Source: Streptomyces sp. NBC_00513 | Lineage (GTDB): Bacteria > Actinomycetota > Actinomycetes > Streptomycetales > Streptomycetaceae | Assembly (NCBI RefSeq): GCF_041431415.1 | Contig: NZ_CP107845.1 | Location: forward strand, 2,604,001-2,668,000 | Reading direction: 5' to 3' | DNA: 64,000 bases | Shown here: one piece after another, positions 1 to 64,000 of the stretch | Layout of the letters: each line of letters begins with the position of its first letter | Position numbering within the stretch: position 1 is the stretch's first letter | Translations under genes and position numbers: made by a program | Notes under the pieces: generated by a model | What the model was told of the DNA's origin: nothing | The model's database searches: none | The model's input: the letters and a program-made list of their open reading frames with translations, nothing else

Positions 1-818
1 CCGTCCGTTCCGTTCCCGGAAACATCCGCCGGCCCGAGTACGTGGGCAAGCCCGCGCCCACTCCGTACACCGGACCGGAGGTGCAGAGCGTCGAGACCAT
101 CGAGGCCATGCGCATCGCCGGCCGGATCGCCGCCCAGGCGATGGAGGAGGCCGCCAAGCACATCGCGCCGGGGGTGACCACCGACGCGCTCGACAAGGTC
201 GCCCACGAGTACATGTGCGACCACGGGGCCTATCCCTCGACGCTCGGCTACCGGGGATTCCCCAAGTCCCTGTGCTCCTCCGTCAACGAGGTCATCTGTC
301 ACGGCATCCCCGACTCGACCGTCCTGCGCGACGGCGACATCGTGAACCTCGACGTGACCGCGTACATCGGCGGCGTCCACGGCGACAACAACGCCACCTA
401 CCTGTGCGGGGAGGTGGACGAGGAGTCGCGCCTGCTGGTGGAGCGCACCCGCGAGTCCTTGAACCGCGCCATCAAGGCGGTCAAGCCCGGCCGGCAGATC
501 AACATCATCGGTCGGGTCATCGAGTCGTACGCGAAGCGCTTCGGCTACGGCGTGGTCCGGGACTTCACCGGGCACGGCATCAGCACGTCCTTCCACTCCG
601 GCCTGATCGTCCCGCACTACGACAGCCCGCACGCCACCACGGTCATCGAGCCCGGCATGACCTTCACGATCGAGCCGATGCTCACGCTCGGCACCCACGA
701 GTACGACATGTGGGACGACGGCTGGACGGTCGTCACGAAGGACCGCAGGCGGACCGCGCAGTTCGAGCACACGCTGGTCGTGACCGACACGGGAGCGGAG
801 ATCCTGACGCTGCCCTAG
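1..818 (+). CDS. map: Type I methionine aminopeptidase (5' end outside window)
   Basis: Removes the initiator methionine from nascent proteins in the cytoplasm. The reading frame is open from base 3 (residues [16 protein letters not shown]) without a start before the window edge, so the real start lies upstream; the GTG at 42 is only an internal valine. The five metal ligands of the family are visible: Asp in NLDVT, Asp in HGDNNAT, His in TGHGIS, Glu in TIEPML and Glu in QFEHTL. The visible portion, about 270 residues, fits the roughly 285-residue actinobacterial form with its short N-terminal extension. No partner gene is visible upstream; the next gene is an iron-regulated heme oxygenase that looks transcriptionally separate. 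Confidence 0.95.
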
Positions 819-870
819 TGGGAGGCCTCGGGGCCGGGCGAATTTTTACCGACAAGACGTCGGGAACACA

Positions 871-889
871 TTGACTTAGGCAAGCCTAA
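871..889. promoter_or_regulatory. Iron box (DtxR/DmdR1/IdeR type) before heme oxygenase
   Basis: The sequence TTGACTTAGGCAAGCCTAA matches about 14 of 19 positions of the DtxR/IdeR consensus TTAGGTTAGGCTAACCTAA. Inside it and one base beyond (874-891) lies an inverted repeat with 8-bp arms, ACTTAGGC-AA-GCCTAAGT. It is 71 bases upstream of the preferred heme oxygenase start, so iron-replete repression is the expected effect. Confidence 0.8.
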
Positions 890-960
890 GTACGAGGATC
901 GAGGTGTGGCGGCGATGCCGCCACGCCTTTTCTCATCCCCCGATCACTCGGAGGTCCGCG

Positions 961-1608
961 TTGGACGCCTTCTCCACGGTCATCCGTGTCGCCTCGCACG
1001 AGCAGCACACAGAGGCCGAGACCTCGACGTTCATGAGCGATCTGCTCGGCGGCCGGCTGGGCGTCGACGCCTACGCCCGCTACACCGAGCAGCTGTGGTT
1101 CGTGTACCGGGCCCTGGAGGACGCGGCCGAGTCCCTCAAGGACGACGCGGTCGCCGGGCCGTTCATCCGGCCCGAGCTGATGCGCCTGGCGGAGATCGAG
1201 CGGGACCTCGCGCACCTGCGCGGCCCCGGGTGGCGCGAGTCGCTGGTGGCGCTGCCGGCGACCGCGGCGTACGCGGCCCGGGTGGCCGAGTGCGCGGCCG
1301 ACTGGCCGGGCGGTTACGTGGCCCACCACTACACCCGCTACCTGGGCGACCTGTCCGGTGGGCAGATCATCCGGGACAAGGCCGAGCGCACCTGGGGCTT
1401 CGAGCGCAAGGGCGACGGCGTGCGCTTCTACGTGTTCGCGGACATCTCCAACCCGGCCGCCTTCAAGCGCACCTACCGCGAGCTGCTGGACGCGATCTCC
1501 GCGGACGATCTGGAGAAGCAGCGGATCATCGACGAGTGCAAGCGCGCCTTCGACTTCAACGGGGCCGTCTTCCGCGAGCTGGGCCAGGAGTTCCCGCTCA
1601 GCGCGTGA
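961..1608 (+). CDS. hmuO: Biliverdin-producing heme oxygenase
   Basis: Oxidatively opens heme to biliverdin, CO and Fe2+, releasing iron from imported heme in the cytoplasm. The 215-residue product has the family's proximal-histidine helix near residues 13-26 (His16 in EQHTEAE aligns with HmuO His20) and the distal-helix signature GDLSGGQ. The TTG at 961 is chosen because GGAGG at 950-954 lies 6 bases upstream and homologs start at this point; an upstream in-frame GTG at 904 would add 19 unlikely residues. An iron box precedes it. Context with HtaA and HmuTUV genes supports a role in heme-iron use. Confidence 0.93.
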   Translation: MDAFSTVIRVASHEQHTEAETSTFMSDLLGGRLGVDAYARYTEQLWFVYRALEDAAESLKDDAVAGPFIRPELMRLAEIERDLAHLRGPGWRESLVALPATAAYAARVAECAADWPGGYVAHHYTRYLGDLSGGQIIRDKAERTWGFERKGDGVRFYVFADISNPAAFKRTYRELLDAISADDLEKQRIIDECKRAFDFNGAVFRELGQEFPLSA

Positions 1609-1638
1609 GCGACGTCCGGGGCCGACCGGTGCACGAGA

Positions 1639-1674
1639 GGGAAGGGGCGGGCCCGCCGGGGTCCGCCCCTTCCC
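1639..1674. terminator. Bidirectional hairpin terminator between convergent genes
   Basis: A 12-bp perfect stem (GGGAAGGGGCGG / CCGCCCCTTCCC) with a 12-base loop lies between the 3' end of heme oxygenase and the 3' end of the PhzF-like gene. There is no T-tract, as is usual in Streptomyces. Confidence 0.7.
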
Positions 1675-1716
1675 CGTGTCCGGGGGCCGCGGCACTCGAT
1701 CGGGCCGGTCGGGTGC

Positions 1717-2406
1717 TCAGTTCCGGCCGGGGGGCCGGTTCCCGGCGGGGGCGAAGCGCACGCGTCCGCCGATCTCGACGGTGCCGTCCGGGCCGGGGGC
1801 GGTGAGGAGTTGGGAGCCGGCGCCCTGGGTGATGTTCAGCGCGCGGTTCAGTTGGGCGGTGAGCAGGATCGCCGCCGAGCCGGTGGCCTCGTCCTCGACG
1901 ACGACGCCGTCGGGGCGGCGCGGAAAGCCGCGGGCCCGGATCCGGCCCGCGGCCTCGTCCTCCCACGCCCACGCGTACAACCAGCCCTCGCCCGGCGGCG
2001 GGGCGGGCAGTTCCTCGACCTCGGCGGCGCAGGCGTACTGCTCGGTGCGCTTGCCCTCGACCCATTCGGGGCGGGCGGTGATCCAGGTGAACTCGCCGTC
2101 GTCGCGGGCCCAGACGGAGCCGACCGGCGGCTGGAGTTCCTCGATGTCGAGCAGCCAGGCGAGGCCGACCAGCGGGTGCCCGGCGAAGGCGAGCCGCGCG
2201 CCGGGGGTGCGGATGTCGACGACCCCGCGTTCGGGGTCGTCGACGAACACCGTCTCGCTGTAGCCGAGTTCGGCGGCCAGCGCCTGCCGGGACGCGTCAT
2301 CCGGGCAGGTGCGGCCGTCGCGGACGACTCCGAGCAGGTTGCCGTACCGGCCGTCGCCCGCGCAGAAGACCTTGAGCACGTCGAGATCGTTCACGCGGGC
2401 ATTCAA
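1717..2406 (-). CDS. PhzF-family isomerase-like protein
   Basis: Member of the PhzF/diaminopimelate-epimerase-like fold, a family of isomerases with mostly unknown substrates. Family landmarks are present in order: GYSETVFV (catalytic Glu region, near residue 50), FAGHPLVG (near residue 75) and VEDEATGSAA (near residue 175). At 229 residues it is shorter than the usual 260-290. It lies in the middle of the iron island, reading in the same direction as the HtaA gene whose stop codon is 7 bases from its start, so cotranscription with htaA is likely. The actual substrate cannot be inferred. Confidence 0.8.
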   Translation of the reverse strand: MNARVNDLDVLKVFCAGDGRYGNLLGVVRDGRTCPDDASRQALAAELGYSETVFVDDPERGVVDIRTPGARLAFAGHPLVGLAWLLDIEELQPPVGSVWARDDGEFTWITARPEWVEGKRTEQYACAAEVEELPAPPPGEGWLYAWAWEDEAAGRIRARGFPRRPDGVVVEDEATGSAAILLTAQLNRALNITQGAGSQLLTAPGPDGTVEIGGRVRFAPAGNRPPGRN

Positions 2407-2413
2407 GCATGGC

Positions 2414-3979
2414 TCAGCCCTGGGTCACGCGCCGCCTGCGGGCGATGAGGACGGCGCCGGCGCCGGCCGCGATGACCGCGCCGGAGGCTCCGAGCAGGGC
2501 TCCGGCCGGGATCTCGGCGCCGGTGGAGGCGAGGTTGCCGCCCGCGCTCCCGCCGACGGTGCCACCGCCGACGGTGCCACCGCCGACCGTGCCCGTACCG
2601 CCGGTGGTGCCGGTGCCGCCCGAGGTCGAACCGCCGGTGGTGGAGCCGCCGGTGGCGTCGGGGGCGGTGACGTCCTTGTCCACGGACACGGTGAGGTTGA
2701 CGTCGTCGATCCGGTCACCGGGCGCGTAGCCGTCCTGGTAGACGGGGGTGGTGGAAGGCTCCCGGAGGAACGCGGCGGCGCCCTGTTCGGTCAGTGCCGT
2801 GCGGACGCCGTTCAGGGCGAGCAGGCCCTTGCCGGTCTTGTAGTCGGCCTTCGCCAGGTCGAGCGTGGCGAAGGGGACGTTGGTCTTCGTGCCGGCGGCG
2901 GTCTTCACGTCCAGGACCAGGGTGCCCTTGGCGCCCTGGGTGTCGATGCGGACATTGCCGAAGGTCATGTCGATGCCGTGGGCCGCGTACTGGAAGCGCA
3001 GGTTGCCCTCGAAGGAAGCATTCAGCTTGCCCTTCTTCGTGTCGAGGGTGCCCTTGCCCCCGGCGAAGGAGAAGGTGCCGTCGCTCGCGACGGCGCCGCC
3101 CGCCGGGGTGATGGAGCCCGCGGACTGGACGTACTTGCGGAAGGACGCCTTGACGCCCCACTTGAGCCTGCCGCTCCGGATCTGCTGGGCGCCGTCGGCC
3201 GGGGCGCCGGAGGAGGTCGAGGGCTTGGGGCCCGTCGAGGTGGACGGCTTGGGGCCCGTGGACGTCGTCGGCTTCGTCGAGGTCGTCGGCTTGGGATCCG
3301 TGGAGGTCGAGGGCTTGGGGTCCGTGGACGTGGACGGCTTGGGGTCCGTGGAGGTCGAGGGCTTGGGGTCGACCGGGGGCTTGCCGAACTCCAGGGCCGC
3401 CGTCAGCGCGTCTCCCGGCTGGTCCTTGTAGCCCGGGTAGTCGAGTTGCTCGGCGGCTTCCGCGGTGAGGACCGTCCCCAACTTGTCCATCTGCGGGCCG
3501 GCGAAGGCCACGGTCGCGAACGGGACGTTCTGCGTGAGCGTGCCGTTCTTCTTCACGTCGACGACGAGCTTCCTCGTGCCGGTGTCGAAGCGCGGGTTGC
3601 TCAGGGTGATCTCGAAGTGGTGCGCGGTCGACTTGAAGGTGACGCTGCCCTTGAAGGCGGCGGTCACGATGTGGGCGCCGCTGGGGATGTACTGGCCGGT
3701 GGGGGCGCCGAAGCGGAAGGTGCCGTCCGCGTTCTTCGTGGCGCCGTCGGCGACGGTGATCTCGCCCTTCGCGACGGTGGTGACGTAGGTGCGGAAGGTC
3801 TCCTTCACACCCCAGTCGAGGGTGCCCTTGACGATCGGCCACGGCGCGGTGGAGTCCGCGGCGACGGCGGCCGGGGCGGAGACCGCCGCCGTCGCGGGCA
3901 GGACGAGGGCGGTGGCGCCGAGGGCGGCGGCGGTGGCGATGGCGGCCGCGATGGCGATCGGTCGGCGGTGGGACGACAT
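2414..3979 (-). CDS. HtaA-domain heme-binding surface protein with LAxTG sortase signal
   Basis: Predicted cell-wall-anchored heme receptor. The order is: signal peptide (about residues 1-38), first HtaA/CR domain (about 45-205, starting near LDWGVKETF), a linker of DPKPSTST-type repeats (about 205-260), second HtaA domain (about 262-435, starting near LKWGVKASF), a Gly/Thr-rich spacer, then LASTG near residue 483, a hydrophobic stretch and RRRR. LAxTG is the class E sortase motif of Streptomyces. The ATG at 3979 is preferred over 4003 because AGGAG lies 9 bases upstream and it gives a clean signal peptide. Its partner HtaA gene lies just upstream in the same direction. HtaA domains in Corynebacterium bind heme through Tyr/His ligands, so a heme-capture role is inferred. 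Confidence 0.88.
   Translation of the reverse strand: MSSHRRPIAIAAAIATAAALGATALVLPATAAVSAPAAVAADSTAPWPIVKGTLDWGVKETFRTYVTTVAKGEITVADGATKNADGTFRFGAPTGQYIPSGAHIVTAAFKGSVTFKSTAHHFEITLSNPRFDTGTRKLVVDVKKNGTLTQNVPFATVAFAGPQMDKLGTVLTAEAAEQLDYPGYKDQPGDALTAALEFGKPPVDPKPSTSTDPKPSTSTDPKPSTSTDPKPTTSTKPTTSTGPKPSTSTGPKPSTSSGAPADGAQQIRSGRLKWGVKASFRKYVQSAGSITPAGGAVASDGTFSFAGGKGTLDTKKGKLNASFEGNLRFQYAAHGIDMTFGNVRIDTQGAKGTLVLDVKTAAGTKTNVPFATLDLAKADYKTGKGLLALNGVRTALTEQGAAAFLREPSTTPVYQDGYAPGDRIDDVNLTVSVDKDVTAPDATGGSTTGGSTSGGTGTTGGTGTVGGGTVGGGTVGGSAGGNLASTGAEIPAGALLGASGAVIAAGAGAVLIARRRRVTQG
3214..3370. repeat. Degenerate ~24-bp tandem repeat encoding the HtaA linker
   Basis: On the minus strand this tract encodes consecutive DPKPSTST-like octapeptides with small changes (one unit is shortened). 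The underlying 24-bp units are near identical, so copy number may vary between strains and alter the distance between the two heme-binding domains. Confidence 0.75.
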
Positions 3980-4048
3980 GACTGAGTACTCCTGAAAGGG
4001 CAACGGGGGCGACGGGGGGTGTGGCGGGGTGCGGGCGAGGCGGGGGTG

Positions 4049-5476
4049 TCACGGCTGCGCGTCGGCGGAGCCCGAGGGCTCCGAACCGGACGCGGCCGTA
4101 CGGCGCTTGCGCAGGACGAGGAAGATCGCGCCGGCGGCCAGGCCCAGCAGGACCAGGACGAGGGCGACGTACGGCCCGACGGACGAGTCCTTCTCGGCCT
4201 CGGCCTTCGGGGGCGCCTGGGAGGCGGCGGCCGCGGGCGCCCGGGAGGGCGACGGCGAGGCCGTGGAGCCCAGGTCGGGCAGGGCGGGAAGCTTGGCGTT
4301 GGCGTCGAGGGCGACGGAGAGCGAGACGGGGTCCATCTCGGTGCCGGCCTTGTACATGGCGTTGAAGGCCTGGGAGCCGCCCTCGGTGAGGGTGGCCGGG
4401 GCTTCGGTGAGGGTGGCGAGGCCGCCCTCGGTCTTGAGTGCCTTGGCGTCGAACTCGACGAGCGCGACGGCGTTCCTGGTCTCGGTGGGGGTGACGACGT
4501 CGGCGGTGAGGACGCCCTTGCCGCCGTCGACCTTGACGTTCACCTTGCCGAGGGTGAGGTCGAGGTGGGCGCCGGTGAACCGGACGGTGCCGGCGAACGC
4601 CGCGTCAAGGGTGCCCTTCCCGCCGTCGTACGTGCCCTTGCCCTGCGGGAAGCGGAACAGCGCGCCGCCGTCCTGGGCGCCTTCGGCCAGGGTCCACTTG
4701 CCCTGCCCGACGGAGCCGGTGACGTACTCGCGGAAGGTGCGCCGGACGCCCCAGTCGACGGCGGCGTCGGTGAAGGCGCCCGCGGCCTGCGGAGCCTGCG
4801 GACTCCGGGCCGGGGCGCCGGCCTGCGTACCGGGCGTCGCGCTCTGCTCGGCGGGGGCCTTGACGTCGACGGACAGCGAGATCGGGTCGAGTCGGGTGCC
4901 GGCGGTGTAGTAGCCGGCGAAGGACTTCGCGCCTTCCGCGGTCAGGGTGGTCGGGACGTTCGTGAGGGCGATCGGGCTGCCGCCGCCCTTCATGTCGATG
5001 CCGGCGAGGCCGAGGGTGGCGAAGGGGACCTGGGAGGCCGTGCTGACGGCCCCGGTGTCCTTGGCCTTGCCGGCGACGTCCACGTAGAGGGTGCCGCGGC
5101 CGCCGGAGATCTTGACGGTGGGGCGGCTGACGGTGAGGTCGAGTTCGTACGACCCGTCGGACTTCTGGTGGCCCTGGAAGGTGACCCCGCCGGTGAACGC
5201 GGCGCCGAAGGAGCCGGAGTCGGGGTCGTAGGAGCCGGTCGCGGAGTGGAAGCGGAACAGGCTGCCGCCGACGGTGGCGGCGCCGCTCTTCAGCTTGAAT
5301 CCGCCTTTCGAGATGGGGCCCGTGACATAACTCTGGAAGGACGATTTGATGCCCCAGTCGAGTCGCCCTCCCTGCACGGTGCGGTCGGCCGCCTGGGCGG
5401 CGGTGGCCGGGAGCAGGGCCCCCAACATGGCCGCCAACACGGCGACCGCGAACGCACGGACAGGTCTTGCGGGCAT
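4049..5476 (-). CDS. HtaA-domain heme-binding membrane-anchored protein
   Basis: 475 residues: signal peptide ending near AQAA (residue 29), HtaA domain one (about 33-195, starting near LDWGIKSSF), linker, HtaA domain two (about 230-400, starting near VDWGVRRTF), low-complexity Ala/Pro spacer, then a C-terminal transmembrane helix (about 433-455) followed by RKRR and a polar tail. Unlike its neighbour it has no LPxTG/LAxTG motif, so it is membrane rather than wall anchored. It probably passes heme toward HmuT. An almost perfect iron box lies just upstream at 5503-5521, shared with the divergent hmuTUV. The GTP-independent family function, heme binding, is inferred from domain identity. Confidence 0.88.
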   Translation of the reverse strand: MPARPVRAFAVAVLAAMLGALLPATAAQAADRTVQGGRLDWGIKSSFQSYVTGPISKGGFKLKSGAATVGGSLFRFHSATGSYDPDSGSFGAAFTGGVTFQGHQKSDGSYELDLTVSRPTVKISGGRGTLYVDVAGKAKDTGAVSTASQVPFATLGLAGIDMKGGGSPIALTNVPTTLTAEGAKSFAGYYTAGTRLDPISLSVDVKAPAEQSATPGTQAGAPARSPQAPQAAGAFTDAAVDWGVRRTFREYVTGSVGQGKWTLAEGAQDGGALFRFPQGKGTYDGGKGTLDAAFAGTVRFTGAHLDLTLGKVNVKVDGGKGVLTADVVTPTETRNAVALVEFDAKALKTEGGLATLTEAPATLTEGGSQAFNAMYKAGTEMDPVSLSVALDANAKLPALPDLGSTASPSPSRAPAAAASQAPPKAEAEKDSSVGPYVALVLVLLGLAAGAIFLVLRKRRTAASGSEPSGSADAQP

Positions 5477-5502
5477 GACGGGCCCCTCCAGGGTCTGGCC
5501 AA

Positions 5503-5521
5503 TAAGGTTAGGCTAACCTAA
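5503..5521. promoter_or_regulatory. Iron box shared by divergent htaA and hmuT promoters
   Basis: TAAGGTTAGGCTAACCTAA matches the DtxR/IdeR/DmdR1 consensus at 18 of 19 positions, the best such site in the window. It is between the start of the minus-strand HtaA gene (5476) and the plus-strand hmuT gene, so one site could control both directions. Confidence 0.92.
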
Positions 5522-5532
5522 GCTACCTGCTG

Positions 5533-5552
5533 CCGGGGGGGGAACCCCCCGG
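5533..5552 (+). other. GC hairpin in the hmuT leader
   Basis: An 8-bp perfect stem CCGGGGGG / CCCCCCGG closes on a GGAA loop, between the iron box and hmuT. It ends only 11 bases before the upstream TTG candidate start (5564), which argues for the later GTG start of hmuT. It may merely stabilise the leader. Confidence 0.5.
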
Positions 5553-5611
5553 TCGCCAGAACTTTGAAGAACATTCAAGAACTCCAGTCGGACGATCAGG
5601 ACGGTGCCTTC

Positions 5612-6643
5612 GTGCCTACGCCCGCCGCGTCATCCCGCTTCCCCCGTCTCGCGTCCGTCGCGGCCTCGTTGGCCCTGGCACTCACCGCGCTGACGGGCTG
5701 CGGAGGTACGGCCACCCCTGCGGGCTCCCCCGCCCACACCGGCGCCGCGGCGGCCGCCCCCGACCGGGTGGAACCCCTCACCCCGTCACCGACGCCCGCC
5801 CTCCCGGTGACCGTGCCCTCGGCGGACGGCACATCGGTGACCATCGCCTCGGCGGACCGCGTGGTCCCGCTCACCGGCAGCCTCAACGAGATCGTCCACA
5901 CCCTGGGGCTCGGCGACCGGGTCGTCGCGCGGGACATCACCGCCACCTTCGAACAGGCCGCCAAGCTGCCGGTGGTGACACGGGCACACGACGTGTCGGC
6001 CGAGAGCGTGTTGTCGCTGCGTCCCACGCTGGTGATCGCCGAGACCACCACCGGACCCGCCGAGGCGATCGGGCAGATCCGCGACGCGGGCATCCCGCTG
6101 CTGGTCGTCGCCCCCGCCAAGACGCTGGACGACGTACGGAAGCGGATCGACACCGTCGCCGGCGCGCTCGGCGTCAAGGACGCCGGGACCCGGCTCAACG
6201 GGCGCACCGCCGACCGGATCGCCACCGCCCGCGAGGGCATCCCCGCCTCCGCGGCCGGCAAGAGGCCCCGGGTGGCCTTCCACTACCTGCGCGGCACCGC
6301 CTCCGTCTACCTGCTGGGCGGTTCCGACTCCGGCGCGGCCTCGCTGCTGGAGGCGGCCGGCGCCGTGGACACCGGCAAGGAGTCCGGGCTCGGCAAGGAC
6401 TTCACCCCGATCACCAGCGAGGCGCTGGCGGCGGCGGCGCCCGACGCGATCCTGGTGATGCGCAAGGGCCTGGAGTCCGTGGGCGGCGTGGACGGCCTGG
6501 TGAAGATCCCCGGTGTGGCCCAGACGCCGGCCGGCATGGACCGCCGCGTGGTCTCCGTCGACGACGGGGTGCTCCTCAACTACGGCCCCCGTACCGACCA
6601 GGTCCTCACCTCCCTGATCTCCCAGCTCTACGGCAAGGCCTGA
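5612..6643 (+). CDS. hmuT: Heme ABC transporter substrate-binding lipoprotein
   Basis: Extracytoplasmic lipoprotein that would receive heme from the HtaA proteins and deliver it to HmuUV. From GTG 5612 the product has 343 residues, with an Arg-containing n-region, a hydrophobic core and lipobox LTGC, then a class III periplasmic-binding (TroA/BtuF-like) body of two lobes. An alternative TTG at 5564 adds 16 acidic residues and sits against a hairpin, so it is less likely. hmuU begins two bases after the stop. Assignment to heme rather than siderophore rests on neighbours: HtaA genes, heme oxygenase and the iron box. Confidence 0.88.
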   Translation: MPTPAASSRFPRLASVAASLALALTALTGCGGTATPAGSPAHTGAAAAAPDRVEPLTPSPTPALPVTVPSADGTSVTIASADRVVPLTGSLNEIVHTLGLGDRVVARDITATFEQAAKLPVVTRAHDVSAESVLSLRPTLVIAETTTGPAEAIGQIRDAGIPLLVVAPAKTLDDVRKRIDTVAGALGVKDAGTRLNGRTADRIATAREGIPASAAGKRPRVAFHYLRGTASVYLLGGSDSGAASLLEAAGAVDTGKESGLGKDFTPITSEALAAAAPDAILVMRKGLESVGGVDGLVKIPGVAQTPAGMDRRVVSVDDGVLLNYGPRTDQVLTSLISQLYGKA

Positions 6644-6644
6644 T

Positions 6645-7778
6645 GTGACCGTCTCCCACGAGCCCCCGCGCGCGGGCGGCTCCTCGACGCCGACCGTGAC
6701 GCCCGCGACGCCCGCCGCGCCCGCCGCGCCCTTGAAGGGTCCTGCCCGCAGGCTGCCCACCGCCCTGATCCTGACCGTCGCCCTGGTCGTGACGCTGGTC
6801 GTGCTGGCGCTGGTCTCCGCGGGCGTGGGCGCGTACCGGATCCCCGTCGGGGACGTACTCGCCTCCGTGCAGCACCGCGTGGGCCTCGGCGGGGCCGCCC
6901 TCGACCGGGTCGGCGAGAGCGTGCTGTGGAACGTACGGCTGCCCCGCGTCGCGCTCGCCCTGCTGGTCGGCTCCAGTCTCGGCTGCGCCGGCGCCCTGAT
7001 GCAGGGGGTGTTCGGCAACCCGCTCGCCGAGCCGGGCGTCATCGGCATCTCGGCGGGCGCAGCCGTCGGCGCGGTCGCCGCGATCGGACTGGGTCTCACC
7101 TTCCTCGGGAACTGGACCGTCACCGCCTGCGCCTTCGTGGCGGGTCTGATCACGGTCGGCTCCGTGTACCTGCTGTCCCGCAACGGCGGCAGGACCGAGG
7201 TCGTCACGCTGATCCTGACCGGCATCGCCGTCAACGCCTTCGCGGGCGCCCTGATCGGCCTGTTCGTCTTCTTCGCGGACAGCGGCCAGGTCAACCAGAT
7301 CACCTTCTGGCAGCTCGGCTCCCTCGCCCAGGCCACCTGGCCCAAGGTGCTCGCCGTCCTGCCCTGCGCCCTCGCCGGCCTGCTCGTCGCCCCCTTCCAC
7401 GCCCGCAAGCTCGACCTGCTGTCCCTGGGCGAGCGACCGGCCCGGCACCTCGGCGTGGACGTGGAACGGCTGCGGCTGGCCCTGATCCTGGTCGTCGCGC
7501 TGCTGACCGCGGCGGCCGTGGCTGTGGCGGGCATCATCACCTTCGTCGGGCTGCTCGTCCCGCACCTGCTGCGGATGGCGAACGGCCCCGGTCACCGCTT
7601 CCTGGTCCCGGGCAGCGCCCTCGCCGGGGCCGTGGTCCTGGTCGCGGGCGACCTGGCCGCGCGGACGCTCGCGCAGCCCGCCGAACTGCCGTTGGGCGTG
7701 CTGACCGCGCTCATCGGCAGCCCGTTCTTCTTCTGGCTGTTGCGCCGGACCCGACGCAAGCAGGGAGGCTGGGCGTGA
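6645..7778 (+). CDS. hmuU: Heme ABC transporter permease (FecCD family)
   Basis: Inner-membrane permease, 377 residues, with a Pro/Ala-rich cytoplasmic N-terminus and about nine to ten predicted membrane helices. The family-diagnostic stretch GALMQGVFGNPLAEPG appears near residues 112-127, and the GLLVPHLLR segment near residue 305. The GTG start is one base after the hmuT stop, and its own stop overlaps the hmuV start (GTGA), indicating translational coupling in hmuTUV. Confidence 0.9.
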   Translation: MTVSHEPPRAGGSSTPTVTPATPAAPAAPLKGPARRLPTALILTVALVVTLVVLALVSAGVGAYRIPVGDVLASVQHRVGLGGAALDRVGESVLWNVRLPRVALALLVGSSLGCAGALMQGVFGNPLAEPGVIGISAGAAVGAVAAIGLGLTFLGNWTVTACAFVAGLITVGSVYLLSRNGGRTEVVTLILTGIAVNAFAGALIGLFVFFADSGQVNQITFWQLGSLAQATWPKVLAVLPCALAGLLVAPFHARKLDLLSLGERPARHLGVDVERLRLALILVVALLTAAAVAVAGIITFVGLLVPHLLRMANGPGHRFLVPGSALAGAVVLVAGDLAARTLAQPAELPLGVLTALIGSPFFFWLLRRTRRKQGGWA

Positions 7779-8602
7779 TCACCCTCTTCCGCCGGACCCG
7801 CCGGAGCATCCCCGTCCGGCCCGAGCCCGGCACGCCGTACGCCGAGGCCGTGGACCTGCACGTGCGTCTCGGGCAGCGCGAGGTGCTCGCCGGCATCGAC
7901 CTGACCGCCCGGGCCGGCGAGGTGCTGGCCCTGGTGGGACCGAACGGCGCGGGCAAGTCCACGCTGCTGGCCGCGCTCTGCGCCGACCTGCCGGCCGCGT
8001 CGGGGACCGTACGGATCGACGGGCGCCCGGTGGGTGACTGGTCGGCGCCCGATCTGGCCCTGCGCCGCTCGGTGCTCCCCCAGTCGGCCGCGCTGTCCTT
8101 CCCCTTCCCGGTGGAGGACGTCGTACGAATGGGCCGCGCGCCCTGGGCCGGCACCCCGCTGGAGGAGGACGACGAGGAGGCGGTGACCCGGGCCATGGCC
8201 GCGACCGAGGTGACCGACTTCGCGGGCCGCCCGTTCTCCGCGCTGTCCGGCGGCGAACGCGCCCGGGTCGCGCTCGCCCGGGTGCTGGCCCAACGGGCCC
8301 CGCTGCTACTGCTCGACGAGCCGACCGCCGCCCTGGACCTGCGCCACCAGGAGCTGGTGCTGCGGATCTGCCGGGAGCGGGCCGCGGCCGGGGACGCGGT
8401 GGTCGTCGTCCTGCACGACCTGGGCCTGGCGGCGGCGTACGCCGACCGGGTGGCGGTCCTGCACGACGGGCGGATCGCGGTGGACGGGCCGCCGTCCGAG
8501 GTGTTCGAGGACGGCCTGCTGAGCCGGGTCTACCGGCAGCCGGTGGAGGTGTTCCCGCACCCGCGCGGCGGGGCGCCGCTCGTGGTTCCGGTCCGCGGCT
8601 GA
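7775..8602 (+). CDS. hmuV: Heme ABC transporter ATP-binding protein
   Basis: 275-residue ATPase that powers HmuU. Walker A GPNGAGKST (near residue 56), signature LSGGERARV (near residue 158), Walker B LLLLDEPTAALDL and the switch histidine in VVLHDLG are all intact, so it should be active. The GTG at 7775 overlaps the hmuU stop by four bases. Length is typical for HmuV/FecE. Last gene of the heme importer operon. Confidence 0.9.
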   Translation: MITLFRRTRRSIPVRPEPGTPYAEAVDLHVRLGQREVLAGIDLTARAGEVLALVGPNGAGKSTLLAALCADLPAASGTVRIDGRPVGDWSAPDLALRRSVLPQSAALSFPFPVEDVVRMGRAPWAGTPLEEDDEEAVTRAMAATEVTDFAGRPFSALSGGERARVALARVLAQRAPLLLLDEPTAALDLRHQELVLRICRERAAAGDAVVVVLHDLGLAAAYADRVAVLHDGRIAVDGPPSEVFEDGLLSRVYRQPVEVFPHPRGGAPLVVPVRG

Positions 8603-8796
8603 GCCGCCTGCCCCGGCCTGTCGGTGATGATCACGGGCCGTGCGGCGGCCGGGCCGGCGCCTTCCGTCGCGCGGGACGCGAAGCCCCGCTTGACCCCGGC
8701 TTGACCCGGCCATGGGGTCGTCATGGAGGGGTCGTGACGGCCTCGTGTCCGGCGGTGGAAGGTGAGAGCTGTATCACTGGACTGTCGGGTATGAGT

Positions 8797-8829
8797 GAGG
8801 TAAGCCTCGGTTAAGTTAGGTCCGCCTCA
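8797..8829. promoter_or_regulatory. Iron-box region before efeO (one or two sites)
   Basis: The element at 8811-8829 begins TTAAGTTAGG and ends GCCTCA, matching about 13 of 19 consensus positions. Immediately upstream, GAGG-TAAG-CCTC (8797-8808) repeats the half-site spacing. Two overlapping weak boxes could bind two DmdR1 dimers. It ends 27 bases before the efeO start. Confidence 0.65.
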
Positions 8830-8856
8830 CCAGCCCTTACCTCGCCAGGAGCCTCC

Positions 8857-9996
8857 ATGCGACCCGCTCGCCTCACCGTTCTCGCCGCGGCCGCCGTCGT
8901 GGCCACGCTCACCGCCGTCACGGGCTGCGCGGAGAAGGGCGACGCCGGCGGCGACGGCGCGATCAAGGTCGCCGCCTCGGACAGCGCCTGTGAGGTCTCC
9001 AAGAAGGAGTTCCCCGCCGGCAAGATCACGGTCGACGTCGAGAACAAGGGCTCCAAGGTCACCGAGGTCTACGTCCTTTTCCCCGACGACCGGATCGTCG
9101 CCGAGCGCGAGAACATCGGCCCCGGCACCAAGGCCTCCATCACCGCCGAGATCAAGGCGGGCGACTACGAGATCGCCTGCAAGCCCGGCATGAAGGGTGA
9201 CGGCATCCGCCAGGCGGTCAAGGCCACCGGCGGCGGCGCCGTCGCCAAGCGCAGCCCGGAGATGGACGCCGCGGTCGCCGAGTACCGCAAGTACGTACAG
9301 GGGCAGGCCGACGAGACCCTCCCCAAGGCGCAGGCCTTCGCGGATGCGGTCAAGGCCGGCGACGTCGAGGCCGCGAAGAAGGCGTACGCCGTCTCGCGCA
9401 TCGGCTGGGAGCGCACCGAGCCCGTCGCCGAGTCCTTCGGCGACCTGGACCCGAAGGTCGACCTCCGCGAGGCCGACCTGGAGGCCAACCAGGAGTGGAC
9501 CGGCTGGCACACGCTGGAGAAGGCCGTGTTCAAGGACGGCAAGCTCGGCGAGCCGGAGAAGAAGCTCGCTGACACCCTGATGGCCGACCTCACCGTGTGG
9601 CAGAAGAAGGTCGGCACGGCCGAGATCACCCCGACCTCGATGGCGAACGGCGCCAAGGAGCTGCTGGACGAGGTCGCCACCGGCAAGGTGACGGGCGAGG
9701 AGGAGTTCTTCAGCCACACCGACCTGGTCGACTTCAAGGCCAACGTCGAGGGCGCGGAGAAGGCCTACCAGCTGCTGAAGCCGGTCGCCGCGAAGAACGA
9801 CCCGGAACTCGCGAAGACCCTGGACACCCGGTTCGCGGCGCTGAACACGCTGCTGGACAAGTACCGCGCCGACAAGACGGGCTACGACTTCGTCTCGTAC
9901 GACAAGGTCGGCGACGCGGAGCGCAAGGAGCTCTCGGACGCGGTCAACGCGCTGGCCGAGCCGCTCTCGAAGCTCGCCGCCTCGGTCGCGAAGTAA
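8857..9996 (+). CDS. efeO: Iron uptake protein EfeO (cupredoxin + imelysin/M75)
   Basis: Extracytoplasmic component of the EfeUOB system, proposed to bind Fe and deliver it to EfeU. The 379 residues carry a lipoprotein signal (TGC near residue 26), an N-terminal cupredoxin-like domain (about 35-125) and an imelysin-like M75 domain (about 140-379) with its HxxE motif in GWHTLEK. A GGAG-like site precedes the ATG. It is followed 35 bases later by efeB and then efeU, giving the order O-B-U. The iron box directly upstream suggests induction in iron starvation. Confidence 0.92.
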   Translation: MRPARLTVLAAAAVVATLTAVTGCAEKGDAGGDGAIKVAASDSACEVSKKEFPAGKITVDVENKGSKVTEVYVLFPDDRIVAERENIGPGTKASITAEIKAGDYEIACKPGMKGDGIRQAVKATGGGAVAKRSPEMDAAVAEYRKYVQGQADETLPKAQAFADAVKAGDVEAAKKAYAVSRIGWERTEPVAESFGDLDPKVDLREADLEANQEWTGWHTLEKAVFKDGKLGEPEKKLADTLMADLTVWQKKVGTAEITPTSMANGAKELLDEVATGKVTGEEEFFSHTDLVDFKANVEGAEKAYQLLKPVAAKNDPELAKTLDTRFAALNTLLDKYRADKTGYDFVSYDKVGDAERKELSDAVNALAEPLSKLAASVAK

Positions 9997-10031
9997 CCAG
10001 GGAGAACAGCGGAGCGGACGGGAGTACGAGG

Positions 10032-11363
10032 ATGGCGGAGTCGAAGTCCCAGCCGGCGGGAATGCCGGAGCCGCAGCCCGGCGACGGGCCGCGCGCCGAC
10101 GGCCCGGAGGCCGGCGCGCCGACCGGTGGCGGCCCCGCCGCGCCCTCGCGGCGCGCCGTGCTGGGCTGGGGCGGCGCCGGGCTGGCGCTCGGCGCCGCCG
10201 CGACCGGCGGTGCGGTGGCGGTGTTCGGCGGTGGCACGGACGTGGTGCCGGCCGCCTCCTCGGGGGCGGCCGTGCCCTTCCACGGCGAGCACCAGGCCGG
10301 GATCGCGACCGCCGTCCAGGACCGTCTGCACTTCGCCGCCTTCGACGTGACGACGAAGGACCGGGCCGAACTCGTCGCGCTCCTCAAGGAGTGGACGCGG
10401 GCGGCCCGGTTGATGACGGCCGGGCTGCCGGTCGGCGAGGGCGGTTTCGGCGGTCTGCCGGAGGCTCCGCCGGACGACACGGGCGAGGCGCTGGGCCTGA
10501 AGGCCTCGCGGCTCACCCTGACCGTCGGCTTCGGCCCGGGCCTCTTCGCGAAGGACCGCTTCGGCCTGGAGGGCAGGCGCCCGGCCGCCCTGGTGGACCT
10601 GGAGCTGTTCCCGGGCGACAACCTGGACGCGGCCCGCTCCGGCGGCGACCTGTGCGTCCAGGCGTGCGCCGACGATCCGCAGGTCGCGGTGCACGCCATT
10701 CGCCAGCTCGCCCGGATCGGCTTCGGCAGGATCGCGATGCGCTGGTCCCAGCTCGGCTTCGGCAAGACCTCCTCGACGACCCCGGACGCGCAGACCCCGC
10801 GCAACATGATGGGCTTCAAGGACGGCACCCGGAACGTCTCGGGCACGGACCGGGAGGCGTTGGAGAAGTTCGTCTGGGCGGGCCCCTCCGACGGCTCCGA
10901 CTGGATGGCCGGCGGCTCGTACCTGGTCGCCCGGCGCATCCGGATGCACATCGAGACCTGGGACCGCACCTCCCTGCGGGAGCAGGAGGACATCATCGGC
11001 CGCGACAAGGGCGAGGGCGCCCCCGTCGGCAAGTCCAAGGAGCGCGACGAGCCGTTCCTGAAGGCGATGAAGCCGGACGCGCACGTCCGCCTCGCGCACC
11101 CGGACACCAACGGCGGCGCGACGATCCTGCGCCGCGGCTACTCCTTCACGGACGGCACGGACGGGCTGGGCCGGCTCGACGCCGGACTGTTCTTCCTGGC
11201 GTACCAGCGGGACGTCCGCAAGGGGTTCGTGCCGATCCAGCGGGAGCTGGCCAGGAACGACTCGCTCAACGAATACATCCAGCACGTGGGTTCGGCCGTC
11301 TTCGCCGTCCCGCCGGGCGTCCGTGACAAGGACGACTGGTGGGGCCGGACGCTGTTCGCGTAG
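10032..11363 (+). CDS. efeB: Deferrochelatase/peroxidase EfeB (Dyp-type, Tat-exported)
   Basis: Dyp-type heme peroxidase of the Efe system, thought to oxidise Fe2+ for uptake by EfeU or to take iron from heme. The 443-residue product has a twin-arginine export signal (SRRAVLG, residues about 38-44, then a hydrophobic run), the GFKDGTRN Dyp motif with the catalytic Asp, and the C-terminal RGYSFTDGTD segment. The ATG at 10032 follows GGAGTACGAG. It lies between efeO and efeU in one transcription unit. Confidence 0.92.
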   Translation: MAESKSQPAGMPEPQPGDGPRADGPEAGAPTGGGPAAPSRRAVLGWGGAGLALGAAATGGAVAVFGGGTDVVPAASSGAAVPFHGEHQAGIATAVQDRLHFAAFDVTTKDRAELVALLKEWTRAARLMTAGLPVGEGGFGGLPEAPPDDTGEALGLKASRLTLTVGFGPGLFAKDRFGLEGRRPAALVDLELFPGDNLDAARSGGDLCVQACADDPQVAVHAIRQLARIGFGRIAMRWSQLGFGKTSSTTPDAQTPRNMMGFKDGTRNVSGTDREALEKFVWAGPSDGSDWMAGGSYLVARRIRMHIETWDRTSLREQEDIIGRDKGEGAPVGKSKERDEPFLKAMKPDAHVRLAHPDTNGGATILRRGYSFTDGTDGLGRLDAGLFFLAYQRDVRKGFVPIQRELARNDSLNEYIQHVGSAVFAVPPGVRDKDDWWGRTLFA

Positions 11364-11389
11364 TTCCCGTAGCGCGTAGGAGGATCCGC

Positions 11390-12277
11390 GTGTTCAGCAA
11401 TTATCTGATCGGTCTGCGCGAGGGGCTGGAAGCCAGTCTCGTCGTCTGCATTCTCATCGCCTACCTGGTGAAGACCGGGAACAAGGACAAGCTCGGGCCG
11501 CTGTGGCTCGGCGTGGGGCTGGCCGCCGGGCTGAGCCTGGCCTTCGGCGCGGGCCTGGAGTTCGGCACCCGCCAGTTGACGTTCGAGGCGCAGGAGGCGA
11601 TCGGCGGCTCCCTGTCGATCGTCGCCGTGGGCCTGGTGACGTGGATGGTCTTCTGGATGAAGCGCACCGCGCGGCACCTGAAGGCCGAGCTGCACGGGAA
11701 GTTGGACGCCGCCCTCGCGATGGGCACGGGCGCGCTGGTGGCCACCGCGTTCCTGGCCGTCGGCCGGGAGGGGCTGGAGACCTCGCTGTTCGTGTGGCGG
11801 TCGGTGAAGGCCGCCGGTGACGGCGCGGGCCCGCTGACCGGGGTGCTGCTCGGCATCGCGACGTCGATCCTGCTGGGCTGGCTGTTCTACCGGGGCGCGC
11901 TGCGCATCGATCTCGCGAAGTTCTTCAAGTGGACCGGCGGCCTGTTGGTCGTGGTCGCGGCGGGCGTGCTCGCGTACGGGGTCCACGACCTCCAGGAGGC
12001 GGACTTCCTGCCCGGACTGTCGAACAAGGCCTTCGACATCAGCGAGACGATCCCGCCGGACAGCTGGTACGGCACCCTGCTGAAGGGGACGTTCAACTTC
12101 CAGCCGGACCCGACGGTGTTCCAGCTCGTCGTGTGGGCGCTGTACCTGCTGGTCGTCCTGACCCTGTTCCTGGTCCCGGTGGGGTCCGGTCGGTCGTCTG
12201 CGCCGGTGCCCGCGAAGGCGGCGACGGCGGCGAAGGGGCGGGACGGCGACGACGCGGGCCGGCGGGCCCGGGACTGA
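11390..12277 (+). CDS. efeU: Iron permease EfeU (FTR1 family)
   Basis: Membrane ferric permease receiving iron oxidised by EfeB. Both REGLE motifs, required for iron passage in FTR1 proteins, are visible: LREGLEAS near residue 8 and GREGLETS near residue 125. About seven membrane helices, 295 residues. The GTG at 11390 is set by AGGAGG at 11378-11383 with a 6-base spacer; an in-frame candidate at 11339 would overlap efeB and add a charged leader. Last gene of the efeOBU operon; the next gene is convergent. Confidence 0.92.
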   Translation: MFSNYLIGLREGLEASLVVCILIAYLVKTGNKDKLGPLWLGVGLAAGLSLAFGAGLEFGTRQLTFEAQEAIGGSLSIVAVGLVTWMVFWMKRTARHLKAELHGKLDAALAMGTGALVATAFLAVGREGLETSLFVWRSVKAAGDGAGPLTGVLLGIATSILLGWLFYRGALRIDLAKFFKWTGGLLVVVAAGVLAYGVHDLQEADFLPGLSNKAFDISETIPPDSWYGTLLKGTFNFQPDPTVFQLVVWALYLLVVLTLFLVPVGSGRSSAPVPAKAATAAKGRDGDDAGRRARD

Positions 12278-12288
12278 CGCCGAACGGC

Positions 12289-12849
12289 CTACCAGAGGCG
12301 GTCGATCGTCCCGGGGTACAGCGGGACCCGGATCCCGGTGAACGCGGTACGGGCCCGCTCCGGGTCGGGGCCGAGGAAGGCCGCCAGGACCGTCTTGTCG
12401 AAGCCGGGGGCGTCGGTGGCCAGCGGGTCGGCGGGGGTTCCGCCGACCAGGACCGTGCCCGGGAGCCGTTCGAAGCCGGCCGCCTCGTAGAACGCGCCGA
12501 GCGGCCGGTCGCAGCTGAACAGGGCGAGGTCCACCGTCGGGTCGGCGGCCAGTTCGGCCCGGGCGGCCGCGACCAGGCGCCCGCCGATGCCCCGCCCGCG
12601 CAGCTCCGGCCGGGTCACCACCCCGCTGAGCCCGGCGGCCCGCCAGGTCCGGCCGGGCAGGCGGATCTCCTTGCGCAGCAGGGCCAGTGAGGCGGCCACC
12701 GTGCCGCTCCCGTCGACCAGCAGCACCGTTCGGGGAGCGAGGGCCGGGTCGTGGCCGGCGCCGGCGCCCGGCCAGGCCCGCTCCTCCAGGGCCCGGACCT
12801 GCTCGGCGAGCGGGTCGGGCGGTGTCTCGTACGTCTCGACGCGCAGCAC
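12289..12849 (-). CDS. GNAT-family N-acetyltransferase
   Basis: 186-residue acetyl-CoA-dependent N-acyltransferase of unknown substrate. The acetyl-CoA pyrophosphate-binding motif RGRGIGG is present near residue 95, preceded by the beta-strand GLSGVVTRPE. The C-terminal third is longer than a minimal GNAT domain. It lies 6 bases downstream of the PhzF-like gene on the same strand and may be cotranscribed. It converges with efeU. Confidence 0.8.
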   Translation of the reverse strand: MLRVETYETPPDPLAEQVRALEERAWPGAGAGHDPALAPRTVLLVDGSGTVAASLALLRKEIRLPGRTWRAAGLSGVVTRPELRGRGIGGRLVAAARAELAADPTVDLALFSCDRPLGAFYEAAGFERLPGTVLVGGTPADPLATDAPGFDKTVLAAFLGPDPERARTAFTGIRVPLYPGTIDRLW

Positions 12850-12855
12850 GACGCC

Positions 12856-13719
12856 CTACGCGATCCGCACCCCGGCCCCGCCCACCCGCACCCGGGGGTC
12901 GCCGGGGCGCAGTTCGACGGTGAGGATCCCGGGGCGGCCCATGTCCTCGCCCTGGTGGAGGGTGAGGAGCGCCTGCTCGGGGACGAGGCCGGCCTCGCGG
13001 GCGTACGCGCCGAAGGCGGCCGCGGCGGCCCCGGTGGCGGGGTCCTCGACGACGCCGCCGACCGGGAAGGGGTCGCGTACGTGGAAGACGGTCGGGCTCT
13101 CGCGGTAGACGAGCTGGACCGTGGTGAGGTCCAGGCGCCGCATCAGGGCTTCCAGACGGGCGAAGTCGTAGGAGAGGTCGGCGAGTCGGGCGCGGGTGCC
13201 GGCGCCGATCACCAGGTGGCGGGCGCCGGCGTAGGCGATCCGGGGCAGGAGTGCGGGGTCCAGGTCGGTCGCCGGCCAGTCCAGCGCGGCCAGGGCCTCG
13301 GCGAGGTCGGCGTCGGCGATCTCCTCGACGTGCGGTGCGACGCTGGTCAGGGTGGCGCGCAGGCCCTCGCCCGGCTCGGCGGTGACCGAGACGGGGACGG
13401 TTCCGGCCGGGGTCGCGAACAGCAGCTCGCCGGGGCCGATCCGCTCGGCCAGGGCGACGGCGGTGGCCACGGTGGCGTGCCCGCAGAACGGCACTTCCGC
13501 CTTGGGGCTGAAGTACCGCACGGTGAAGGCGCGGCCGGGTTCGCCGCCGAGGTCGTGCGGCGGGTCGGTGAGGAAGGCCGTCTCGCTGTAGCCGAGCCCG
13601 GCGGCGATGGCCAGCATCGCGGGTGCGTCCAGGCCGGCCGCGTCGAGGACGACCCCGGCGGGGTTGCCGCCCGCCGGGTCGCCGGAGAAAGCCGTGTAGC
13701 GCAGCACTTCGGTCGTCAT
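12856..13719 (-). CDS. PhzF-family isomerase-like protein
   Basis: 287 residues, full length for the PhzF family. Motifs in order: GGNPAGV (near residue 18), GYSETAFL (catalytic Glu, near 45), FCGHATVATA (near 78) and EDPATGAAAAAF (near 225). It is a second, more canonical PhzF-like protein than the one at 1717-2406 and not an obvious recent duplicate of it. Substrate unknown; no phenazine genes are in the window. Confidence 0.85.
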   Translation of the reverse strand: MTTEVLRYTAFSGDPAGGNPAGVVLDAAGLDAPAMLAIAAGLGYSETAFLTDPPHDLGGEPGRAFTVRYFSPKAEVPFCGHATVATAVALAERIGPGELLFATPAGTVPVSVTAEPGEGLRATLTSVAPHVEEIADADLAEALAALDWPATDLDPALLPRIAYAGARHLVIGAGTRARLADLSYDFARLEALMRRLDLTTVQLVYRESPTVFHVRDPFPVGGVVEDPATGAAAAAFGAYAREAGLVPEQALLTLHQGEDMGRPGILTVELRPGDPRVRVGGAGVRIA

Positions 13720-13782
13720 GATCGGCTCAACTTCCGGGGGCGGGAACGCATTCCCGGGTCCGCGCCGCCCTTGTCCCGCGTC

Positions 13783-13851
13783 CGCCCCCGGCGTGGTCGT
13801 GGGTTCGCCCCCGGCTTGGTCGTGGGTTCGCCCCCGGCTTGGTCGTGGCGG
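13783..13851. repeat. Three tandem copies of a 23-bp unit
   Basis: Units at 13783-13805, 13806-13828 and 13829-13851 each begin CGCCCCCGGC and contain TGGTCGTGG; the second unit differs from the first by one base, the third in its last three. The tract lies between the SDR stop and the downstream PhzF gene and encodes nothing convincing. Confidence 0.85.
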
Positions 13852-13855
13852 CGGG

Positions 13856-14617
13856 TCAGCCGCGTCCGATGTAGGGCATGGCGCTCGCCATGACGGTCGC
13901 GAACTGCACGTTCGCCTCCAGGGGCAGTTCGGCCATGTGCAGGACCGTGCGCGCCACGTCGGCGGCGTCCATCACGGGTTCCACCTCCAGTCGCCCGTTG
14001 GCCTGGAGGATGCCGGTCCGCATCCGCTCGGTCATCTCGGTGGCCGCGTTGCCGATGTCGATCTGGCCGCACGCGATGCGGTACGGCCGGCCGTCCAGCG
14101 ACAGCGACTTCGTCAGGCCGGTCATGGCGTGCTTGGTCGCGGTGTAGGCGATCGAGTTCGGGCGCGGGACGTGCGCGGAGATGGAGCCGTTGTTGATGAT
14201 CCGGCCGCCCCGCGGGTCCTGGGCCTTCATCATCCGGAAGGCGGCCTGGGCGCACAGGAAGGAACCGGTGAGGTTGACGTCGACGACGGACCGCCAGGCC
14301 TCGTACGTGATGTCCTCCAGCGCGACGCCGGCCGGGCCGAAGGTGCCCGCGTTGTTGAAGAGCAGGTCGAGCCGCCCGTACCGCTCCCGTACCGTCGCGA
14401 ACAGGGCGCCGACCTCGTCCGGGTCGCGGACGTCCGCCGGTACGCACAGCACGTCCGCGGCGGCGCCGGCCGCCTTCGCGGTGTCCTCCAGGGGTTCCGG
14501 ACGGCGGCCGGCCACGGTCACCGACCAGCCGGCGCCCGCCAGCGCGAGGGCGACGGAACGGCCGATGCCCGAGCCCGCCCCGGTCACCACGGCGATCTTG
14601 TTTCCACGTGCGTTCAT
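13856..14617 (-). CDS. Short-chain dehydrogenase/reductase
   Basis: NAD(P)-dependent oxidoreductase of 253 residues. Cofactor motif TGAGSGIG near residue 13, NNAG near residue 90, catalytic Ser in NNGSIS and Tyr/Lys in YTATK near residue 155. The start at 14617 ([13 protein letters not shown]) puts the glycine motif at the usual place; a longer frame to 14824 is non-homologous leader. Substrate unknown. It is divergent from the Bcr/CflA efflux gene. Confidence 0.85.
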
Positions 14618-14724
14618 GGGGCCGCAGGGTACGTCACACGGGAGACGGGTCCACGGGCGTTCCGACAGCTGAGAGCATGGATCGCTCAGGGGTGCGAAAA
14701 GAAGACAAAAGACTGGAGTTCCGC

Positions 14725-16062
14725 ATGTCGGAGAGAGGCCCCTCGACGGCCCCCTCGGAAGAGTCGCCGCACGGCTCGGTCCCCGTCCCCGTCGCCGGCG
14801 TGGCGCCGACCGCCGACGCCGCACCGCTGAAGGCCGCGCGCCGCACCGGCCTGCTCGTCACCTTCATCCTGGGCGGACTGACGGCCCTGCCCCCGCTGTC
14901 CATGGACATGTACCTGCCGGCGCTGCCGCAGGTCACCGACGCCCTGCACAGCCCGGCCGCCACCGTCCAGCTCACCCTGACCGCCTGCCTGGCCGGCATG
15001 GCGCTGGGCCAACTGGTCATCGGCCCGATGAGCGACAAGTGGGGCCGCAGGCGCCCGCTGCTCATCGGCATGATCGTCTACGTGCTCGCCACCGCGATCT
15101 GCGCCCTCGCCCCGACCACCGAGCTGCTGATCGCCTTCCGGCTCCTCCAGGGCCTGGCCGGCGCCGCCGCCATCGTCATCGCGCGCGCCGTCGTCCGCGA
15201 CCTGTACGACGGCGTCGAGATGGCCCGGTTCTTCTCCACCCTGATGCTGATATCGGGGGTCGCCCCGATCATCGCCCCGCTCATCGGCGGGCAGATCCTG
15301 CGCGTCGCCGACTGGCGCGGGGTCTTCGTCGTCCTGACCGCCGTCGGCACCGCGCTGACCCTCGTGGTCTGGCGGGGACTCGGCGAGACCCTGCCGCCCG
15401 AGCGCCGCCACACCGGCGGCGTCGGCGCGGCGCTGCGCACCATGCGCGGGCTGCTCGGCGACCGGGTGTTCGCCGGGTACACCCTCACCGGCGGGTTCTC
15501 GTTCGCGGTGCTCTTCTCCTACATCTCCGCCTCCCCCTTCGTGGTGCAGGAGATCTACGGTGCCTCGCCGCAGGCGTTCAGCCTGCTGTTCGGCCTGAAC
15601 TCCGTCGGCCTGATCGTCGTCGGGCAGATCAACGGCAAGCTGCTGGTGGGCCGGGTCAGCCTCGACAAGGCCCTCGGCGTCGGCCTCGCGATCATCACCA
15701 CCGCATCGGTGGCCCTGCTGCTGATGGCCACCGGGGTCTTCGGGAAGGTCGGGCTGGTCCCGATGGCCGCCGCGCTGTTCGTGCTGATGTCGGCCATGGG
15801 CCTGCTGCTGCCGAACACCAACGCGCAGGCTCTGATGCGCACCCCGCACGCCGCCGGGTCGGCCTCCGCGCTGCTGGGCACCTCCTCGTTCCTCGTCGGG
15901 GCCATCGCCTCGCCGCTGGTCGGGATCGCTGGCGAGGACACGGCGGTGCCGATGGCGGTGGTGCAGTTGTCCTGCTCGCTGCTCGCGGTGGCCTGCTTCC
16001 TGGGCCTGTGCCGGCCGTGGCGCGGCCGCGAGCCGATGGCGGGCGCCCGGGCCCGCGCGTAG
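14725..16062 (+). CDS. Bcr/CflA-family MFS drug efflux transporter
   Basis: 445-residue major facilitator with 12 predicted helices after a polar N-terminal tail of about 45 residues. Family marks are [13 protein letters not shown] in helix 1, [10 protein letters not shown] in the loop between helices 2 and 3, and [10 protein letters not shown] near residue 150. ATG 14725 has GGAG 6 bases upstream (14715-14718); an earlier ATG at 14677 lacks a site. Drug:H+ antiport is the family function; the substrate is unknown. A strong hairpin follows. Confidence 0.88.
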
Positions 16063-16069
16063 GTCCTGT

Positions 16070-16111
16070 CCGGGGCGGTGCCTCCGTCCCGGGACGGAGG
16101 CACCGCCCCGG
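16070..16111. terminator. 42-base perfect palindrome, probable terminator
   Basis: Bases 16070-16111 are their own reverse complement: 21-bp arms with no unpaired base, from CCGGGGCGGTGCC through to GGCACCGCCCCGG. It begins 7 bases after the efflux-gene stop, as expected of a Streptomyces terminator without a T-run. Confidence 0.85.
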
Positions 16112-16115
16112 GGCT

Positions 16116-16153
16116 CGTCACCGGCCCGGGCGGTACGTCACCGGCCCGGGCGG
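16116..16153. repeat. 18-bp direct repeat, 20-bp period
   Basis: CGTCACCGGCCCGGGCGG occurs at 16116-16133 and again at 16136-16153, directly upstream of the Rsm22-like gene. No coding role seen. Confidence 0.8.
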
Positions 16154-16201
16154 CGCGTCCGCCGCGTCACCGGGCCCCGCTCGGCGCCGTAAACTTCGCG
16201 G

Positions 16202-17224
16202 GTGAACGCCGCCTCCGCCCCCGCACCCACCACCGCCGAAACCCTCCGGTCCGCGCTGGGCCGGCTCCTCGACGGGCTCCCCCCGAAGCAGGCCTCCGCC
16301 GCCGTGGAGCGGCTCATCGCCAACTACCGGGGCACCACCCCGACCGACGCGCCCGTACTGCGCGACCGCTCCGACGTCGCGGCGTACGCGGCGTACCGGA
16401 TGCCGGCGACCTTCGAGGCGGTGCGGTCCGCGCTGGACGGGCTGGCCGAGGCGGCCCCGGAGTGGGTCCCGGCCTCGCACGTCGACGTGGGCGGCGGCAC
16501 CGGGGCCGCGACCTGGGCCGTGGACGCCATCTGGGACGGGCCGCGCGAGACCACCGTGCTGGACTGGGCGGAACCCGCGCTGGTCCTGGGCCGGGAACTC
16601 GCGGCGGCCTCCGCCTCCCCGGTGCTCCGCGCGGCCGAGTGGCGGCGGGCCGTCATCGGGTCCGGGATCGCCCTGCCCGACGCGGACCTGGTGACCGTGT
16701 CGTACGTCCTGGGCGAGTTGACGGCGGAGGCCCGCCGGGCCGTCGTCGCGGAGGCCGCGCGCGCCGGTCGGGCGGTCGTGCTGATCGAGCCGGGCACCCC
16801 GGACGGGTACCTGCGCCTGCGCGAGGCCCGCGAGCAGCTGATCGAGGCCGGTATGACGGTGGCCGCGCCCTGCCCGCACGACGGCACCTGCCCGATCGAG
16901 GTCGGGAAGGACTGGTGTCACTTCTCGACCCGGGTCAGCCGGTCCTCCCTGCACCGTCAGGTCAAGGGCGGCTCCCTGCCGTACGAGGACGAGAAGTTCG
17001 CGTACGTGGCCGCGACCCGCTTCCCGGTCGAGCCGGCCACCTCCCGGATCACGCGGAGGCCGCAGATCCGGAAGGGGCTCGTGCTGCTGGAGCTGTGCGG
17101 TCCGCAGGGGACGGGCGAGGGCGAGGGTCTGACCCGGGCCACCGTGACCAAGCGCCACGGTGACCTCTACAAGGCGGCGCGGGACGCCGACTGGGGACAG
17201 GAGTGGCCGCCGCCCGCCCGGTGA
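16202..17224 (+). CDS. Rsm22-family small-subunit rRNA methyltransferase-like protein
   Basis: 340 residues, related to mitochondrial Rsm22/METTL17. A Rossmann SAM site appears as HVDVGGGTGAATW near residue 98. After the methyltransferase core, a cysteine cluster CPHDGTCPI followed by DWCHF (about residues 223-243) resembles the Fe-S-binding region of METTL17/Rsm22. A helical N-terminal region precedes the core. Family knowledge places it at the 30S or mitochondrial small subunit during assembly; the bacterial role is poorly defined. The GTG at 16202 gives the expected N-terminus. Single gene, flanked by repeats. Confidence 0.85.
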   Translation: MNAASAPAPTTAETLRSALGRLLDGLPPKQASAAVERLIANYRGTTPTDAPVLRDRSDVAAYAAYRMPATFEAVRSALDGLAEAAPEWVPASHVDVGGGTGAATWAVDAIWDGPRETTVLDWAEPALVLGRELAAASASPVLRAAEWRRAVIGSGIALPDADLVTVSYVLGELTAEARRAVVAEAARAGRAVVLIEPGTPDGYLRLREAREQLIEAGMTVAAPCPHDGTCPIEVGKDWCHFSTRVSRSSLHRQVKGGSLPYEDEKFAYVAATRFPVEPATSRITRRPQIRKGLVLLELCGPQGTGEGEGLTRATVTKRHGDLYKAARDADWGQEWPPPAR

Positions 17225-17281
17225 CGTCCGCCTCGGCCACCTCGCCTCGGCCACATCCGCCCCGGGCCACATCCGCCCCGG

Positions 17282-18091
17282 CTACATCCGCAGCTCCTGG
17301 GTGCAGCACTTCACGCTGCCGCCACCCTTGAGCAGTTCGCCCAGGTCCATCGGGACCGGCTCGAAGCCCCGGTCCCGCAGGGGTGCCAGCAGGCCCGTGG
17401 CGGCCTGCGGGAGCAGCACGTGCAGCCCGTCGGAGACGGAGTTCAGCCCGAAGGCCGCCGCGTCCCGGTCCTCCACGAGGAGGGCGTCCGGGAAGAGGCG
17501 CCGGAGCACGGCCCGGCTGCCCGGCGAGAAGGCCTGCGGGTAGTACATGACCTCGTCCCCGTCGAGGACGGACAGGGCCGTGTCGAGGTGGTAGTAGCGG
17601 GGGTCCACCAGGTCGAGGCCGATGACCGGGCGGCCGAAGAACTCCTGGGCCTCGTCGTGGGACAGGGGGCTGGAGCGGAAGCCCCGGCCGGCGAGGATGT
17701 AGGTGGCGGTGACGGCGAAGTCGCCCTCGCCCTCGTTGACGTGGGACGGCTCGCGGATGTCCGTGAAGCCGTGGGTGCGGAACCAGTCGAGGTGGAGTTC
17801 CGCCTCGGCGGTGCGTTCCGGGTAGGCGAACCGGGCTCCGAGGACCCGGCCGTCGACGACCAGGGCGCCGTTCGCGGCGAACACCATGTCGGGCAGGTCG
17901 GGGTCGGGCACGAGGGTCTCGACGGTGTGGCCGAGGGCGCGGTAGCGGTCCCTCAGGTCCTCCCACTGGGCCAGTGCGAGGGGCAGGTCCACCGGTTTCG
18001 TGGGGTCCATCCACGGGTTGATGGAGTACGTGACCTTGAAGTGCGCGGGCGGGCACATCAGGTATCGCCGGGGTGTGGCGTCTCTGCGCAA
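17282..18091 (-). CDS. ddaH: Dimethylarginine dimethylaminohydrolase (DDAH/amidinotransferase fold)
   Basis: Hydrolyses methylated arginines to citrulline and methylamines, or a related guanidino substrate. The 269 residues show the guanidine-modifying fold: MVFAANGAL near residue 70, EGEGDF near 120, YYHLDTAL near 165 with the catalytic His, and a C-terminal GGSVKCCTQEL containing the nucleophilic Cys. Arginine deiminase is much longer (about 410), which favours DDAH. It is divergent from a TetR regulator that may control it. Confidence 0.82.
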   Translation of the reverse strand: MRRDATPRRYLMCPPAHFKVTYSINPWMDPTKPVDLPLALAQWEDLRDRYRALGHTVETLVPDPDLPDMVFAANGALVVDGRVLGARFAYPERTAEAELHLDWFRTHGFTDIREPSHVNEGEGDFAVTATYILAGRGFRSSPLSHDEAQEFFGRPVIGLDLVDPRYYHLDTALSVLDGDEVMYYPQAFSPGSRAVLRRLFPDALLVEDRDAAAFGLNSVSDGLHVLLPQAATGLLAPLRDRGFEPVPMDLGELLKGGGSVKCCTQELRM

Positions 18092-18188
18092 TGAGGGCTC
18101 CTCACGGTGATGAGGAGTGAATCGTCTCTCCTCCGGGGCGACCGCGCAGTGAACTGACCGGGTGGTTCAGCTCAATGACCGAAACACA

Positions 18189-18201
18189 AGACGAAACGTC
18201 T
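18189..18201. promoter_or_regulatory. Candidate TetR operator between ddaH and tetR
   Basis: AGACG-AAA-CGTCT, a perfect 5-bp inverted repeat, lies 21 bases upstream of the TetR start and 98 bases from the ddaH start. Position suggests autoregulation; binding is not proved. Confidence 0.45.
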
Positions 18202-18221
18202 CGCATTGGTACGTTGGCCGG

Positions 18222-18884
18222 ATGAACGAGACCCCTGCCGCGGATCCGCGAGACGCCAAGGCCCGCACCCCCAAGGCCCCGGACGCCGCTCGCCGCAGCG
18301 ACCGGTCCCGGCGGGCCATCCTGGACGCCGCCCTGGACCTGGTCGGGGAGGTCGGCTACAACCGGCTCACCATCGAGGCCATCGCGGCCCGCGCGAAAGT
18401 CGGCAAGCAGACCATCTACCGCTGGTGGCCCTCCAAGGCGGCGGTCCTGCTGGAAGCCTCGCTCGCGCTGGCCGGCGAGGCGGAGGAGGACGTCGAGTGG
18501 ACCGGCTTCCCGGACACCGGGGACCTGGCCGCCGACCTGAAGTACGTCCTGCGGGCGACGGTGGACCAGTTCAACGACGAGAAGTACGAGGCCGCCGCCC
18601 GCGCCCTGACCGCCGCCGGCGCCACCGACGCGGAGCTGGGCGCACGTATGACCGAGCAACTGCTGGAGCCCCAGCTCGCCCTGTACGAGGCGCGGTTGCG
18701 CACGGCGCGGGCGGCGGGCCAACTGGCGCCGGAAGCCGATCTGCGGCTGACCGTGGAACTGCTGGTGGGGCCGCTGACGCACCGCTGGCTGATGCGGACG
18801 GCGCCGCTCACGCACGCCTACGCGGACGCCCTCGTGGACGCGGTGCTGCGCGGCGTCGGCGGGGTGGGAAAAGTCACCGCCTGA
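18222..18884 (+). CDS. TetR/AcrR-family regulator
   Basis: 220 residues: Lys/Ala-rich leader, HTH at about residues 25-72 (RRAILDAALDLVGEVGY then KVGKQTIYRWWPSK), and a C-terminal ligand domain of the TetR_C_16 type. ATG 18222 is preferred over an upstream GTG at 18162 that would add 20 residues. It is divergently paired with ddaH. Ligand unknown. Confidence 0.85.
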   Translation: MNETPAADPRDAKARTPKAPDAARRSDRSRRAILDAALDLVGEVGYNRLTIEAIAARAKVGKQTIYRWWPSKAAVLLEASLALAGEAEEDVEWTGFPDTGDLAADLKYVLRATVDQFNDEKYEAAARALTAAGATDAELGARMTEQLLEPQLALYEARLRTARAAGQLAPEADLRLTVELLVGPLTHRWLMRTAPLTHAYADALVDAVLRGVGGVGKVTA

Positions 18885-19041
18885 CACTCGGCCGACCGGG
18901 GCCGTACCGGGGGCCGAGAACATATGGCCGGTTCCTGTGGTTATGTGGGCCACCCGAGTTCGGGGGGTGCGGTCACTCTCGGCCCGGGATGGTGGGACCA
19001 TGTGAGGGTCCGCCGGGGGCAACGGTGAGGTGAGGGGATTG

Positions 19042-19791
19042 ATGGGGTCTGAGTCCGGCCGCGTCCAACGCGGCGAGCAGAGCAGGATTTCCCAGTGGCT
19101 GCGCCGCCGGCCGAAGCCCACTCCGGAGGACCCCGGCGAGGAACGCGAAGCCCTGCTGTTGGCCGTCGCCGCCGCGGGCCTCCCGATCGCCCCGGCCGCC
19201 CATCCCGCCGGCTACCGGTGTTCGTGCGACCGGATCGGCTGTCCCACGCCCGCGCGGCACCCCGTCTCCTTCGCCTGGCAGACCCAGTCGACCACCGACC
19301 GCGCGCAGATCGAGCGGTGGGCGCGCAACCAGCCCCAGGCCAACTTCATCACCGCGACCGGCATGGTCCACGACGTCCTGGACGTACCGCTGGAGGCCGG
19401 CCGCGACGCACTGACCCGTCTGCTGGCCGCCGGCGTCGAAGTGGGCCCGGTCGCCGAGTCCGGCGGTACGGGCGAACAGGCACGGATGCTGTTCTTCACC
19501 GCCACCCGGGGCACCCCGGAGGACGAGGACGAGTGGTGGCCGTGCGAGCTGGACTGCCACCCCGAGACGATGGACGAGCATCCGGGCCTGCGCTGGCACT
19601 GTCGGGGCAGCTATGTCCTGGTCCCGCCGGCCGCCCTCCCCGGTGACCTCTCGGTCGGCTGGCTGCGCGGCATGGAGCACCCGCTCCCGGACCCGCTGAC
19701 GCTGCTGGAGACCCTCACGGACGCCTGCGCCCTCTACGCGGGCTCCTCCGCCCGGACCCCGGAGGCCGTGGCCTGGCCCCTGGGCCGCTGA
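19042..19791 (+). CDS. Prim-Pol-like (bifunctional DNA primase/polymerase) domain protein
   Basis: 249 residues. The segment from about residue 40, AAGLPIAPAAHPAGYRCSC, followed by CPTPARHP and WARNQPQANFITATG, matches the N-terminal primase/polymerase domain seen in replication proteins. Here the domain stands alone, without helicase. Motif I, normally with two acidic residues (DxD), reads DVLDVP, and the later acidic and histidine positions are not clear, so catalytic activity is doubtful. Stand-alone copies are common in Streptomyces. A long unassigned 5' region precedes it; the ATG at 19042 follows GAGGTGAGGGG. Confidence 0.7.
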   Translation: MGSESGRVQRGEQSRISQWLRRRPKPTPEDPGEEREALLLAVAAAGLPIAPAAHPAGYRCSCDRIGCPTPARHPVSFAWQTQSTTDRAQIERWARNQPQANFITATGMVHDVLDVPLEAGRDALTRLLAAGVEVGPVAESGGTGEQARMLFFTATRGTPEDEDEWWPCELDCHPETMDEHPGLRWHCRGSYVLVPPAALPGDLSVGWLRGMEHPLPDPLTLLETLTDACALYAGSSARTPEAVAWPLGR

Positions 19792-19878
19792 CCCCCTGGG
19801 CTCTGAGCCCCTCGGCCCCGGCCGCCCCGGAGCCCCGGCCCGGGCCCCGGCCCCGGAGCCCTCGACGACGCCGGTCCC

Positions 19879-20679
19879 TCAGTGGATCCGCGTCACGACC
19901 ACGTCGAGGGACCACGCCTTCGCCGGCTTCGCGGGAACGTCGGCCTCCACCGCGTAGCCGAGGTCCCGCAGGGCCGTCACCAGCTCCGCCGGCGATCCGG
20001 GGGCCGCCCCGGCGAGCAGCAGGTCCCGGACCAGGCGCCCCTTCGTGGCCTTGTTGAAGTGGCTCACCACCGACCGCTTCTCCACGCCGTCCACCATCTG
20101 CGAGTGCAGCACCCGCACGGTGGCGGTGCGGCCCGCGACCTCGCCCTTGGGCTTCCACGCGGAGGCGTAGGCGGAGGACCGCAGGTCCAGCACCAGCCCG
20201 TCCCCGGCGGCCTCCGGCAGCACCGACGCCATCGGCTCCCGCCAGTGCGCGCCCAGCGCCCCCAGCCCCGGCAGCTTGACGCCCATGGAGCACCGGTACG
20301 AGGGGATGCGGTCGGTGACCCGTACCGCGCCCCACAGCCCGGAGAAGACCAGCAGCGACCGCTCGGCGGCCAGGGCGGCCGGCTCGGGCAGGTCGGCCAG
20401 GCCGAGCGCGTCGTACAGGACCCCGGTGTAGATCTCGCCGGCCGGTCGCGCGACGGCCGTCCGCAGCTCGGCGTTCTTCGCGACCTCGCCCCGCAGCCCC
20501 TCGCTGAGGCCCAGGACCTCGCGCGCCTTGAACTCGTCGCCGACGCACAGCTCGACCAGTTCCTCCAGGACCGCCGCCCGCGCCCCGGCCAGCCCCGGCA
20601 GCGACAGCGTCTCCGGCTTCAGCGGTGCGCCGGAGCCGCCGGCGGCCTTTCCCTCGGAGGGCGGCAGCAGCACGAGCAC
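19879..20679 (-). CDS. yaaA: Peroxide stress protein YaaA
   Basis: 266 residues of the YaaA/UPF0246 family, which lowers intracellular free iron and protects DNA under peroxide stress in E. coli. Landmarks are LLPPSEGKA at the N-terminus, FSGLWGAVRVTDRIPSYR near residue 125, and SHFNKATKGRL near 210. The GTG at 20679 is chosen because GAAGGAG lies 7 bases upstream; the much longer open frame upstream is not homologous. It is divergent from the RNB ribonuclease gene. Confidence 0.9.
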   Translation of the reverse strand: MLVLLPPSEGKAAGGSGAPLKPETLSLPGLAGARAAVLEELVELCVGDEFKAREVLGLSEGLRGEVAKNAELRTAVARPAGEIYTGVLYDALGLADLPEPAALAAERSLLVFSGLWGAVRVTDRIPSYRCSMGVKLPGLGALGAHWREPMASVLPEAAGDGLVLDLRSSAYASAWKPKGEVAGRTATVRVLHSQMVDGVEKRSVVSHFNKATKGRLVRDLLLAGAAPGSPAELVTALRDLGYAVEADVPAKPAKAWSLDVVVTRIH

Positions 20680-20781
20680 GGTGGTTCTCCTTCGGTACGA
20701 CACGGCGCAGGGGGTGCGGCCCCCGAGCCAGGGTAGACGGCTCGACGCGACGGCGAGGCCGCCCGGCCATAGGCTCGGTCC

Positions 20782-22224
20782 ATGCCACGCCGTCACCTGC
20801 ACATGACCGGCGCAGACGGGGCTGCCCTGCGGGCCGCACTGCGTGACCTGCGGACGAAGCTCGACGTGCCGCGCGAGTTCCCCGCCGAGGTGCTCGCCGA
20901 GGCGGAGCGGGTCGCGCGGGACCCGCGCCTGCCGGCGTACGACGCCACCGACCTCCCCCTCTTCACCCTCGACCCGCCGACCTCCCTCGACCTCGACCAG
21001 GCCATGCACCTGGCGAGGCGGCCCGCCGGCGGCTACCGCGTGCACTACGCCATCGCGGACGTCGCCGCGTTCGTCACGCCCGGCGGCGCCCTCGACACCG
21101 AGGCCCACCGCCGGATCACCACCCTGTACTTCCCCGACGGGAAGGTCCCCCTGCACCCGGCGGTGCTCTCGGACGGCGCGGCGAGCCTGCTGCCCGACCA
21201 GGACGCCCCCGCGCTGCTGTGGCGGTTCGACCTGGACGCCGACGGCCGCGTCGAGACCACCGAGGTGCGCCGCGCCCTGGTGCGCAGCCGCGCCAAGCTC
21301 GACTACGCCGGCGTACAGCGGGCGATCGACTCCGGTACGGCCGAGGAGACCGTGGCCCTGCTCAAGGACGTCGGCGTGCGCCGCGAGGCCCTGGAGACCG
21401 AACGCGGCGGAATCTCCCTCGCCGTGCCCGACCAGGAGATCGTCGAACACCACGGCGCGTACACCCCGGCCTACCGCATCCCGCTGCCGGCGGACGGCTG
21501 GAACGCCCAGATGTCGCTGATGACCGGCATGGCGGCGGCCGAACTGATGCTCACCGCCGGCGCCGGCATCCTGCGCACCCTCCCGAACGCCCCCGACGGC
21601 GCGGTCGGCCGGCTGCACCGGGTGGCGAAGGCCCTGCGGATCGAGTGGCCCCACCACGTCCCGTACGCCGAACTCGTGCGCTCCCTCGATCCGCGGCTGC
21701 CGAACCACGCGGCGTTCCTCCAGGAGTGCACGACCCTGCTCCGCGGCGCCGGGTACACCGTCTTCACCGACGGGCGGACCCCGGACCCGCTGCTGCACGC
21801 GGCGGTGGCCGCCCCGTACACGCATTGCACCGCTCCCCTGCGCCGGCTCGTCGACCGGTACACCGGCGAACTGTGCGTCGCGGCGGCGGCCGGGGTCGCA
21901 CCGCCCGCCTGGGCGGTCGACGCGCTGGCCGGGCTACCCCGGGAGATGGAGGTGGGCAACCGGCTGGCCAACACCGTGGAACGGGAGTCCGTGAACCTGG
22001 TCGAGGCCGCCCTGCTGACGGGCCACGTCGGCGACACCTTCGACGCGGTGGTCATCGACGTCAAGGAGCGGGAGCCGCTGGTGGGAACGGTCCACCTGGA
22101 GGACCCGGCGGTGGTCGGCCGCGTCGAGTCCCCGGCCGACGCGTTGCCGCTCGGCGAACGGATCCGGGTCCGGCTCACGGAGGCCGACCTGGGCACCGCG
22201 CGGATCCTGTTCGCCCCGGCCTGA
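20782..22224 (+). CDS. RNB-domain 3'-5' exoribonuclease (RNase II/R family)
   Basis: 480 residues. The RNB catalytic core begins near residue 55 with the acidic cluster DPPTSLDLDQAM that coordinates Mg2+, followed by YAIADVAAFV; the C-terminal substrate clamp reads YTHCTAPLRRLVDRY near residue 350. It lacks the cold-shock and S1 domains of full RNase R (about 800 residues), so it is the compact actinobacterial form, degrading short or unstructured RNA. ATG 20782 directly follows a putative leader. Confidence 0.9.
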   Translation: MPRRHLHMTGADGAALRAALRDLRTKLDVPREFPAEVLAEAERVARDPRLPAYDATDLPLFTLDPPTSLDLDQAMHLARRPAGGYRVHYAIADVAAFVTPGGALDTEAHRRITTLYFPDGKVPLHPAVLSDGAASLLPDQDAPALLWRFDLDADGRVETTEVRRALVRSRAKLDYAGVQRAIDSGTAEETVALLKDVGVRREALETERGGISLAVPDQEIVEHHGAYTPAYRIPLPADGWNAQMSLMTGMAAAELMLTAGAGILRTLPNAPDGAVGRLHRVAKALRIEWPHHVPYAELVRSLDPRLPNHAAFLQECTTLLRGAGYTVFTDGRTPDPLLHAAVAAPYTHCTAPLRRLVDRYTGELCVAAAAGVAPPAWAVDALAGLPREMEVGNRLANTVERESVNLVEAALLTGHVGDTFDAVVIDVKEREPLVGTVHLEDPAVVGRVESPADALPLGERIRVRLTEADLGTARILFAPA

Positions 22225-22331
22225 TCCCGTACGCCCGTCGTCGGCCATGGCCACGGGCCACGGCTCCTGTCATCATCTGCGCACGGCGCCGCAGGACCGG
22301 GCCGTGCGACGCCTCGGGGGAGGGACAACGG

Positions 22332-23282
22332 ATGGGTGCCGTCGACCTTCCCGCGCGCCCACCGGCGCACCGCCCTCCCCCGCCCCGGCCCCTGACCCGC
22401 CCGCCGGCTCCCCCGCTGCGCCCCCACATCGTCAACTACACCGGCTTCCGTACCGAGTTCGCGGTCCCCCGACGCCGGCTGGAGCTGCCCACCGGCCTGG
22501 TCACGCTCGTCTTCACCTTCACCGAGGGGCTGTGGGTGGCCCGCACCGGCGCGGGAGCCGACATCGAGGGAGCCGACGGCACGGGCACCGCCCTCGCGGG
22601 CGTCGGGCTCGACACGGCCCGGCTGATGCCCGCCTCCCACGCCCTGATCAGCGGCCCCCGCAGCGGTCCGGCGATAGGGGTGCACGCGGGCCGGGTCCAC
22701 GGCCTGGAGGTGAACATGAGTCCGCTGGGCGCCTACCGGCTGTTCGGCATCCCCATGGTGCACTTCGAGGAGGCCCGGGTGGACCTGGCGGAGGTCCTGG
22801 GCCCCGACGGGCGGCACCTGGCGGACCGGCTCGCGGCGTTGGGCGGCTGGCGGGAGCGGTTCGACCTGCTCGACTCGGTGTTCGTCGCCCGTCTGGAGCG
22901 GGGGCCGGCCGTCGCGCCCGAGGTGCGCGGGGCGCTGGCCCGGCTGTGGGCCGACAGCGGGACCTCCCTGGCGCGGGCGACGGCCGGATCCGGTTGGAGC
23001 GCACGCACGCTGCGCGCCCGGTTCCGTGAGCAGGTCGGGCTGTCGCCGAAGGCGGTCGCCCGGGTGTTCCGCCTCCAGCACGCGCTGCGCCGGCTCGCGG
23101 CCGGGGAGCCGCCCGCCCGGGTCGCGGCGGCCTGCGGCTACCACGACCAGGCCCACTTGAGCCGCGAGGTGAAGGCGATGACCGGGCTGCCGCCGTCCCG
23201 TTTCGCGCTGCTGCGCGAGGGGCTGCCTCCGGGGTCGGCCCTGGACCGGACACCGGGCCGGATCACGAGCGTGCTGCTGTGA
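22332..23282 (+). CDS. AraC-family transcriptional regulator
   Basis: 316 residues: Pro-rich N-terminus, a cupin-like sensing region (about 30-185), and a C-terminal double HTH (about 200-300) with SARTLRARFREQVGLSPK and the recognition CGYHDQAHLSREVK. ATG 22332 gives a plausible N-terminus; the longer frame through the RNB gene is a shadow. Target and ligand unknown; it lies next to RNB and converges on a membrane protein gene. Confidence 0.87.
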   Translation: MGAVDLPARPPAHRPPPPRPLTRPPAPPLRPHIVNYTGFRTEFAVPRRRLELPTGLVTLVFTFTEGLWVARTGAGADIEGADGTGTALAGVGLDTARLMPASHALISGPRSGPAIGVHAGRVHGLEVNMSPLGAYRLFGIPMVHFEEARVDLAEVLGPDGRHLADRLAALGGWRERFDLLDSVFVARLERGPAVAPEVRGALARLWADSGTSLARATAGSGWSARTLRARFREQVGLSPKAVARVFRLQHALRRLAAGEPPARVAAACGYHDQAHLSREVKAMTGLPPSRFALLREGLPPGSALDRTPGRITSVLL

Positions 23283-23348
23283 ATCGGCCGTGCGTGCCGT
23301 TTTTGACAAGACAGGACCGCTCCGGTTTGCCACGCTCGGCGGGGGACC

Positions 23349-23395
23349 CCGCACTGCGTCGGCTCGTCACGGGGGTGTGAGCCGGCGCAGTGCGG
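23349..23395. terminator. Long hairpin terminator between convergent genes
   Basis: 17-base arms, 23349-23365 and 23379-23395, pair with a single mismatch around a 13-base loop. The stop codon of the minus-strand membrane gene (23367-23369) falls in the loop. Confidence 0.75.
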
Positions 23396-24206
23396 TGACC
23401 AGCGCGCGCGGGTCGTCGGCGTGGAAGCGGATGGTGCGCGCCCGCCCGGGCCCGCCGAGGGGGCGGACGAAGGACAGCGGACGGTTCAGCTCCAGGGTCA
23501 CGGAGGTCTGGCTGCCGACGATCAGGTCGAGCAGCCCCTCCTCCTCGTTCAGCGTGACCAGCCGGCCTTCGGGGTAGCGGCGGTCCACCCGGACCGAGGC
23601 CACCGCGTCCGGCGGGACGGTGAGGTCGAACAGGGCCCCGTACCGGATCCGCAGGGACCCGTCGGCGCCGACCACGTGCGGTCGCACCACGCAGGCGGCG
23701 TGCATCGCGAGGACCAGCACCACCCCGTACACGTCGAGGACGAGCACCACCCGGTGCACGGTCGGCCAGGGGATCAGGTAAGCCAGCGCGACGGTCTCGA
23801 TCAGCGACACGAAGAGCAGGCCGTACATCATGGCCGTCTGCGGGCCGGTGTACCCGGCGGGCACGTCGCCCGTCCCGACCCCGTGCGGCGCCCGGCGCCC
23901 GAGCCACCGCCCGAGGGAGGCGGCGGCCCGCAGTTCGTGCAGCAGCAGCCGCCGGACGGGGGCCGGGACCACCGCGCGCACGGCTCCCCGCCAGGCCTCC
24001 CCGGGGGCGGCGCCCCGGGCCCGCCGTTCGACGTACAGCCCGCGCAGCACCCGGGCCTCCAGCAGCAGCGTCCCGAGCACCAGCGCCTCGGCCACGACCG
24101 GTACCCAGCCGGGCAGCCGCACCCCGGCCACCAGACAGACCACCAGCGCCAGTTCCCCGGGGATGACGGCGGTCGCCGCGATCCGGGCCGCCCGGATCGC
24201 GCTCAT
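23367..24206 (-). CDS. Integral membrane protein of unknown function
   Basis: 279 residues with about four predicted helices: two near residues 12-50 and two near 122-165 (LLFVSLIETVALAYLI and VVLVLDVYGVVLVLAMHA), then a soluble beta-rich C-terminal domain (PH-like in appearance). Its ATG overlaps the stop of the upstream MerR gene by four bases (ATGA), so the regulator and this protein are translationally coupled. No function is recognised; the coupling suggests a regulator-controlled membrane sensor or transporter accessory. Confidence 0.75.
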   Translation of the reverse strand: MSAIRAARIAATAVIPGELALVVCLVAGVRLPGWVPVVAEALVLGTLLLEARVLRGLYVERRARGAAPGEAWRGAVRAVVPAPVRRLLLHELRAAASLGRWLGRRAPHGVGTGDVPAGYTGPQTAMMYGLLFVSLIETVALAYLIPWPTVHRVVLVLDVYGVVLVLAMHAACVVRPHVVGADGSLRIRYGALFDLTVPPDAVASVRVDRRYPEGRLVTLNEEEGLLDLIVGSQTSVTLELNRPLSFVRPLGGPGRARTIRFHADDPRALVTALRRLTPP

Positions 24207-24937
24207 CCCCTGCCCCTCTCCACGAACCCCTCCATGACCCGGCGCACGACCTCCGCCTGCGCCGGCGGGTACTCGGCGAGCAGCGCCTCCTTGAACCCGG
24301 GGGCGACCGGTCCGTCCGACGGGATCGCGGCGAACACCTCGTCGGGCACGGCCGCCACCAGGGCCCGCGCGAGGGGGGCGATCCGCGGGTCGTCGACGGG
24401 CGCGTCGACCAGCTCGTCGAGCCGCTCGTACAGGCCGAGGACGGCCGGGTCGGCGGCCAGCGTCCCGAGCAGGGCGTAGACCTCCTCGCCGATGGCGCCC
24501 GTGCCGTCGAGCAGCGTGAGGTGCTCGCGGTCCAGGGCGGCGCTGGGCGAGTCCGTCGCCGGCGCCTTGGCGAGCAGGGCGGCGAGCGCCGGCGACAGCG
24601 GCTCGACCTCCCCGGGCGGGGCGGCGAGGAGCAGGGCGAGCCGCTGCCGGCGGGCGGCCAGTTCGGCCTGCTGCCGGGCCAGGTCGGCGTCCAGTTCCGC
24701 CAGCACCTCGGCGAGTTCGCGGCCCGCGTCGTCGGCGAGGACGTCGCGGACCTCGTCGAGGCTCAGCCCGAGTTCGGTGAGCCGGCGTACGCGGGCCAGC
24801 AGGACGGCGTCGCGCACGGTGTAGGCCCGGTATCCGTTGGGGCGCCGCTCCGGTTCCGGGAGCAGCCCGACATGGTGGTAGTGCCGGATCGCCCGGGTGG
24901 TGAGCCCGACGAGCGCGGCGATCTCTCCGATCCGCAT
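24203..24937 (-). CDS. MerR-family transcriptional regulator
   Basis: 244 residues: winged HTH (about 1-70; MRIGEIAALVGLTTRAIRHY, then NGYRAYTVRDAVLLARVRRL), a coiled-coil helix rich in Arg/Gln (about 95-135), and a C-terminal effector domain of about 110 residues without the metal-binding cysteines, so it likely senses an organic ligand. It is coupled to the downstream membrane gene. It is divergent from rnpB, 72 bases away. Confidence 0.88.
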   Translation of the reverse strand: MRIGEIAALVGLTTRAIRHYHHVGLLPEPERRPNGYRAYTVRDAVLLARVRRLTELGLSLDEVRDVLADDAGRELAEVLAELDADLARQQAELAARRQRLALLLAAPPGEVEPLSPALAALLAKAPATDSPSAALDREHLTLLDGTGAIGEEVYALLGTLAADPAVLGLYERLDELVDAPVDDPRIAPLARALVAAVPDEVFAAIPSDGPVAPGFKEALLAEYPPAQAEVVRRVMEGFVERGRG

Positions 24938-25008
24938 GGGGCCAGTAGAAACCCTGCCGTCACGTCAAGGTCAAGCGGTCGCGGGGGTGCCGGTAGCATG
25001 GTCGTCAC

Positions 25009-25418
25009 GCAGAACGACACAAGCGGGCGGCCGCGTCGGGATCCTCGGATCCCGCCGAGGAACGTCCGGGCTCCACAGGGCAGGGTGGTGGCTAACGGCC
25101 ACCCGGGGTGACCCGCGGGACAGTGCCACAGAAAACAGACCGCCGGGGACCTCGGTCCTCGGTAAGGGTGAAACGGTGGTGTAAGAGACCACCAGCGCCT
25201 GAGGTGACTCAGGCGGCTAGGTAAACCCCACCCGGAGCAAGGTCAAGAGGAGTCGTCTCCGGACGGCTCTGCGCGGACGATCGAGGGCTGCCCGCCCGAG
25301 TCCGCGGGTAGACCGCACGAGGCCGGCGGCAACGCCGGTCCTAGATGGATGGCCGTCTCCCCGGCGACCGCGAGGTCACCGGGCGACAGAACCCGGCGTA
25401 CAGCTTGTGTCGTTCTGC
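25009..25418 (+). ncRNA. rnpB: RNase P RNA, class A
   Basis: Catalytic RNA that matures tRNA 5' ends with the RnpA protein. Conserved cores are present: GAGGAACGTCCGGGCTCC near 25060 and GAAACGG near 25169; the 3' conserved segment ACAGAACCCGGCGTACAG is near 25386. The 5' strand 25009-25024 and the 3' strand 25403-25418 are perfectly complementary over 16 bp, forming helix P1 and fixing the ends. Length 410 nt is typical of Streptomyces. Confidence 0.95.
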
Positions 25419-25421
25419 GCC

Positions 25422-25461
25422 ACCGCCCTGACCAGGGGTTTCCTCCGGTCAGGGCGGTTTC
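25422..25461 (+). terminator. Terminator of rnpB
   Basis: Stem ACCGCCCTGACC / GGTCAGGGCGGT (25422-25433, 25447-25458), 12 bp perfect, loop of 13, then a short T run. It starts three bases after the P1 helix. Confidence 0.85.
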
Positions 25462-25503
25462 GTGCGTCCGGGCGGCCCCGTGTCTCCGGGGCGCGCGGTG
25501 GTG

Positions 25504-26772
25504 TCAGCGCAGGTGGCCGGTGTCGTTCAGCAGCCGCACCGAGGCATTGCCGTCGGCGTAGTAGGCCACGGCCGAGAGGGAGGCCGCGGACAGCTCCATC
25601 TTGAACAGGGACTCGGGCGGGGCGCCCAGGGCGAGGCGCACCAGCGTCTTGACCGGGGTCACGTGCGTGACGACCAGCACCGTCCGGCCCGCGTGCGCGG
25701 ACACCAGCCGGTCGCGCGCGGCCGAGACCCGGCGGGTGACGGTCGCGAAGCTCTCGCCGCCGCCCGTGGGGGCGGCCTTCGGGGAGTCCAGCCATGCCTG
25801 GAGGTCGTCGGGGAACCGTGCGCGCACCTCGGCGAAGGTCAGGCCCTCCCACGCGCCGAAGTCCGTCTCGCGCAGGCCCTCTTCGATCGCCACCGGCAGG
25901 CCGAGCCGGTCGGCGACCGCCTGGGCGGTCTCCCGGCAGCGTCGCAGCGGGGAGCTGACGACGGCCTGTACGGTGCCCCGCGCGGCCAGCGCCTCGGCGA
26001 CCGCGGCGGCCTGGCGACGGCCGGCCGGGGAGAGTTCGGGGTCGGTGCCGCCGCTGCCGGAGAAGCGCTTCTGCGGGGTCAGGGCCGTCTCGCCGTGCCG
26101 CAGCAGTACCAGGGTCGCGGGCGCGCCGAGGTCGGGACCCCAGCCGGTGCCCGCGGCGGGCGCGCCGGCGGGTGCCTCCTCGGCGGCGGGTTCCGCGAAC
26201 AGGGTGTCGGCGGCCGGGGCCGCGGAGGCGGCGAGCGCCGCCCGGACGGCGGCCGCGCCGGCCGCCGCGTCCCCGGGCGGCCCGGAGGCCGGCGGGGTCG
26301 CCAGGGCGCGCGCGGCGCTCCGGTCGAAGACGGCCGTGGAGCCCGACGGCTCCCACTGCCCGCCGCGCTTGCCGGCGTCCATGGCCTCGTTGGCGAGCCG
26401 GTCCGCGTGCTTGTTCTTCTCGCGCGGGATCCACTCGTACGTCACCTGCGAGCGGGGCAGGATCTTCGCCGCCTCCGCCGCGAGCGGCTTCATGTCCGGG
26501 TGCTTGATCTTCCAGCGCCCCGACATCTGCTCGACGACGAGCTTGGAGTCCATGCGGACGAGGACCACCGCGTCCGGCGCCAGCTCGTGCGCGGCGCGCA
26601 GCCCGGCGATCAGACCCTTGTACTCCGCCACGTTGTTCGTCGCGACGCCGATGTACTCGGCGCGCTCGGCGAGGGTCTCCCCCGTCGCCGGGTCGAGGAC
26701 GACCGCGCCGTAGCCGGCGGGCCCCGGGTTGCCCCGGGAGCCGCCGTCCGCTTCCACGACAAACCGCGGCAT
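25504..26772 (-). CDS. Bifunctional RNase HI / acid phosphatase
   Basis: 422 residues, homolog of mycobacterial Rv2228c. The N-terminal domain (about 1-140) is RNase HI-like with acidic residues in EADGGSRG, VAEYKGL, RMDSKLV and KHADRLANEA. An Ala/Pro-rich linker (about 140-230) leads to a histidine-phosphatase domain with LLRHGETALT near 235 and SSPLRRCRETAQ near 295. It would hydrolyse RNA in RNA:DNA hybrids; the phosphatase part in relatives is linked to cobalamin phosphate (CobC-like) activity. Its ATG overlaps the stop of the zinc-ribbon gene by one base. Confidence 0.92.
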   Translation of the reverse strand: MPRFVVEADGGSRGNPGPAGYGAVVLDPATGETLAERAEYIGVATNNVAEYKGLIAGLRAAHELAPDAVVLVRMDSKLVVEQMSGRWKIKHPDMKPLAAEAAKILPRSQVTYEWIPREKNKHADRLANEAMDAGKRGGQWEPSGSTAVFDRSAARALATPPASGPPGDAAAGAAAVRAALAASAAPAADTLFAEPAAEEAPAGAPAAGTGWGPDLGAPATLVLLRHGETALTPQKRFSGSGGTDPELSPAGRRQAAAVAEALAARGTVQAVVSSPLRRCRETAQAVADRLGLPVAIEEGLRETDFGAWEGLTFAEVRARFPDDLQAWLDSPKAAPTGGGESFATVTRRVSAARDRLVSAHAGRTVLVVTHVTPVKTLVRLALGAPPESLFKMELSAASLSAVAYYADGNASVRLLNDTGHLR

Positions 26773-27515
26773 CAGATGCCCGAGTCGGCCGTACGGACGA
26801 GGATGCGGCCGCAGTTGTCGTGGCGGACGACCTGGTCGCGGGCCGCGGCCTTGATCTCGTTGACCTCGGCCATGTCGAGCTCCAGGCGGCAGCCCTCGCA
26901 GCGGCGCTGGTAGAGGCGCGCGGCGCCGACGCCGCCCTGCTTGACGCGGATCTTCTCGTACAGCGCCATCAGGGCTTCCGGCATGGAGCCGACGATGACC
27001 TCGCGGTCCTTGGCGATGCCGGCGACCTCGGCGTCGATCTCGCCGGTGGCGGCGTCACGGCGCGCGGTGGCGTCCGCGAGCTTGACCTCCAGCGAGGCGA
27101 CCCGCTCGGTCAGCTCGGTGACGCGCTCCTGCGCGCCCTCCAGACGCTCCATGACCTCCAGGACCACGTCCTCCAGGTCGCCCTGGCGCTTGGCGAGCAG
27201 GACGACCTCGCGCTGGAGGTTCTCCAGGTCGCGGGCCGAGACGCCGACGCCCGAGTCGAGCCGCTGCTGGTCGCGGGCCGCGCGCTGACGGACCTGGTCG
27301 ACGTCCTGCTCCGCCTTGGTCTGCTCGCGGGCGGCGTCCTTGGCCTGGGTCTGGGCGGCGACGAGCATGTCGCGCTGCTGGGTGAGGTCCTTGGCCAGGG
27401 AGTCGACCTCGGCGTGCTCGGGGAGCGACTTGCGCTTGTGGGCGAGCTGAGACAGCCGGACGTCCAGGGCCTGGACGTCGAGAAGTCGGATCTGGTCGGC
27501 GGGCTCGGCGTTCAG
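26772..27515 (-). CDS. Coiled-coil zinc-ribbon protein with CTG start
   Basis: 247 residues of the actinobacterial C4-type zinc-ribbon family (Rv2229c-like): a long coiled coil (about 15-190) and a terminal ribbon with CEGC near residue 207 and HDNCGR near 234, so ligands would be C-x2-C ... H-x2-C. The only start that gives family length is a CTG at 27515, whose CTGA overlaps the Nif3 stop codon; there is no ATG, GTG or TTG in frame until the ATG at 27368, 49 codons in, which would cut off conserved coiled coil. Cotranscribed with nif3 and the RNase H/phosphatase gene. Confidence 0.85.
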   Translation of the reverse strand: MNAEPADQIRLLDVQALDVRLSQLAHKRKSLPEHAEVDSLAKDLTQQRDMLVAAQTQAKDAAREQTKAEQDVDQVRQRAARDQQRLDSGVGVSARDLENLQREVVLLAKRQGDLEDVVLEVMERLEGAQERVTELTERVASLEVKLADATARRDAATGEIDAEVAGIAKDREVIVGSMPEALMALYEKIRVKQGGVGAARLYQRRCEGCRLELDMAEVNEIKAAARDQVVRHDNCGRILVRTADSGI

Positions 27516-28369
27516 TTGGGGGCTCCAGGGTTAGAAGGGGAGGTCACGGACGGCGCGTGCGCCGTCCACGGGTCGGTGACCGTGCGCGAGACGTGGGTCC
27601 GCAGACCCCAGCCGTGGCGCTCGGAGATCGCGTCGAGCTGCGCGGCGGCCTGCTCGCACCAGGGCCACTCGGTGGCCCAGTGGGCGGCGTCGACGAGGGC
27701 GAGCGGGCTCTGCCCGCGGGCCTCGGACACCGGGTGGTGGCGCAGGTCGGAGGTGAGGAAGACGTCCACGCCGGCGGCGCGGACCTGCTCGAAGAGGCTG
27801 TCGCCGGAGCCGCCGCTGACGGCGACGGTGCGGATCGGCGTGTCCGGGTCGCCGGCCACGCGGATGCCCTGTGCGGTCTGGGGCAGCCAGGCGGCGGCGC
27901 GGGCGGCGAACTCGCGGAGGGTCTCGGGGTGGTCCAGTTCGCAGATCCGGCCGAGGCCGCGGCGGCCCTCGGGGTCGGTGGGGTCCGGGACCAGGGGGCC
28001 GGTGATGCGCAGGTCGAGGGCGCCGGCCAGGGCGTCGGAGACGCCGGGGTCGGCGGTGTCGGCGTTGGTGTGCGCGACGTGCAGGGCGATGTCGTTCTTG
28101 ATCAGCGTGTGCACGACGCGGCCCTTGAAGGTGCCCGCCTCGACGGTGGTGGTGCCCCGCAGGTAGAGGGGGTGGTGGGTGACGACCAGGTCGGCGCCCA
28201 GTTTCACGGCCTCGTCGATGATCTCCTGGACGGGGTCGACGGCGAACAGGACGCGGGAGATTTCGGCGTCGGGGTCGCCGCAGACGGTTCCGACCGCGTC
28301 CCACTGCTCGGCCCGCGAGGGGGGCCAGAGAGCGTCCAGCGCGGCGATGACTTCAGAGAGACGGGGCAC
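27512..28369 (-). CDS. Nif3-like dinuclear metal-center protein
   Basis: 285 residues of the NIF3/YbgI family, hexameric proteins with a di-metal site, often annotated as GTP cyclohydrolase 1-type. Metal-ligand motifs THHPLYLRG near residue 62, HTNAD near residue 100 and, near the C-terminus, AHWATEWP are visible. First gene of the operon nif3, zinc ribbon, RNase H/phosphatase, an order kept in actinobacteria. Biochemical role remains unproved. Confidence 0.88.
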   Translation of the reverse strand: MPRLSEVIAALDALWPPSRAEQWDAVGTVCGDPDAEISRVLFAVDPVQEIIDEAVKLGADLVVTHHPLYLRGTTTVEAGTFKGRVVHTLIKNDIALHVAHTNADTADPGVSDALAGALDLRITGPLVPDPTDPEGRRGLGRICELDHPETLREFAARAAAWLPQTAQGIRVAGDPDTPIRTVAVSGGSGDSLFEQVRAAGVDVFLTSDLRHHPVSEARGQSPLALVDAAHWATEWPWCEQAAAQLDAISERHGWGLRTHVSRTVTDPWTAHAPSVTSPSNPGAPN

Positions 28370-28646
28370 GGGCCAAGGCTACCGTCCGCCCGGACCGGCC
28401 CCGTGCTCGACGTCGGGCTGTTCCCGCGGGCGGTCGCCGGGTGTCCCGGGGCGTCTTCGGGAACTCCCGGGGGGTGGCGCGGGACCCGCCCTCCTCACCC
28501 CAAACCCCCCGAAATGGCACAGCACACTGCCGGTCTCCGCCAGGGGGGAACGAGCATCGGGCCACCCGTACGTGTGAAGCGCGCTTGCTGGTGTTGTTCG
28601 GCGTGAGGCGCGAAAACTAGCTTCCTCACCGGAGGTGACGGCCCGG

Positions 28647-29810
28647 ATGACTGTCTGTGCCATCGAAATGACGACGACGGCCCCGTTCACGATCGCCGCG
28701 GACGGGTCGTACGCGACCCGCCTGGCCGGGGACGGCGAGGCCCGCTACCCGGAGCGTTGGACCCTCTCCGGACCGGAGCCGTACGCGGTCCCGCTGCCGC
28801 TCTCGCAGCCGGAGGAGGCGGACACCGAGGTGTCGCCGCTCGCCGACGGGCGGGTGCTGATCCACCGTCGCGTCGCGGAGCGACACGCCTTCGCGCTGCT
28901 GTACCCGACGGGGCCCGTCGGGTCGGCGGGCGGCGCCGCCGGGGGTCCCCGGACCGGGGAACGCCCGCTGGGCGCCGTACAGCCCGCGACCGAGGACGTA
29001 CGGGTGAGCCTGCTGCCGCCGTGCCCGGACGGCGGTGCGGCCTTCGCCCTGGAGGTGGGGGCGGACGAGACCACCGTCTGGCAGGTGGCCGGGAGCGCGT
29101 TCGGCCCGGAGCGCGTGGCCCTGGTGCCCGGCCGCTGTTCGGGCGGCGTCTGGCTGGACCGGACGGGCCGCCTGCTGGCGCTGGACCGTGAACTGGACGG
29201 CCGCACCAAGACCGTGGCCGTCGACCTGTGCCGGGGCGGGGACGTCACCCCGCTCCTGCAGATCGCGGAGGACAGCGACGACCGGTTGTTGTCGGCGGCC
29301 CCGGACAGCGGCCTGCTGCTGATCCGCTCGGACGCGCCGGGCGAGCCACGGCTCGGCTGGGGGGTCCTGGGCAGTTCCCGCCCGGTCCGCTTCCCGGAGT
29401 GCCTGCGGCCGGCGGACGCGGTGCCGTTCGCGGTGCAGCCGGGGCAGGCGCTGATGCCGGAGACCTGTGGGGTGGCGCTGCGCGTGCCCGAGGGGATCGT
29501 GCTGTGGCGGCCCGCCGACCGGCACGTCTTCCGCCTGGCGGCCCCGATGGGCTGGCTCGGCGGCGGCCTGTGGAACGCGGAGGGCCGGTTGCGGCTTCCG
29601 TACGCCACGCCGGAGGTCCCGTGCGGTGTGGCCACCCTGCGCCGGCCGATCGCCCCGCCGCCCCCGGTGCGGGTGGCCCCGGCGGAGGTGGCCCCGGTGG
29701 AGGTGCCCCCGGTGGACGCGGAGCCGGTGGACGTGGCCGCCGCGCACGTGGACCCCGCCCCGCCGGCGGCGCCGCGCCCGGTCCCGCTCCAACAGGCACC
29801 GCTGAGCTGA
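28647..29810 (+). CDS. Hypothetical protein with Pro/Val-rich C-terminus
   Basis: 387 residues, not recognised. The body (about 1-330) has regularly spaced beta-strand-like segments with Trp and Gly-Asp turns, as in a beta-propeller, and no signal peptide or membrane segment. The last 55 residues are a low-complexity tail (repeats of PVEVPP, PVDVAA type). ATG 28647 is chosen because GGAGG at 28631-28635 precedes it; the GTG at 28635 overlaps that site. It is divergent from nif3 across a 277-base gap. Confidence 0.6.
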   Translation: MTVCAIEMTTTAPFTIAADGSYATRLAGDGEARYPERWTLSGPEPYAVPLPLSQPEEADTEVSPLADGRVLIHRRVAERHAFALLYPTGPVGSAGGAAGGPRTGERPLGAVQPATEDVRVSLLPPCPDGGAAFALEVGADETTVWQVAGSAFGPERVALVPGRCSGGVWLDRTGRLLALDRELDGRTKTVAVDLCRGGDVTPLLQIAEDSDDRLLSAAPDSGLLLIRSDAPGEPRLGWGVLGSSRPVRFPECLRPADAVPFAVQPGQALMPETCGVALRVPEGIVLWRPADRHVFRLAAPMGWLGGGLWNAEGRLRLPYATPEVPCGVATLRRPIAPPPPVRVAPAEVAPVEVPPVDAEPVDVAAAHVDPAPPAAPRPVPLQQAPLS

Positions 29811-29854
29811 GGCCCGTACGTCGGGCGCCGGCGGGCCTCTGCTAGACAGGGGAG

Positions 29855-30484
29855 ATGGCGAACCCAGGGGCTCACGACGCGGTGCTGTGCGATGTCGACC
29901 AGGTGATCCGGTTCTACGACACGACCCGGGTGACGGAGCTGGAGCGGGCGGCGGGGCTGGCCGAGGGCACGACCGGCAAGGTGGCGTTCGCCCCCGAGCG
30001 GGAGGAGCCGCTGATGGTGGGCCGGCTCACCCGCGACCAGTGGGCGGAGTCCGTCACGGCCGAACTCGCCGGGTCGTTCGGCCTGCCGGTCGACACGGCC
30101 CGCGCGTTGGCCGACGCCTTCACCGGGGCGCCGTTCTCCGCCGACCCGGCGGTCGTGGACCTGCTGCGCCGGGTGCGCGCGGCGGGGGTGTCCGTGGTCC
30201 TGGTGACCAACGCGACCCTGGACCTGGAGGACGACCTGGAGTCCCTGGGGCTGGCCGACCTCGCGGACCACGTGGTGAGCAGCGCCCGCGTGGGCGTGGC
30301 GAAGCCGGACCGGGAGATCTACGAGATCGCCGCCGCCCGGGCGGGCGTCGATCCGGCCCGCTGCCTGTTCGTCGACGACCGCGAGGAGAACGTCCGGGCG
30401 GCCGTCGCGCTCGGCATGACGGGCGTCCACTACCGGGAGCCCGCCGACCTGCGCGCCGCGCTGGGCCTGGCGCCCGGGGCGTGA
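29855..30484 (+). CDS. HAD-superfamily hydrolase, subfamily IA
   Basis: 209 residues. Motif I is LCDVDQVI (nucleophile Asp at about 13, acid Asp two later), motif II LVTNA near 113, motif III K in GVAKPDREIY near 150, motif IV FVDDREENV near 170. A helical cap sits between motifs I and II. Typical small-phosphate phosphatase, substrate unknown. It stands alone and converges on the SDR gene at 30563. Confidence 0.85.
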   Translation: MANPGAHDAVLCDVDQVIRFYDTTRVTELERAAGLAEGTTGKVAFAPEREEPLMVGRLTRDQWAESVTAELAGSFGLPVDTARALADAFTGAPFSADPAVVDLLRRVRAAGVSVVLVTNATLDLEDDLESLGLADLADHVVSSARVGVAKPDREIYEIAAARAGVDPARCLFVDDREENVRAAVALGMTGVHYREPADLRAALGLAPGA

Positions 30485-30562
30485 CGCGAGCGGGGCCCGG
30501 GGCCCGGGGGCGCCGGTCCCCGCTCGTGCCAGTCGTGCTCTCGTGTCGGTCGTGCTCTCGTG

Positions 30563-31504
30563 TCAGTCGTGCTTGAGGCCGAGCACCTCCGTGGCCGCGA
30601 AGGTCTCGTTCGCGGGGCGGGCGTCGTAGTGCGGGGTGAGGACCTCGTCGAGTTCCTCGTAGGAGAAGGCCTCCTTGGTGGTGTCGAACTTCGCGGCCGG
30701 CTTGGGGCGTTCCATCACGACGACGATGCCGCCGTGCACCACGAACAGTTGCCCGTTGGCCTTCGCCGAGGCCGGCGAGGCCAGGTAGCCGACCAGCGGG
30801 GAGACGTGCTCGGGGGCGAGGACGTCGAGCTTGCCGTCCTGCGGCACCTGGAAGCCGGCGAAGACGTCCTCGGTCATGCGGGTGCGGGCGCGCGGGCAGA
30901 TCGCGTTGGCCGTGACCCCGTACTTGGCGAGGGCGAGGGCCGTCGAGGTGGTGAGGCCCACGATGCCGCCCTTGGCCGCCGCGTAGTTCGGCTGGCCCGC
31001 CGAGCCGCCGAGGAAGGCCTCGGAGGAGGTGTTGACGATCCGGCCGTAGACCGGGCCGCCGGCCGCCTTGGAGCGTTCCCGCCAGTGCACCGAGGCGAAG
31101 TGCGTGGTGTTGAAGTGGCCCTTGAGGTGGACCCGGATCACCGAGTCCCATTCGGCCTCCGACATGGAGAAGACCATCCGGTCGCGCAGGATGCCCGCGT
31201 TGTTGACGAGGACGTCGAGCTTGCCGAAGCTGGCGACGGCCAGTTCGACCAGTTCCCGGGCCTGCTCGAAGTCGGCGACGTCGCCGAGGTGGGCGACGGC
31301 CGCTCCGCCCGCCGCGCGGATCTCCGCGGCCACCTCCTCCGCCGGGGCGGCGGAGGCCTCCCCCGAGCCGTCGCGGCCGGGTTGGCCGAAGTCGTTGACG
31401 ACCACGCTCGCGCCGAGCCGGGCAAGTTCGATCGCCTCCGCCCGGCCCAGGCCCCGGCCCGCCCCCGTGACGATCGCGGAGAGTCCCTCAAGTGGCAGTG
31501 ACAT
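30563..31504 (-). CDS. SDR of the (3R)-hydroxyacyl-CoA/17-beta-HSD4 type (Hsd4A-like)
   Basis: 313 residues. TGAGRGLG near residue 13, NNAG near 100, and YAAAK near 170. Length and the extended C-terminal region (TRMTEDVFAGF, then FSYEELDEVLTP) match the Hsd4A/Rv3502c group, in which the enzyme oxidises the hydroxyl after hydration in sterol side-chain beta-oxidation. It is last in an operon with a MaoC hydratase and zinc alcohol dehydrogenase, 16 bases behind the latter, which strengthens this role. Substrate is inferred, not shown. Confidence 0.82.
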   Translation of the reverse strand: MSLPLEGLSAIVTGAGRGLGRAEAIELARLGASVVVNDFGQPGRDGSGEASAAPAEEVAAEIRAAGGAAVAHLGDVADFEQARELVELAVASFGKLDVLVNNAGILRDRMVFSMSEAEWDSVIRVHLKGHFNTTHFASVHWRERSKAAGGPVYGRIVNTSSEAFLGGSAGQPNYAAAKGGIVGLTTSTALALAKYGVTANAICPRARTRMTEDVFAGFQVPQDGKLDVLAPEHVSPLVGYLASPASAKANGQLFVVHGGIVVVMERPKPAAKFDTTKEAFSYEELDEVLTPHYDARPANETFAATEVLGLKHD

Positions 31505-31520
31505 CCGTACGGTTCCTCTC

Positions 31521-32597
31521 TCAGAGTTCGATGCAGGTGCGCAGGGCGACGCCGGTGCGCATCTGGTCGAGGGCGTCGTTGATCTCGCCGAGCCGCACCC
31601 GGTGGGTGATCAGGCCGGCGAGGTCCACCCGGCCGGCCCGCCACAGGGCGATGGTGCGCTCGTAGGAACGCAGGACGTCTCCGCCGCCGTACATCGACGG
31701 CAGGATCTTCTTCTCGTCGAAGAACAGCGAGAACATGTTGATCGAGTAGGTGTCGTCGAGGGCGCCGGCGCCGACCACGACGACGGAGCCGCCGCGCCGG
31801 GTCATCTCGTAGGCGGTCTGCGTGGTCGTGGACTTGCCGACCACCTCGAAGACGTAGTCGAAGCCCTCGCCCGCGGTGATCCGGTTCTTGGCGTCACCGA
31901 AGGCCTCCGGGGAGACGGCCTCGGTCGCCCCGAAGCGCAGCGCCGCCTCCCGCCGTGAGGCGACCGGGTCGACGGCGACGATCTGGGCGGCGCCCTGCAC
32001 CTTGGCGCCCTGGATGACGGAGATGCCCACGCCGCCGCAGCCGATGACGGCGACCGAGGAGCCGGCCTCGACCTTGGCCGTGTTGATGGCGGCGCCGAGT
32101 CCGGTGGTGACGCCGCAGCCGATCAGGGCGGCGATGTCGAAGGGGACGTCGTCGGGGATCGGTACGGCGCATCCGGCGGGGACGACCATCTCCTCGGCGA
32201 AGGTGCCGGTGCCGGCGAAGCCGAAGATGTCGTCGCTCCCGCGCCGGAAGTTGGGGGTGGCGACGTTTCCGAACGCCTCCAGGCACAGGTGGCCCTGGCC
32301 CCGCTTGCAGGAGGGACAGTGCCCGCAGGGCGGCAGCCAGCAGACCAGGACCCGGTCGCCGATCTTGTGGTCGGTGACCCCGTCGCCGACGTCCGTGATC
32401 ACGCCCGAGCCCTCGTGCCCGGGGATGAAGGGGGCAGGCTGCGGCAGCACGCCGCTCATCGCGGAGAGGTCGGAATGGCACAGGCCGGTGGCCTTGATCC
32501 GGATCCTGACCTTGCCGGGGCCGAAGCCCACGGCCTCCATGTCGTCGACGACTTCGAGCTTGTCCTGACCGATCTGGCTCTGCAGTGCTGCGCGCAC
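31521..32597 (-). CDS. Zinc-dependent alcohol dehydrogenase
   Basis: 358-residue medium-chain dehydrogenase. Catalytic zinc residues appear in GLCHSDLS (near 40) and GHEGSG (near 60); the structural zinc lobe is CGHCPSCKRGQGHLC (near 91-105). NAD-binding GCGGVG lies near 195. The gene sits between the Hsd4B-like and Hsd4A-like genes with a 42-base and a 16-base gap, so it likely oxidises an alcohol in the same route, perhaps a side-chain terminal alcohol. Shares the KstR-type promoter of that operon. Confidence 0.88.
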   Translation of the reverse strand: MRAALQSQIGQDKLEVVDDMEAVGFGPGKVRIRIKATGLCHSDLSAMSGVLPQPAPFIPGHEGSGVITDVGDGVTDHKIGDRVLVCWLPPCGHCPSCKRGQGHLCLEAFGNVATPNFRRGSDDIFGFAGTGTFAEEMVVPAGCAVPIPDDVPFDIAALIGCGVTTGLGAAINTAKVEAGSSVAVIGCGGVGISVIQGAKVQGAAQIVAVDPVASRREAALRFGATEAVSPEAFGDAKNRITAGEGFDYVFEVVGKSTTTQTAYEMTRRGGSVVVVGAGALDDTYSINMFSLFFDEKKILPSMYGGGDVLRSYERTIALWRAGRVDLAGLITHRVRLGEINDALDQMRTGVALRTCIEL

Positions 32598-32639
32598 GGT
32601 GCGGCTCCTTGGGTCGTGTGGTTTGCGCGTGCTCGGCGC

Positions 32640-33494
32640 TTACGCGTGTTCGACGACGGTGTCGGCGAGGACCGGCGCGTCGTCCCGTTCGACGGCGGTC
32701 ACCGACACCCGCACCCGGCCGGGCTCTTCCCACATCCGGATGCGCAGGGTCTCGCCGGGGAAGACGATCCCGGCGAAGCGGGTGCGGTAGGCGCGGACCC
32801 GGGTGACGTCGCCGCCCAGCGCGGTGTCGACGACGGCCTTGAGGGTCATCCCGTACGAGCACAGGCCGTGCAGGATCGGCCGGTCGAAGCCGGCCGGTTT
32901 GGCGAACTCCGGGTCGGCGTGCAGCGGGTTCCAGTCGCCCGACAGCCGGTAGAGCAGCGCCTGCTCCTCGCGGATGTGTCGTTCGACGGTCCGGTCGGGC
33001 TCCCGGTCGGGCGCCTCCTCCTTGACGGAGGGTCCGCGTTCCCCGCCGAAGCCGCCTTCGCCGCGGACGAAGATCTGGGCGTCGCTGGTCCACAACGGGC
33101 CGTCGGCGTCGGCGACCTCGGAGCGCAGGACGATCACGGCCGCCTTGCCCTTGTCGTGAATGGCGGCGACGTGGGAGCTGGAAGTGGCCTGCCCCTTGAC
33201 GGGGATCGGCCGGTGCAGCTCGATGGAGTGTCCGCCGTGCAGGACGGCGGCGAGGTTCACGTCGATCCCGGGGGCGGCGAGGCCGCCGAGCATCGCCATG
33301 CCGGCGCCGGCGACGGTCGCGAAGCTGGGGAGGACGTGGAGTTTGGATTCGAGGGTGTAGCGCAGCTCGTCGGGGTCGGTGGCCGGGCGGCCGGCGCCGA
33401 GGCCGAGGTGGTAGAGCTGGATGTCCTTGTGGTCCCAGGCGATGTCCCCGCGGCGGGGGGCGGCGGCGAGGGCCTTCGCGGCATCGATCGGCAT
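32640..33494 (-). CDS. MaoC-like double hot-dog enoyl-CoA hydratase (Hsd4B-like)
   Basis: 284 residues with two hot-dog repeats. The C-terminal repeat carries the hydratase-2 motif, Asp and His in YRLSGDWNPLHADPEFA (near 185-201), followed by GFDRPILHGLCSYG. Length and architecture match Rv3538/Hsd4B and the hydratase-2 part of mammalian HSD17B4. It hydrates enoyl-CoA in side-chain beta-oxidation. First gene of the hsd4B-adh-hsd4A operon; the KstR-like box at 33612-33627 lies 118 bases upstream. Confidence 0.85.
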   Translation of the reverse strand: MPIDAAKALAAAPRRGDIAWDHKDIQLYHLGLGAGRPATDPDELRYTLESKLHVLPSFATVAGAGMAMLGGLAAPGIDVNLAAVLHGGHSIELHRPIPVKGQATSSSHVAAIHDKGKAAVIVLRSEVADADGPLWTSDAQIFVRGEGGFGGERGPSVKEEAPDREPDRTVERHIREEQALLYRLSGDWNPLHADPEFAKPAGFDRPILHGLCSYGMTLKAVVDTALGGDVTRVRAYRTRFAGIVFPGETLRIRMWEEPGRVRVSVTAVERDDAPVLADTVVEHA

Positions 33495-33611
33495 TGAGGA
33501 CGCTGCTCCTTGTGTGTGGTTCGTGCTTCCACCGAGTGGAAGACCTCGGTGCGGCCGTCCGCACCGTCGGTCGCACCGAGGCCGTATGCGGGACCGACTC
33601 CGCGACTCGTT

Positions 33612-33627
33612 CTAGAACGCGTTCTAG
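33612..33627. promoter_or_regulatory. KstR-type operator (hsd4B operon)
   Basis: CTAGAACGCGTTCTAG is a perfect 16-base palindrome containing TAGAACGCGTTCTA, which fits TNNAACNNGTTNNA, the KstR pattern, at every fixed position. It lies upstream of the MaoC, alcohol dehydrogenase and SDR operon. A second overlapping palindrome CGTTCTAGAACG (33608-33619) shares half of it. Confidence 0.82.
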
Positions 33628-33675
33628 GGTCGGTGAAGGAATGTATAACGCACGGCCCAGCACTTGGGAAGACTC

Positions 33676-33690
33676 CTGACTTCACGTCAG
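33676..33690. promoter_or_regulatory. CTGAC-N5-GTCAG inverted repeat
   Basis: CTGAC-TTCAC-GTCAG lies about 50 bases beyond the KstR-like box, upstream of the hsd4B operon. The same motif recurs at 40019-40035 and 47565-47581. Regulator unknown. Confidence 0.5.
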
Positions 33691-33772
33691 ATCCTCTTTC
33701 GGCGGGACGGAAGTGCCGCCCCGGCAGGAGGGAAGTCCTGCCCCGGCGGCGCGGGGGGCCTACTCTGACAGG

Positions 33773-34141
33773 GTGGACGAAATGCCCGTTGCCTCCCGAC
33801 CCGCCCGATCCCTGCGGGTGCTGCTGGACCCGCCGAACCCGGCCCTGGCGCTGCGGCTCGGCCTGGAACCGGACATCGACGTGGTGGCCTCGACGATGAG
33901 CCGCCCCGCGGTGGCCCTGGTCGAGGAACTGGACACGGTGCCGGCCCTGCTGGCCGACGACCCGGAGTGCGCCGTCCTGCTGATGACGGGTTCGGCGCAT
34001 CCGGGGCTGCGCGACGCAGCCCTGGCCGCGGGGGCGGCGGGGCTGATCCTGCGGGACGGCCCGATCGATGACCTGGCGGAGTCCGTCCGCCGCGCCTCGC
34101 GGGGGGAGACGGTCGTCGACCCGGCCCTGGCGGGTCCGTAG
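33773..34141 (+). CDS. Response-regulator receiver-like protein without DNA-binding domain
   Basis: 122 residues from GTG 33773 (ATG at 33782 is an alternative). The sequence LRVLLDPPNPALALRLGL starts a CheY-like fold, and the end, GAAGLILRDGPIDDLAESV followed by SRGETVVDPALA, is typical of NarL receivers just before their HTH, which is missing. The position of the phosphorylated Asp (DDPECAVLLMTG) is not conserved, so it may be a degenerate, phosphorylation-independent receiver or a truncated gene. No partner kinase is adjacent. Confidence 0.6.
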   Translation: MDEMPVASRPARSLRVLLDPPNPALALRLGLEPDIDVVASTMSRPAVALVEELDTVPALLADDPECAVLLMTGSAHPGLRDAALAAGAAGLILRDGPIDDLAESVRRASRGETVVDPALAGP

Positions 34142-34235
34142 CGACCCGCCACCCGCGCCCCCGGAACGCGGAACGCCCCGGCCGCGCCCCGTTGGAGTGG
34201 GGGCGCGGTCGGGGCGGTCGGGTCGGGCGGGGCCG

Positions 34236-36449
34236 TCAGGCGATGAGGTTGCCCGGGTCGTTCACGTACGGCAGGGAGGCGAGCTGCCTGCCCCGCAGGG
34301 GCGCGTTCAGGTTCCCCGTGCCCCCGTAGAGGTACTGCGCCGCCGTGCCGGAGGCGAGGAGGTCGGGGCGGCCGTCGCGGTCGCCGTCGCCGATGCCGAC
34401 GAGCGAGCCGTACTCGTTCCAGCCGGCGCCGAGCTTCGTGCGGGGCGCGAAGGTCCCGTCGCCCTTGCCGGCGTACAGCCACAGGACGCCGGCCTTGTCC
34501 CGGGCGAGGAGGTCGCCCGCCGGGGTGTCCGCGATGTCGCCGACGGCCGTGAGTTCGTTGTAGATCCCCCAGCCCTCGCCGAGCTTGGTCCTCGCGGCGA
34601 ACGGGGTGGTGGCGGAGCCGGTGCCCTTGTAGAGCCAGAGCGCCCCGGCGGTGTCGGTGGCGAGCAGGTCGGCGCGTCCGTCCCCGTTCAGGTCGCTGCC
34701 GCCGGCGATCTTGTCGTAGATCTGCCAGCCCCCGCCGACCTTGACGCGGTTGGCGAATCCGCCTCGGCCCGTGCCGGGGTAGAGCCACAGCACGCCGGTC
34801 TTGTCCCGGGCCACGAGGTCGCCGAACGCCGAGCCGTCGAGGTCCCCCGTCGCCTCGATCCGGTCGAAGGCGTCCCAGCCGGCGCCGAGCGATTGGCGCG
34901 GCTGGGCCGTCAGCTGTCCGAACTCCTTGAAGAAGGTGGTGTCGCTGCGCCACAGCCGACCGGAGCTGTCACGGGAGAGCACGTCCGTGCTGCCGTTGTC
35001 GTCGAAGTCGTGCGGCGCGGTCTTGCGGGTGACGGCGAACGTGCCGGAGGCGGAGGTGGCCGGGCCGATGCCGTTGAGCGGTCGGACCTTCAACTCCCAG
35101 GTGTACTGACCGTTGTGGGCGCTCGCGTGGTCCGGTCCGATCGTGCCGTCCCAGCGGAACGTCGCGTCCGGGGTGTTCGGGTGCCTGATCGAGAGTTCGC
35201 GGGTCAGGCCGGTCCGGACGTGGCGCAGGGTGAGGTCCGCCTCGACGGTGCTCCGGGACAGTCCCCAACCGAGGTGGATCTCCCCGCCGTTCTGGTCGAG
35301 GTCGACGGTGGCGGGGACCCTGTTCTCGGTGATGACGACCTTGGTGGGCTCGCCGGTGCTCGCCACCAGGGTGACGGTCGGTGTTCCGTCCGCACCGGGC
35401 ACGATCTTGTAGAGGCCCTCGCCCCGGTCGACGGTGCCGCCGCGGACGTACAGGCCGTCGGGGGCGGCCGCGGAGGAGGTGAGGTGGTCGAGCAGCTTCA
35501 CCTTCGTGCCGGTGGCCGGGTCGTACGCGGTGAGGGCGTACAGCGGGTTCGTGTCGCCGTTGGAGAGGCCGCCCGCCTCGCCGTACACCAGCCGGCTGCC
35601 GACCAGGCCGATCCGGAGGTCGCTGGACCAGGCGTCCTCGACGGGGATCTCGCGGACGGTGCCGGTGGCCCGCTCCTTGAGGAACACCGCCGGCTTGTCG
35701 GTGGAGTCGCCCTCGGTCCAGGCGAGGTGTGTCCGCGAGACGGCGACGTCGCCGCCGGCGGAGCCCGGCGTCCGGTCCTGGATCTCGTCGACGACGCCCG
35801 TGGCGAGGTCGAGCAGGCCCCACTTCGCGGCCGTGCCGACGGTGAAGGTGACCAGGGCGTCCTCCGGGGTGCCCGGGGTGACCGCGATGGCGCTCGCGCC
35901 GGCCGGGAGGCCGGTCACGGTCACGGTGCCGTTGCCCTCGGTGGGGTGCGTGTGCTTGCGCAGCACGGTGCCGTCCGAGGACGTCGTGAAGACGGCGTCG
36001 GCCGCCGAACCGGCGTACGTGGCGCCGTTGCCGGCCGATCCGACGGGTACGTCGAGCACGGACATCGTGCTCAGGTTCCGGAGCGTGACCTGGTAGTGCA
36101 TGGGAAAGACCAGGTAGTCCGCGGTCTTCGAGGACCGCAGGACGGTGGTGGAGCCGTAGCCCTGCGAGGCACCGTTCGAGTAGCGGGTCCAGCGCTTGTC
36201 GAAGGTCCCTTCCTCCCGTGTCAGGAAGCCGGTCAGGCCGGCGTCGAGCAGCTTGGAGTTCTTCGGAAAGCCGATGACGTCGGCGGCGGTCTTCGCCGCG
36301 GGCGCCTTCGTCGTCTTCGCCGCGCCCACCGGGGTGGTGGCGGCGTGCGCCGGGGCGGACAGCGCGCCCGCGCCGAGCGTGACGGCGAGAACGGTGGTGG
36401 TGGCGGCGAGGATCCGCCGCCGGGTCGAGCGGGCGTGAGCCACGTTCAC
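34236..36449 (-). CDS. Large secreted FG-GAP/VCBS-repeat protein
   Basis: 737 residues. Arg-rich signal peptide (ending AHAA near residue 37), a central beta-rich region (about 60-450) with WD-like strands, then an Ig-like segment, and five C-terminal FG-GAP/VCBS repeats with Ca-binding DxDxDG-type loops (DFDDNGSTD, DLDGSAFGD, DLNGDGRAD, DIADTPAGD, DGDRDGRPD), each followed by LWLY-type strands. No catalytic domain is identified. The GTG at 36449 follows GAGGGAG; the next GTG (36443) is possible. Extracellular, possibly adhesive or a component of a larger assembly. Confidence 0.75.
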   Translation of the reverse strand: MNVAHARSTRRRILAATTTVLAVTLGAGALSAPAHAATTPVGAAKTTKAPAAKTAADVIGFPKNSKLLDAGLTGFLTREEGTFDKRWTRYSNGASQGYGSTTVLRSSKTADYLVFPMHYQVTLRNLSTMSVLDVPVGSAGNGATYAGSAADAVFTTSSDGTVLRKHTHPTEGNGTVTVTGLPAGASAIAVTPGTPEDALVTFTVGTAAKWGLLDLATGVVDEIQDRTPGSAGGDVAVSRTHLAWTEGDSTDKPAVFLKERATGTVREIPVEDAWSSDLRIGLVGSRLVYGEAGGLSNGDTNPLYALTAYDPATGTKVKLLDHLTSSAAAPDGLYVRGGTVDRGEGLYKIVPGADGTPTVTLVASTGEPTKVVITENRVPATVDLDQNGGEIHLGWGLSRSTVEADLTLRHVRTGLTRELSIRHPNTPDATFRWDGTIGPDHASAHNGQYTWELKVRPLNGIGPATSASGTFAVTRKTAPHDFDDNGSTDVLSRDSSGRLWRSDTTFFKEFGQLTAQPRQSLGAGWDAFDRIEATGDLDGSAFGDLVARDKTGVLWLYPGTGRGGFANRVKVGGGWQIYDKIAGGSDLNGDGRADLLATDTAGALWLYKGTGSATTPFAARTKLGEGWGIYNELTAVGDIADTPAGDLLARDKAGVLWLYAGKGDGTFAPRTKLGAGWNEYGSLVGIGDGDRDGRPDLLASGTAAQYLYGGTGNLNAPLRGRQLASLPYVNDPGNLIA

Positions 36450-36563
36450 TTCTCCCTCAAAGGCACCAGGCGCACTGTGCGCCACACCCGTCTGACTCCT
36501 GAGAGGGCGAAAAGTTGTACGAGTACCCGGATCCCGTCCGCCCGAACACCACCCTGACCGGCG

Positions 36564-37769
36564 CTACTTCGACGGCGGGGTGTCGCGGCGCAGCAGGGTC
36601 ACCACCGCCGCGCCGCCCAGCCCGATGTTGTGGGCGAGGCCGACGCGGGCTCCGGCGACCTGCCGGGGTCCCGCCTCGCCGCGCAGTTGCCACACCAGTT
36701 CCGCGGCCTGCGCGAGGCCCGTCGCCCCGAGCGGGTGCCCCTTGGAGATCAGGCCGCCGGAGGGGTTGACCACCCACCGGCCGCCGTGGGTGGTGGCCCC
36801 GCTCTCCACGAGTTTGCCCGAGGCGCCTTCCGCGCACATGCCGAGCGCCTCGTAGGTCAGCAGTTCGTTGATCGAGAAGCAGTCGTGCAGTTCGATGACG
36901 TCCACGTCCTCGATGCCGAGACCCGACGTCTCGAAGGCGGCCCGGCCGGCCGCCGCCGACATCGGCTTGCCGACGACGTCGATGCAGGATCCCAACGCGA
37001 AGGATTCGACGGTGTCCGTCGTCATCGACTGGCCGACGATCTCGACCGCCTTGTCGTGGAGGCCGTGGGCGACGACGAACCGTTCCGACACCACCAGGGC
37101 CGCCGCGGCCCCGTCGGAGGTCGGCGAGCACTGGAGTTTCGTCAGCGGTTCGTGGATGGTCTTGGCCGCGAGGATCTCCTCGATCGTGTAGACGTCCTGG
37201 AACTGGGCGTGGGGGTTGTTCGCCGAGTGCCGGTGGTTCTTCTCGCCGACCGCCGCGAGTTGCGCGGCCGTGGTGCCGTACCGCTCCGCGTGCTCGCGGG
37301 CCGCGTTCCCGAAGATCTGCGCGGTGGGCGGGGACATCTCGAAGCCGTGTCCGCCGGCCATGATCCCGTAGTGCCGGGCGACGGGTGAGGTCGTGAAGTC
37401 GCCGCCGTCGGCTCCGCCGCCGAGCGCGCCCCGCTTCATCTTCTCGAAGCCGAGCGCGAGCACGCAGTCGTTGATGCCGCCCTCGACGAACTGCCGGGCC
37501 ATCATGAGCGCGGTGGCGCCGGTCGCGCAGTTGTTGTTGACGTTGTAGACGGGGACCCCGCTCAGCCCCAGTTCGTACGCGGCGCGCTGGCCTGCGGTGG
37601 AGGCCTGGAAGCAGTAGCCCACCGGCACCTGTTCCACCAGGTCGTATCCGATGCCGGCGTCGGCCAGTGCCGCGGTTCCGGCCTCGCGCACCATGTCCCA
37701 GTACTGCCAGTCCCTCGACTCCGGCTTCTCGAACTTCGTCATGCCGACGCCCACGATGTACGACTTCAT
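36564..37769 (-). CDS. SCPx-type thiolase / lipid-transfer protein
   Basis: 401 residues. The acyl-forming Cys is in [11 protein letters not shown] near residue 90, and the histidine in GHPLGATG near residue 345. The final motif is [10 protein letters not shown] in place of the CxG motif of classical thiolases, typical of SCPx/Ltp proteins that cleave branched or sterol-derived 3-ketoacyl-CoA. It follows the acyl-CoA dehydrogenase gene by 19 bases, forming a two-gene operon under the KstR-like box at 40004. Confidence 0.87.
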
Positions 37770-37788
37770 GTGCCCTACCGCCCTTCGG

Positions 37789-39936
37789 TCAGTCCCTGGG
37801 AAGGCCGAGAATCCGCTCGGCGACGACGTTGAGCTGGACCTGTGTGGTGCCTCCGGCGATGGTCAGGCAGCGGGACATGAGCATCCCGTGCACCGCCCGC
37901 TCCCCGGCCCCCTCGCGCACCGCGCCGGCCGGGCCCAGGAGCTCCAGGGCGAGTTCGGCGGTCTTCTGCTGGTGGGGGGTCTGTACGAGTTTGCGTACGG
38001 ACGCGCCCGCGCCGGGTTCCGCTCCCGACACCTGTCGGAGGGTGGTCCGCAGGCCGATGCAGGCGAGCGCGTGGGCCTCGGCGGCGAGGGCGCCGATCCG
38101 GGCGCGGTACGAGCCGTCGAGTGCGGCGGAGTGTGTGATCAGCACCTCCAGGCCGGTGTCGAAGGTCATCTGGTCGGCCATGTGGACGCGTTCGTTGCCG
38201 AGGGTGTCGCGGGCCACCTTCCAGCCTCCGTCGACCGCGCCGACCAGCGCGTCGGCGGGCAGCAGCACGTCGTCGAGGAAGACCTCGTTGAAGAGGGCCT
38301 CGCCGGTGATCTCCTTGAGCGGCCGGACGTCGATGCCGGGGGTGGTCATGTCGATGACGAAGTAGCCGAGGCCCTTGTGCTTGGGCGCGGTCGGATCGGT
38401 GCGGGCGAGCAGGATCCCGAAGTCGGCGGTGTGCGCGGAACTCGTCCACACCTTCTGTCCGTTGACCCTCCACGAGCCGTCGGCGGTCCGTTCGGCCCTG
38501 GTGCGCAGCGAGGCCAGGTCGGAGCCGGCGCCCGGTTCGGAGAAGAGCTGGCACCAGGTGAGGTCCCCGCGCAGGGTCGCCGGCACGTAGGCGTCCTGCT
38601 GCGCGGGCGTTCCGTGGGCGAGCAGCGAGGGCACGACCCAGGTGGCGATGCCGAGGTCGGCGACCTTGACGCCGGCCGTCGCCATCTCCTGCTGGACGAC
38701 GAGCTGTTCGACGGGGCCGGCGCCGAGTCCGTACGGCGGCGGGAGGTGGGGGGCCGCGTATCCGGTGGGCGCCAGGATCCGGCGGGCGGCGGCCGGGTCG
38801 AGCCCGTGCGCGTCCTCGATGGCGGCGCGGGCCTTCGCGCGGTGGTCCTCGGCCCGCGCGGGGAGTTCGAGGCGCAGTTCGCGGCGTGCCCCGCCGGCCG
38901 CGAGGCGTACGGCCCGTAACCGGTGGCCGTCGCCGGCGCCGAGCAGTTGCCGGGCGACGACGGCCCGGCGCAGGTGGATGTGCGCGTCGTGTTCCCAGGT
39001 GAAGCCGATGCCGCCGAGGACCTGGATGCAGTCCTTGGCGCAGGAGTAGGCGGCGTCGAGGGCGGTGGCGGCGGCCAGCGCGGCCACCAGGGAGCGCACC
39101 TCGGCCGGTTCGTCCGTCGCCCGGGCGGCGTCCCAGACCAGGGCGCGGGCCTGTTCGAGGCGTACCAGCATGTCGGCGCACAGGTGCTTGACGCCCTGGA
39201 ACCGGCCGATGGGCCGGCCGAACTGCTCGCGCGTCTTCGCGTACTCGGCGGCGGTGTGGACCGCCCAGGCGGCGGTGCCGCAGGCGTCGGCGGCGAACAG
39301 GACGCAGGCCAGGTCCCGGACCAGGGCGGCGTCGAGGGCGAGGAGGCGGCCGGGCGGCACGGTGATCGCGCGTGCGCGCACCTCGGCCGTGGGCCGGGTC
39401 GGGTCGGCGCTCTCGTGGGTGCGGATGTCCAGGCCGGCGGTGTCCACGGCGAACCAGCAGGTGCCGTGGGCCGCCTCGGCGGCGAGCAGGACGAGGTCGG
39501 CCTCCCCGGCGCCGAGCACGGGCGGCGCGAGGCCGTCGAGGAGGTGGCCGCCGCCCTCGACGGCGACGGCGGTCAGGCTGCCGGGGCCCAGCGCGACGGC
39601 CCCGACGCGGGTGCCGTCGGCGAGGGCGGCGGCCAGGTCGTCCGCCCCGGCCCGGTCCAGCAGGGCGGAGGCGAGGGCGCCGGCGAGGTAGGGGCCGGGC
39701 AGGGCGGCCCGGGCGGCCTCCTCCACGGCGACGGCGAGGTCGAGCAGGTTGCCGCCCTCCAGGTGGGGTGCGAGCAGTCCGGCGGCGGCGAGCGCGTCCC
39801 AGTACGCGGGCCGCACCCCGGTCCTGGGCGGGCCGTCGAGCAGTTTGCGCACCTCCTCGGGGGGCACGGTGCGCGCCGCCCAGCCGCGCACGGCCTCGGC
39901 CAACTCCTGGTGTTCTCGCGTGATTCCGATGCCCAT
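37789..39936 (-). CDS. Two-domain acyl-CoA dehydrogenase (FadE34-like)
   Basis: 715 residues, twice the usual acyl-CoA dehydrogenase. The N-terminal half (about 1-340) has the fold with helix [19 protein letters not shown]; the C-terminal half (about 350-715) holds the FAD/substrate segment [14 protein letters not shown] and [11 protein letters not shown] and ends RILGLPRD. This architecture matches FadE34 (Rv3573c), which acts on the steroid C24 acyl-CoA. FAD-linked first step of beta-oxidation. ATG 39936 gives a start [13 protein letters not shown] typical of the family; the upstream frame is non-homologous. The KstR-like box lies 68 bases before it. Confidence 0.87.
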
Positions 39937-40003
39937 ACGGTTCCCTGCCGCCTCTCCGACGCTTCCGGCCGGCGCCGGTCGTCCCCCTGAACGCGGGCCA
40001 GAG

Positions 40004-40017
40004 TAGAACACGTTCCA
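40004..40017. promoter_or_regulatory. KstR-type operator (acyl-CoA dehydrogenase operon)
   Basis: TAGAACACGTTCCA fits TNNAACNNGTTNNA at all fixed positions. It lies between the minus-strand acyl-CoA dehydrogenase gene and the plus-strand SDR gene at 40223, so it may govern either or both. Confidence 0.75.
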
Positions 40018-40018
40018 T

Positions 40019-40035
40019 TCTGACGGAAGGTCAGA
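40019..40035. promoter_or_regulatory. TCTGAC-N5-GTCAGA inverted repeat
   Basis: TCTGAC-GGAAG-GTCAGA, 6-bp arms, directly abuts the KstR-like box (one base apart). The same core occurs at 33676-33690 and 47565-47581. Confidence 0.5.
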
Positions 40036-40222
40036 TGCCGGAGTGGCCGGTGGATCAGGACGAACCTCACAGGGGGCCCGCCCCGGCTTGTCGGTGGGAT
40101 GTCGGGCATCCGGCGGGTTCGTCGGTGGTGCACACGCGAGGTGTCGGTGGCCGGCGCGACGGTGGAGGTCGGGTTGCCCGAGGGGCAGCCGCAGCCGTCC
40201 TCCACCAAGGGAGCCCGTCACC

Positions 40223-41173
40223 GTGTCGTCCGCATCCTCCACCCCGCCCTGGAACGTCCGACGGCTGCCCGGCGCCGCCGGCCGCGTCGTCCTGGTGACC
40301 GGCGGCAACGCCGGCATCGGGTACTTCGTCGCGGAGCAGTTGTCTGCGACCGGAGCCGACGTCCTGCTCGGCAGCCGCAATCCCACCCGGGCCGAGGCCG
40401 CGACGGCCTCGATCCGCGCCCGGGTCCCCGGTGCGCGGGTGCGGGCCGTACGACTGGACCTCGCCGACCTCGCGTCGCTCGAAGCGGCGGTGGGATCCCT
40501 GGGAGTGGAACGCCTCGACGCGGTGGTCCACAACGCCGGGGTCGCCCTGGACGACCCGCCGCGCGAGGAGACCGGCGACGGTCACGAGCTGATGTTCGGC
40601 ACGAACCACCTCGGGCACTTCGCCCTGACCAAGTGGCTCATGCCGCTGCTGTCGGCCGCCCCTGCGGCCCGCGTCGTCAGCACGGGCAGTTTCGCGGCGA
40701 AGTCCGAGCGGCTCGACCTGGACGACCTCCAGTCCCGGAGGGACCACCGGCCCAAGCGGACCTACGGGCGCTCCAAGCTGGCACAGATGCACTTCGGCCT
40801 CGAACTCGACCGCCGCCTGCGCGCCGCCGGCAGCACGGTGGCGAGCGTGGTCGTCCATCCCGGGGGCGCGCTGGACTCCCTCACCCCGTCACGGCCGCCG
40901 ATCCACGTGCGCACCACGGCCGCACGGCTGGGCGCGGCGCCCGCGGCCCTCCTCCTCCAGGGCAAGCACGCCGGCGCGTGGCCGGCGGTCCGGGCGGTGC
41001 TCGACCCGGCCGTACGCGGAGGGCAGCTCTGGGGGCCGCGCCACTTCGGCCTGCGCGGCGAGCCCCGACGCGAACCGCTGTGGGACCACCTCGCCGACAC
41101 CACCGTCGCGGCACGGTTGTGGGACGCGAGCCGCGACCTCACGGGCGTCGACCCCGGCGCCCTCCCCGGATAG
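40223..41173 (+). CDS. Short-chain dehydrogenase/reductase
   Basis: 316 residues, retinol-dehydrogenase-like. TGGNAGIGY near residue 26, HNAGVAL near 97, and the YGRSK catalytic Tyr/Lys near 180. The long C-terminal extension (about 220-316) is usual for this subgroup. The GTG at 40223 has GGGAG 9 bases upstream; the longer in-frame ATG at 40043 would add a non-homologous stretch. It reads away from the FadE34-like gene from the same control region, so cholesterol/steroid-related chemistry is possible but unproved. Confidence 0.83.
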   Translation: MSSASSTPPWNVRRLPGAAGRVVLVTGGNAGIGYFVAEQLSATGADVLLGSRNPTRAEAATASIRARVPGARVRAVRLDLADLASLEAAVGSLGVERLDAVVHNAGVALDDPPREETGDGHELMFGTNHLGHFALTKWLMPLLSAAPAARVVSTGSFAAKSERLDLDDLQSRRDHRPKRTYGRSKLAQMHFGLELDRRLRAAGSTVASVVVHPGGALDSLTPSRPPIHVRTTAARLGAAPAALLLQGKHAGAWPAVRAVLDPAVRGGQLWGPRHFGLRGEPRREPLWDHLADTTVAARLWDASRDLTGVDPGALPG

Positions 41174-41187
41174 CCGAGGACCGCTAA

Positions 41188-41445
41188 TCAGACGCTGCGC
41201 ACGAACTCCGCGAAGGCCTCGGGGGCGACGGTGAAGACGGGGCCGTCCGGGTCCTTGGAGTCCCGGACGGCGACCAGGTGGGGACGGGCGGCGATCTCGA
41301 CGCACTCGCCGCCGGTGTCTGCGCTGTAGCTGGACTTGCGCCAATCGCCGCCCAGCGGGGTGCATTCGACGCAGTCGCCGCCGGTGTCTCCGCTGTACGA
41401 GGACTTACGCCACCGCGCGCCCGTCAGGTCCTGGATGGTGTCCAT
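41188..41445 (-). CDS. DUF397 protein with duplicated core
   Basis: 85 residues. The DUF397 motif WRKSSYSGDTGGDCVE (about 12-27) is immediately repeated as WRKSSYSADTGGECVE (about 35-50), followed by the usual VAVRDSKDPDGPVF. Normally one copy is present, so this is an internal tandem duplication. It overlaps the end of the upstream XRE gene by 41 bases. In Streptomyces such small proteins partner WhiJ-like regulators in development and antibiotic control. Confidence 0.85.
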   Translation of the reverse strand: MDTIQDLTGARWRKSSYSGDTGGDCVECTPLGGDWRKSSYSADTGGECVEIAARPHLVAVRDSKDPDGPVFTVAPEAFAEFVRSV

Positions 41446-42253
41446 ACCGCTCCTCCATTACACGGGCGATCCGTACCGCCGAGTCCTCCACGGAGAGGGC
41501 GGCGGCCTGGAGGTGATCGTAACGGAGCGAACCTTCCCTGAGGGCCTGCGGATTGGCCGTCATGTGGCCCTGGATGAAGTCCTCGGTGTAGACGAGGTCC
41601 GGGTCATCCTCGAACCGCAGCAGGTTGAACGAACCCAGAACCCCCGCATGGGCGCCCACCTCGAACGGCAGGATCTGCACCCGCACCCACTCGCGCCCCC
41701 GCAGCCCCAACAGGTGCGTCAGTTGGTTGCGCATGACCTCCCGGCCACCGATCTCCTGGTACAACGCGGCCTCGCTCAGTACGACCCACATCAATGGCGG
41801 GTTCTCGCGGTCGAGTATCCGCTGCCGCTCCATACGGGCGGCCACCTTCGCGTCGAGATCCCCCTCCGTACGCACCCCCAGTACCGCCCGCGCGTACTCG
41901 GGGGTCTGCAACAGCCCGTAGACCAACTGCGCCTGGAAGGTGGAGATGTACGCCGCCTTCGCCTCCATCTCCGCGTACGGCTGGAACCACGTCGGGAGCT
42001 GGCTCCGCAGCACCAGCCCCACCAGTCGCGAGAACAACCCGCCCGTGTCGAGCGCGGCGTCCAGCCGTTCCGAGAAACCCCTCGTCGGAACCTTCCGCGC
42101 CGTCTCGATCTGCCCGACCAGCGAGCCCGCGCAGTAGAGGATGCCCCCCAGCTGTCCCTGCTTGAGTCCTGCCTCCTCCCGCAGGCGGCGCAGTTCGGAA
42201 CCGTAGTAGTCCAGGGCCGAGGCGCTGGGATCGAGATCACGGATGTTGACCAT
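41405..42253 (-). CDS. WhiJ-like XRE regulator with DUF5753
   Basis: 282 residues. N-terminal HTH (about 16-75; YYGSELRRLREEAGLKQGQL) then a DUF5753 domain (about 95-270) with MEAKAAYISTFQAQLVYGLL and PPLMWVVLSEAALY. It is overlapped by the DUF397 gene downstream and divergent from an ATP-binding anti-sigma-type gene across 84 bases: the classical three-gene module. Targets unknown. Confidence 0.88.
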   Translation of the reverse strand: MVNIRDLDPSASALDYYGSELRRLREEAGLKQGQLGGILYCAGSLVGQIETARKVPTRGFSERLDAALDTGGLFSRLVGLVLRSQLPTWFQPYAEMEAKAAYISTFQAQLVYGLLQTPEYARAVLGVRTEGDLDAKVAARMERQRILDRENPPLMWVVLSEAALYQEIGGREVMRNQLTHLLGLRGREWVRVQILPFEVGAHAGVLGSFNLLRFEDDPDLVYTEDFIQGHMTANPQALREGSLRYDHLQAAALSVEDSAVRIARVMEERYGHHPGPDGRAVA

Positions 42254-42337
42254 GGAGCGGTCACCTCCAAGTACACGCCGTGCGGCGTTCGGTTCGGTCC
42301 GTAGCCGAGCGTAACCAGATCACTCCACGCTGGTCTC

Positions 42338-42751
42338 ATGAATCACACAACTGAGTACTCAACCAACACAGTTGACGAGAGCTATCGCATGGGGTTCACC
42401 GTGGGTGAGCACTCCGCCCGTCACCTGCGGCGCATCCTGCGCATGTACCTCGCCAGTTGGGGTCTGGCCTCGCTGACCCATGCCGCCGAGCTGGCACTCA
42501 CCGAGCTGATCGCCAACGTCGTGCGTCACGTCCCCGGCCGGGGATGCTCCGTGCTCATCCTGTGCCGACCCGGCGGTCTGCGGGTCGAGGTGTCGGACGA
42601 CTGCCCCGCGCTCCCCCGGGTGGCGGGGCCACCCGGCTCCGAACTCGCCGAGGGCGGGCGGGGGCTGCTGCTGATCGACGCCGTCACCGATCGGTGGGGC
42701 GCCGAACCGAATGCCACCGGCAAGACGGTGTGGTTCGAGTGCGACGGGTGA
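42338..42751 (+). CDS. Anti-sigma-type ATP-binding protein (HATPase_c)
   Basis: 137 residues of the RsbW/SpoIIAB-like family. N-box AELALTELIANVVRHV near residue 50, G1 VEVSDDCP near 87, G2 GGRGLLLIDAVTDRWG near 108. Such kinases regulate sigma factors or antisigma partners. It is divergent to the WhiJ/DUF397 pair, with which it is commonly found. No cognate sigma gene lies within the window. Confidence 0.87.
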   Translation: MNHTTEYSTNTVDESYRMGFTVGEHSARHLRRILRMYLASWGLASLTHAAELALTELIANVVRHVPGRGCSVLILCRPGGLRVEVSDDCPALPRVAGPPGSELAEGGRGLLLIDAVTDRWGAEPNATGKTVWFECDG

Positions 42752-42830
42752 GGCGCTGACCCTCCCCGGCCCCCACCCGGAACCCGCCCGCACTCGGCGA
42801 TAATGCTCCTGCCGAGCGGGGCGGAGCAGG

Positions 42831-44690
42831 GTGTTGACGGGGGTCGAGGGTGTGCGGGAAGTGATCGAAGACCGGTACGAGTTGGAGGAGTTGCTCGGAC
42901 GGGGCGGATTCGGCGAGGTCTGGCGGGCGAGGGACGCCCGGGTGGGCCGCCGGGTGGCCGTGAAGATCGGATACCCGGAGACCGTCGAGGCCGCCCGCCG
43001 GTTCGAGCGGGAGGCGAGCCTCGCCGGGAACCTCGCGCACCCCAACATCGCCACCATCCACGACTTCGGCCGCACCGAACACGGCGGACGGGACGCGGTG
43101 TTCCTGGTGATGGAACTGCTCCGGGGCCGCAGCCTCGCCGAGGTCCTGGACGCCGGCGTACCGCCGCTCGCGGACGCGCTGGACTGGGCCACGCGGATCG
43201 CGGACGCGCTCGGGGCCGCGCACGACGCCGGGATCGTCCACCGGGACATCAAGCCGGCCAACGTCATGGTCACCGAGAGCGGGATGACGAAGGTCCTCGA
43301 CTTCGGCATCGCCAAGGCCCAGGGCGGCCCCGGTACGGAGCTCACGGCCACCGGCATGATCATCGGATCCTTCCCCTACATGGCGCCGGAACGCTGGACC
43401 GGCGGCGCGAACGGGGTTCCCGTCGACGGGCGTTGCGACCTGTACGCCCTCGGCTGCGTGCTCATGGAGCTGCTCACCGGCAGTCGCCCCTTTCCCGCCC
43501 GTGAGATGCACGAGCTCCTCGCCCAGCACCTCACGACGGAGCCGCCCGCGCCCGGTTCGCTCCGCGAAGGGCTGCCGGCCGCGCTGGACCCCCTCGTGCT
43601 CGACCTGCTCGCGAAGGACCCCCGGCAGCGTCCGGCGACCGCGCGGGAGGTGAGCCTGCGCCTCGCGGAAATCGCCCGGGGCGCGGTGGCCGACCCCGCC
43701 CACACCCCCGCCGGCGCCCCCACCCCCGTACCGGCTGCTCCGGCGGCCCCGGCCGTCGCGTGGCCGCCCCCGCCCGCCTACTCCCCCACCGTGCACACCG
43801 CTGCCGGGGATCCGGTCCGGGCGATGTTCGGGCGGCGGCTGAACCTGCTGCTGGAGGACGCCCCGACCGACCTCCCCGAGCGGCTGGGCATGCTGGTCGC
43901 CGACCTGACGGAGGAGCTCGGCGCCCACGACGCCCTGACCGTGCGGGCCGCGTACCACCGGGCCATGGCCGTGCGGGGCCAGTCGGCCACGGAGTTGGAG
44001 CGCATCCTGCCCCGGATGATGCGGGTGCTCGGTCTGGAGCACCCCGACACCATCGCCGCGCGCGCCGCGTACGTCGGTGAGGCCGCGGCCCACGGGCCCG
44101 GCGACGGCCGCCGCCACGAGGACGAACTGCGCGAGATCATCGAACAGGCGGCCCGGGTCCTCGGCGCCGACGATCCCGTCACGCTGACCGCCCGCTACCA
44201 CCTGGCCGGGGCCCGCCGCCGGGGTGACGGCGGCCCGGACGGGGAGTGGGGTTCGCGCACACCGGAGCAGGCGCGGAGCGAGCGCGAGTGGCTGGGCCCG
44301 CTGCTGCCCGACCTCGAACGCCGGCTGCCGGCCGACAGCCCCGTCCTGCTGGACGTACGGCGCCGCCTGGCGCACGCCGCCTGGCTGCTCGGCGACTACC
44401 CGACCGCCGCCCGGCTGTACCTGTGGCTGTACCCCGATCCCGAGGGCCTGGCGGAGCGCGGTCACGCGGAGGTGGCGTACCGGGTGGCCCGGAGCATCGG
44501 CGAAGCCGGTGATCCCGCCCGCGCGTTGACCCTCCTGAAGCCGTTGTTGCACCGGCTCCACCTCACCGCCGGCAACACCCACTGGCTGACCCGCGAGGTG
44601 ACCGACGTCCGTGCGGACTTCCGGCGGATGCTGTGGGAGGACCGGCGCTCGGACCTCGGCGGTGGCCTGTCCCGGCTCTTCGGCCGCTGA
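42831..44690 (+). CDS. Ser/Thr protein kinase with TPR-like C-terminus
   Basis: 619 residues. Kinase domain (about 15-290): Gly loop LLGRGGFGEVW, catalytic IVHRDIKPANV, DFGIAKA, and APE in MAPERW. The VAVKI lysine is present, so it is catalytically complete. After a Pro/Ala linker, residues about 325-600 form helical repeats (DPVRAMFGRRLNLLLED, HPDTIAARAAY, DPVTLTARYHLA) of TPR type. No transmembrane helix, unlike PASTA-type kinases, so it is cytoplasmic. The start at 42831 (GTG) is uncertain; a GTG at 42852 is also possible. Confidence 0.87.
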   Translation: MLTGVEGVREVIEDRYELEELLGRGGFGEVWRARDARVGRRVAVKIGYPETVEAARRFEREASLAGNLAHPNIATIHDFGRTEHGGRDAVFLVMELLRGRSLAEVLDAGVPPLADALDWATRIADALGAAHDAGIVHRDIKPANVMVTESGMTKVLDFGIAKAQGGPGTELTATGMIIGSFPYMAPERWTGGANGVPVDGRCDLYALGCVLMELLTGSRPFPAREMHELLAQHLTTEPPAPGSLREGLPAALDPLVLDLLAKDPRQRPATAREVSLRLAEIARGAVADPAHTPAGAPTPVPAAPAAPAVAWPPPPAYSPTVHTAAGDPVRAMFGRRLNLLLEDAPTDLPERLGMLVADLTEELGAHDALTVRAAYHRAMAVRGQSATELERILPRMMRVLGLEHPDTIAARAAYVGEAAAHGPGDGRRHEDELREIIEQAARVLGADDPVTLTARYHLAGARRRGDGGPDGEWGSRTPEQARSEREWLGPLLPDLERRLPADSPVLLDVRRRLAHAAWLLGDYPTAARLYLWLYPDPEGLAERGHAEVAYRVARSIGEAGDPARALTLLKPLLHRLHLTAGNTHWLTREVTDVRADFRRMLWEDRRSDLGGGLSRLFGR

Positions 44691-44788
44691 TCGCGCGCGA
44701 CCGCGGGTCACGGGCCCCCGGCCGTGGCGTCCTACCGGGCGGTAGGGCAGCATGGGCCGCCACTCACCCGCAGCTCAGGAGGAACGAC

Positions 44789-45430
44789 ATGGCCAGCCCC
44801 AAGCCGGAGACCCTCGCCGCTTTCGAGGCGGCCAAGGGCTTCATGCCCGTGGGCGAGGGCCTCGCCCTCCACGCGGCGGCGACGCGGGCGGCGGCGCTCG
44901 GGCTGCCGCTCCTGGAGGTCGGCACGTACTGCGGGCGTTCCACGATCCTGCTCGCCGACGCCGCCCGCGAGGCGGGGGTGTCCGCGATCACCGTCGATCA
45001 CCACCGGGGCAGCGAGGAGCAGCAGCCGGGCTGGGAGTACCACGACCCGACGGTGGTGGACCCGGAGATCGGCCTGATGGACACCTTGCCGACCTTCCGC
45101 CGCACCCTGCACCGGGCGGGTCTGGAGGACCACGTGATCGCGATCGTGGGCCGTTCCCCGCAGGTCGCCGCGGCCTGGAGCGGCCCGCTGGGCCTGGTCT
45201 TCATCGACGGCGGGCACACCGACGAGCACGCGAGCGGCGACTACGAGGGGTGGGCCCCGCACCTCGCCGTGGGCGGCACGCTGGTGATCCACGACGTGTT
45301 CCCGGACCCGGCCGACGGCGGCCAGGCCCCGTACCGGATCTACCTGCGCGCGCTGGCCTCCGGGGCCTTCGAGGAGATCTCGGTCACGGACTCCCTGCGG
45401 GTCCTGCGACGCACCGACCAGGGCATATAA
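44789..45430 (+). CDS. Class I SAM-dependent methyltransferase
   Basis: 213 residues. SAM motif LLEVGTYCGRSTILLA near residue 39 and the DGGHT segment (VFIDGGHTDEHA) near 138 match the Methyltransf_24 group. AGGAGG at 44777-44782 is 6 bases from ATG 44789. It follows the kinase gene after 98 bases and is probably separate. Substrate unknown. Confidence 0.85.
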   Translation: MASPKPETLAAFEAAKGFMPVGEGLALHAAATRAAALGLPLLEVGTYCGRSTILLADAAREAGVSAITVDHHRGSEEQQPGWEYHDPTVVDPEIGLMDTLPTFRRTLHRAGLEDHVIAIVGRSPQVAAAWSGPLGLVFIDGGHTDEHASGDYEGWAPHLAVGGTLVIHDVFPDPADGGQAPYRIYLRALASGAFEEISVTDSLRVLRRTDQGI

Positions 45431-45519
45431 CCGGGACACCGCCAGGCATACAAACACACCACGCCCCCGGATGGAGCACGGTCCGTCCGGGCGGCGGGCG
45501 GCCGGTCTAGCATCGCCGG

Positions 45520-46506
45520 GTGCGCTACGACGACAGCCCCCCGCCCCCCGAGTCCGGCTCCTCGGTCACCCCGGACCGGCACTGGTTCACGCGCCGCTCC
45601 ACCCTCGCGGTCGCGGCGGCCGCCCTCGCCCCGACCTGTCTGGCGGGCTGGGTCCTGACCCAGGTCCTGACCGGGAACGGGCAGGACGACCACCGACCGC
45701 AGGCGTCGGCGCCGTCCGCGTCCCACACGCCCGCCGGGGACGCGAAACCGACCACGGCCGGCGAGCCCACGCCCGCGAGACCCACCCCGAACGGCAGCAC
45801 GTCCGGCGCCCCCACCGCCGACAAGGTCCCGCTCACCGGCCGTACGGTGGTCATCGACCCCGGCCACAACACGGGCAACTTCAAGCACACCAAAGAGATC
45901 GACCGCCAGGTGGACATCGGCACCAACCACAAGGAGTGCGACACCACCGGCACCACCACGAACTCCGGCTACATGGAGGCCGAGTTCACGATGGACGTGT
46001 CCCGCCGGCTGCGCACCGTCCTGGAGTCCAAGGGCCTGAAGGTGCTCCTCACCCACGAGGCCGGAACCGAGCGCCCCTGGGGTCCCTGCATCGACGAGCG
46101 GGCCCGGATCGGCAACGAGGCCACGGCCGACGCCGTCGTCTCGGTCCACGCCGACGGGGTCTCCGAGGGCAGTCGCGGCTACCACGTCATCCTTCCCGCC
46201 AAGGTCAAGGGCGGTGGCGCGGACACCGCGAAGATCATCGAGCCCTCGCGGCTGCTGGGCGAACGCATCGCGACCAACTTCTCCCGCACGACCGGTTCCG
46301 GCCCCGCCAACTACCTCGGTTCCGGCACGGGTTTGGTGGTCCGCGACGATCTGGGCGGACTGAACCTCTCAACTCGCCCCAAGGTGTTCATCGAATGCGG
46401 CAACATGCGTGACGCCAAGGACGCGGCTCAACTGACGAGTCCGCAGTGGCGCCAGAAGGCCGCGCAGGGCATCGCGGACGGCATTGTCGGGTTCCTCGGC
46501 GGGTAG
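45520..46506 (+). CDS. N-acetylmuramoyl-L-alanine amidase (Amidase_3)
   Basis: 328-residue peptidoglycan amidase. Twin-Arg signal-like segment (FTRRSTLAVAAAA, near residues 23-35), a Pro/Ser/Thr linker (about 55-100) and the Amidase_3 catalytic domain with DPGHN (Zn His), MEAEF (Glu), SVHAD (second His) and IECGNM (catalytic Glu). It cleaves the bond between MurNAc and L-alanine, acting outside the membrane. The domain is full length. Start GTG 45520. Confidence 0.9.
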   Translation: MRYDDSPPPPESGSSVTPDRHWFTRRSTLAVAAAALAPTCLAGWVLTQVLTGNGQDDHRPQASAPSASHTPAGDAKPTTAGEPTPARPTPNGSTSGAPTADKVPLTGRTVVIDPGHNTGNFKHTKEIDRQVDIGTNHKECDTTGTTTNSGYMEAEFTMDVSRRLRTVLESKGLKVLLTHEAGTERPWGPCIDERARIGNEATADAVVSVHADGVSEGSRGYHVILPAKVKGGGADTAKIIEPSRLLGERIATNFSRTTGSGPANYLGSGTGLVVRDDLGGLNLSTRPKVFIECGNMRDAKDAAQLTSPQWRQKAAQGIADGIVGFLGG

Positions 46507-46644
46507 TCCCAACGGGACAGCCCGCCGCCCCGGTCCGCTCGGTCACGGAAAACCTCCGTACCATGGTGCCGCCCGCCCCGCTCCAGTCCTGATCTGCGAC
46601 CGCGGCACCACGAGACGACCGAGACCGAGAAGGACACCTGAGAC

Positions 46645-47475
46645 GTGAACATCCGCTCCCTCACTCGAGGCGACGGCGTGGTGATCGGAGCAGCGGTGCT
46701 GCTGTTCATCGCCTCGTTCCTCGATTTTTACTCCGCGACCGGCATCGACGCGCCGAGTGCCTGGGACACCGACGTGTACAGCCTGGTGCTCCCGACGGTC
46801 TTCCTGCTCGGGTTCATCGCGGCGGGTCTGGTCCTGTCGGCCCGGTTCCTGCCGCAGGGCCGCCAGCTCGCCGGGCTGCCCATGCAGGCCTGGGGCACCG
46901 TGCTGGCCGTCGCGGCGGCCTGGGCCTCCCTGTGGTCCCTGATCACCTGCCCGAGCCGCGCCGACCTGGGCGCCGGCAGCATCATCGCCTTCCTCGCCAC
47001 CCTGGCGCTGGCCGGCGTGACCCTGTTCGGCGACAAGGTCCCCGCGCTGGCCGGCAAGCTCGTGCCCGAGTCCCGTCCCGCCGCCGTCCCGCCGTACGGC
47101 GGCCAGCCGCTCGGCCAGCCGCAGCCGCCCGGCGCCGGCTACGGCTACCCGGGCGGGCAGCAGCCCCAGCCGTACGGGCAGACCCCGCAGCCCGTACCGC
47201 CCTACGGCGGCACCCCGCAGCCGAACCCCACGCCCGCCCCGGCCCCGCAGGACGCGACGCCCGCCCCGGCGGCGGACTTCACCCCGTTCTGGTTCGCGGT
47301 GCCGGTGACCCGGCCCCTGTTCGCCGAGGACGGCTCGCACAACCCGATCGCGGAACTCGCGCCGGGCACCTGGTACCTGGCCGTCGACCAGCGCGGCCCG
47401 TCCACGCTGATCGCCCAGACCCAGGACGGTCGACGCGGCGTGCTGAACGAGACGTCGGACATCCAGCGCGGCTGA
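46645..47475 (+). CDS. DUF5336-type membrane protein
   Basis: 276 residues. Four predicted helices (about 12-32, 45-66, 78-98, 108-128), then a Pro/Gln/Gly/Tyr-rich disordered stretch (PPYGG, QPYGQ repeats, about 145-205) and a short folded C-terminus (about 210-270). Matches the actinobacterial DUF5336 layout; function not known. Ends before an LLM oxidoreductase gene; GTG 46645 start is supported by AAGGA upstream. Confidence 0.7.
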   Translation: MNIRSLTRGDGVVIGAAVLLFIASFLDFYSATGIDAPSAWDTDVYSLVLPTVFLLGFIAAGLVLSARFLPQGRQLAGLPMQAWGTVLAVAAAWASLWSLITCPSRADLGAGSIIAFLATLALAGVTLFGDKVPALAGKLVPESRPAAVPPYGGQPLGQPQPPGAGYGYPGGQQPQPYGQTPQPVPPYGGTPQPNPTPAPAPQDATPAPAADFTPFWFAVPVTRPLFAEDGSHNPIAELAPGTWYLAVDQRGPSTLIAQTQDGRRGVLNETSDIQRG

Positions 47476-47564
47476 GGCCTCCTCGCCCGCGCGGCCGAAC
47501 GACCCCCGCCCTCCCGGGCGGGGGTCGTCGGTCTTCCCGGGACGGTGGTGGTGCCCTACAGTCA

Positions 47565-47581
47565 CCTGACGCACCGTCAGG
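47565..47581. promoter_or_regulatory. CCTGAC-N5-GTCAGG inverted repeat
   Basis: CCTGACG-CAC-CGTCAGG is a 7-bp-arm palindrome 40 bases before the LLM oxidoreductase gene. It has the same core and spacing as the repeats beside the KstR-type boxes at 33676 and 40019. Confidence 0.5.
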
Positions 47582-47621
47582 AATGGCGGTGGCTGTCGGC
47601 GGCTTCGCGGAGGGAACCCCC

Positions 47622-48632
47622 ATGCGCCTCGGACTGGCACTCGGCTACTGGGGTCGCGGCCCCAACCCCAACCACCTCGACCTCGCCACCGAGGCCGAGA
47701 ACCTCGGCTACCACTCGGTGTGGACCGCCGAGGCCTGGGGCTCCGACGCCTTCACCCCGCTGACCTGGATCGCCGCGCACACCTCGCGGATCCGCCTCGG
47801 CACCGCCATCGCCCAGATGTCCGCCCGCACCCCCACCGCGACCGCCATGCACGCCCTCACCCTGGACCACCTCTCCGGCGGCCGGATGACACTGGGCCTG
47901 GGCCTGTCCGGCCCGCAGGTCGTCGAGGGCTGGTACGGGCGCCCCTTCCCCGCCTCCCCGCTCACCGCGACCCGCGAGTACGTGGACGTCGTCCGCCAGG
48001 TCCTGCGCCGCGAGGCCCCCGTCGCCCTGGACGGCCGCTTCCACCACCACCCGTACCGCGGCGAGGACGGCACCGGCCTCGGCAAACCGCTCAAGCCGAT
48101 CACCCACCCGCTGCGCGCGGACCTCCCGATCCTGCTCGGCGCGGAGGGCCCCCGGAACATCGCCCAGACCACCCGGATCGCCGACGGCTGGCTCCCCCTG
48201 TACTGGTCGCCGTCCCGCACCGACGTGTACCAGGCCTCCCTCGCCGACCTCCCCGAAGACTTCGTGATCGCCCCGATGGCCCGGGCCCACGTCTGCGAGG
48301 ACGTCGCCGAGGGCCTCCTGCCCGTCAAGGCGATGCTCGGCTTCTACATCGGCGGCATGGGGCACGCGGCCCGCAACTTCCACGCCGACCTGATGGCCAG
48401 GATGGGCTACGAGGAGGAGGCCCGCCGCATCCAGGAACTGTTCCTCGCCGGCCGCAAGGAGGAGGCCGTCCTGGCCGTCCCCGACGCGTTCGCCGACGAG
48501 ATCTCCCTGATCGGCCCCCGGGAGCGGATCGCCGAACGCCTCGACCTGTGGCGCAAGGGCCCCGTCACCGACCTGCTCCTGACCGCCCCCGACCCGCACA
48601 CCCTGCGGGTCCTCGCGGAACTGAACACCTGA
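47622..48632 (+). CDS. LLM-class (F420-type) flavin oxidoreductase
   Basis: 336 residues with the luciferase-like TIM barrel: LGLALGYWGRGPNP at the start, TEAENLGYHSVWTAEAWG near 25, GLGLSGPQVVEGWYGRPF near 92-109, and RILGTAI-like RLGTAIAQ near 57. Members of this family act with F420 or FMN on lipids and xenobiotics. ATG 47622 has GGAGGGA 6-10 bases upstream. A palindrome shared with the beta-oxidation promoters lies just upstream, suggesting coregulation. Confidence 0.87.
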   Translation: MRLGLALGYWGRGPNPNHLDLATEAENLGYHSVWTAEAWGSDAFTPLTWIAAHTSRIRLGTAIAQMSARTPTATAMHALTLDHLSGGRMTLGLGLSGPQVVEGWYGRPFPASPLTATREYVDVVRQVLRREAPVALDGRFHHHPYRGEDGTGLGKPLKPITHPLRADLPILLGAEGPRNIAQTTRIADGWLPLYWSPSRTDVYQASLADLPEDFVIAPMARAHVCEDVAEGLLPVKAMLGFYIGGMGHAARNFHADLMARMGYEEEARRIQELFLAGRKEEAVLAVPDAFADEISLIGPRERIAERLDLWRKGPVTDLLLTAPDPHTLRVLAELNT

Positions 48633-48636
48633 CGAC

Positions 48637-49035
48637 TCAGACCTGCTCGGCCCGCGGCACCGCGTCGAGGAACTCCCTCAGGTCCAGCGCCATCACCGCG
48701 ATCTCGATGTCGGCGCCCCCCGGGCGGGCGCACGTGACGATCCGCGAGCCCGGGTTGATGCTCATGCCCTCCTTCACGGAGGGCGCCCGCACCGCCGTGG
48801 CCCGCGCGCCGGCCAGCTCCACCACGGGACCCCGCTGCGGCTCCCAACGGGGCGCGCCCCCGTCCACGTACAGCCGGCCCATGCGCCAGCGCCCCTCGCC
48901 GGCGGGCAGCCGTGCCATGCCCGGCAGCCCGGGCACCACCTCGGCGGCCTGCCGCTCGCGGTGCTTGCGCCGCACCAGCCACCCGACCCCGGCCACCGCT
49001 GCGGCAGCCACCACGAACTCGATCACGCGCCCCAT
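48637..49035 (-). CDS. Small membrane-anchored protein (DUF2550-like)
   Basis: 132 residues with one N-terminal helix (about 3-20) followed by RRKHRER. The remainder is a beta-rich domain (WRMGRLYVDGG, PVVELAGARATAVR, MDL-like segment DIEIAVMALDLREFL). Layout resembles actinobacterial DUF2550 proteins; identification is tentative. It converges on the LLM oxidoreductase gene, whose stop is 4 bases away. Confidence 0.6.
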   Translation of the reverse strand: MGRVIEFVVAAAAVAGVGWLVRRKHRERQAAEVVPGLPGMARLPAGEGRWRMGRLYVDGGAPRWEPQRGPVVELAGARATAVRAPSVKEGMSINPGSRIVTCARPGGADIEIAVMALDLREFLDAVPRAEQV

Positions 49036-49130
49036 TGAAACAGCCGCGGCCGGCCGCCGCGTGCCGGCGGGCCCGGGGTCGAGGGGCCGCGACGCCTCCC
49101 GACCCCGGGCCCGCCCGGGGGCGCGGCCGG

Positions 49131-49778
49131 TCAGCCGCCGAGCTGGGAGGTGCTGGGAACCTTGTCGGTCACCACGGCCCCCGCGCTCTTGCCGGCGTCC
49201 TTGACCCCGTTGATGACGCTTTCGAAGGCGCCGATGTCGGCGTCACCCGCCTGCCCCTTGCGGAGCTTGGTGGCGAGACCCTTGAGGGACGCGATGCCGG
49301 CCGTCAGCGGGGCCACCGCCTTGGACAGCAGGGGATCGCCCTTGGCGTTGTCGGTCGCCGCCTTCAACCGGTTGTAGGCGAAGGCACCGGCAAGACCCGC
49401 CTTGATCAGCGCGAACGTACGGCCCTTCGCACCCTTCTTGAACTTGCCCGCCTGGTACGGCTTGACGATCCACTGGTACGTCGCGCCGGCCGCGAGACCG
49501 GCGTTCGCGACGAAGCGGGTCTTCGCGAACTTCTGCTTCTCGGCGGACGTGCTCGGCGCGGGAGTCGCGGCGGCGGCCTCCTCGGCGGCCAGCACCTCGA
49601 CGGCCGAGGCCTCCGCCGCCGCCTGGTCGGCCGCCGTGGCCGCGGACAGCGAGACGTCCTCGCTCTTGGATTTCCCGCCCCCGTCGGAACCACAGGCGGT
49701 GGCGCCCGCCAGCAGCGCACAGGACAGGAGCACCGACGTGACGGCACGACGGAATCGAACGGTTCTGGGTACGGACAC
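49131..49778 (-). CDS. Putative lipoprotein, unknown function
   Basis: 215 residues from GTG 49778, where GGAGG is 5 bases upstream; the longer frame is unlikely. Signal peptide ending ATAC near residue 30 (lipobox weak), an acidic/Ala-rich linker (about 35-75), then a helical domain (about 80-170: FAKTRFVANAGLAAGATYQW, LIKAGLAGAFAYNRL) and a C-terminal helix. Not recognised as a known enzyme. It is divergent from a small membrane protein gene. Confidence 0.6.
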   Translation of the reverse strand: MSVPRTVRFRRAVTSVLLSCALLAGATACGSDGGGKSKSEDVSLSAATAADQAAAEASAVEVLAAEEAAAATPAPSTSAEKQKFAKTRFVANAGLAAGATYQWIVKPYQAGKFKKGAKGRTFALIKAGLAGAFAYNRLKAATDNAKGDPLLSKAVAPLTAGIASLKGLATKLRKGQAGDADIGAFESVINGVKDAGKSAGAVVTDKVPSTSQLGG

Positions 49779-49892
49779 AGTTGCCTCCGGGGACTGAGGT
49801 GTCCTCCGCACCCTCACCCGGGCCATGCGGCTCCGCCACTTGGGGGACCCGTTCGGGGGTTTGCGGCGCGCCTGCGCGGCAACACGGGGTGC

Positions 49893-50195
49893 ATGCCCAC
49901 ACACACCCGAGTACACACCCGAGGAAGCAGTTCAGCGGGCCGGGCCGTCGCCCTGGTGGCGGACATCGCAGCCTTCGTGATCGGCCTGTGGATCCTGCTG
50001 TTCCTGCTCGACGCCAACCAGGGCAACGCCTTCGTCGACCTCGTCCACGACGCGGCGACCTGGCTGGCCGGCTGGTCCTACGACCTGTTCACCTTCGACC
50101 GCGCCTGGGTCCAGGTCGTCGTCGGCTACGGCCTCGCGGCCGTCGTCTACCTCTTCATCGGCCACGCCCTGGCGAGCCGACTCTCCCGCCGCTGA
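49893..50195 (+). CDS. Small two-helix membrane protein
   Basis: 100 residues. Two predicted helices: VALVADIAAFVIGLWILLFLL (about 19-40) and VVVGYGLAAVVYLFIGHAL (about 75-93), joined by a polar loop NQGNAFVDLVHDAATW. No recognised function; related small proteins are widespread in Streptomyces. Start ATG 49893, no strong ribosome site. Confidence 0.65.
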   Translation: MPTHTRVHTRGSSSAGRAVALVADIAAFVIGLWILLFLLDANQGNAFVDLVHDAATWLAGWSYDLFTFDRAWVQVVVGYGLAAVVYLFIGHALASRLSRR

Positions 50196-50231
50196 CGCAC
50201 GGGGCGTGTGGGGCCCGCGGGCCCCACACGC

Positions 50232-51314
50232 TCAACCGCAGCAGTCCGGCTCAAGCCCCCGCGGCAGGTTCAGCCCGCCGAAGACCTCGCCCGTCGCCTC
50301 GTCCCCGCCCAACGCGGCGACGGCCAACAACAACGAGCCCGCCGTCCACGTGGTCTGCTCGACCGGCCACACCGCCCCGTCCACGAACTCGTACCCCGTC
50401 CAGTACATGCCGTTGTCGGCCCGCAGGTGCCCGATCGACCGCAGGATCTCCAACGCCCGGTCGGACTCCCCCAACGCCCACAGCGCGAGGGCCAGTTCGC
50501 AGGACTCCCCGCCCGTGACCCACGGGTTCGGCAGCACGCACCGCACCCCGAGGTCCGGGACGACGAACTCCGCCCACCGCTCCTCGATGCGCGCCGTGGC
50601 CTCCGGCCCGGTCAACGCGCCGCCCAGCACCGGGTAGTACCAGTCCATCGAGTAGCGGGACTTGTCGAGGAACCGCTCCGGGTGCCGTCGGATCGCGTGT
50701 CCCAGCGCGCCCGCCGCCAACTCCCAGTCCGGCTGCGGGTCCTCGCGGTGCTCCGCGATGGCGAGCGCGCACCGCAGCGCCTGATGGATCGACGAGGACC
50801 CGGTCAGCAGCGCGTCGGTGACGGCCGCGCCGTCCGACTCCCGCTTCCAACCGATCTCGCCGCCCGGCTGCTGGAGTCCCAACACGAACTCCACTGCCGC
50901 GTACACGGCCGGCCACATCCGGTCCAGGAAGGTGTCGTCGCCGGTCGCCAGGTAGTGGTGCCACACCCCCACCGCGATGTACGCGACGAAGTTCGACTCA
51001 CGGCTCGCGTCCTGCGGGGCGGACGTGTCCACGCCCTCGGGCCGGTCCGCGTAGGCCGCGAACCAGGAACCGTCCTCGTTCTGGTGCCGCGCCAGCCACG
51101 CGTACGCCCGCTCCGCCGCCTCGTGCTCGCCCGCCACGTCCAACGCCATCGCGGCCTCGGTGTGGTCCCACGGATCGAGGTGATGGCCGCGGAACCACGG
51201 GATCGCCCCGTCCGCCCGCTGCGCCGCGAGGATGCCCGCGACGGTCCCGGCCGCCTGCTCGGCGGTCAGCACGCCGTCCAGGACCAGGTGTTCGGTACGA
51301 CCGGGGAACGTCAC
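50232..51314 (-). CDS. Alpha/alpha-toroid (prenyltransferase/glycosidase-like) protein
   Basis: 360 residues of repeated Trp-rich helix pairs: GAIPWFRGHHLDPWDHTEAAM near 38, NEDGSWFAAYADRP near 80, then SSSIHQAL and NGMYWTGYEF. The repeats are typical of an (alpha/alpha)6 barrel; annotation in relatives is prenyltransferase/squalene-oxidase repeat or glycosidase, and the sequence cannot decide. GTG 51314 overlaps the upstream methyltransferase stop (GTGA). Third gene of a GT-MT-toroid operon. Confidence 0.75.
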   Translation of the reverse strand: MTFPGRTEHLVLDGVLTAEQAAGTVAGILAAQRADGAIPWFRGHHLDPWDHTEAAMALDVAGEHEAAERAYAWLARHQNEDGSWFAAYADRPEGVDTSAPQDASRESNFVAYIAVGVWHHYLATGDDTFLDRMWPAVYAAVEFVLGLQQPGGEIGWKRESDGAAVTDALLTGSSSIHQALRCALAIAEHREDPQPDWELAAGALGHAIRRHPERFLDKSRYSMDWYYPVLGGALTGPEATARIEERWAEFVVPDLGVRCVLPNPWVTGGESCELALALWALGESDRALEILRSIGHLRADNGMYWTGYEFVDGAVWPVEQTTWTAGSLLLAVAALGGDEATGEVFGGLNLPRGLEPDCCG

Positions 51315-52045
51315 TTCGCCGCGTCCACGGGCAGGTGCGGCTTCGTCGCGTACGCCACGAAGCTCTTGCCGATCACCGGGTTCAGGGCCTGCTCCGCGAG
51401 GCGCGTGGCCAGCGGCTTCTTCATGATGTCCCAGACCAGCAGCTTGTGGTACGCCTTCACCGGCAGCGCCTTGTCGTTGTCGACGCCGAACGCGCACTTC
51501 AGCCACCAGTACGGGGAGTGCAGCCCGTGCGCGTGGTGCGTGCCGTACGGCTTGAGGCCCGCGGCCTCCATCTTGCCGATCAGCTCGTCCGCCTTGTAGA
51601 TGCGGATGTGACCGCCCTCGACCTCGTGGTAGGCGTCGCTGAGCGCCCAACAGATCTTCTCCGGGCCGTAGCGCGGCACCGTGATCGCGATCCGGCCGCC
51701 CGGCTTGAGCACCCGCACCATCTCGGCGAGCACGCCCTTGTCGTCGGGGATGTGCTCCATCACCTCGGAGATGATCACGACGTCGAAGGACTCGTCGGGG
51801 AACGGCAGGGCCAGCGCGTCGCCCTCCATGGCGGTGGCGGTGGCGCCGACCGGCGCCTCGCCGGCCTCCTTCATCGCGGCGAACCACTTGGCGACCTCGC
51901 GGATCTCCTCGCCGTTGCGGTCCACGGCGACCACCTGCGCGCCGCGCCGGTAGCACTCGAAGGCGTGCCGGCCTGCGCCGCAGCCCAGATCGAGCACGCG
52001 GTCGCCTGCGGCGAGCGGGAACCGGGAGAAATCGACGGTCAGCAC
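51311..52045 (-). CDS. Class I SAM-dependent methyltransferase
   Basis: 244 residues. RVLDLGCGAGRHAFECYRRG near residue 16 is SAM motif I; SFDVVIISEVMEHIPDD near 85 and RVLKPGGRIAITVP near 110 are motifs II and III. It resembles methyltransferases that act on sugar or lipid intermediates. It lies between the glycosyltransferase and the toroid gene and overlaps the latter by four bases. Substrate inferred only from context. Confidence 0.87.
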   Translation of the reverse strand: MLTVDFSRFPLAAGDRVLDLGCGAGRHAFECYRRGAQVVAVDRNGEEIREVAKWFAAMKEAGEAPVGATATAMEGDALALPFPDESFDVVIISEVMEHIPDDKGVLAEMVRVLKPGGRIAITVPRYGPEKICWALSDAYHEVEGGHIRIYKADELIGKMEAAGLKPYGTHHAHGLHSPYWWLKCAFGVDNDKALPVKAYHKLLVWDIMKKPLATRLAEQALNPVIGKSFVAYATKPHLPVDAAK

Positions 52046-52117
52046 GGGGTCCTGCCTTCGCGGTCGCGGGGGTCTACGGGGTGGAACTCGGAACGGGGGT
52101 GACTCATCGGCGAGGGG

Positions 52118-53431
52118 TCAGCGCGCACGACGCGTACGGGCGGCCCGCTCGATGGCGGCCCGGTAGTGCACCACGGTCCCCTCGGCGGCCTTGGCCCAGG
52201 TGAACCGGGTCAGGACTCTGTCGCGTCCGGCGGCGCCGAGCCGCTCGCGCAGCGGGGCGTCACCCAACAGCCGGCCCAGCGCGGCGGCGAGCGCGCCCGC
52301 GTCACCGGGCGGCACCGCCAGGCAGCTCTCCCCGTCGGGCCCCGTCACCTCGGGGATCGCCCCGCCGGTGGTCGCGACCAGCGGGGTGCCGGTGGCCATG
52401 GCCTCGGCCGCCGGGAGCGAGAAGCCCTCGTACAGCGAGGGCACGCAGGCGACCTGCGCGCTGCGCACCAGGTCGACGAGCTCGGCGTCCGTGATGCCCT
52501 TGACGAAGCGGACCGCGTCCTGGAGTCCGTACGTGGTGATCGCGCGGGCGACCGGCCCCTCCTCGGCACGCCGGCCCACGACGACGAGGTGCGCGTCGGG
52601 CTGTTCCGTGCGGAGCTTCGCGAGCGCCTCCACCAGGTGGACGAGCCCCTTCAGCGGCACGTCGGCGCTGGACGTCGTCACGATCCGCCCGGGCACCTCG
52701 GCCACGGACGCGTCGGGCGACCACAGGTCGGTGTCGGCGCCGATGTGCACCACGTGGATGCGCTCGCCGCGCACGCCCAGGTGCTCGGCGATCTCGACCT
52801 GCGAGGAACCCGACACGGTCAGCACGGACGGCAGCCGGCGGGCCACCCGGCCCTGCATGCGCGTGAACCCGTACCAACGGCGCACCGAGAGCCGCTTCTT
52901 GAGGTCCTTGGCGGCGGCCAGGTCCAACGTGCGGTCCACGGTGATCGGGTGGTGGATCGTCGTCACCAGCGGCGCGCCGAGATCCCCCAGCAGCCCGTAT
53001 CCGAGCGTCTGGTTGTCGTGGATGACGTCGAACTCACCGGCGCGCGCGGCCAGGTGCCGGCGCGCGCGCAGCGAGAAGGTCAGCGGTTCGGGGAAGCCGC
53101 CGGTCCACATGGTGGCGACTTCGAGGGCGTCGATCCAGTCCCGGTATTCCGCCCGTTTGGGCGTACGGAACGGGTCGGGGCTGCGGTAGAGGTCCAGGCT
53201 CGGCAGCTCGGTCAGCGTGGCCCCGGTGTCGAGCACCGGGTAGGGCTGGGCGCCGATGACCTCGACACTGTGGCCGAGCCGGACGAGCTCCCGCGAAAGG
53301 TGGCGGACGTAGACGCCCTGGCCGCCGCAGAACGGGTTCCCCTTGTAGGTGAGGAGTGCGATGCGCAACGGGCGGTCACCTTCGGTGGCGGAACTCGCGA
53401 AAGGGCTCGTCACCACGGCCTCTGCGGTCAC
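52118..53431 (-). CDS. Glycosyltransferase family 4
   Basis: 437 residues, GT-B fold. N-terminal LLTYKGNPFCGGQGVYVRHL near residue 25 and donor-site SLYEGFSLPAAEAMATGTP (E-x7-E) near 330. GTG 53431 gives a start near typical homologs. First gene of an operon with a methyltransferase and the toroid protein; homologs in mycobacteria and Streptomyces act on polysaccharides or glycolipids. It is divergent from the kstR-like gene, with its KstR-type box in the shared region. Confidence 0.88.
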   Translation of the reverse strand: MTAEAVVTSPFASSATEGDRPLRIALLTYKGNPFCGGQGVYVRHLSRELVRLGHSVEVIGAQPYPVLDTGATLTELPSLDLYRSPDPFRTPKRAEYRDWIDALEVATMWTGGFPEPLTFSLRARRHLAARAGEFDVIHDNQTLGYGLLGDLGAPLVTTIHHPITVDRTLDLAAAKDLKKRLSVRRWYGFTRMQGRVARRLPSVLTVSGSSQVEIAEHLGVRGERIHVVHIGADTDLWSPDASVAEVPGRIVTTSSADVPLKGLVHLVEALAKLRTEQPDAHLVVVGRRAEEGPVARAITTYGLQDAVRFVKGITDAELVDLVRSAQVACVPSLYEGFSLPAAEAMATGTPLVATTGGAIPEVTGPDGESCLAVPPGDAGALAAALGRLLGDAPLRERLGAAGRDRVLTRFTWAKAAEGTVVHYRAAIERAARTRRAR

Positions 53432-53484
53432 TCTCGGCCCCCTTCTCCCTGCACTTTCGCCGGAGCGTAACCGCTCGGATAATG

Positions 53485-53498
53485 TAGAACAAGTTTCA
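53485..53498. promoter_or_regulatory. KstR-type operator before the kstR-like gene
   Basis: TAGAACAAGTTTCA fits TNNAACNNGTTNNA at all fixed positions. It is 161 bases upstream of the kstR-like start and 54 from the glycosyltransferase start, so autoregulation and control of the divergent operon are both possible. Confidence 0.72.
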
Positions 53499-53658
53499 GA
53501 CTTGATCCGTCTGAGAGCATTGAATCTACCGGCCGGAAACCCCACCGTAAGAGGCGGAGCAGGTGATTCACGCCACGACCCCGACGCCTGACACGCCGGC
53601 CCCGGATCGGCCCCGGAACGGCCGGCGCAACGACACTGAACGCCTTGGAACGGGACAG

Positions 53659-54306
53659 ATGACAGCGGAAGTGAAGGCCGTGACCACACCGGCGTCTCCG
53701 CCCCTGACGGAGCGCCAGGAAGCGCGCCGGCGCCGCATCCTGCACGCCAGCGCCCAACTGGCCGGCCGGGGCGGTTTCGACGCGGTCCAGATGCGGGAGG
53801 TCGCCGAGGCGGCCGGCGTGGCGCTGGGGACCCTGTACCGGTACTTCCCGTCCAAGGTGCACCTGTTGGTCGCCACCATGCAGGACCAGCTCCAGCACAT
53901 GCACACCACGCTCCGCAAGCGCCCCCCGGCGGGCGACGATCCGGCGGCCCGGGTCTCGGAGACCCTGATGGGCGCCTTCCGGGCCCTCCAGCGCGAACCG
54001 CACCTCGCCGACGCGATGGTGCGCGCCCTCACGTTCGCCGACCGGAGCGTGAGCCCCGAGGTGGACACGGTGTCGCGGCTGACCACGGCGATCATCCTGG
54101 ACGCGATGGGTCTGGACGCCCCGCCGACGGCGGAACAGCTCTCGGCGGTGCGCGTGATCGAGCACACCTGGCACTCGGCACTGATCACCTGGTTGTCGGG
54201 CCGTGCCTCGATCGCCCAGGTCAAGATCGACATAGAGACGGTCTGTCGCCTGATCGACCTGACGACGCCGGCCCCGGCCCCGCCGAAGGCCCGGGGAAAG
54301 TCCTGA
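53659..54306 (+). CDS. kstR: KstR-like TetR regulator
   Basis: 215 residues. After an N-terminal tail, LTERQEARRRRIL begins the HTH, followed by AVQMREVAEAAGVALGTLYRYFPSKVHLLVATM, split here: the recognition part (GVALGTLYRYFPSKVHLL) is as in KstR of mycobacteria. The C-terminal domain (VIEHTWHSALITWLSGRAS) also matches KstR, which represses sterol catabolism and responds to steroid-CoA esters. Start ATG 53659 is preferred over 53563. It has its own TNNAACNNGTTNNA box upstream, as KstR does. Confidence 0.85.
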   Translation: MTAEVKAVTTPASPPLTERQEARRRRILHASAQLAGRGGFDAVQMREVAEAAGVALGTLYRYFPSKVHLLVATMQDQLQHMHTTLRKRPPAGDDPAARVSETLMGAFRALQREPHLADAMVRALTFADRSVSPEVDTVSRLTTAIILDAMGLDAPPTAEQLSAVRVIEHTWHSALITWLSGRASIAQVKIDIETVCRLIDLTTPAPAPPKARGKS

Positions 54307-54342
54307 TCCTGCCGTAGGGCCTGCGGGGCGGGGCCGGTTCTC

Positions 54343-54576
54343 CTACTCCTCCGGCGGGAACACCGCCTCCCCGCTGCCCAGCAGGGTGATCGTGATCGCC
54401 TCGACGGGGCAGCCCTCGGCCGCCGTCAGGACCGGTTCGTTCGCGTCCGTCTCGGGGGCCGCCGGGTGTGACTGGCGCGCCGAGTCGAGGGAGAATCCGG
54501 CCGGGGCGTGGTTCACGCACATGCCGGAGCCGATGCAGACGCCCCGGTCCACCTCCACCTGCCAGCGGTCCCCCAT
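54343..54576 (-). CDS. [3Fe-4S] ferredoxin
   Basis: 77 residues. Cys in CIGSGMC (C-x5-C) near residue 14-20 and GCPVEAI (Cys near 56) give three Cys ligands, typical of 3Fe-4S ferredoxins that feed cytochrome P450s. It overlaps the aldehyde dehydrogenase stop by one base (TGATG). No P450 gene is nearby in the window, so its partner is elsewhere. It converges on the kstR-like gene, 36 bases away. Confidence 0.88.
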   Translation of the reverse strand: MGDRWQVEVDRGVCIGSGMCVNHAPAGFSLDSARQSHPAAPETDANEPVLTAAEGCPVEAITITLLGSGEAVFPPEE

Positions 54577-56057
54577 CACGCGTCCGTTTCGGGGGCGGCC
54601 GGAGGCCGGTACCCGGCGGGCAGGTGAATCATCTTGTGTTCCAGGTACTCGCTCAGTCCCTCGGGGCCGAACTCCCGCCCGACGCCGCTGTTCTTGTAGC
54701 CGCCGAACGGTCCGAGCATGTCCAGGCTGAAGGTGTTGACGTTGAAGGTGCCGGTGCGCACTCCGCGCGCGAAGTCGATTCCGTGCTCCACGTCGCCCGT
54801 CCAGACGCTGCCGCTGAGTCCGAACTCGGAGTCGTTGGCGATCCGCGCGGCCTCGGCCTCGTCGCCGTAGGGGATCAGACAGACCACGGGCCCGAAGATC
54901 TCCTCGCGCGCGATGCGCATGGAGTTGTCGACGTCGCCGAACAGGGTGGGTTCGACGTACCAGCCCTGGTCCAGACCGGCGGGGCGGCCGCCGCCGACGA
55001 GGATCTTCGCGCCCTCCTCCTGTCCGATCCGGATGTAGTCCAGCGAGCGCTGTTGCTGACGGCGGGCCACGAGCGGTCCGAGCTGGGTCGCCGGGTCCAG
55101 GGGGTCGCCGACCACCAGCGCGCCGGCGGCGGCGGCGAGGGCCTCGGCGACCTCCGCGTACCGGGCGCGCGGTGCGAGGACGCGGGTCTGGGCGACGCAG
55201 GCCTGACCGTTGTTCATCCAGGCCGCCGGGACGATGCCGGCGATGGTGGTCTCCAGGTCGGCGTCCGGCAGGATCACGGCCGCCGACTTGCCGCCGAGTT
55301 CGAGGGTGACCCGGGTGAGGTTGCGGGAGGCGACCTCCATGACGCGCCGGCCCGCCGCCACCGATCCGGTGAAGGCCACCTTGTCGATGCCGGGGTGCCC
55401 GACGAGGTACTCGCTGACCTCGCGGTCGGCGGGCAGGATCGACAGCACGCCCTCGGGCAGCCCGGCCTCGCGCACGATGTCGGCGAGGATGTAGGAGTCC
55501 AGCGGGGACTCCGGCGAGGGCTTGAGGATCACCGCGGAACCGGTCAGCAGCGCGGGCGCCAGTTTGGCGGCGGCGACGAACTGCGGGACGTTCCAGGGGA
55601 TGACGGCGGCGACCACGCCGACCGGCTCCCGGCGGACGAGGATCGGACCGAGCACGCCTTGGCGGTGCTCCTCGTACGCGTAGTCGCGCGCCACCGTGAT
55701 CGCCGCGTCGTAGACCATCATCGGGCCCAGCGCCTGGGCGAGGACGGACCAGGAGTACGGGGATCCGTTCTGGGAGCTGATGGACCGGGCGATCTCCTCG
55801 TGCCGCACCGCGATGGCGTCCTTGACGCGCGCGACGACGGCGATCCGCTCGTCGAGCGACATCCGGGGCCAGGGGCCCTCGTCGAACGCCTTGCGCGCGA
55901 CGGCGACGGCGCGGTCGACGTCCGCCGCGGTGGCGTGCGGGACGCTGCCGATGACCTGTCCGGTGTGCGGGGAGACGACCTTGATGGTGTCGGTGCCCAG
56001 CGGGTCCGTCCACTCCCCGCCGATGAACAGTTGTCCGTGTTCCACGAGCTCGGTCAT
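54576..56057 (-). CDS. NAD(P)-dependent aldehyde dehydrogenase
   Basis: 493 residues. Rossmann motif FTGSVAAGR near 225, catalytic Glu in LELGGKSA near 250, catalytic Cys in NNGQACVAQTR near 280. Full length. Oxidises an aldehyde to a carboxylate; in this context a terminal aldehyde of an aliphatic or steroid side chain is plausible. Its stop overlaps the ferredoxin start. An inverted repeat AGAACTG-N4-CAGTTCT lies 41 bases upstream. Confidence 0.9.
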   Translation of the reverse strand: MTELVEHGQLFIGGEWTDPLGTDTIKVVSPHTGQVIGSVPHATAADVDRAVAVARKAFDEGPWPRMSLDERIAVVARVKDAIAVRHEEIARSISSQNGSPYSWSVLAQALGPMMVYDAAITVARDYAYEEHRQGVLGPILVRREPVGVVAAVIPWNVPQFVAAAKLAPALLTGSAVILKPSPESPLDSYILADIVREAGLPEGVLSILPADREVSEYLVGHPGIDKVAFTGSVAAGRRVMEVASRNLTRVTLELGGKSAAVILPDADLETTIAGIVPAAWMNNGQACVAQTRVLAPRARYAEVAEALAAAAGALVVGDPLDPATQLGPLVARRQQQRSLDYIRIGQEEGAKILVGGGRPAGLDQGWYVEPTLFGDVDNSMRIAREEIFGPVVCLIPYGDEAEAARIANDSEFGLSGSVWTGDVEHGIDFARGVRTGTFNVNTFSLDMLGPFGGYKNSGVGREFGPEGLSEYLEHKMIHLPAGYRPPAAPETDA

Positions 56058-56097
56058 GGCTGAGGCCTCCTGCGGCTACCTGCGGCGTGACGTTCCA

Positions 56098-56115
56098 GAA
56101 CTGATACCAGTTCTA
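56098..56115. promoter_or_regulatory. AGAACTG-N4-CAGTTCT inverted repeat
   Basis: A perfect 7-bp inverted repeat with ATAC spacer lies 41 bases upstream of the aldehyde dehydrogenase start. Its half-site AGAAC resembles that of the KstR box, but spacing between the half-sites is wider, so it is treated as a distinct operator. Confidence 0.5.
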
Positions 56116-56287
56116 GTTCCAGGAGTCCACGGTCAGGACGGAACGGCGGAGAAGATCCAACGGACATCCGACGGGTAGCCAGAAACCCGAAGAGATGGTC
56201 GACTTGGGCGACTACTGGAACAAGTTCTCTTTATCGTGTGCGGGCGGACGCACGACCGCCCGGACAGCCGGCAGACAGGGAGCCCTC

Positions 56288-57328
56288 GTGACACCTCAGG
56301 TCACCGACCACGGCGGAGGCGTGTGGGGCGTCAAGGTCCCCATCCCCGACAACCCCCTCGGACACACCCTCGTCCACGTCCTCGACACCGACCGCGGCCC
56401 GGTCCTCGTCGACACCGGCTGGGACGACCCGGAGTCCTGGGACACCCTCGTCGCCGGCCTCGACGCCCTCGGCATCGCGATGGCCGACGTCCACGGCGTG
56501 GTCATCACCCACCACCACCCCGACCACCACGGCCTGTCCGGCCGGGTCCGGGAGGCATCGGGCGCCTGGATCGCCATGCACGCCGCCGACACCGAGGTCG
56601 TCGTGCGGACCCGCTCCGCCGAACCGGGCGTCTGGTTCGACTACATGAGCGAGAAACTGGCCGTCGCCGGGGCCCCCGAGGAGCACATCGCCCCCCTGCG
56701 GGCGGCCCGCGCGAGCGGCCGACTGCGGACCCTGCCCGGCCTGCACGCGGCCGTCCCCGACCGGGAGATCGTCCCCGGCGAACTGCTGCCCCTCGCCGGG
56801 CGGCGGCTGCGCGCCATCTGGACGCCGGGCCACACCCCCGGCCACGTCTGCCTCCACCTGGAGGAGGCCCATCCCGCGGGCCTGCCCGGCAACGGCCGGC
56901 TGTTCTCGGGCGACCACCTCCTCCCCGGCATCTCCCCGCACATCGGCCTGTACGAGGACCCCTCCGAGCACCGGGTCACCGACCCCCTCGGCGACTACCT
57001 CGACTCCCTCGAACGCGTCGGCCGGCTGGAGCCCGCCGAGGTCCTCCCGGCCCACCAGCACCCCTTCACCGACGCCCCGGCCCGCGTGCGCGAACTCCTG
57101 GACCACCACGAGGAACGGCTGACCGGGCTCTGGGGGCTCCTCGCCACCCCCCTGACCCCGTGGGAGCTGGCGGAGCGGATGGAGTGGAACCGCCCCTGGG
57201 AGCAGATCCCGTACGGCTCCCGGAACATCGCCGTCTCCGAGGCGGAGGCGCATCTGCGGCGGCTGGTGAAGCAGGGCCGGGCGGAGCCGGTACCGGGCAG
57301 CGACCCGGTGACGTACCGGGCCCTGTGA
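56288..57328 (+). CDS. MBL-fold metallo-hydrolase
   Basis: 346 residues. Metal motif THHHPDHHG near residue 75, later GHTPGH near 182, SGDH near 215, and H in PAHQHPF near 255. A winged-helix-like C-terminal domain follows (LRRLVKQG). GTG 56288 has GGGAG 5 bases upstream; a GTG-less longer form from 56195 would add 31 residues with no homology. Glyoxalase-II or lactonase-like, substrate unknown. Possibly shares the region with the divergent aldehyde dehydrogenase gene. Confidence 0.85.
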   Translation: MTPQVTDHGGGVWGVKVPIPDNPLGHTLVHVLDTDRGPVLVDTGWDDPESWDTLVAGLDALGIAMADVHGVVITHHHPDHHGLSGRVREASGAWIAMHAADTEVVVRTRSAEPGVWFDYMSEKLAVAGAPEEHIAPLRAARASGRLRTLPGLHAAVPDREIVPGELLPLAGRRLRAIWTPGHTPGHVCLHLEEAHPAGLPGNGRLFSGDHLLPGISPHIGLYEDPSEHRVTDPLGDYLDSLERVGRLEPAEVLPAHQHPFTDAPARVRELLDHHEERLTGLWGLLATPLTPWELAERMEWNRPWEQIPYGSRNIAVSEAEAHLRRLVKQGRAEPVPGSDPVTYRAL

Positions 57329-57429
57329 ACGCGGAGCCGGGAACGGGGCACCGGCGCCGTGCATCGGGCGCCGCGGGCCGGGTGCGGTAAGGGGCTCAGG
57401 GCCCCACGCCCCGGTCACCGAAACCTACG

Positions 57430-57560
57430 GGCCGGTAGAGTGGGCCCGTCGTCCACACTTCCGTACGGGGGGAAGCCGGTGCGAATCCGGCGCTGACCCG
57501 CAACCGTGACCCACCCCCGCGACATCGGGGCGGGGAGCCGGAATGCCCTGTACCGGAGGT
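57430..57560 (+). ncRNA. Adenosylcobalamin riboswitch
   Basis: The B12-aptamer core is clear: GGAAGCCGGTGCGAATCCGG then GCTGACCCGCAACCGTGA (about 57471-57509), and GAGCCGGAATGCC (about 57535-57547). CCGGTA near 57432 can pair with TACCGG near 57551 to close P1. A separate hairpin CCGCCGG/CCGGCGG (57573-57591) follows and may be the expression platform. The downstream gene starts at 57679. B12 is expected to switch off the operon. Confidence 0.92.
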
Positions 57561-57678
57561 GCGCGGCTCGTGCCGCCGGGTCTTCCGGCGGCCGGCACCG
57601 TCGAGGTAAACGGAGCCGGAGCCCGGTACCCGCGCGTGCCTGCCTCCGTTCCCCAGCACGAGAGGCACCCGCCCCACC

Positions 57679-58929
57679 ATGAACGTACGACGCAGCGCCG
57701 CCGCGCTCGCCGCCTCCGCCGTGCTCTGCGCGGGTGCCGCCCCCGCGGCCCTCGCCGCGCCCTCCCCCTCCCCGGCGCCGGTCGTCCCCTCGGGACTGTT
57801 CGGCAAGGGCGACCCGACGTACGACGGCGTGTGGCGCCAGTCGTTCGCCCTGCTCGCCCAGCGGACCGTCGGCGAGCAGCCGGCCGCGCAGGCCGTGGAC
57901 TGGCTCGTCGGCCAGCAGTGCGCCGACGGCGGGTTCGCCTCCTTCCGCGCCGACGCCTCGAAGGCCTGCGACGCGAAGACCGTGCTCGACACCAACGCCA
58001 CCGCGGTGGCCGTGCAGGCCCTCAAGGCGCTCGGCGGCCACGACGCGGCGGTGAAGAAGGGCGTCGACTGGCTGAAGTCCGTCCAGAACGAGGACGGCGG
58101 CTGGGCCTACGTCCCCGGCTCCCCCAGCGAGGGCAGCTCCACCTCGGTCGTCATCAGCGCGCTGGCCGTGGCGGGCGAGAAGCCCGCCGACGTGAAGTCG
58201 AAGGCGGGCAAGTCCGCGTACGACGGCCTGCTCTCCTTCCAGCTGGGCTGCTCCGCCGAGCCGGCCGCCGACCGGGGCGCCTTCGGGTACCAGCCGGCCG
58301 ACGGCAAGCTCGCGGCGAACGCCGACGCGACCGCCGCCGCGACGCTGGCCGCGCTCGGCAAGGGCGCGCTCGTCGCCCCGGCCGCCGCGGACACCCCGGC
58401 CGCCGCGCTCGCCTGCCCGGCGACCGCCGGCGACCCGACGGCCGCCGCCCAGGGCGCGGCCGGGAACCTCGCCGAGGCCCTGAAGAAGGACGGCCACCTC
58501 ACCGCCGTCACCCCGGGCGCCGACCAGCCCACCCCGGACACCGGCAACACCGCCGACGCGGTGATCGCCCTGGCCGCGGCCGGCCACAAGCAGTCGGCGG
58601 CCGGCGCGCTGGAGTGGCTGAAGGCCAACTCCGCCGAGTGGTCCAAGGGCAACCCGGCGGCCCTGGGCACGCTGATCCTCACCGCGCACGCCACGGGCAC
58701 CGACCCGAAGGCCTTCGGGTCCACCGACCTGGTCGCCGCGCTGAACGCGACGGGCCCGGCGCCGCGGTCGGCGACCCCGAAGGCGCAGGCCTCCGAGGAC
58801 GCCGACAAGAAGAAGGACGACGAGGGCTCCGGCAACGGGAACCTCTGGTGGATCATCGGCGCGGGCGCCGCGGCCGGCATGGGCATCGGCATCCTGCTGA
58901 GCGGCCGCCGGAAGAAGAACCAGATCTGA
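57679..58929 (+). CDS. Secreted, membrane-anchored alpha/alpha-barrel protein (B12-binding candidate)
   Basis: 416 residues: signal peptide ending ALAA near 29, then helical repeats of the squalene/prenyltransferase type, with DWLVGQQCADGGFASF near 75, DWLKSVQNEDGGWAYV near 135, and ADAVIALAAAGHKQSAA near 295. A linker rich in Ala/Lys leads to a C-terminal helix (NLWWIIGAGAAAGMGIGILL) and GRRKKN. Same fold class as the helical barrel of transcobalamin and intrinsic factor. Under B12-riboswitch control and coupled to an ECF transporter, so a surface B12 receptor is proposed; binding is not shown. Confidence 0.78.
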   Translation: MNVRRSAAALAASAVLCAGAAPAALAAPSPSPAPVVPSGLFGKGDPTYDGVWRQSFALLAQRTVGEQPAAQAVDWLVGQQCADGGFASFRADASKACDAKTVLDTNATAVAVQALKALGGHDAAVKKGVDWLKSVQNEDGGWAYVPGSPSEGSSTSVVISALAVAGEKPADVKSKAGKSAYDGLLSFQLGCSAEPAADRGAFGYQPADGKLAANADATAAATLAALGKGALVAPAAADTPAAALACPATAGDPTAAAQGAAGNLAEALKKDGHLTAVTPGADQPTPDTGNTADAVIALAAAGHKQSAAGALEWLKANSAEWSKGNPAALGTLILTAHATGTDPKAFGSTDLVAALNATGPAPRSATPKAQASEDADKKKDDEGSGNGNLWWIIGAGAAAGMGIGILLSGRRKKNQI

Positions 58930-59630
58930 TGCGCGGGCTGCCCGCTCGCCGGTTCCCGGCCCTCGCCCTCGCCTTCGGCGTCCTCCTCGTGCTGTTCGCC
59001 TCCGCCCCGGCGATGGCGTCGAGCTACCGCTACTGGTCGTTCTGGGACGGCGGTGCGAACGGTTCCTGGTCGTACGCCACCCAGGGCCCCTCGACGGCGC
59101 GCCCGGCGGACGGCTCGGTGCAGGGGTTCCGCTTCGGCGTGAGCAAGGACGCCGGGGACCAGTCCGGGCGGCCGCGCGCCGACGCCGACTTCGAGGCCGT
59201 CTGCTCCGCGACGCCCGCGGAGCAGGGCCGCAAGCGAGTGGCCCTCGTCATCGACTTCGGGCTCCCCGCGGAGGCCCCTTCGGGCGAGACCCCGCCCGGG
59301 GACGCGCCGCGCACGGCCTGCGCCCGGGTGGCGCCGGACGCCACTTCGGCGGAGGCTCTGGCGGCGGTCGCGAAGCCGCTGCGCTACAACAGCGCCGCGC
59401 TGCTGTGCGGGATCTCGGGGTACCCGCGGCAGGGCTGCGGCGAACCGATCGCCGACGGCGCCGGGCAGCGGCCGTCGGCGTCCCCTTCCTCCCCGTCGTC
59501 CCCGTCCGCGTCCTCGGCGTCGTCCTCGGGCGGGTCCGGCGGGCCCTCGGCGGGGCTCGTCGTGGGCGTCGTGGCGGTGGCCGCGCTGGCCGCGGCCGGC
59601 GTCTGGCAGTCCCGCCGCCGCGCCCGATGA
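58929..59630 (+). CDS. SCO2322-family surface protein
   Basis: 233 residues: signal peptide (MRGLPARRFPALALAFGVLL, then ASAPAMA near 30), a beta-rich domain with YRYWSFWDGG near 36, SWSYATQGPST and RPADGSVQGFRF, Pro/Ser linker (about 180-205), and a C-terminal helix with RRRAR. Its ATG overlaps the barrel-protein stop (TGATG). Annotated in relatives only as SCO2322 family. It may be the beta-domain partner of the barrel protein, as in the two-domain transcobalamins; this is inference. Confidence 0.75.
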   Translation: MRGLPARRFPALALAFGVLLVLFASAPAMASSYRYWSFWDGGANGSWSYATQGPSTARPADGSVQGFRFGVSKDAGDQSGRPRADADFEAVCSATPAEQGRKRVALVIDFGLPAEAPSGETPPGDAPRTACARVAPDATSAEALAAVAKPLRYNSAALLCGISGYPRQGCGEPIADGAGQRPSASPSSPSSPSASSASSSGGSGGPSAGLVVGVVAVAALAAAGVWQSRRRAR

Positions 59631-60946
59631 CGGAGCCGGCGCGCGGGCCCGGTACGGCGTCGGGCACCGGATCCGGCGTCACGCCCGCTTCCGTGTCCGG
59701 GACGGGGTCCGGCGCGGTGTCCGGGACGGGGCCCGTCGACGGGTCGGGGACCACCCACGGCGCGGCGGTCGGCGACGTGACACCGCCCCGGCGGAGCCGC
59801 CTCGCGGCGGCGAAGACCGACCCGCACGGGCCCGTGTACAAGAAGAGGCCGCACCTGGCCCCCGAGGCGCGTCGCGGGAACGCCCTGCACGCGGGGGCCT
59901 GGTGGCTGTGGGCGCTCGGGCTGGCCACGGCCGCCTCCCGGACGACCAATCCCCTCCTCCTCGGCCTGATCGTCGGCGTCGCCGGCTACGTGGTCGCCGC
60001 CCGCCGGACCTCGGCGCCGTGGGCGCGTTCGTACGGGGCGTTCGTCAAGCTCGGCCTGTTCGTCATCGGCCTGCGCCTGGTCTTCTCCATGCTGCTCGGC
60101 TCCCCGCTGCCCGGCTCGCACACCCTCTTCACCCTGCCGGAGGTTCCCCTGCCGGCCTGGGCGCAGGGCATCCGCTTCGGCGGCAGGGTGACCGCCGAGC
60201 AGCTGGTCTTCGCCTTCTACGACGGCGCGAAGCTGGCCACCCTCCTCATCTGCGTGGGCGCCGCCAACGCCCTCGCCAATCCGGCCCGGCTGCTGAAGTC
60301 CCTGCCGGCCGCCCTGTACGAGGCGGGGGTCGCCGTGGTCGTCGCCATGACGTTCGCGCCGAACATGGTCGCGGACGTGGTGCGGTTGCGGACCGCCCGC
60401 CGGCTGCGCGGACGCCCCACCGGCGGCGTCAAGGCCGTCCTCCAGATCGGTCTGCCGGTCCTGGAGGGCGCGCTGGAGCGTTCGGTGGCGGTGGCCGCCT
60501 CGATGGACGCGCGCGGGTACGGGCGCACGGCGCGGGTTCCGCCCGCGGTCCGGCACACCACCAACGCGCTCACCCTCGGCGGGCTCCTCGGCATGTGCGC
60601 GGGCACGTACGGGTTGCTCGCGGCGGAGGGCGCCGCGTTCGGCCTGCCCCTGCTCATCGTCGGGCTGGCACTGGCCCTGGCGGGCCTGCGCCTGGGCGGC
60701 CGGCGCAGCGTCCGCACCCGCTACCGGCCCGACCGCTGGGGCCTTCGGGCCTGGCTGGTCGCCGGGTCGGGGGCGGCGGTCGCGGCCCTGTTGATCTACG
60801 CGGGCACCCGGGACCCGGAGGCCCTGCGCCCGGGGGTCGTGCCCCTGGTCGCGCCCACCCTCCCGCTGTGGCCGGCGGCCGCGATCCTCATCGGCCTGCT
60901 TCCCGCCTTCGTGGCACCCGTTCCGCCGAAGGAGGCGTCGCAGTGA
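59627..60946 (+). CDS. ECF-transporter T component (CbiQ family)
   Basis: 439 residues. After a Gly/Thr-rich N-terminal segment (about 1-60) come several membrane helices (LLLGLIVGVAGYVVAA, LGLFVIGLRLVF). The T-component coupling motif is present: MDARGYGRTAR near residue 290, where the ARG motif contacts the ATPase. ATGA overlap with the upstream gene. An additional hydrophobic C-terminal region (about 385-435) is longer than usual. Confidence 0.88.
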   Translation: MTEPARGPGTASGTGSGVTPASVSGTGSGAVSGTGPVDGSGTTHGAAVGDVTPPRRSRLAAAKTDPHGPVYKKRPHLAPEARRGNALHAGAWWLWALGLATAASRTTNPLLLGLIVGVAGYVVAARRTSAPWARSYGAFVKLGLFVIGLRLVFSMLLGSPLPGSHTLFTLPEVPLPAWAQGIRFGGRVTAEQLVFAFYDGAKLATLLICVGAANALANPARLLKSLPAALYEAGVAVVVAMTFAPNMVADVVRLRTARRLRGRPTGGVKAVLQIGLPVLEGALERSVAVAASMDARGYGRTARVPPAVRHTTNALTLGGLLGMCAGTYGLLAAEGAAFGLPLLIVGLALALAGLRLGGRRSVRTRYRPDRWGLRAWLVAGSGAAVAALLIYAGTRDPEALRPGVVPLVAPTLPLWPAAAILIGLLPAFVAPVPPKEASQ

Positions 60947-62814
60947 TCCGTTTCGAGCAGGTGTCGGTGACCTACGAGGGAGCCGCCGGACCGGCGCTGC
61001 GCGGCGCGGACTTCGTCGTGCCGGAAGGGGAGTTGACCTTGCTGGTCGGCCCGTCGGGTGTCGGCAAGTCGACTCTTCTGGGGGCGGTCTGCGGGCTGGT
61101 CCCGCACTTCACGGGCGGCCGGTTGAGCGGCCGGGTCACGGTCGCGGGGCGCGACACCCGTACGCACAAGCCGCGCGAGCTCGCCGACGTGGTGGGCACG
61201 GTCGGCCAGGATCCGATGGCCCACTTCGTGACGGACGTGGTGGAGGACGAGCTGGCCTACGGCATGGAGTCGCTGGGGCTCCCGCCCGCGGTGATGCGCC
61301 GCCGGGTCGAGGAGACCCTCGACCTGCTGGGCCTCAACGAACTCCGCGACCGCCCCATCGCCACCCTCTCCGGCGGGCAGCAACAGCGGGTCGCGATCGG
61401 CTCCGTGCTGACCCCGCACCCGCGCGTGCTGGTCCTGGACGAACCCACCTCGGCGCTGGACCCGGCGGCGGCCGAGGAGGTCCTGGCGGTGCTCCAGCGG
61501 CTGGTGCACGACCTGGGCACCACGGTGCTCATGGCGGAACACCGCCTGGAGCGGGTGGTCCAGTACGCGGACCGGGTACTGCTCCTGCCGTCGCCGGGAG
61601 CGGCCCCGGTCATGGGGAGCCCGGCGGAGATCATGGCGATCTCCCCGGTGCACCCCCCGGTGATCTCCCTGGGCCGGCTCGCGGGCTGGTCCCCGCTGCC
61701 CCTGTCGGTCCGCGACGCACGCCGTCTGGCAGGCCCCCTGCGGTCCCGCCTTCCGCAGGACGCGGGGGCGGACCCGGCCCCGGCGGTGTTCGAGGCGTTC
61801 GAGGCGTTCGAGGCGGGGGTGCGGGCGCCGTCCGAACCCGCGAAGGTGCCGGGTTCGGCGGGCCGCCCCGAGGGTCCCGGCCGGCTGGCCCGGCTGCTGC
61901 GCCGCACCCCGCCCGCGCGCACCGGCGGTGCGGGTGTCGGCGTCGACGCCACGGCGGGCACGGTCGCGGCCACGGCCGCGGGCGTGTCCGTGCGTCGGGG
62001 TCGGGCCGAGGTCCTGCACGGGATCGACCTCACGATCGCCCCCGGCGAGACCGTCGCCCTCATGGGCCGCAACGGCGCCGGCAAGTCCACCCTGCTCGCG
62101 ACCCTCGTCGGCACGATCGAACCGACCACCGGCAAGGTGCTCGTCGGCGGTCGCACCCCGCACCGCACCCCGCCTCGGGAGATGGTCCGCCACGTCGGGC
62201 TCGTCCCGCAGGACCCCCGGGACCTCCTCTACGCCGACACGGTCGCCGCCGAGTGCGCCGCCGCCGACTCCGACGCGGGCGCGGCACCGGGCACCTGCCG
62301 GGCCCTGGTGACGGCCCTGCTGCCGGACGTGCCCGACGACACCCACCCCCGGGACCTCTCCGAGGGGCAGCGTCTCGCGCTCGCCCTGGCCCTGGTCCTG
62401 ACCGGCGAGCCGGCCCTGTTGCTGCTCGACGAGCCCACCCGCGGCCTGGACTACGCCGCCAAGGCCCGACTGATCGGGATCCTGCGGGCTCTCGCCGCGT
62501 CGGGGCACGCCGTCGTCCTGGCCACGCACGACGTGGAACTCGCCGCCGAGCTGGCGCACCGGGTGGTGATCCTGGCCGGCGGGGAGATCGTCGCGGACGG
62601 CCCTACGGCCGAGGTGGTGGTCTCCTCCCCCGCCTTCGCCCCGCAGGTGGCCAAGATCCTGGCGCCGGGGCGGTGGCTCACGGTGTCGCAGGTCGCGCGG
62701 GCCCTCTCCGGTGACTCGGGTGGCTCCGGTGGCGCCGGTGGCGCCGGGGACTCGGGTGGCTCCGGGGACTCCGGTGGCGCCGCCGACGGCACGGCCGGGG
62801 GGCTCGCCCCGTGA
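60943..62814 (+). CDS. ECF-transporter A1-A2 fused ATPase
   Basis: 623 residues with two ABC ATPase domains. Domain one: GPSGVGKST near 32, LSGGQQQRV near 142, LVLDEPTSALD near 164. Domain two: GRNGAGKST near 375, signature LSEGQRLAL near 471 (degenerate, E for G) and LLLDEPTRGLD near 492. A variable middle region joins them. The Gly/Ser-rich tail is low complexity. GTGA overlaps both flanking genes. Confidence 0.9.
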   Translation: MIRFEQVSVTYEGAAGPALRGADFVVPEGELTLLVGPSGVGKSTLLGAVCGLVPHFTGGRLSGRVTVAGRDTRTHKPRELADVVGTVGQDPMAHFVTDVVEDELAYGMESLGLPPAVMRRRVEETLDLLGLNELRDRPIATLSGGQQQRVAIGSVLTPHPRVLVLDEPTSALDPAAAEEVLAVLQRLVHDLGTTVLMAEHRLERVVQYADRVLLLPSPGAAPVMGSPAEIMAISPVHPPVISLGRLAGWSPLPLSVRDARRLAGPLRSRLPQDAGADPAPAVFEAFEAFEAGVRAPSEPAKVPGSAGRPEGPGRLARLLRRTPPARTGGAGVGVDATAGTVAATAAGVSVRRGRAEVLHGIDLTIAPGETVALMGRNGAGKSTLLATLVGTIEPTTGKVLVGGRTPHRTPPREMVRHVGLVPQDPRDLLYADTVAAECAAADSDAGAAPGTCRALVTALLPDVPDDTHPRDLSEGQRLALALALVLTGEPALLLLDEPTRGLDYAAKARLIGILRALAASGHAVVLATHDVELAAELAHRVVILAGGEIVADGPTAEVVVSSPAFAPQVAKILAPGRWLTVSQVARALSGDSGGSGGAGGAGDSGGSGDSGGAADGTAGGLAP

Positions 62815-63767
62815 GCACCACGCGCACCCCCCGCACCGCCGACCCGGCTGATCCGACCGGCCCGGCAGGCCCGGCAGGCCCGGCAGGCCCGGCAGGCCCG
62901 GCAGGCCCGGCAGGCCCAGTCGACCCGGCCGGCCCCGTCGACGGCACCACCCGTACCGCCCGTTCCGCCCGTCCCGTCCGCATCGGCCCCCGCGCCGCCG
63001 TCGCGCTGGTCCTGGTCACCCTGATCGGCATCGTCGCGTTCGGCTGGCCGCTGCTCGCGGACCGGCAGTCGGGGCTGGCCCACTCCCAGGACGCGCCGTG
63101 GCTCTTCGCGGCGCTGCTGCCCCTCCTCGTCGCGGTCGTCGTGGCGACGATCGCCGACAACGGCATGGACGCCAAGGCCGTCGCGATGCTCGGCGTGCTG
63201 GCCGCCGTCGGTGCGGCGCTCAGACCGTTGGGCGCGGGTACGGCGGGCCTGGAGCCCATGTTCTTCCTGATGGTGTTGAGCGGCCGGGTGCTGGGGCCGG
63301 GCTTCGGCTTCGTCCTGGGTTCGGTGACGATGTTCGCGTCCGCCCTGCTCACGGGCGGGGTCGGGCCGTGGATGCCGTTCCAGATGCTGGCGTTGGGGTG
63401 GTTCTCGCTGGGGGCGGGTCTGCTGCCCGGTCCGGACCGCATCCGGGGGCGGGTGGAGCTGGGCATGCTCGCGGCGTACGGGTTCGTGGGGTCGTTCGCG
63501 TACGGCACGATCATGAACCTCCAGGGGTGGGTGATCCTCCAGGGCATGGGGCAGGGCGTCTCCTTCCACCCGGGGGACCCGCTGCCGGAGAACCTGGCGC
63601 GGTTCGTCGCGTACTGCCTGGCGACCTCGTTGGGCTGGGACCTGGGGCGGGCGGCGCTGACCGTCGTACTGACCCTCACCCTCGGCGCCACCCTGCTGAA
63701 GGCCCTGCGGCGGGCGACACGCAAAGCCGCCTTCGATACCCCGATTTCCTTTGATTCGGGGGTTTAG
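62811..63767 (+). CDS. ECF-transporter S component (probable cobalamin)
   Basis: 318 residues. A collagen-like N-terminus (GPA repeats, residues about 17-35) precedes about six membrane helices (GPRAAVALVLVTLIGIVAFG, LLVAVVVATIADNGMDAKAV, LGMLAAYGFVGSFAYG). A conserved loop FGFVLGSVTMFASALLTGGVGPWMP, divided here around LTGGVGPW, is typical of S components. GTG 62811 overlaps the ATPase stop. The riboswitch argues for cobalamin or precursor as substrate. Confidence 0.85.
   Translation: MSTTRTPRTADPADPTGPAGPAGPAGPAGPAGPAGPVDPAGPVDGTTRTARSARPVRIGPRAAVALVLVTLIGIVAFGWPLLADRQSGLAHSQDAPWLFAALLPLLVAVVVATIADNGMDAKAVAMLGVLAAVGAALRPLGAGTAGLEPMFFLMVLSGRVLGPGFGFVLGSVTMFASALLTGGVGPWMPFQMLALGWFSLGAGLLPGPDRIRGRVELGMLAAYGFVGSFAYGTIMNLQGWVILQGMGQGVSFHPGDPLPENLARFVAYCLATSLGWDLGRAALTVVLTLTLGATLLKALRRATRKAAFDTPISFDSGV
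62859..62912. repeat. Six perfect 9-bp repeats encoding GPA
   Basis: GGCCCGGCA repeats six times head to tail in frame, giving six Gly-Pro-Ala triplets near the S-component N-terminus. Likely variable by slippage. Confidence 0.9.
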
Positions 63768-63776
63768 TCCGTTTCC

Positions 63777-63804
63777 GACCCGTCCCGCGAAAGGGGTACG
63801 GGTC
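63777..63804 (+). terminator. Candidate terminator of the B12 operon
   Basis: GACCCGT (63777-63783) pairs with ACGGGTC (63798-63804), extended internally by CCC/GGG with one bulged base, 10 bases after the S-component stop. Confidence 0.6.
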
Positions 63805-64000
63805 GCCACGGACGGTGAGATTCGGGGCCCTGGCCGGTGACCCGCCCCACAGGACGCACGTCACATACGAACGGGACTAGTAGCCCCCAAGGGGCCCGAA
63901 TCGCCCCCTCGTGAGCGGCCCCACCTGCGCGAAGGCCGGTCGACGGGCCGGGGGGTCGAAACGCCCCACCTGCGAGGGCCGCTAGTAAGAGGGGTCGTTG
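63805..64000. other. Structured noncoding end of window
   Basis: No gene is seen. GATTCGGG (63819-63826) can pair with CCCGAATC (63895-63902). The 11-mer CCCCACCTGCG occurs twice, at 63919-63929 and 63964-63974, 45 bases apart. This may be the regulated 5' leader of a gene beyond the window. Confidence 0.4.

Follow-up and report, generated by a model that had tools for sequence, protein, structure and literature searches.

Two surface proteins encoded with an actinobacterial ECF importer may be the halves of a transcobalamin-like B12 carrier, one with its chain order swapped

The closest described systems are predicted B12 scavengers of low-GC Gram-positive bacteria, in which a toroid and a transcobalamin-type beta-grasp domain (SLBB) are encoded in operons with CbiO and CbiQ, according to the available excerpts of Burroughs et al. 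2007 (PMC1796856). In the same excerpts, transcobalamin is described as clamping B12 between a toroid and a beta-grasp domain. On the side of transport, the accessible part of PMC5997447 reports that ECF-CbrT of Lactobacillus delbrueckii transports cobalamin and cobinamide, with the S component as the substrate-binding protein. For acI actinobacteria without B12 synthesis, an ECF module under cobalamin/AdoCbl riboswitches has been suggested as a cobalamin transporter (PMC5301498, in extract).

The Streptomyces operon analyzed here resembles each of these systems in part. With the systems of Burroughs et al., as far as the excerpts describe them, it shares secreted toroid and beta-grasp-like parts, an operon with an ECF-type ABC motor and predicted B12 scavenging, but it differs in its two separate anchored proteins, its permuted beta part and its actinobacterial hosts. 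Those excerpts mention neither Streptomyces nor permutation, and refer to actinobacteria once, concerning ComEA. The proposed division of labor, a toroid and a beta-grasp clamping B12, corresponds to that of animal transcobalamin and intrinsic factor as outlined in the same excerpts; in contrast to these, two chains replace one, the beta part is permuted and no sequence match reaches significance. An ECF-type module is shared with ECF-CbrT, to which the import of cobalamin and cobinamide belongs, whereas extra surface binding proteins, of which two are proposed here, are not mentioned in the accessible part of that article (PMC5997447). The acI module likewise combines ECF genes, a cobalamin riboswitch and an actinobacterial host, whereas neither binding proteins, such as those proposed here, nor permutation is mentioned in the extract (PMC5301498).

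The two surface proteins are members of families that carry no stated function (SCO2321_fam, NF053823; SCO2322_fam, NF040672; Pfam PF28005). Searches for literature on the SCO2321 family, the SCO2322 family, PF28005, NF040672 and GPS-CTERM found none. In the portions of the literature covered by our searches, SCO2321-SCO2325 appear solely in a transdermal-peptide context, Burroughs et al. 2007 is alone, by title and abstract, in treating transcobalamin-like proteins of bacteria, and nothing was found on a split or permuted clamp or on SCO2321/SCO2322 function. The initial annotation had called a Gram-positive receptor of this type poorly described, which was overstated, as Burroughs et al. 2007 had, in the excerpted text, predicted such scavengers in low-GC Gram-positives (PMC1796856). 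The idea of a toroid plus beta-grasp B12 scavenger is already known; the proposed split and permuted actinobacterial version would be new.

Layout of the operon, its leader and its ECF module

The window, the whole stretch of 64,000 nucleotides that was analyzed, comes from a Streptomyces genome of 8.6 Mb (contig positions 2604001-2668000) and carries on its forward strand (+) a five-gene operon with a cobalamin-riboswitch leader (57430..63767). The 5' leader (57430..57678) is followed by genes for a SCO2321-family barrel protein (57679..58929), a SCO2322-family beta protein (58929..59630), an EcfT-like transmembrane protein (59627..60946), a fused EcfA1-EcfA2 ATPase (60943..62814) and an S component whose N-terminal part carries a Gly-Pro-Ala repeat (62811..63767), all on the + strand. 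The barrel and SCO2322 genes overlap by 1 base and each later pair by 4 bases. The annotation made from the sequence had given an aptamer followed by barrel, SCO2322-type, T, A1A2 and S genes that overlap, and both coordinates and order were correct. Across 52 divergent actinobacterial loci the five genes occur together in 45, and the order barrel-beta-T-A-S holds in all 44 loci where each piece scores at least 30 bits. Among the 7 loci without the full set, L054 and L058 stop at a contig edge. L070 and L081 have the barrel and beta genes near CobU/CobT, with the ECF module absent from the fetched stretch.

In a search of 601 bases, the leader matches the cobalamin riboswitch RF00174 at 57471-57539 (+) with 31.1 bits and an E-value of 4.1e-6, in an alignment that spans the conserved aptamer core (model positions 47-167 of 189). 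Because this score lies 0.4 bits below the curated cut-off of 31.5, no cobalamin riboswitch appeared in the scan of the whole window, which applied the gathering threshold. Orthologous leaders of the same genus reach up to 40.9 bits, several of them above the cut-off, and Rfam models gave a cobalamin or AdoCbl-II match at E <= 0.05 in 19 of 30 same-genus loci, the window locus counted. A riboswitch core motif, whose pattern was composed after the leaders had been inspected, lies within 600 bases 5' of a barrel match in 117 of 140 loci (own locus excluded, three loci with short upstream sequence dropped), compared with 91 of 2800 random windows from the same loci and 0 of 1400 shuffled leaders. 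By group, the motif is found in 24/29 same-genus loci, 48/51 loci of non-genus genomes and 45/60 loci recruited through the S component.

The T protein reaches 17.9 bits with CbiQ, under the cut-off of 25, and matches the T of a paralogous operon in its own genome at 328 bits. The ATPase contains two ABC_tran domains (188.7 bits) and scores 284.3 bits with TIGR04520 (cut-off 315). The S component scores 29.6 bits with ECF_trnsprt (PF12822), just under the cut-off of 30.7, and belongs to a family alignment of 31 rows with a mean column identity of 53%; its profile gave no match at E <= 10 to PDB chains, CbrT included. Paralogous T and S proteins elsewhere in the genome score 44.3 bits (CbiQ) and 30.7 bits (ECF_trnsprt). 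The annotation of a complete ECF importer holds, as T, A1A2 and S are encoded together with overlaps, the window's T and S scoring under the Pfam cut-offs.

The two surface proteins and their paralogues

The barrel protein scores 563 bits with SCO2321_fam (NF053823; cut-off 300) and is predicted to consist of a signal peptide, an alpha/alpha toroid, a C-terminal transmembrane helix and a basic tail. The AlphaFold model is a confident alpha/alpha toroid (pLDDT 93), which, together with predicted secretion and the C-terminal transmembrane helix, agrees with the alpha/alpha-barrel surface protein of the initial annotation. Its further reading as a transcobalamin-like receptor was borne out for the toroid, but neither for a beta-domain in the same chain nor for a PF01122 match. 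A beta-domain is absent from the barrel protein itself, which corrects the earlier view, and PF01122, the transcobalamin family, gave no match to the window barrel at E <= 1; in one barrel relative (L064) it reached 10.8 bits, under the cut-off of 25. Structure comparison did not bring the protein closest to transcobalamin either: the nearest solved folds among the matches listed are squalene-hopene cyclase-type toroids. The nearest named relatives of the window barrel protein are from Streptomyces.

The missing beta half of the clamp is most likely the adjoining SCO2322 protein, which is beta-grasp-like. This protein scores 213 bits with SCO2322_fam (NF040672; cut-off 85) and comprises a signal peptide, a circularly permuted beta-grasp-like domain, a Pro/Ser-rich linker and a C-terminal transmembrane helix. 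From its sequence it looks secreted and membrane-anchored, and among the 120 SCO2322 homologues listed, 118 have a signal-like start and all 120 a C-terminal hydrophobic segment. The domain was modeled by AlphaFold with a pLDDT of 95.2 and a pTM of 0.90, and the order of elements in the model is the outcome expected from rotating the transcobalamin-type beta-grasp order S1-S2-H-insert-S3-S4-S5 (PMC1949818). We infer kinship of the SCO2322 beta protein with the transcobalamin beta-domain. Sequence comparisons of barrel or beta with transcobalamin or DUF4430 all fell short of significance, including the profile comparison of SCO2322 with DUF4430, and a VIA match is absent from the SCO2322 beta domain.

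In the window the two domains are encoded by separate genes; a single chain combining them is found in a paralogous operon of the same genome. Four of the 11 cobalamin riboswitch candidates in this genome (E < 1e-4) precede barrel/toroid or beta-domain genes: those of the window operon, a second operon, a gene for a barrel plus DUF4430-like protein, and a lone DUF4430 gene. The second operon, at about 6.61-6.62 Mb, has the arrangement riboswitch-barrel/beta-T-A-S, and its first protein, of 935 residues, has barrel repeats and a beta domain in one chain; this beta domain is canonical by pattern, with half B alone detected by the half-profiles described below. The barrel plus DUF4430-like protein is a divergent one of 511 residues, whose start probably lies further downstream than in the listed reading frame, because that frame begins within the aptamer match. 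The lone DUF4430 protein is encoded behind its riboswitch at 6.632-6.633 Mb. In two other genomes of the genus (G076 and G213), a DUF4430 protein is encoded directly 3' of a barrel paralogue.

Circularly permuted forms of the beta domain

SCO2322-type domains exist in two circularly permuted forms, A-B and B-A, which are newly found here. In the canonical form, half A (VTVVVDF...C...FICRI.G.P...C) precedes half B (AYWSYW...W.Y...G...GW.F), and in the permuted form B precedes A. By half-profiles and their order, half B of the window protein, which starts with SSYRYWSFW and is C-terminal in the unpermuted form, occupies 59019..59150 (+), and half A, which contains RVALVIDFG and LLCGISGYP and is N-terminal in the unpermuted form, occupies 59226..59447 (+). 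In other actinobacteria, SCO2322 profile matches split into two pieces with their order swapped. The half-profiles identified the permuted order in all 30 same-genus loci from the SCO2321 family search (the window and 29 orthologous loci). Among 52 non-genus loci (of 63 genomes outside the genus that gave a barrel match, 52 are represented and 11 were left out), 31 are permuted, 18 canonical, one has half B only and two have neither half. A set of 80 loci recruited with the S components of canonical-type loci comprises 60 canonical (two of which carry additional single halves), 6 permuted, 1 with half B only and 13 with none; these are the best 80 of 564, and their proportions are not a survey.

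Rotation of the chain order restores the alignment between the two forms. With hhalign, 20 canonical and 59 permuted domains align in their native orders with a score of 88.8 across 50 columns, and after rotation of the permuted domains with 167.2 across 112 columns (E 1.7e-28); with 111 canonical domains, all from loci outside the 30 same-genus ones, the scores are 89.3 native and 154 rotated. The canonical HMM gives the window beta domain 38.0 bits unrotated and 74.2 rotated, and the 59 permuted rows a median of 34.8 unrotated and 70.2 rotated. As controls, canonical against canonical falls from 190 native to 96-147 rotated, and permuted against permuted from 306 native to 164-246 rotated. 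Rotating canonical sequences at fixed offsets did not raise their median score with the permuted HMM. By eye, L061, L090 and L091 have the canonical order with wording near the permuted type.

In a tree built from the T and S proteins of 112 loci, from which loci without a T or S of sufficient length or without a single clear type are omitted, the two beta forms require 3 changes, against a shuffled mean of 30, and well-supported branches require at least 2. A single origin of the permutation was set aside on these counts. Given the number of changes, the tree would fit one permutation event with reversals or transfers, or a few separate events, equally well, so that the two are indistinguishable. 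Among further Streptomyces records, L177 and L186 are permuted, L130, L153, L166 and L187 received no permuted or canonical class from the half-profiles, and L172 and L190 are canonical, with barrels that score lower; because of these lower scores, the latter two are probably copies of the paralogous operon.

Corrinoid context, proposed mechanism and alternatives

CobU and CobT have roles in nucleotide-loop assembly, and CobJ is a corrin-ring enzyme. Among loci whose sequence extends far enough (8 that were too short were dropped), the 3 kb following S contain a CobT and/or CobU match (at least 90 bits) in 24 of 40 non-genus and 6 of 77 S-recruited ones, and in 0 of 58 canonical-type S-recruited loci. 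Pfam confirmed 6/6 CobT and 2/2 CobU proteins, the eight examined, with weaker CobT matches lying outside these. Outside the genus, 10 of 63 genomes with a barrel have CobJ, versus 123 of 202 without one (p 1.7e-10 by Fisher's test, ignoring relatedness); of the 40 genomes, from 14 families, with a barrel of at least 100 bits, 1 has CobJ. Among the 31 same-genus genomes searched, 29 have CobJ and 30 the barrel, so the system there would be one of salvage beside synthesis. The window genome carries CobJ, and therefore this Streptomyces probably makes B12 itself. The link to corrinoids made in the initial annotation is upheld by riboswitches across the class, CobU/CobT neighbors in some loci and the rarity of CobJ in non-genus carriers.

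The conserved gene set and order, the riboswitch association, the predicted toroid, the permutation, the co-occurrence with salvage genes and the absence of CobJ come from the data. They argue strongly for corrinoid import by the operon and moderately for a split-transcobalamin mechanism. We consider it likely that the operon is a corrinoid importer whose barrel and beta proteins are split-transcobalamin jaws feeding the ECF transporter. When coenzyme B12 drops, the riboswitch would be released and the five translationally coupled genes expressed; the barrel (SCO2321) and beta (SCO2322) proteins, secreted and membrane-anchored, would form two jaws that close at the cell surface on cobalamin, or on a different corrinoid, for instance cobinamide, and deliver it to the S component, with the T-A1A2 motor driving import. 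The proposed beta jaw is circularly permuted in the window operon, its orthologues and several other actinobacterial lineages. A single binding site formed by both proteins, the corrinoid ligand, the action of the switch and the hand-over to S are what we infer in this scheme.

Actinobacteria include many B12 producers and consumers, and to our knowledge their B12 uptake is poorly understood; the operon points toward an actinobacterial mode of B12 capture. On balance we lean towards a widespread one, in which the clamp is split into two anchored proteins with a dedicated ECF transporter and the beta-grasp is permuted in several other lineages as well as in the main operon of Streptomyces. If so, an ECF transporter would here be served by an extracellular receptor in two parts, in which the ligand-binding beta-grasp is permuted; a conserved receptor would be named and a function assigned to two families without a stated one. 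It would also suggest a modular transcobalamin design in bacteria, and provide a natural circular-permutant pair of one presumed ligand-binding domain.

That the ECF module imports the corrinoid alone, with the barrel and beta proteins as non-binding surface accessories (in wall adhesion, protection or capture of another partner), appears rather unlikely. ECF-CbrT does move cobalamin and cobinamide with S as its substrate-binding protein, in the accessible part of the article (PMC5997447), and no sequence match ties barrel or beta to transcobalamin. However, the two genes stand first in the operon and are retained with the ECF module in 45 of the 52 divergent loci, L070 and L081 keep them near CobU/CobT where the module is absent from the fetched stretch, and separate cobalamin riboswitches of the same genome again precede genes for barrel and DUF4430 proteins. 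Import of cobinamide, alpha-ribazole or a lower-ligand base, as precursor or part of a corrinoid, or of cobalt, instead of complete cobalamin, would suit the CobU and CobT genes downstream in part of the loci, which serve nucleotide-loop assembly, and cobalt transporters are likewise found under cobalamin riboswitches (PMC3766115, in extract). We regard it as decidedly unlikely: S resembles PF12822 (just under the cut-off) and the cobalt-type CbiM family is not listed for it, a metal ion or a small base would hardly call for two large proteins outside the cell, and import of cobinamide is compatible with a general corrinoid clamp anyway.

That the barrel is a squalene-hopene cyclase- or glycosidase-type enzyme that modifies a surface lipid or glycan is a highly improbable reading. 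Class II terpene (squalene-hopene) cyclases carry the acid motif DxDD[TS]A, which occurs in 0 of 70 aligned barrel rows; at a similar place the window barrel has DTNATA, and the D at the third position of the motif is N in 57 of the rows and D in 13. Moreover, the barrel is secreted and adjoins a vitamin-type importer and a riboswitch.

Riboswitches upstream of the barrel genes

The cobalamin aptamer core is missing upstream of the gene for the barrel (the alpha/alpha toroid protein) at five loci from the genus of the window's genome. Among these are loci L032 and L044, whose genomes (G246 and G213, respectively) are the two same-genus genomes without a match to CobJ, the corrin-ring enzyme used as a sign of B12 synthesis. 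The pattern at these two loci looks as if the switch had been lost in genomes unable to make B12. At locus L036, the barrel-gene leader has no aptamer core; its flanks are retained and look familiar by eye, which suggests, from the leader sequence, a decayed riboswitch. Multiplicity is seen at locus L064 (G082:C1:671000-687000), where 16 kb hold five cobalamin riboswitch matches (E <= 0.05, one of them under the cut-off) surrounding several barrel and beta genes.

The window's own genome carries a paralogous second operon (L046, G000:C1:6610000-6629500, about 2096-11514 of the fetched locus) in the arrangement riboswitch-barrel/beta-T-A-S. The same interval also includes a divergent gene under riboswitch control whose product is a barrel plus DUF4430-like protein.

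ECF partners and taxonomic reach

At loci L070 and L081, barrel and beta genes are present with the salvage genes CobU/CobT close by, and the fetched stretch holds no ECF module, which suggests that these proteins work with a transporter encoded elsewhere. A metagenome record titled Acidimicrobiia bacterium (L152) matches the barrel, the beta domain in canonical half order, T, A and S. With this full gene set, the system may extend outside the class, provided that the record is clean.

At locus L108 (G226), the gene for a DUF4430 protein is directly followed by that for a small membrane protein which, on inspection by eye, looks similar to the S component of an ECF transporter.

Protein ends and neighboring genes in the window

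In the main operon, the S component starts with a collagen-like Gly-Pro-Ala repeat (window 62855-62920, + strand), and the SCO2322 C-terminus weakly matches a GPS-CTERM sorting signal (window 59541-59624, + strand; 22.4 bits against a cut-off of 28). Upstream of the operon and on the same strand lies a Strvi_7410 MBL-fold family gene (window 56195-57328, 674 bits). Elsewhere in the window, at 25015-25416, lies the gene for an RNase P RNA of bacterial class A.
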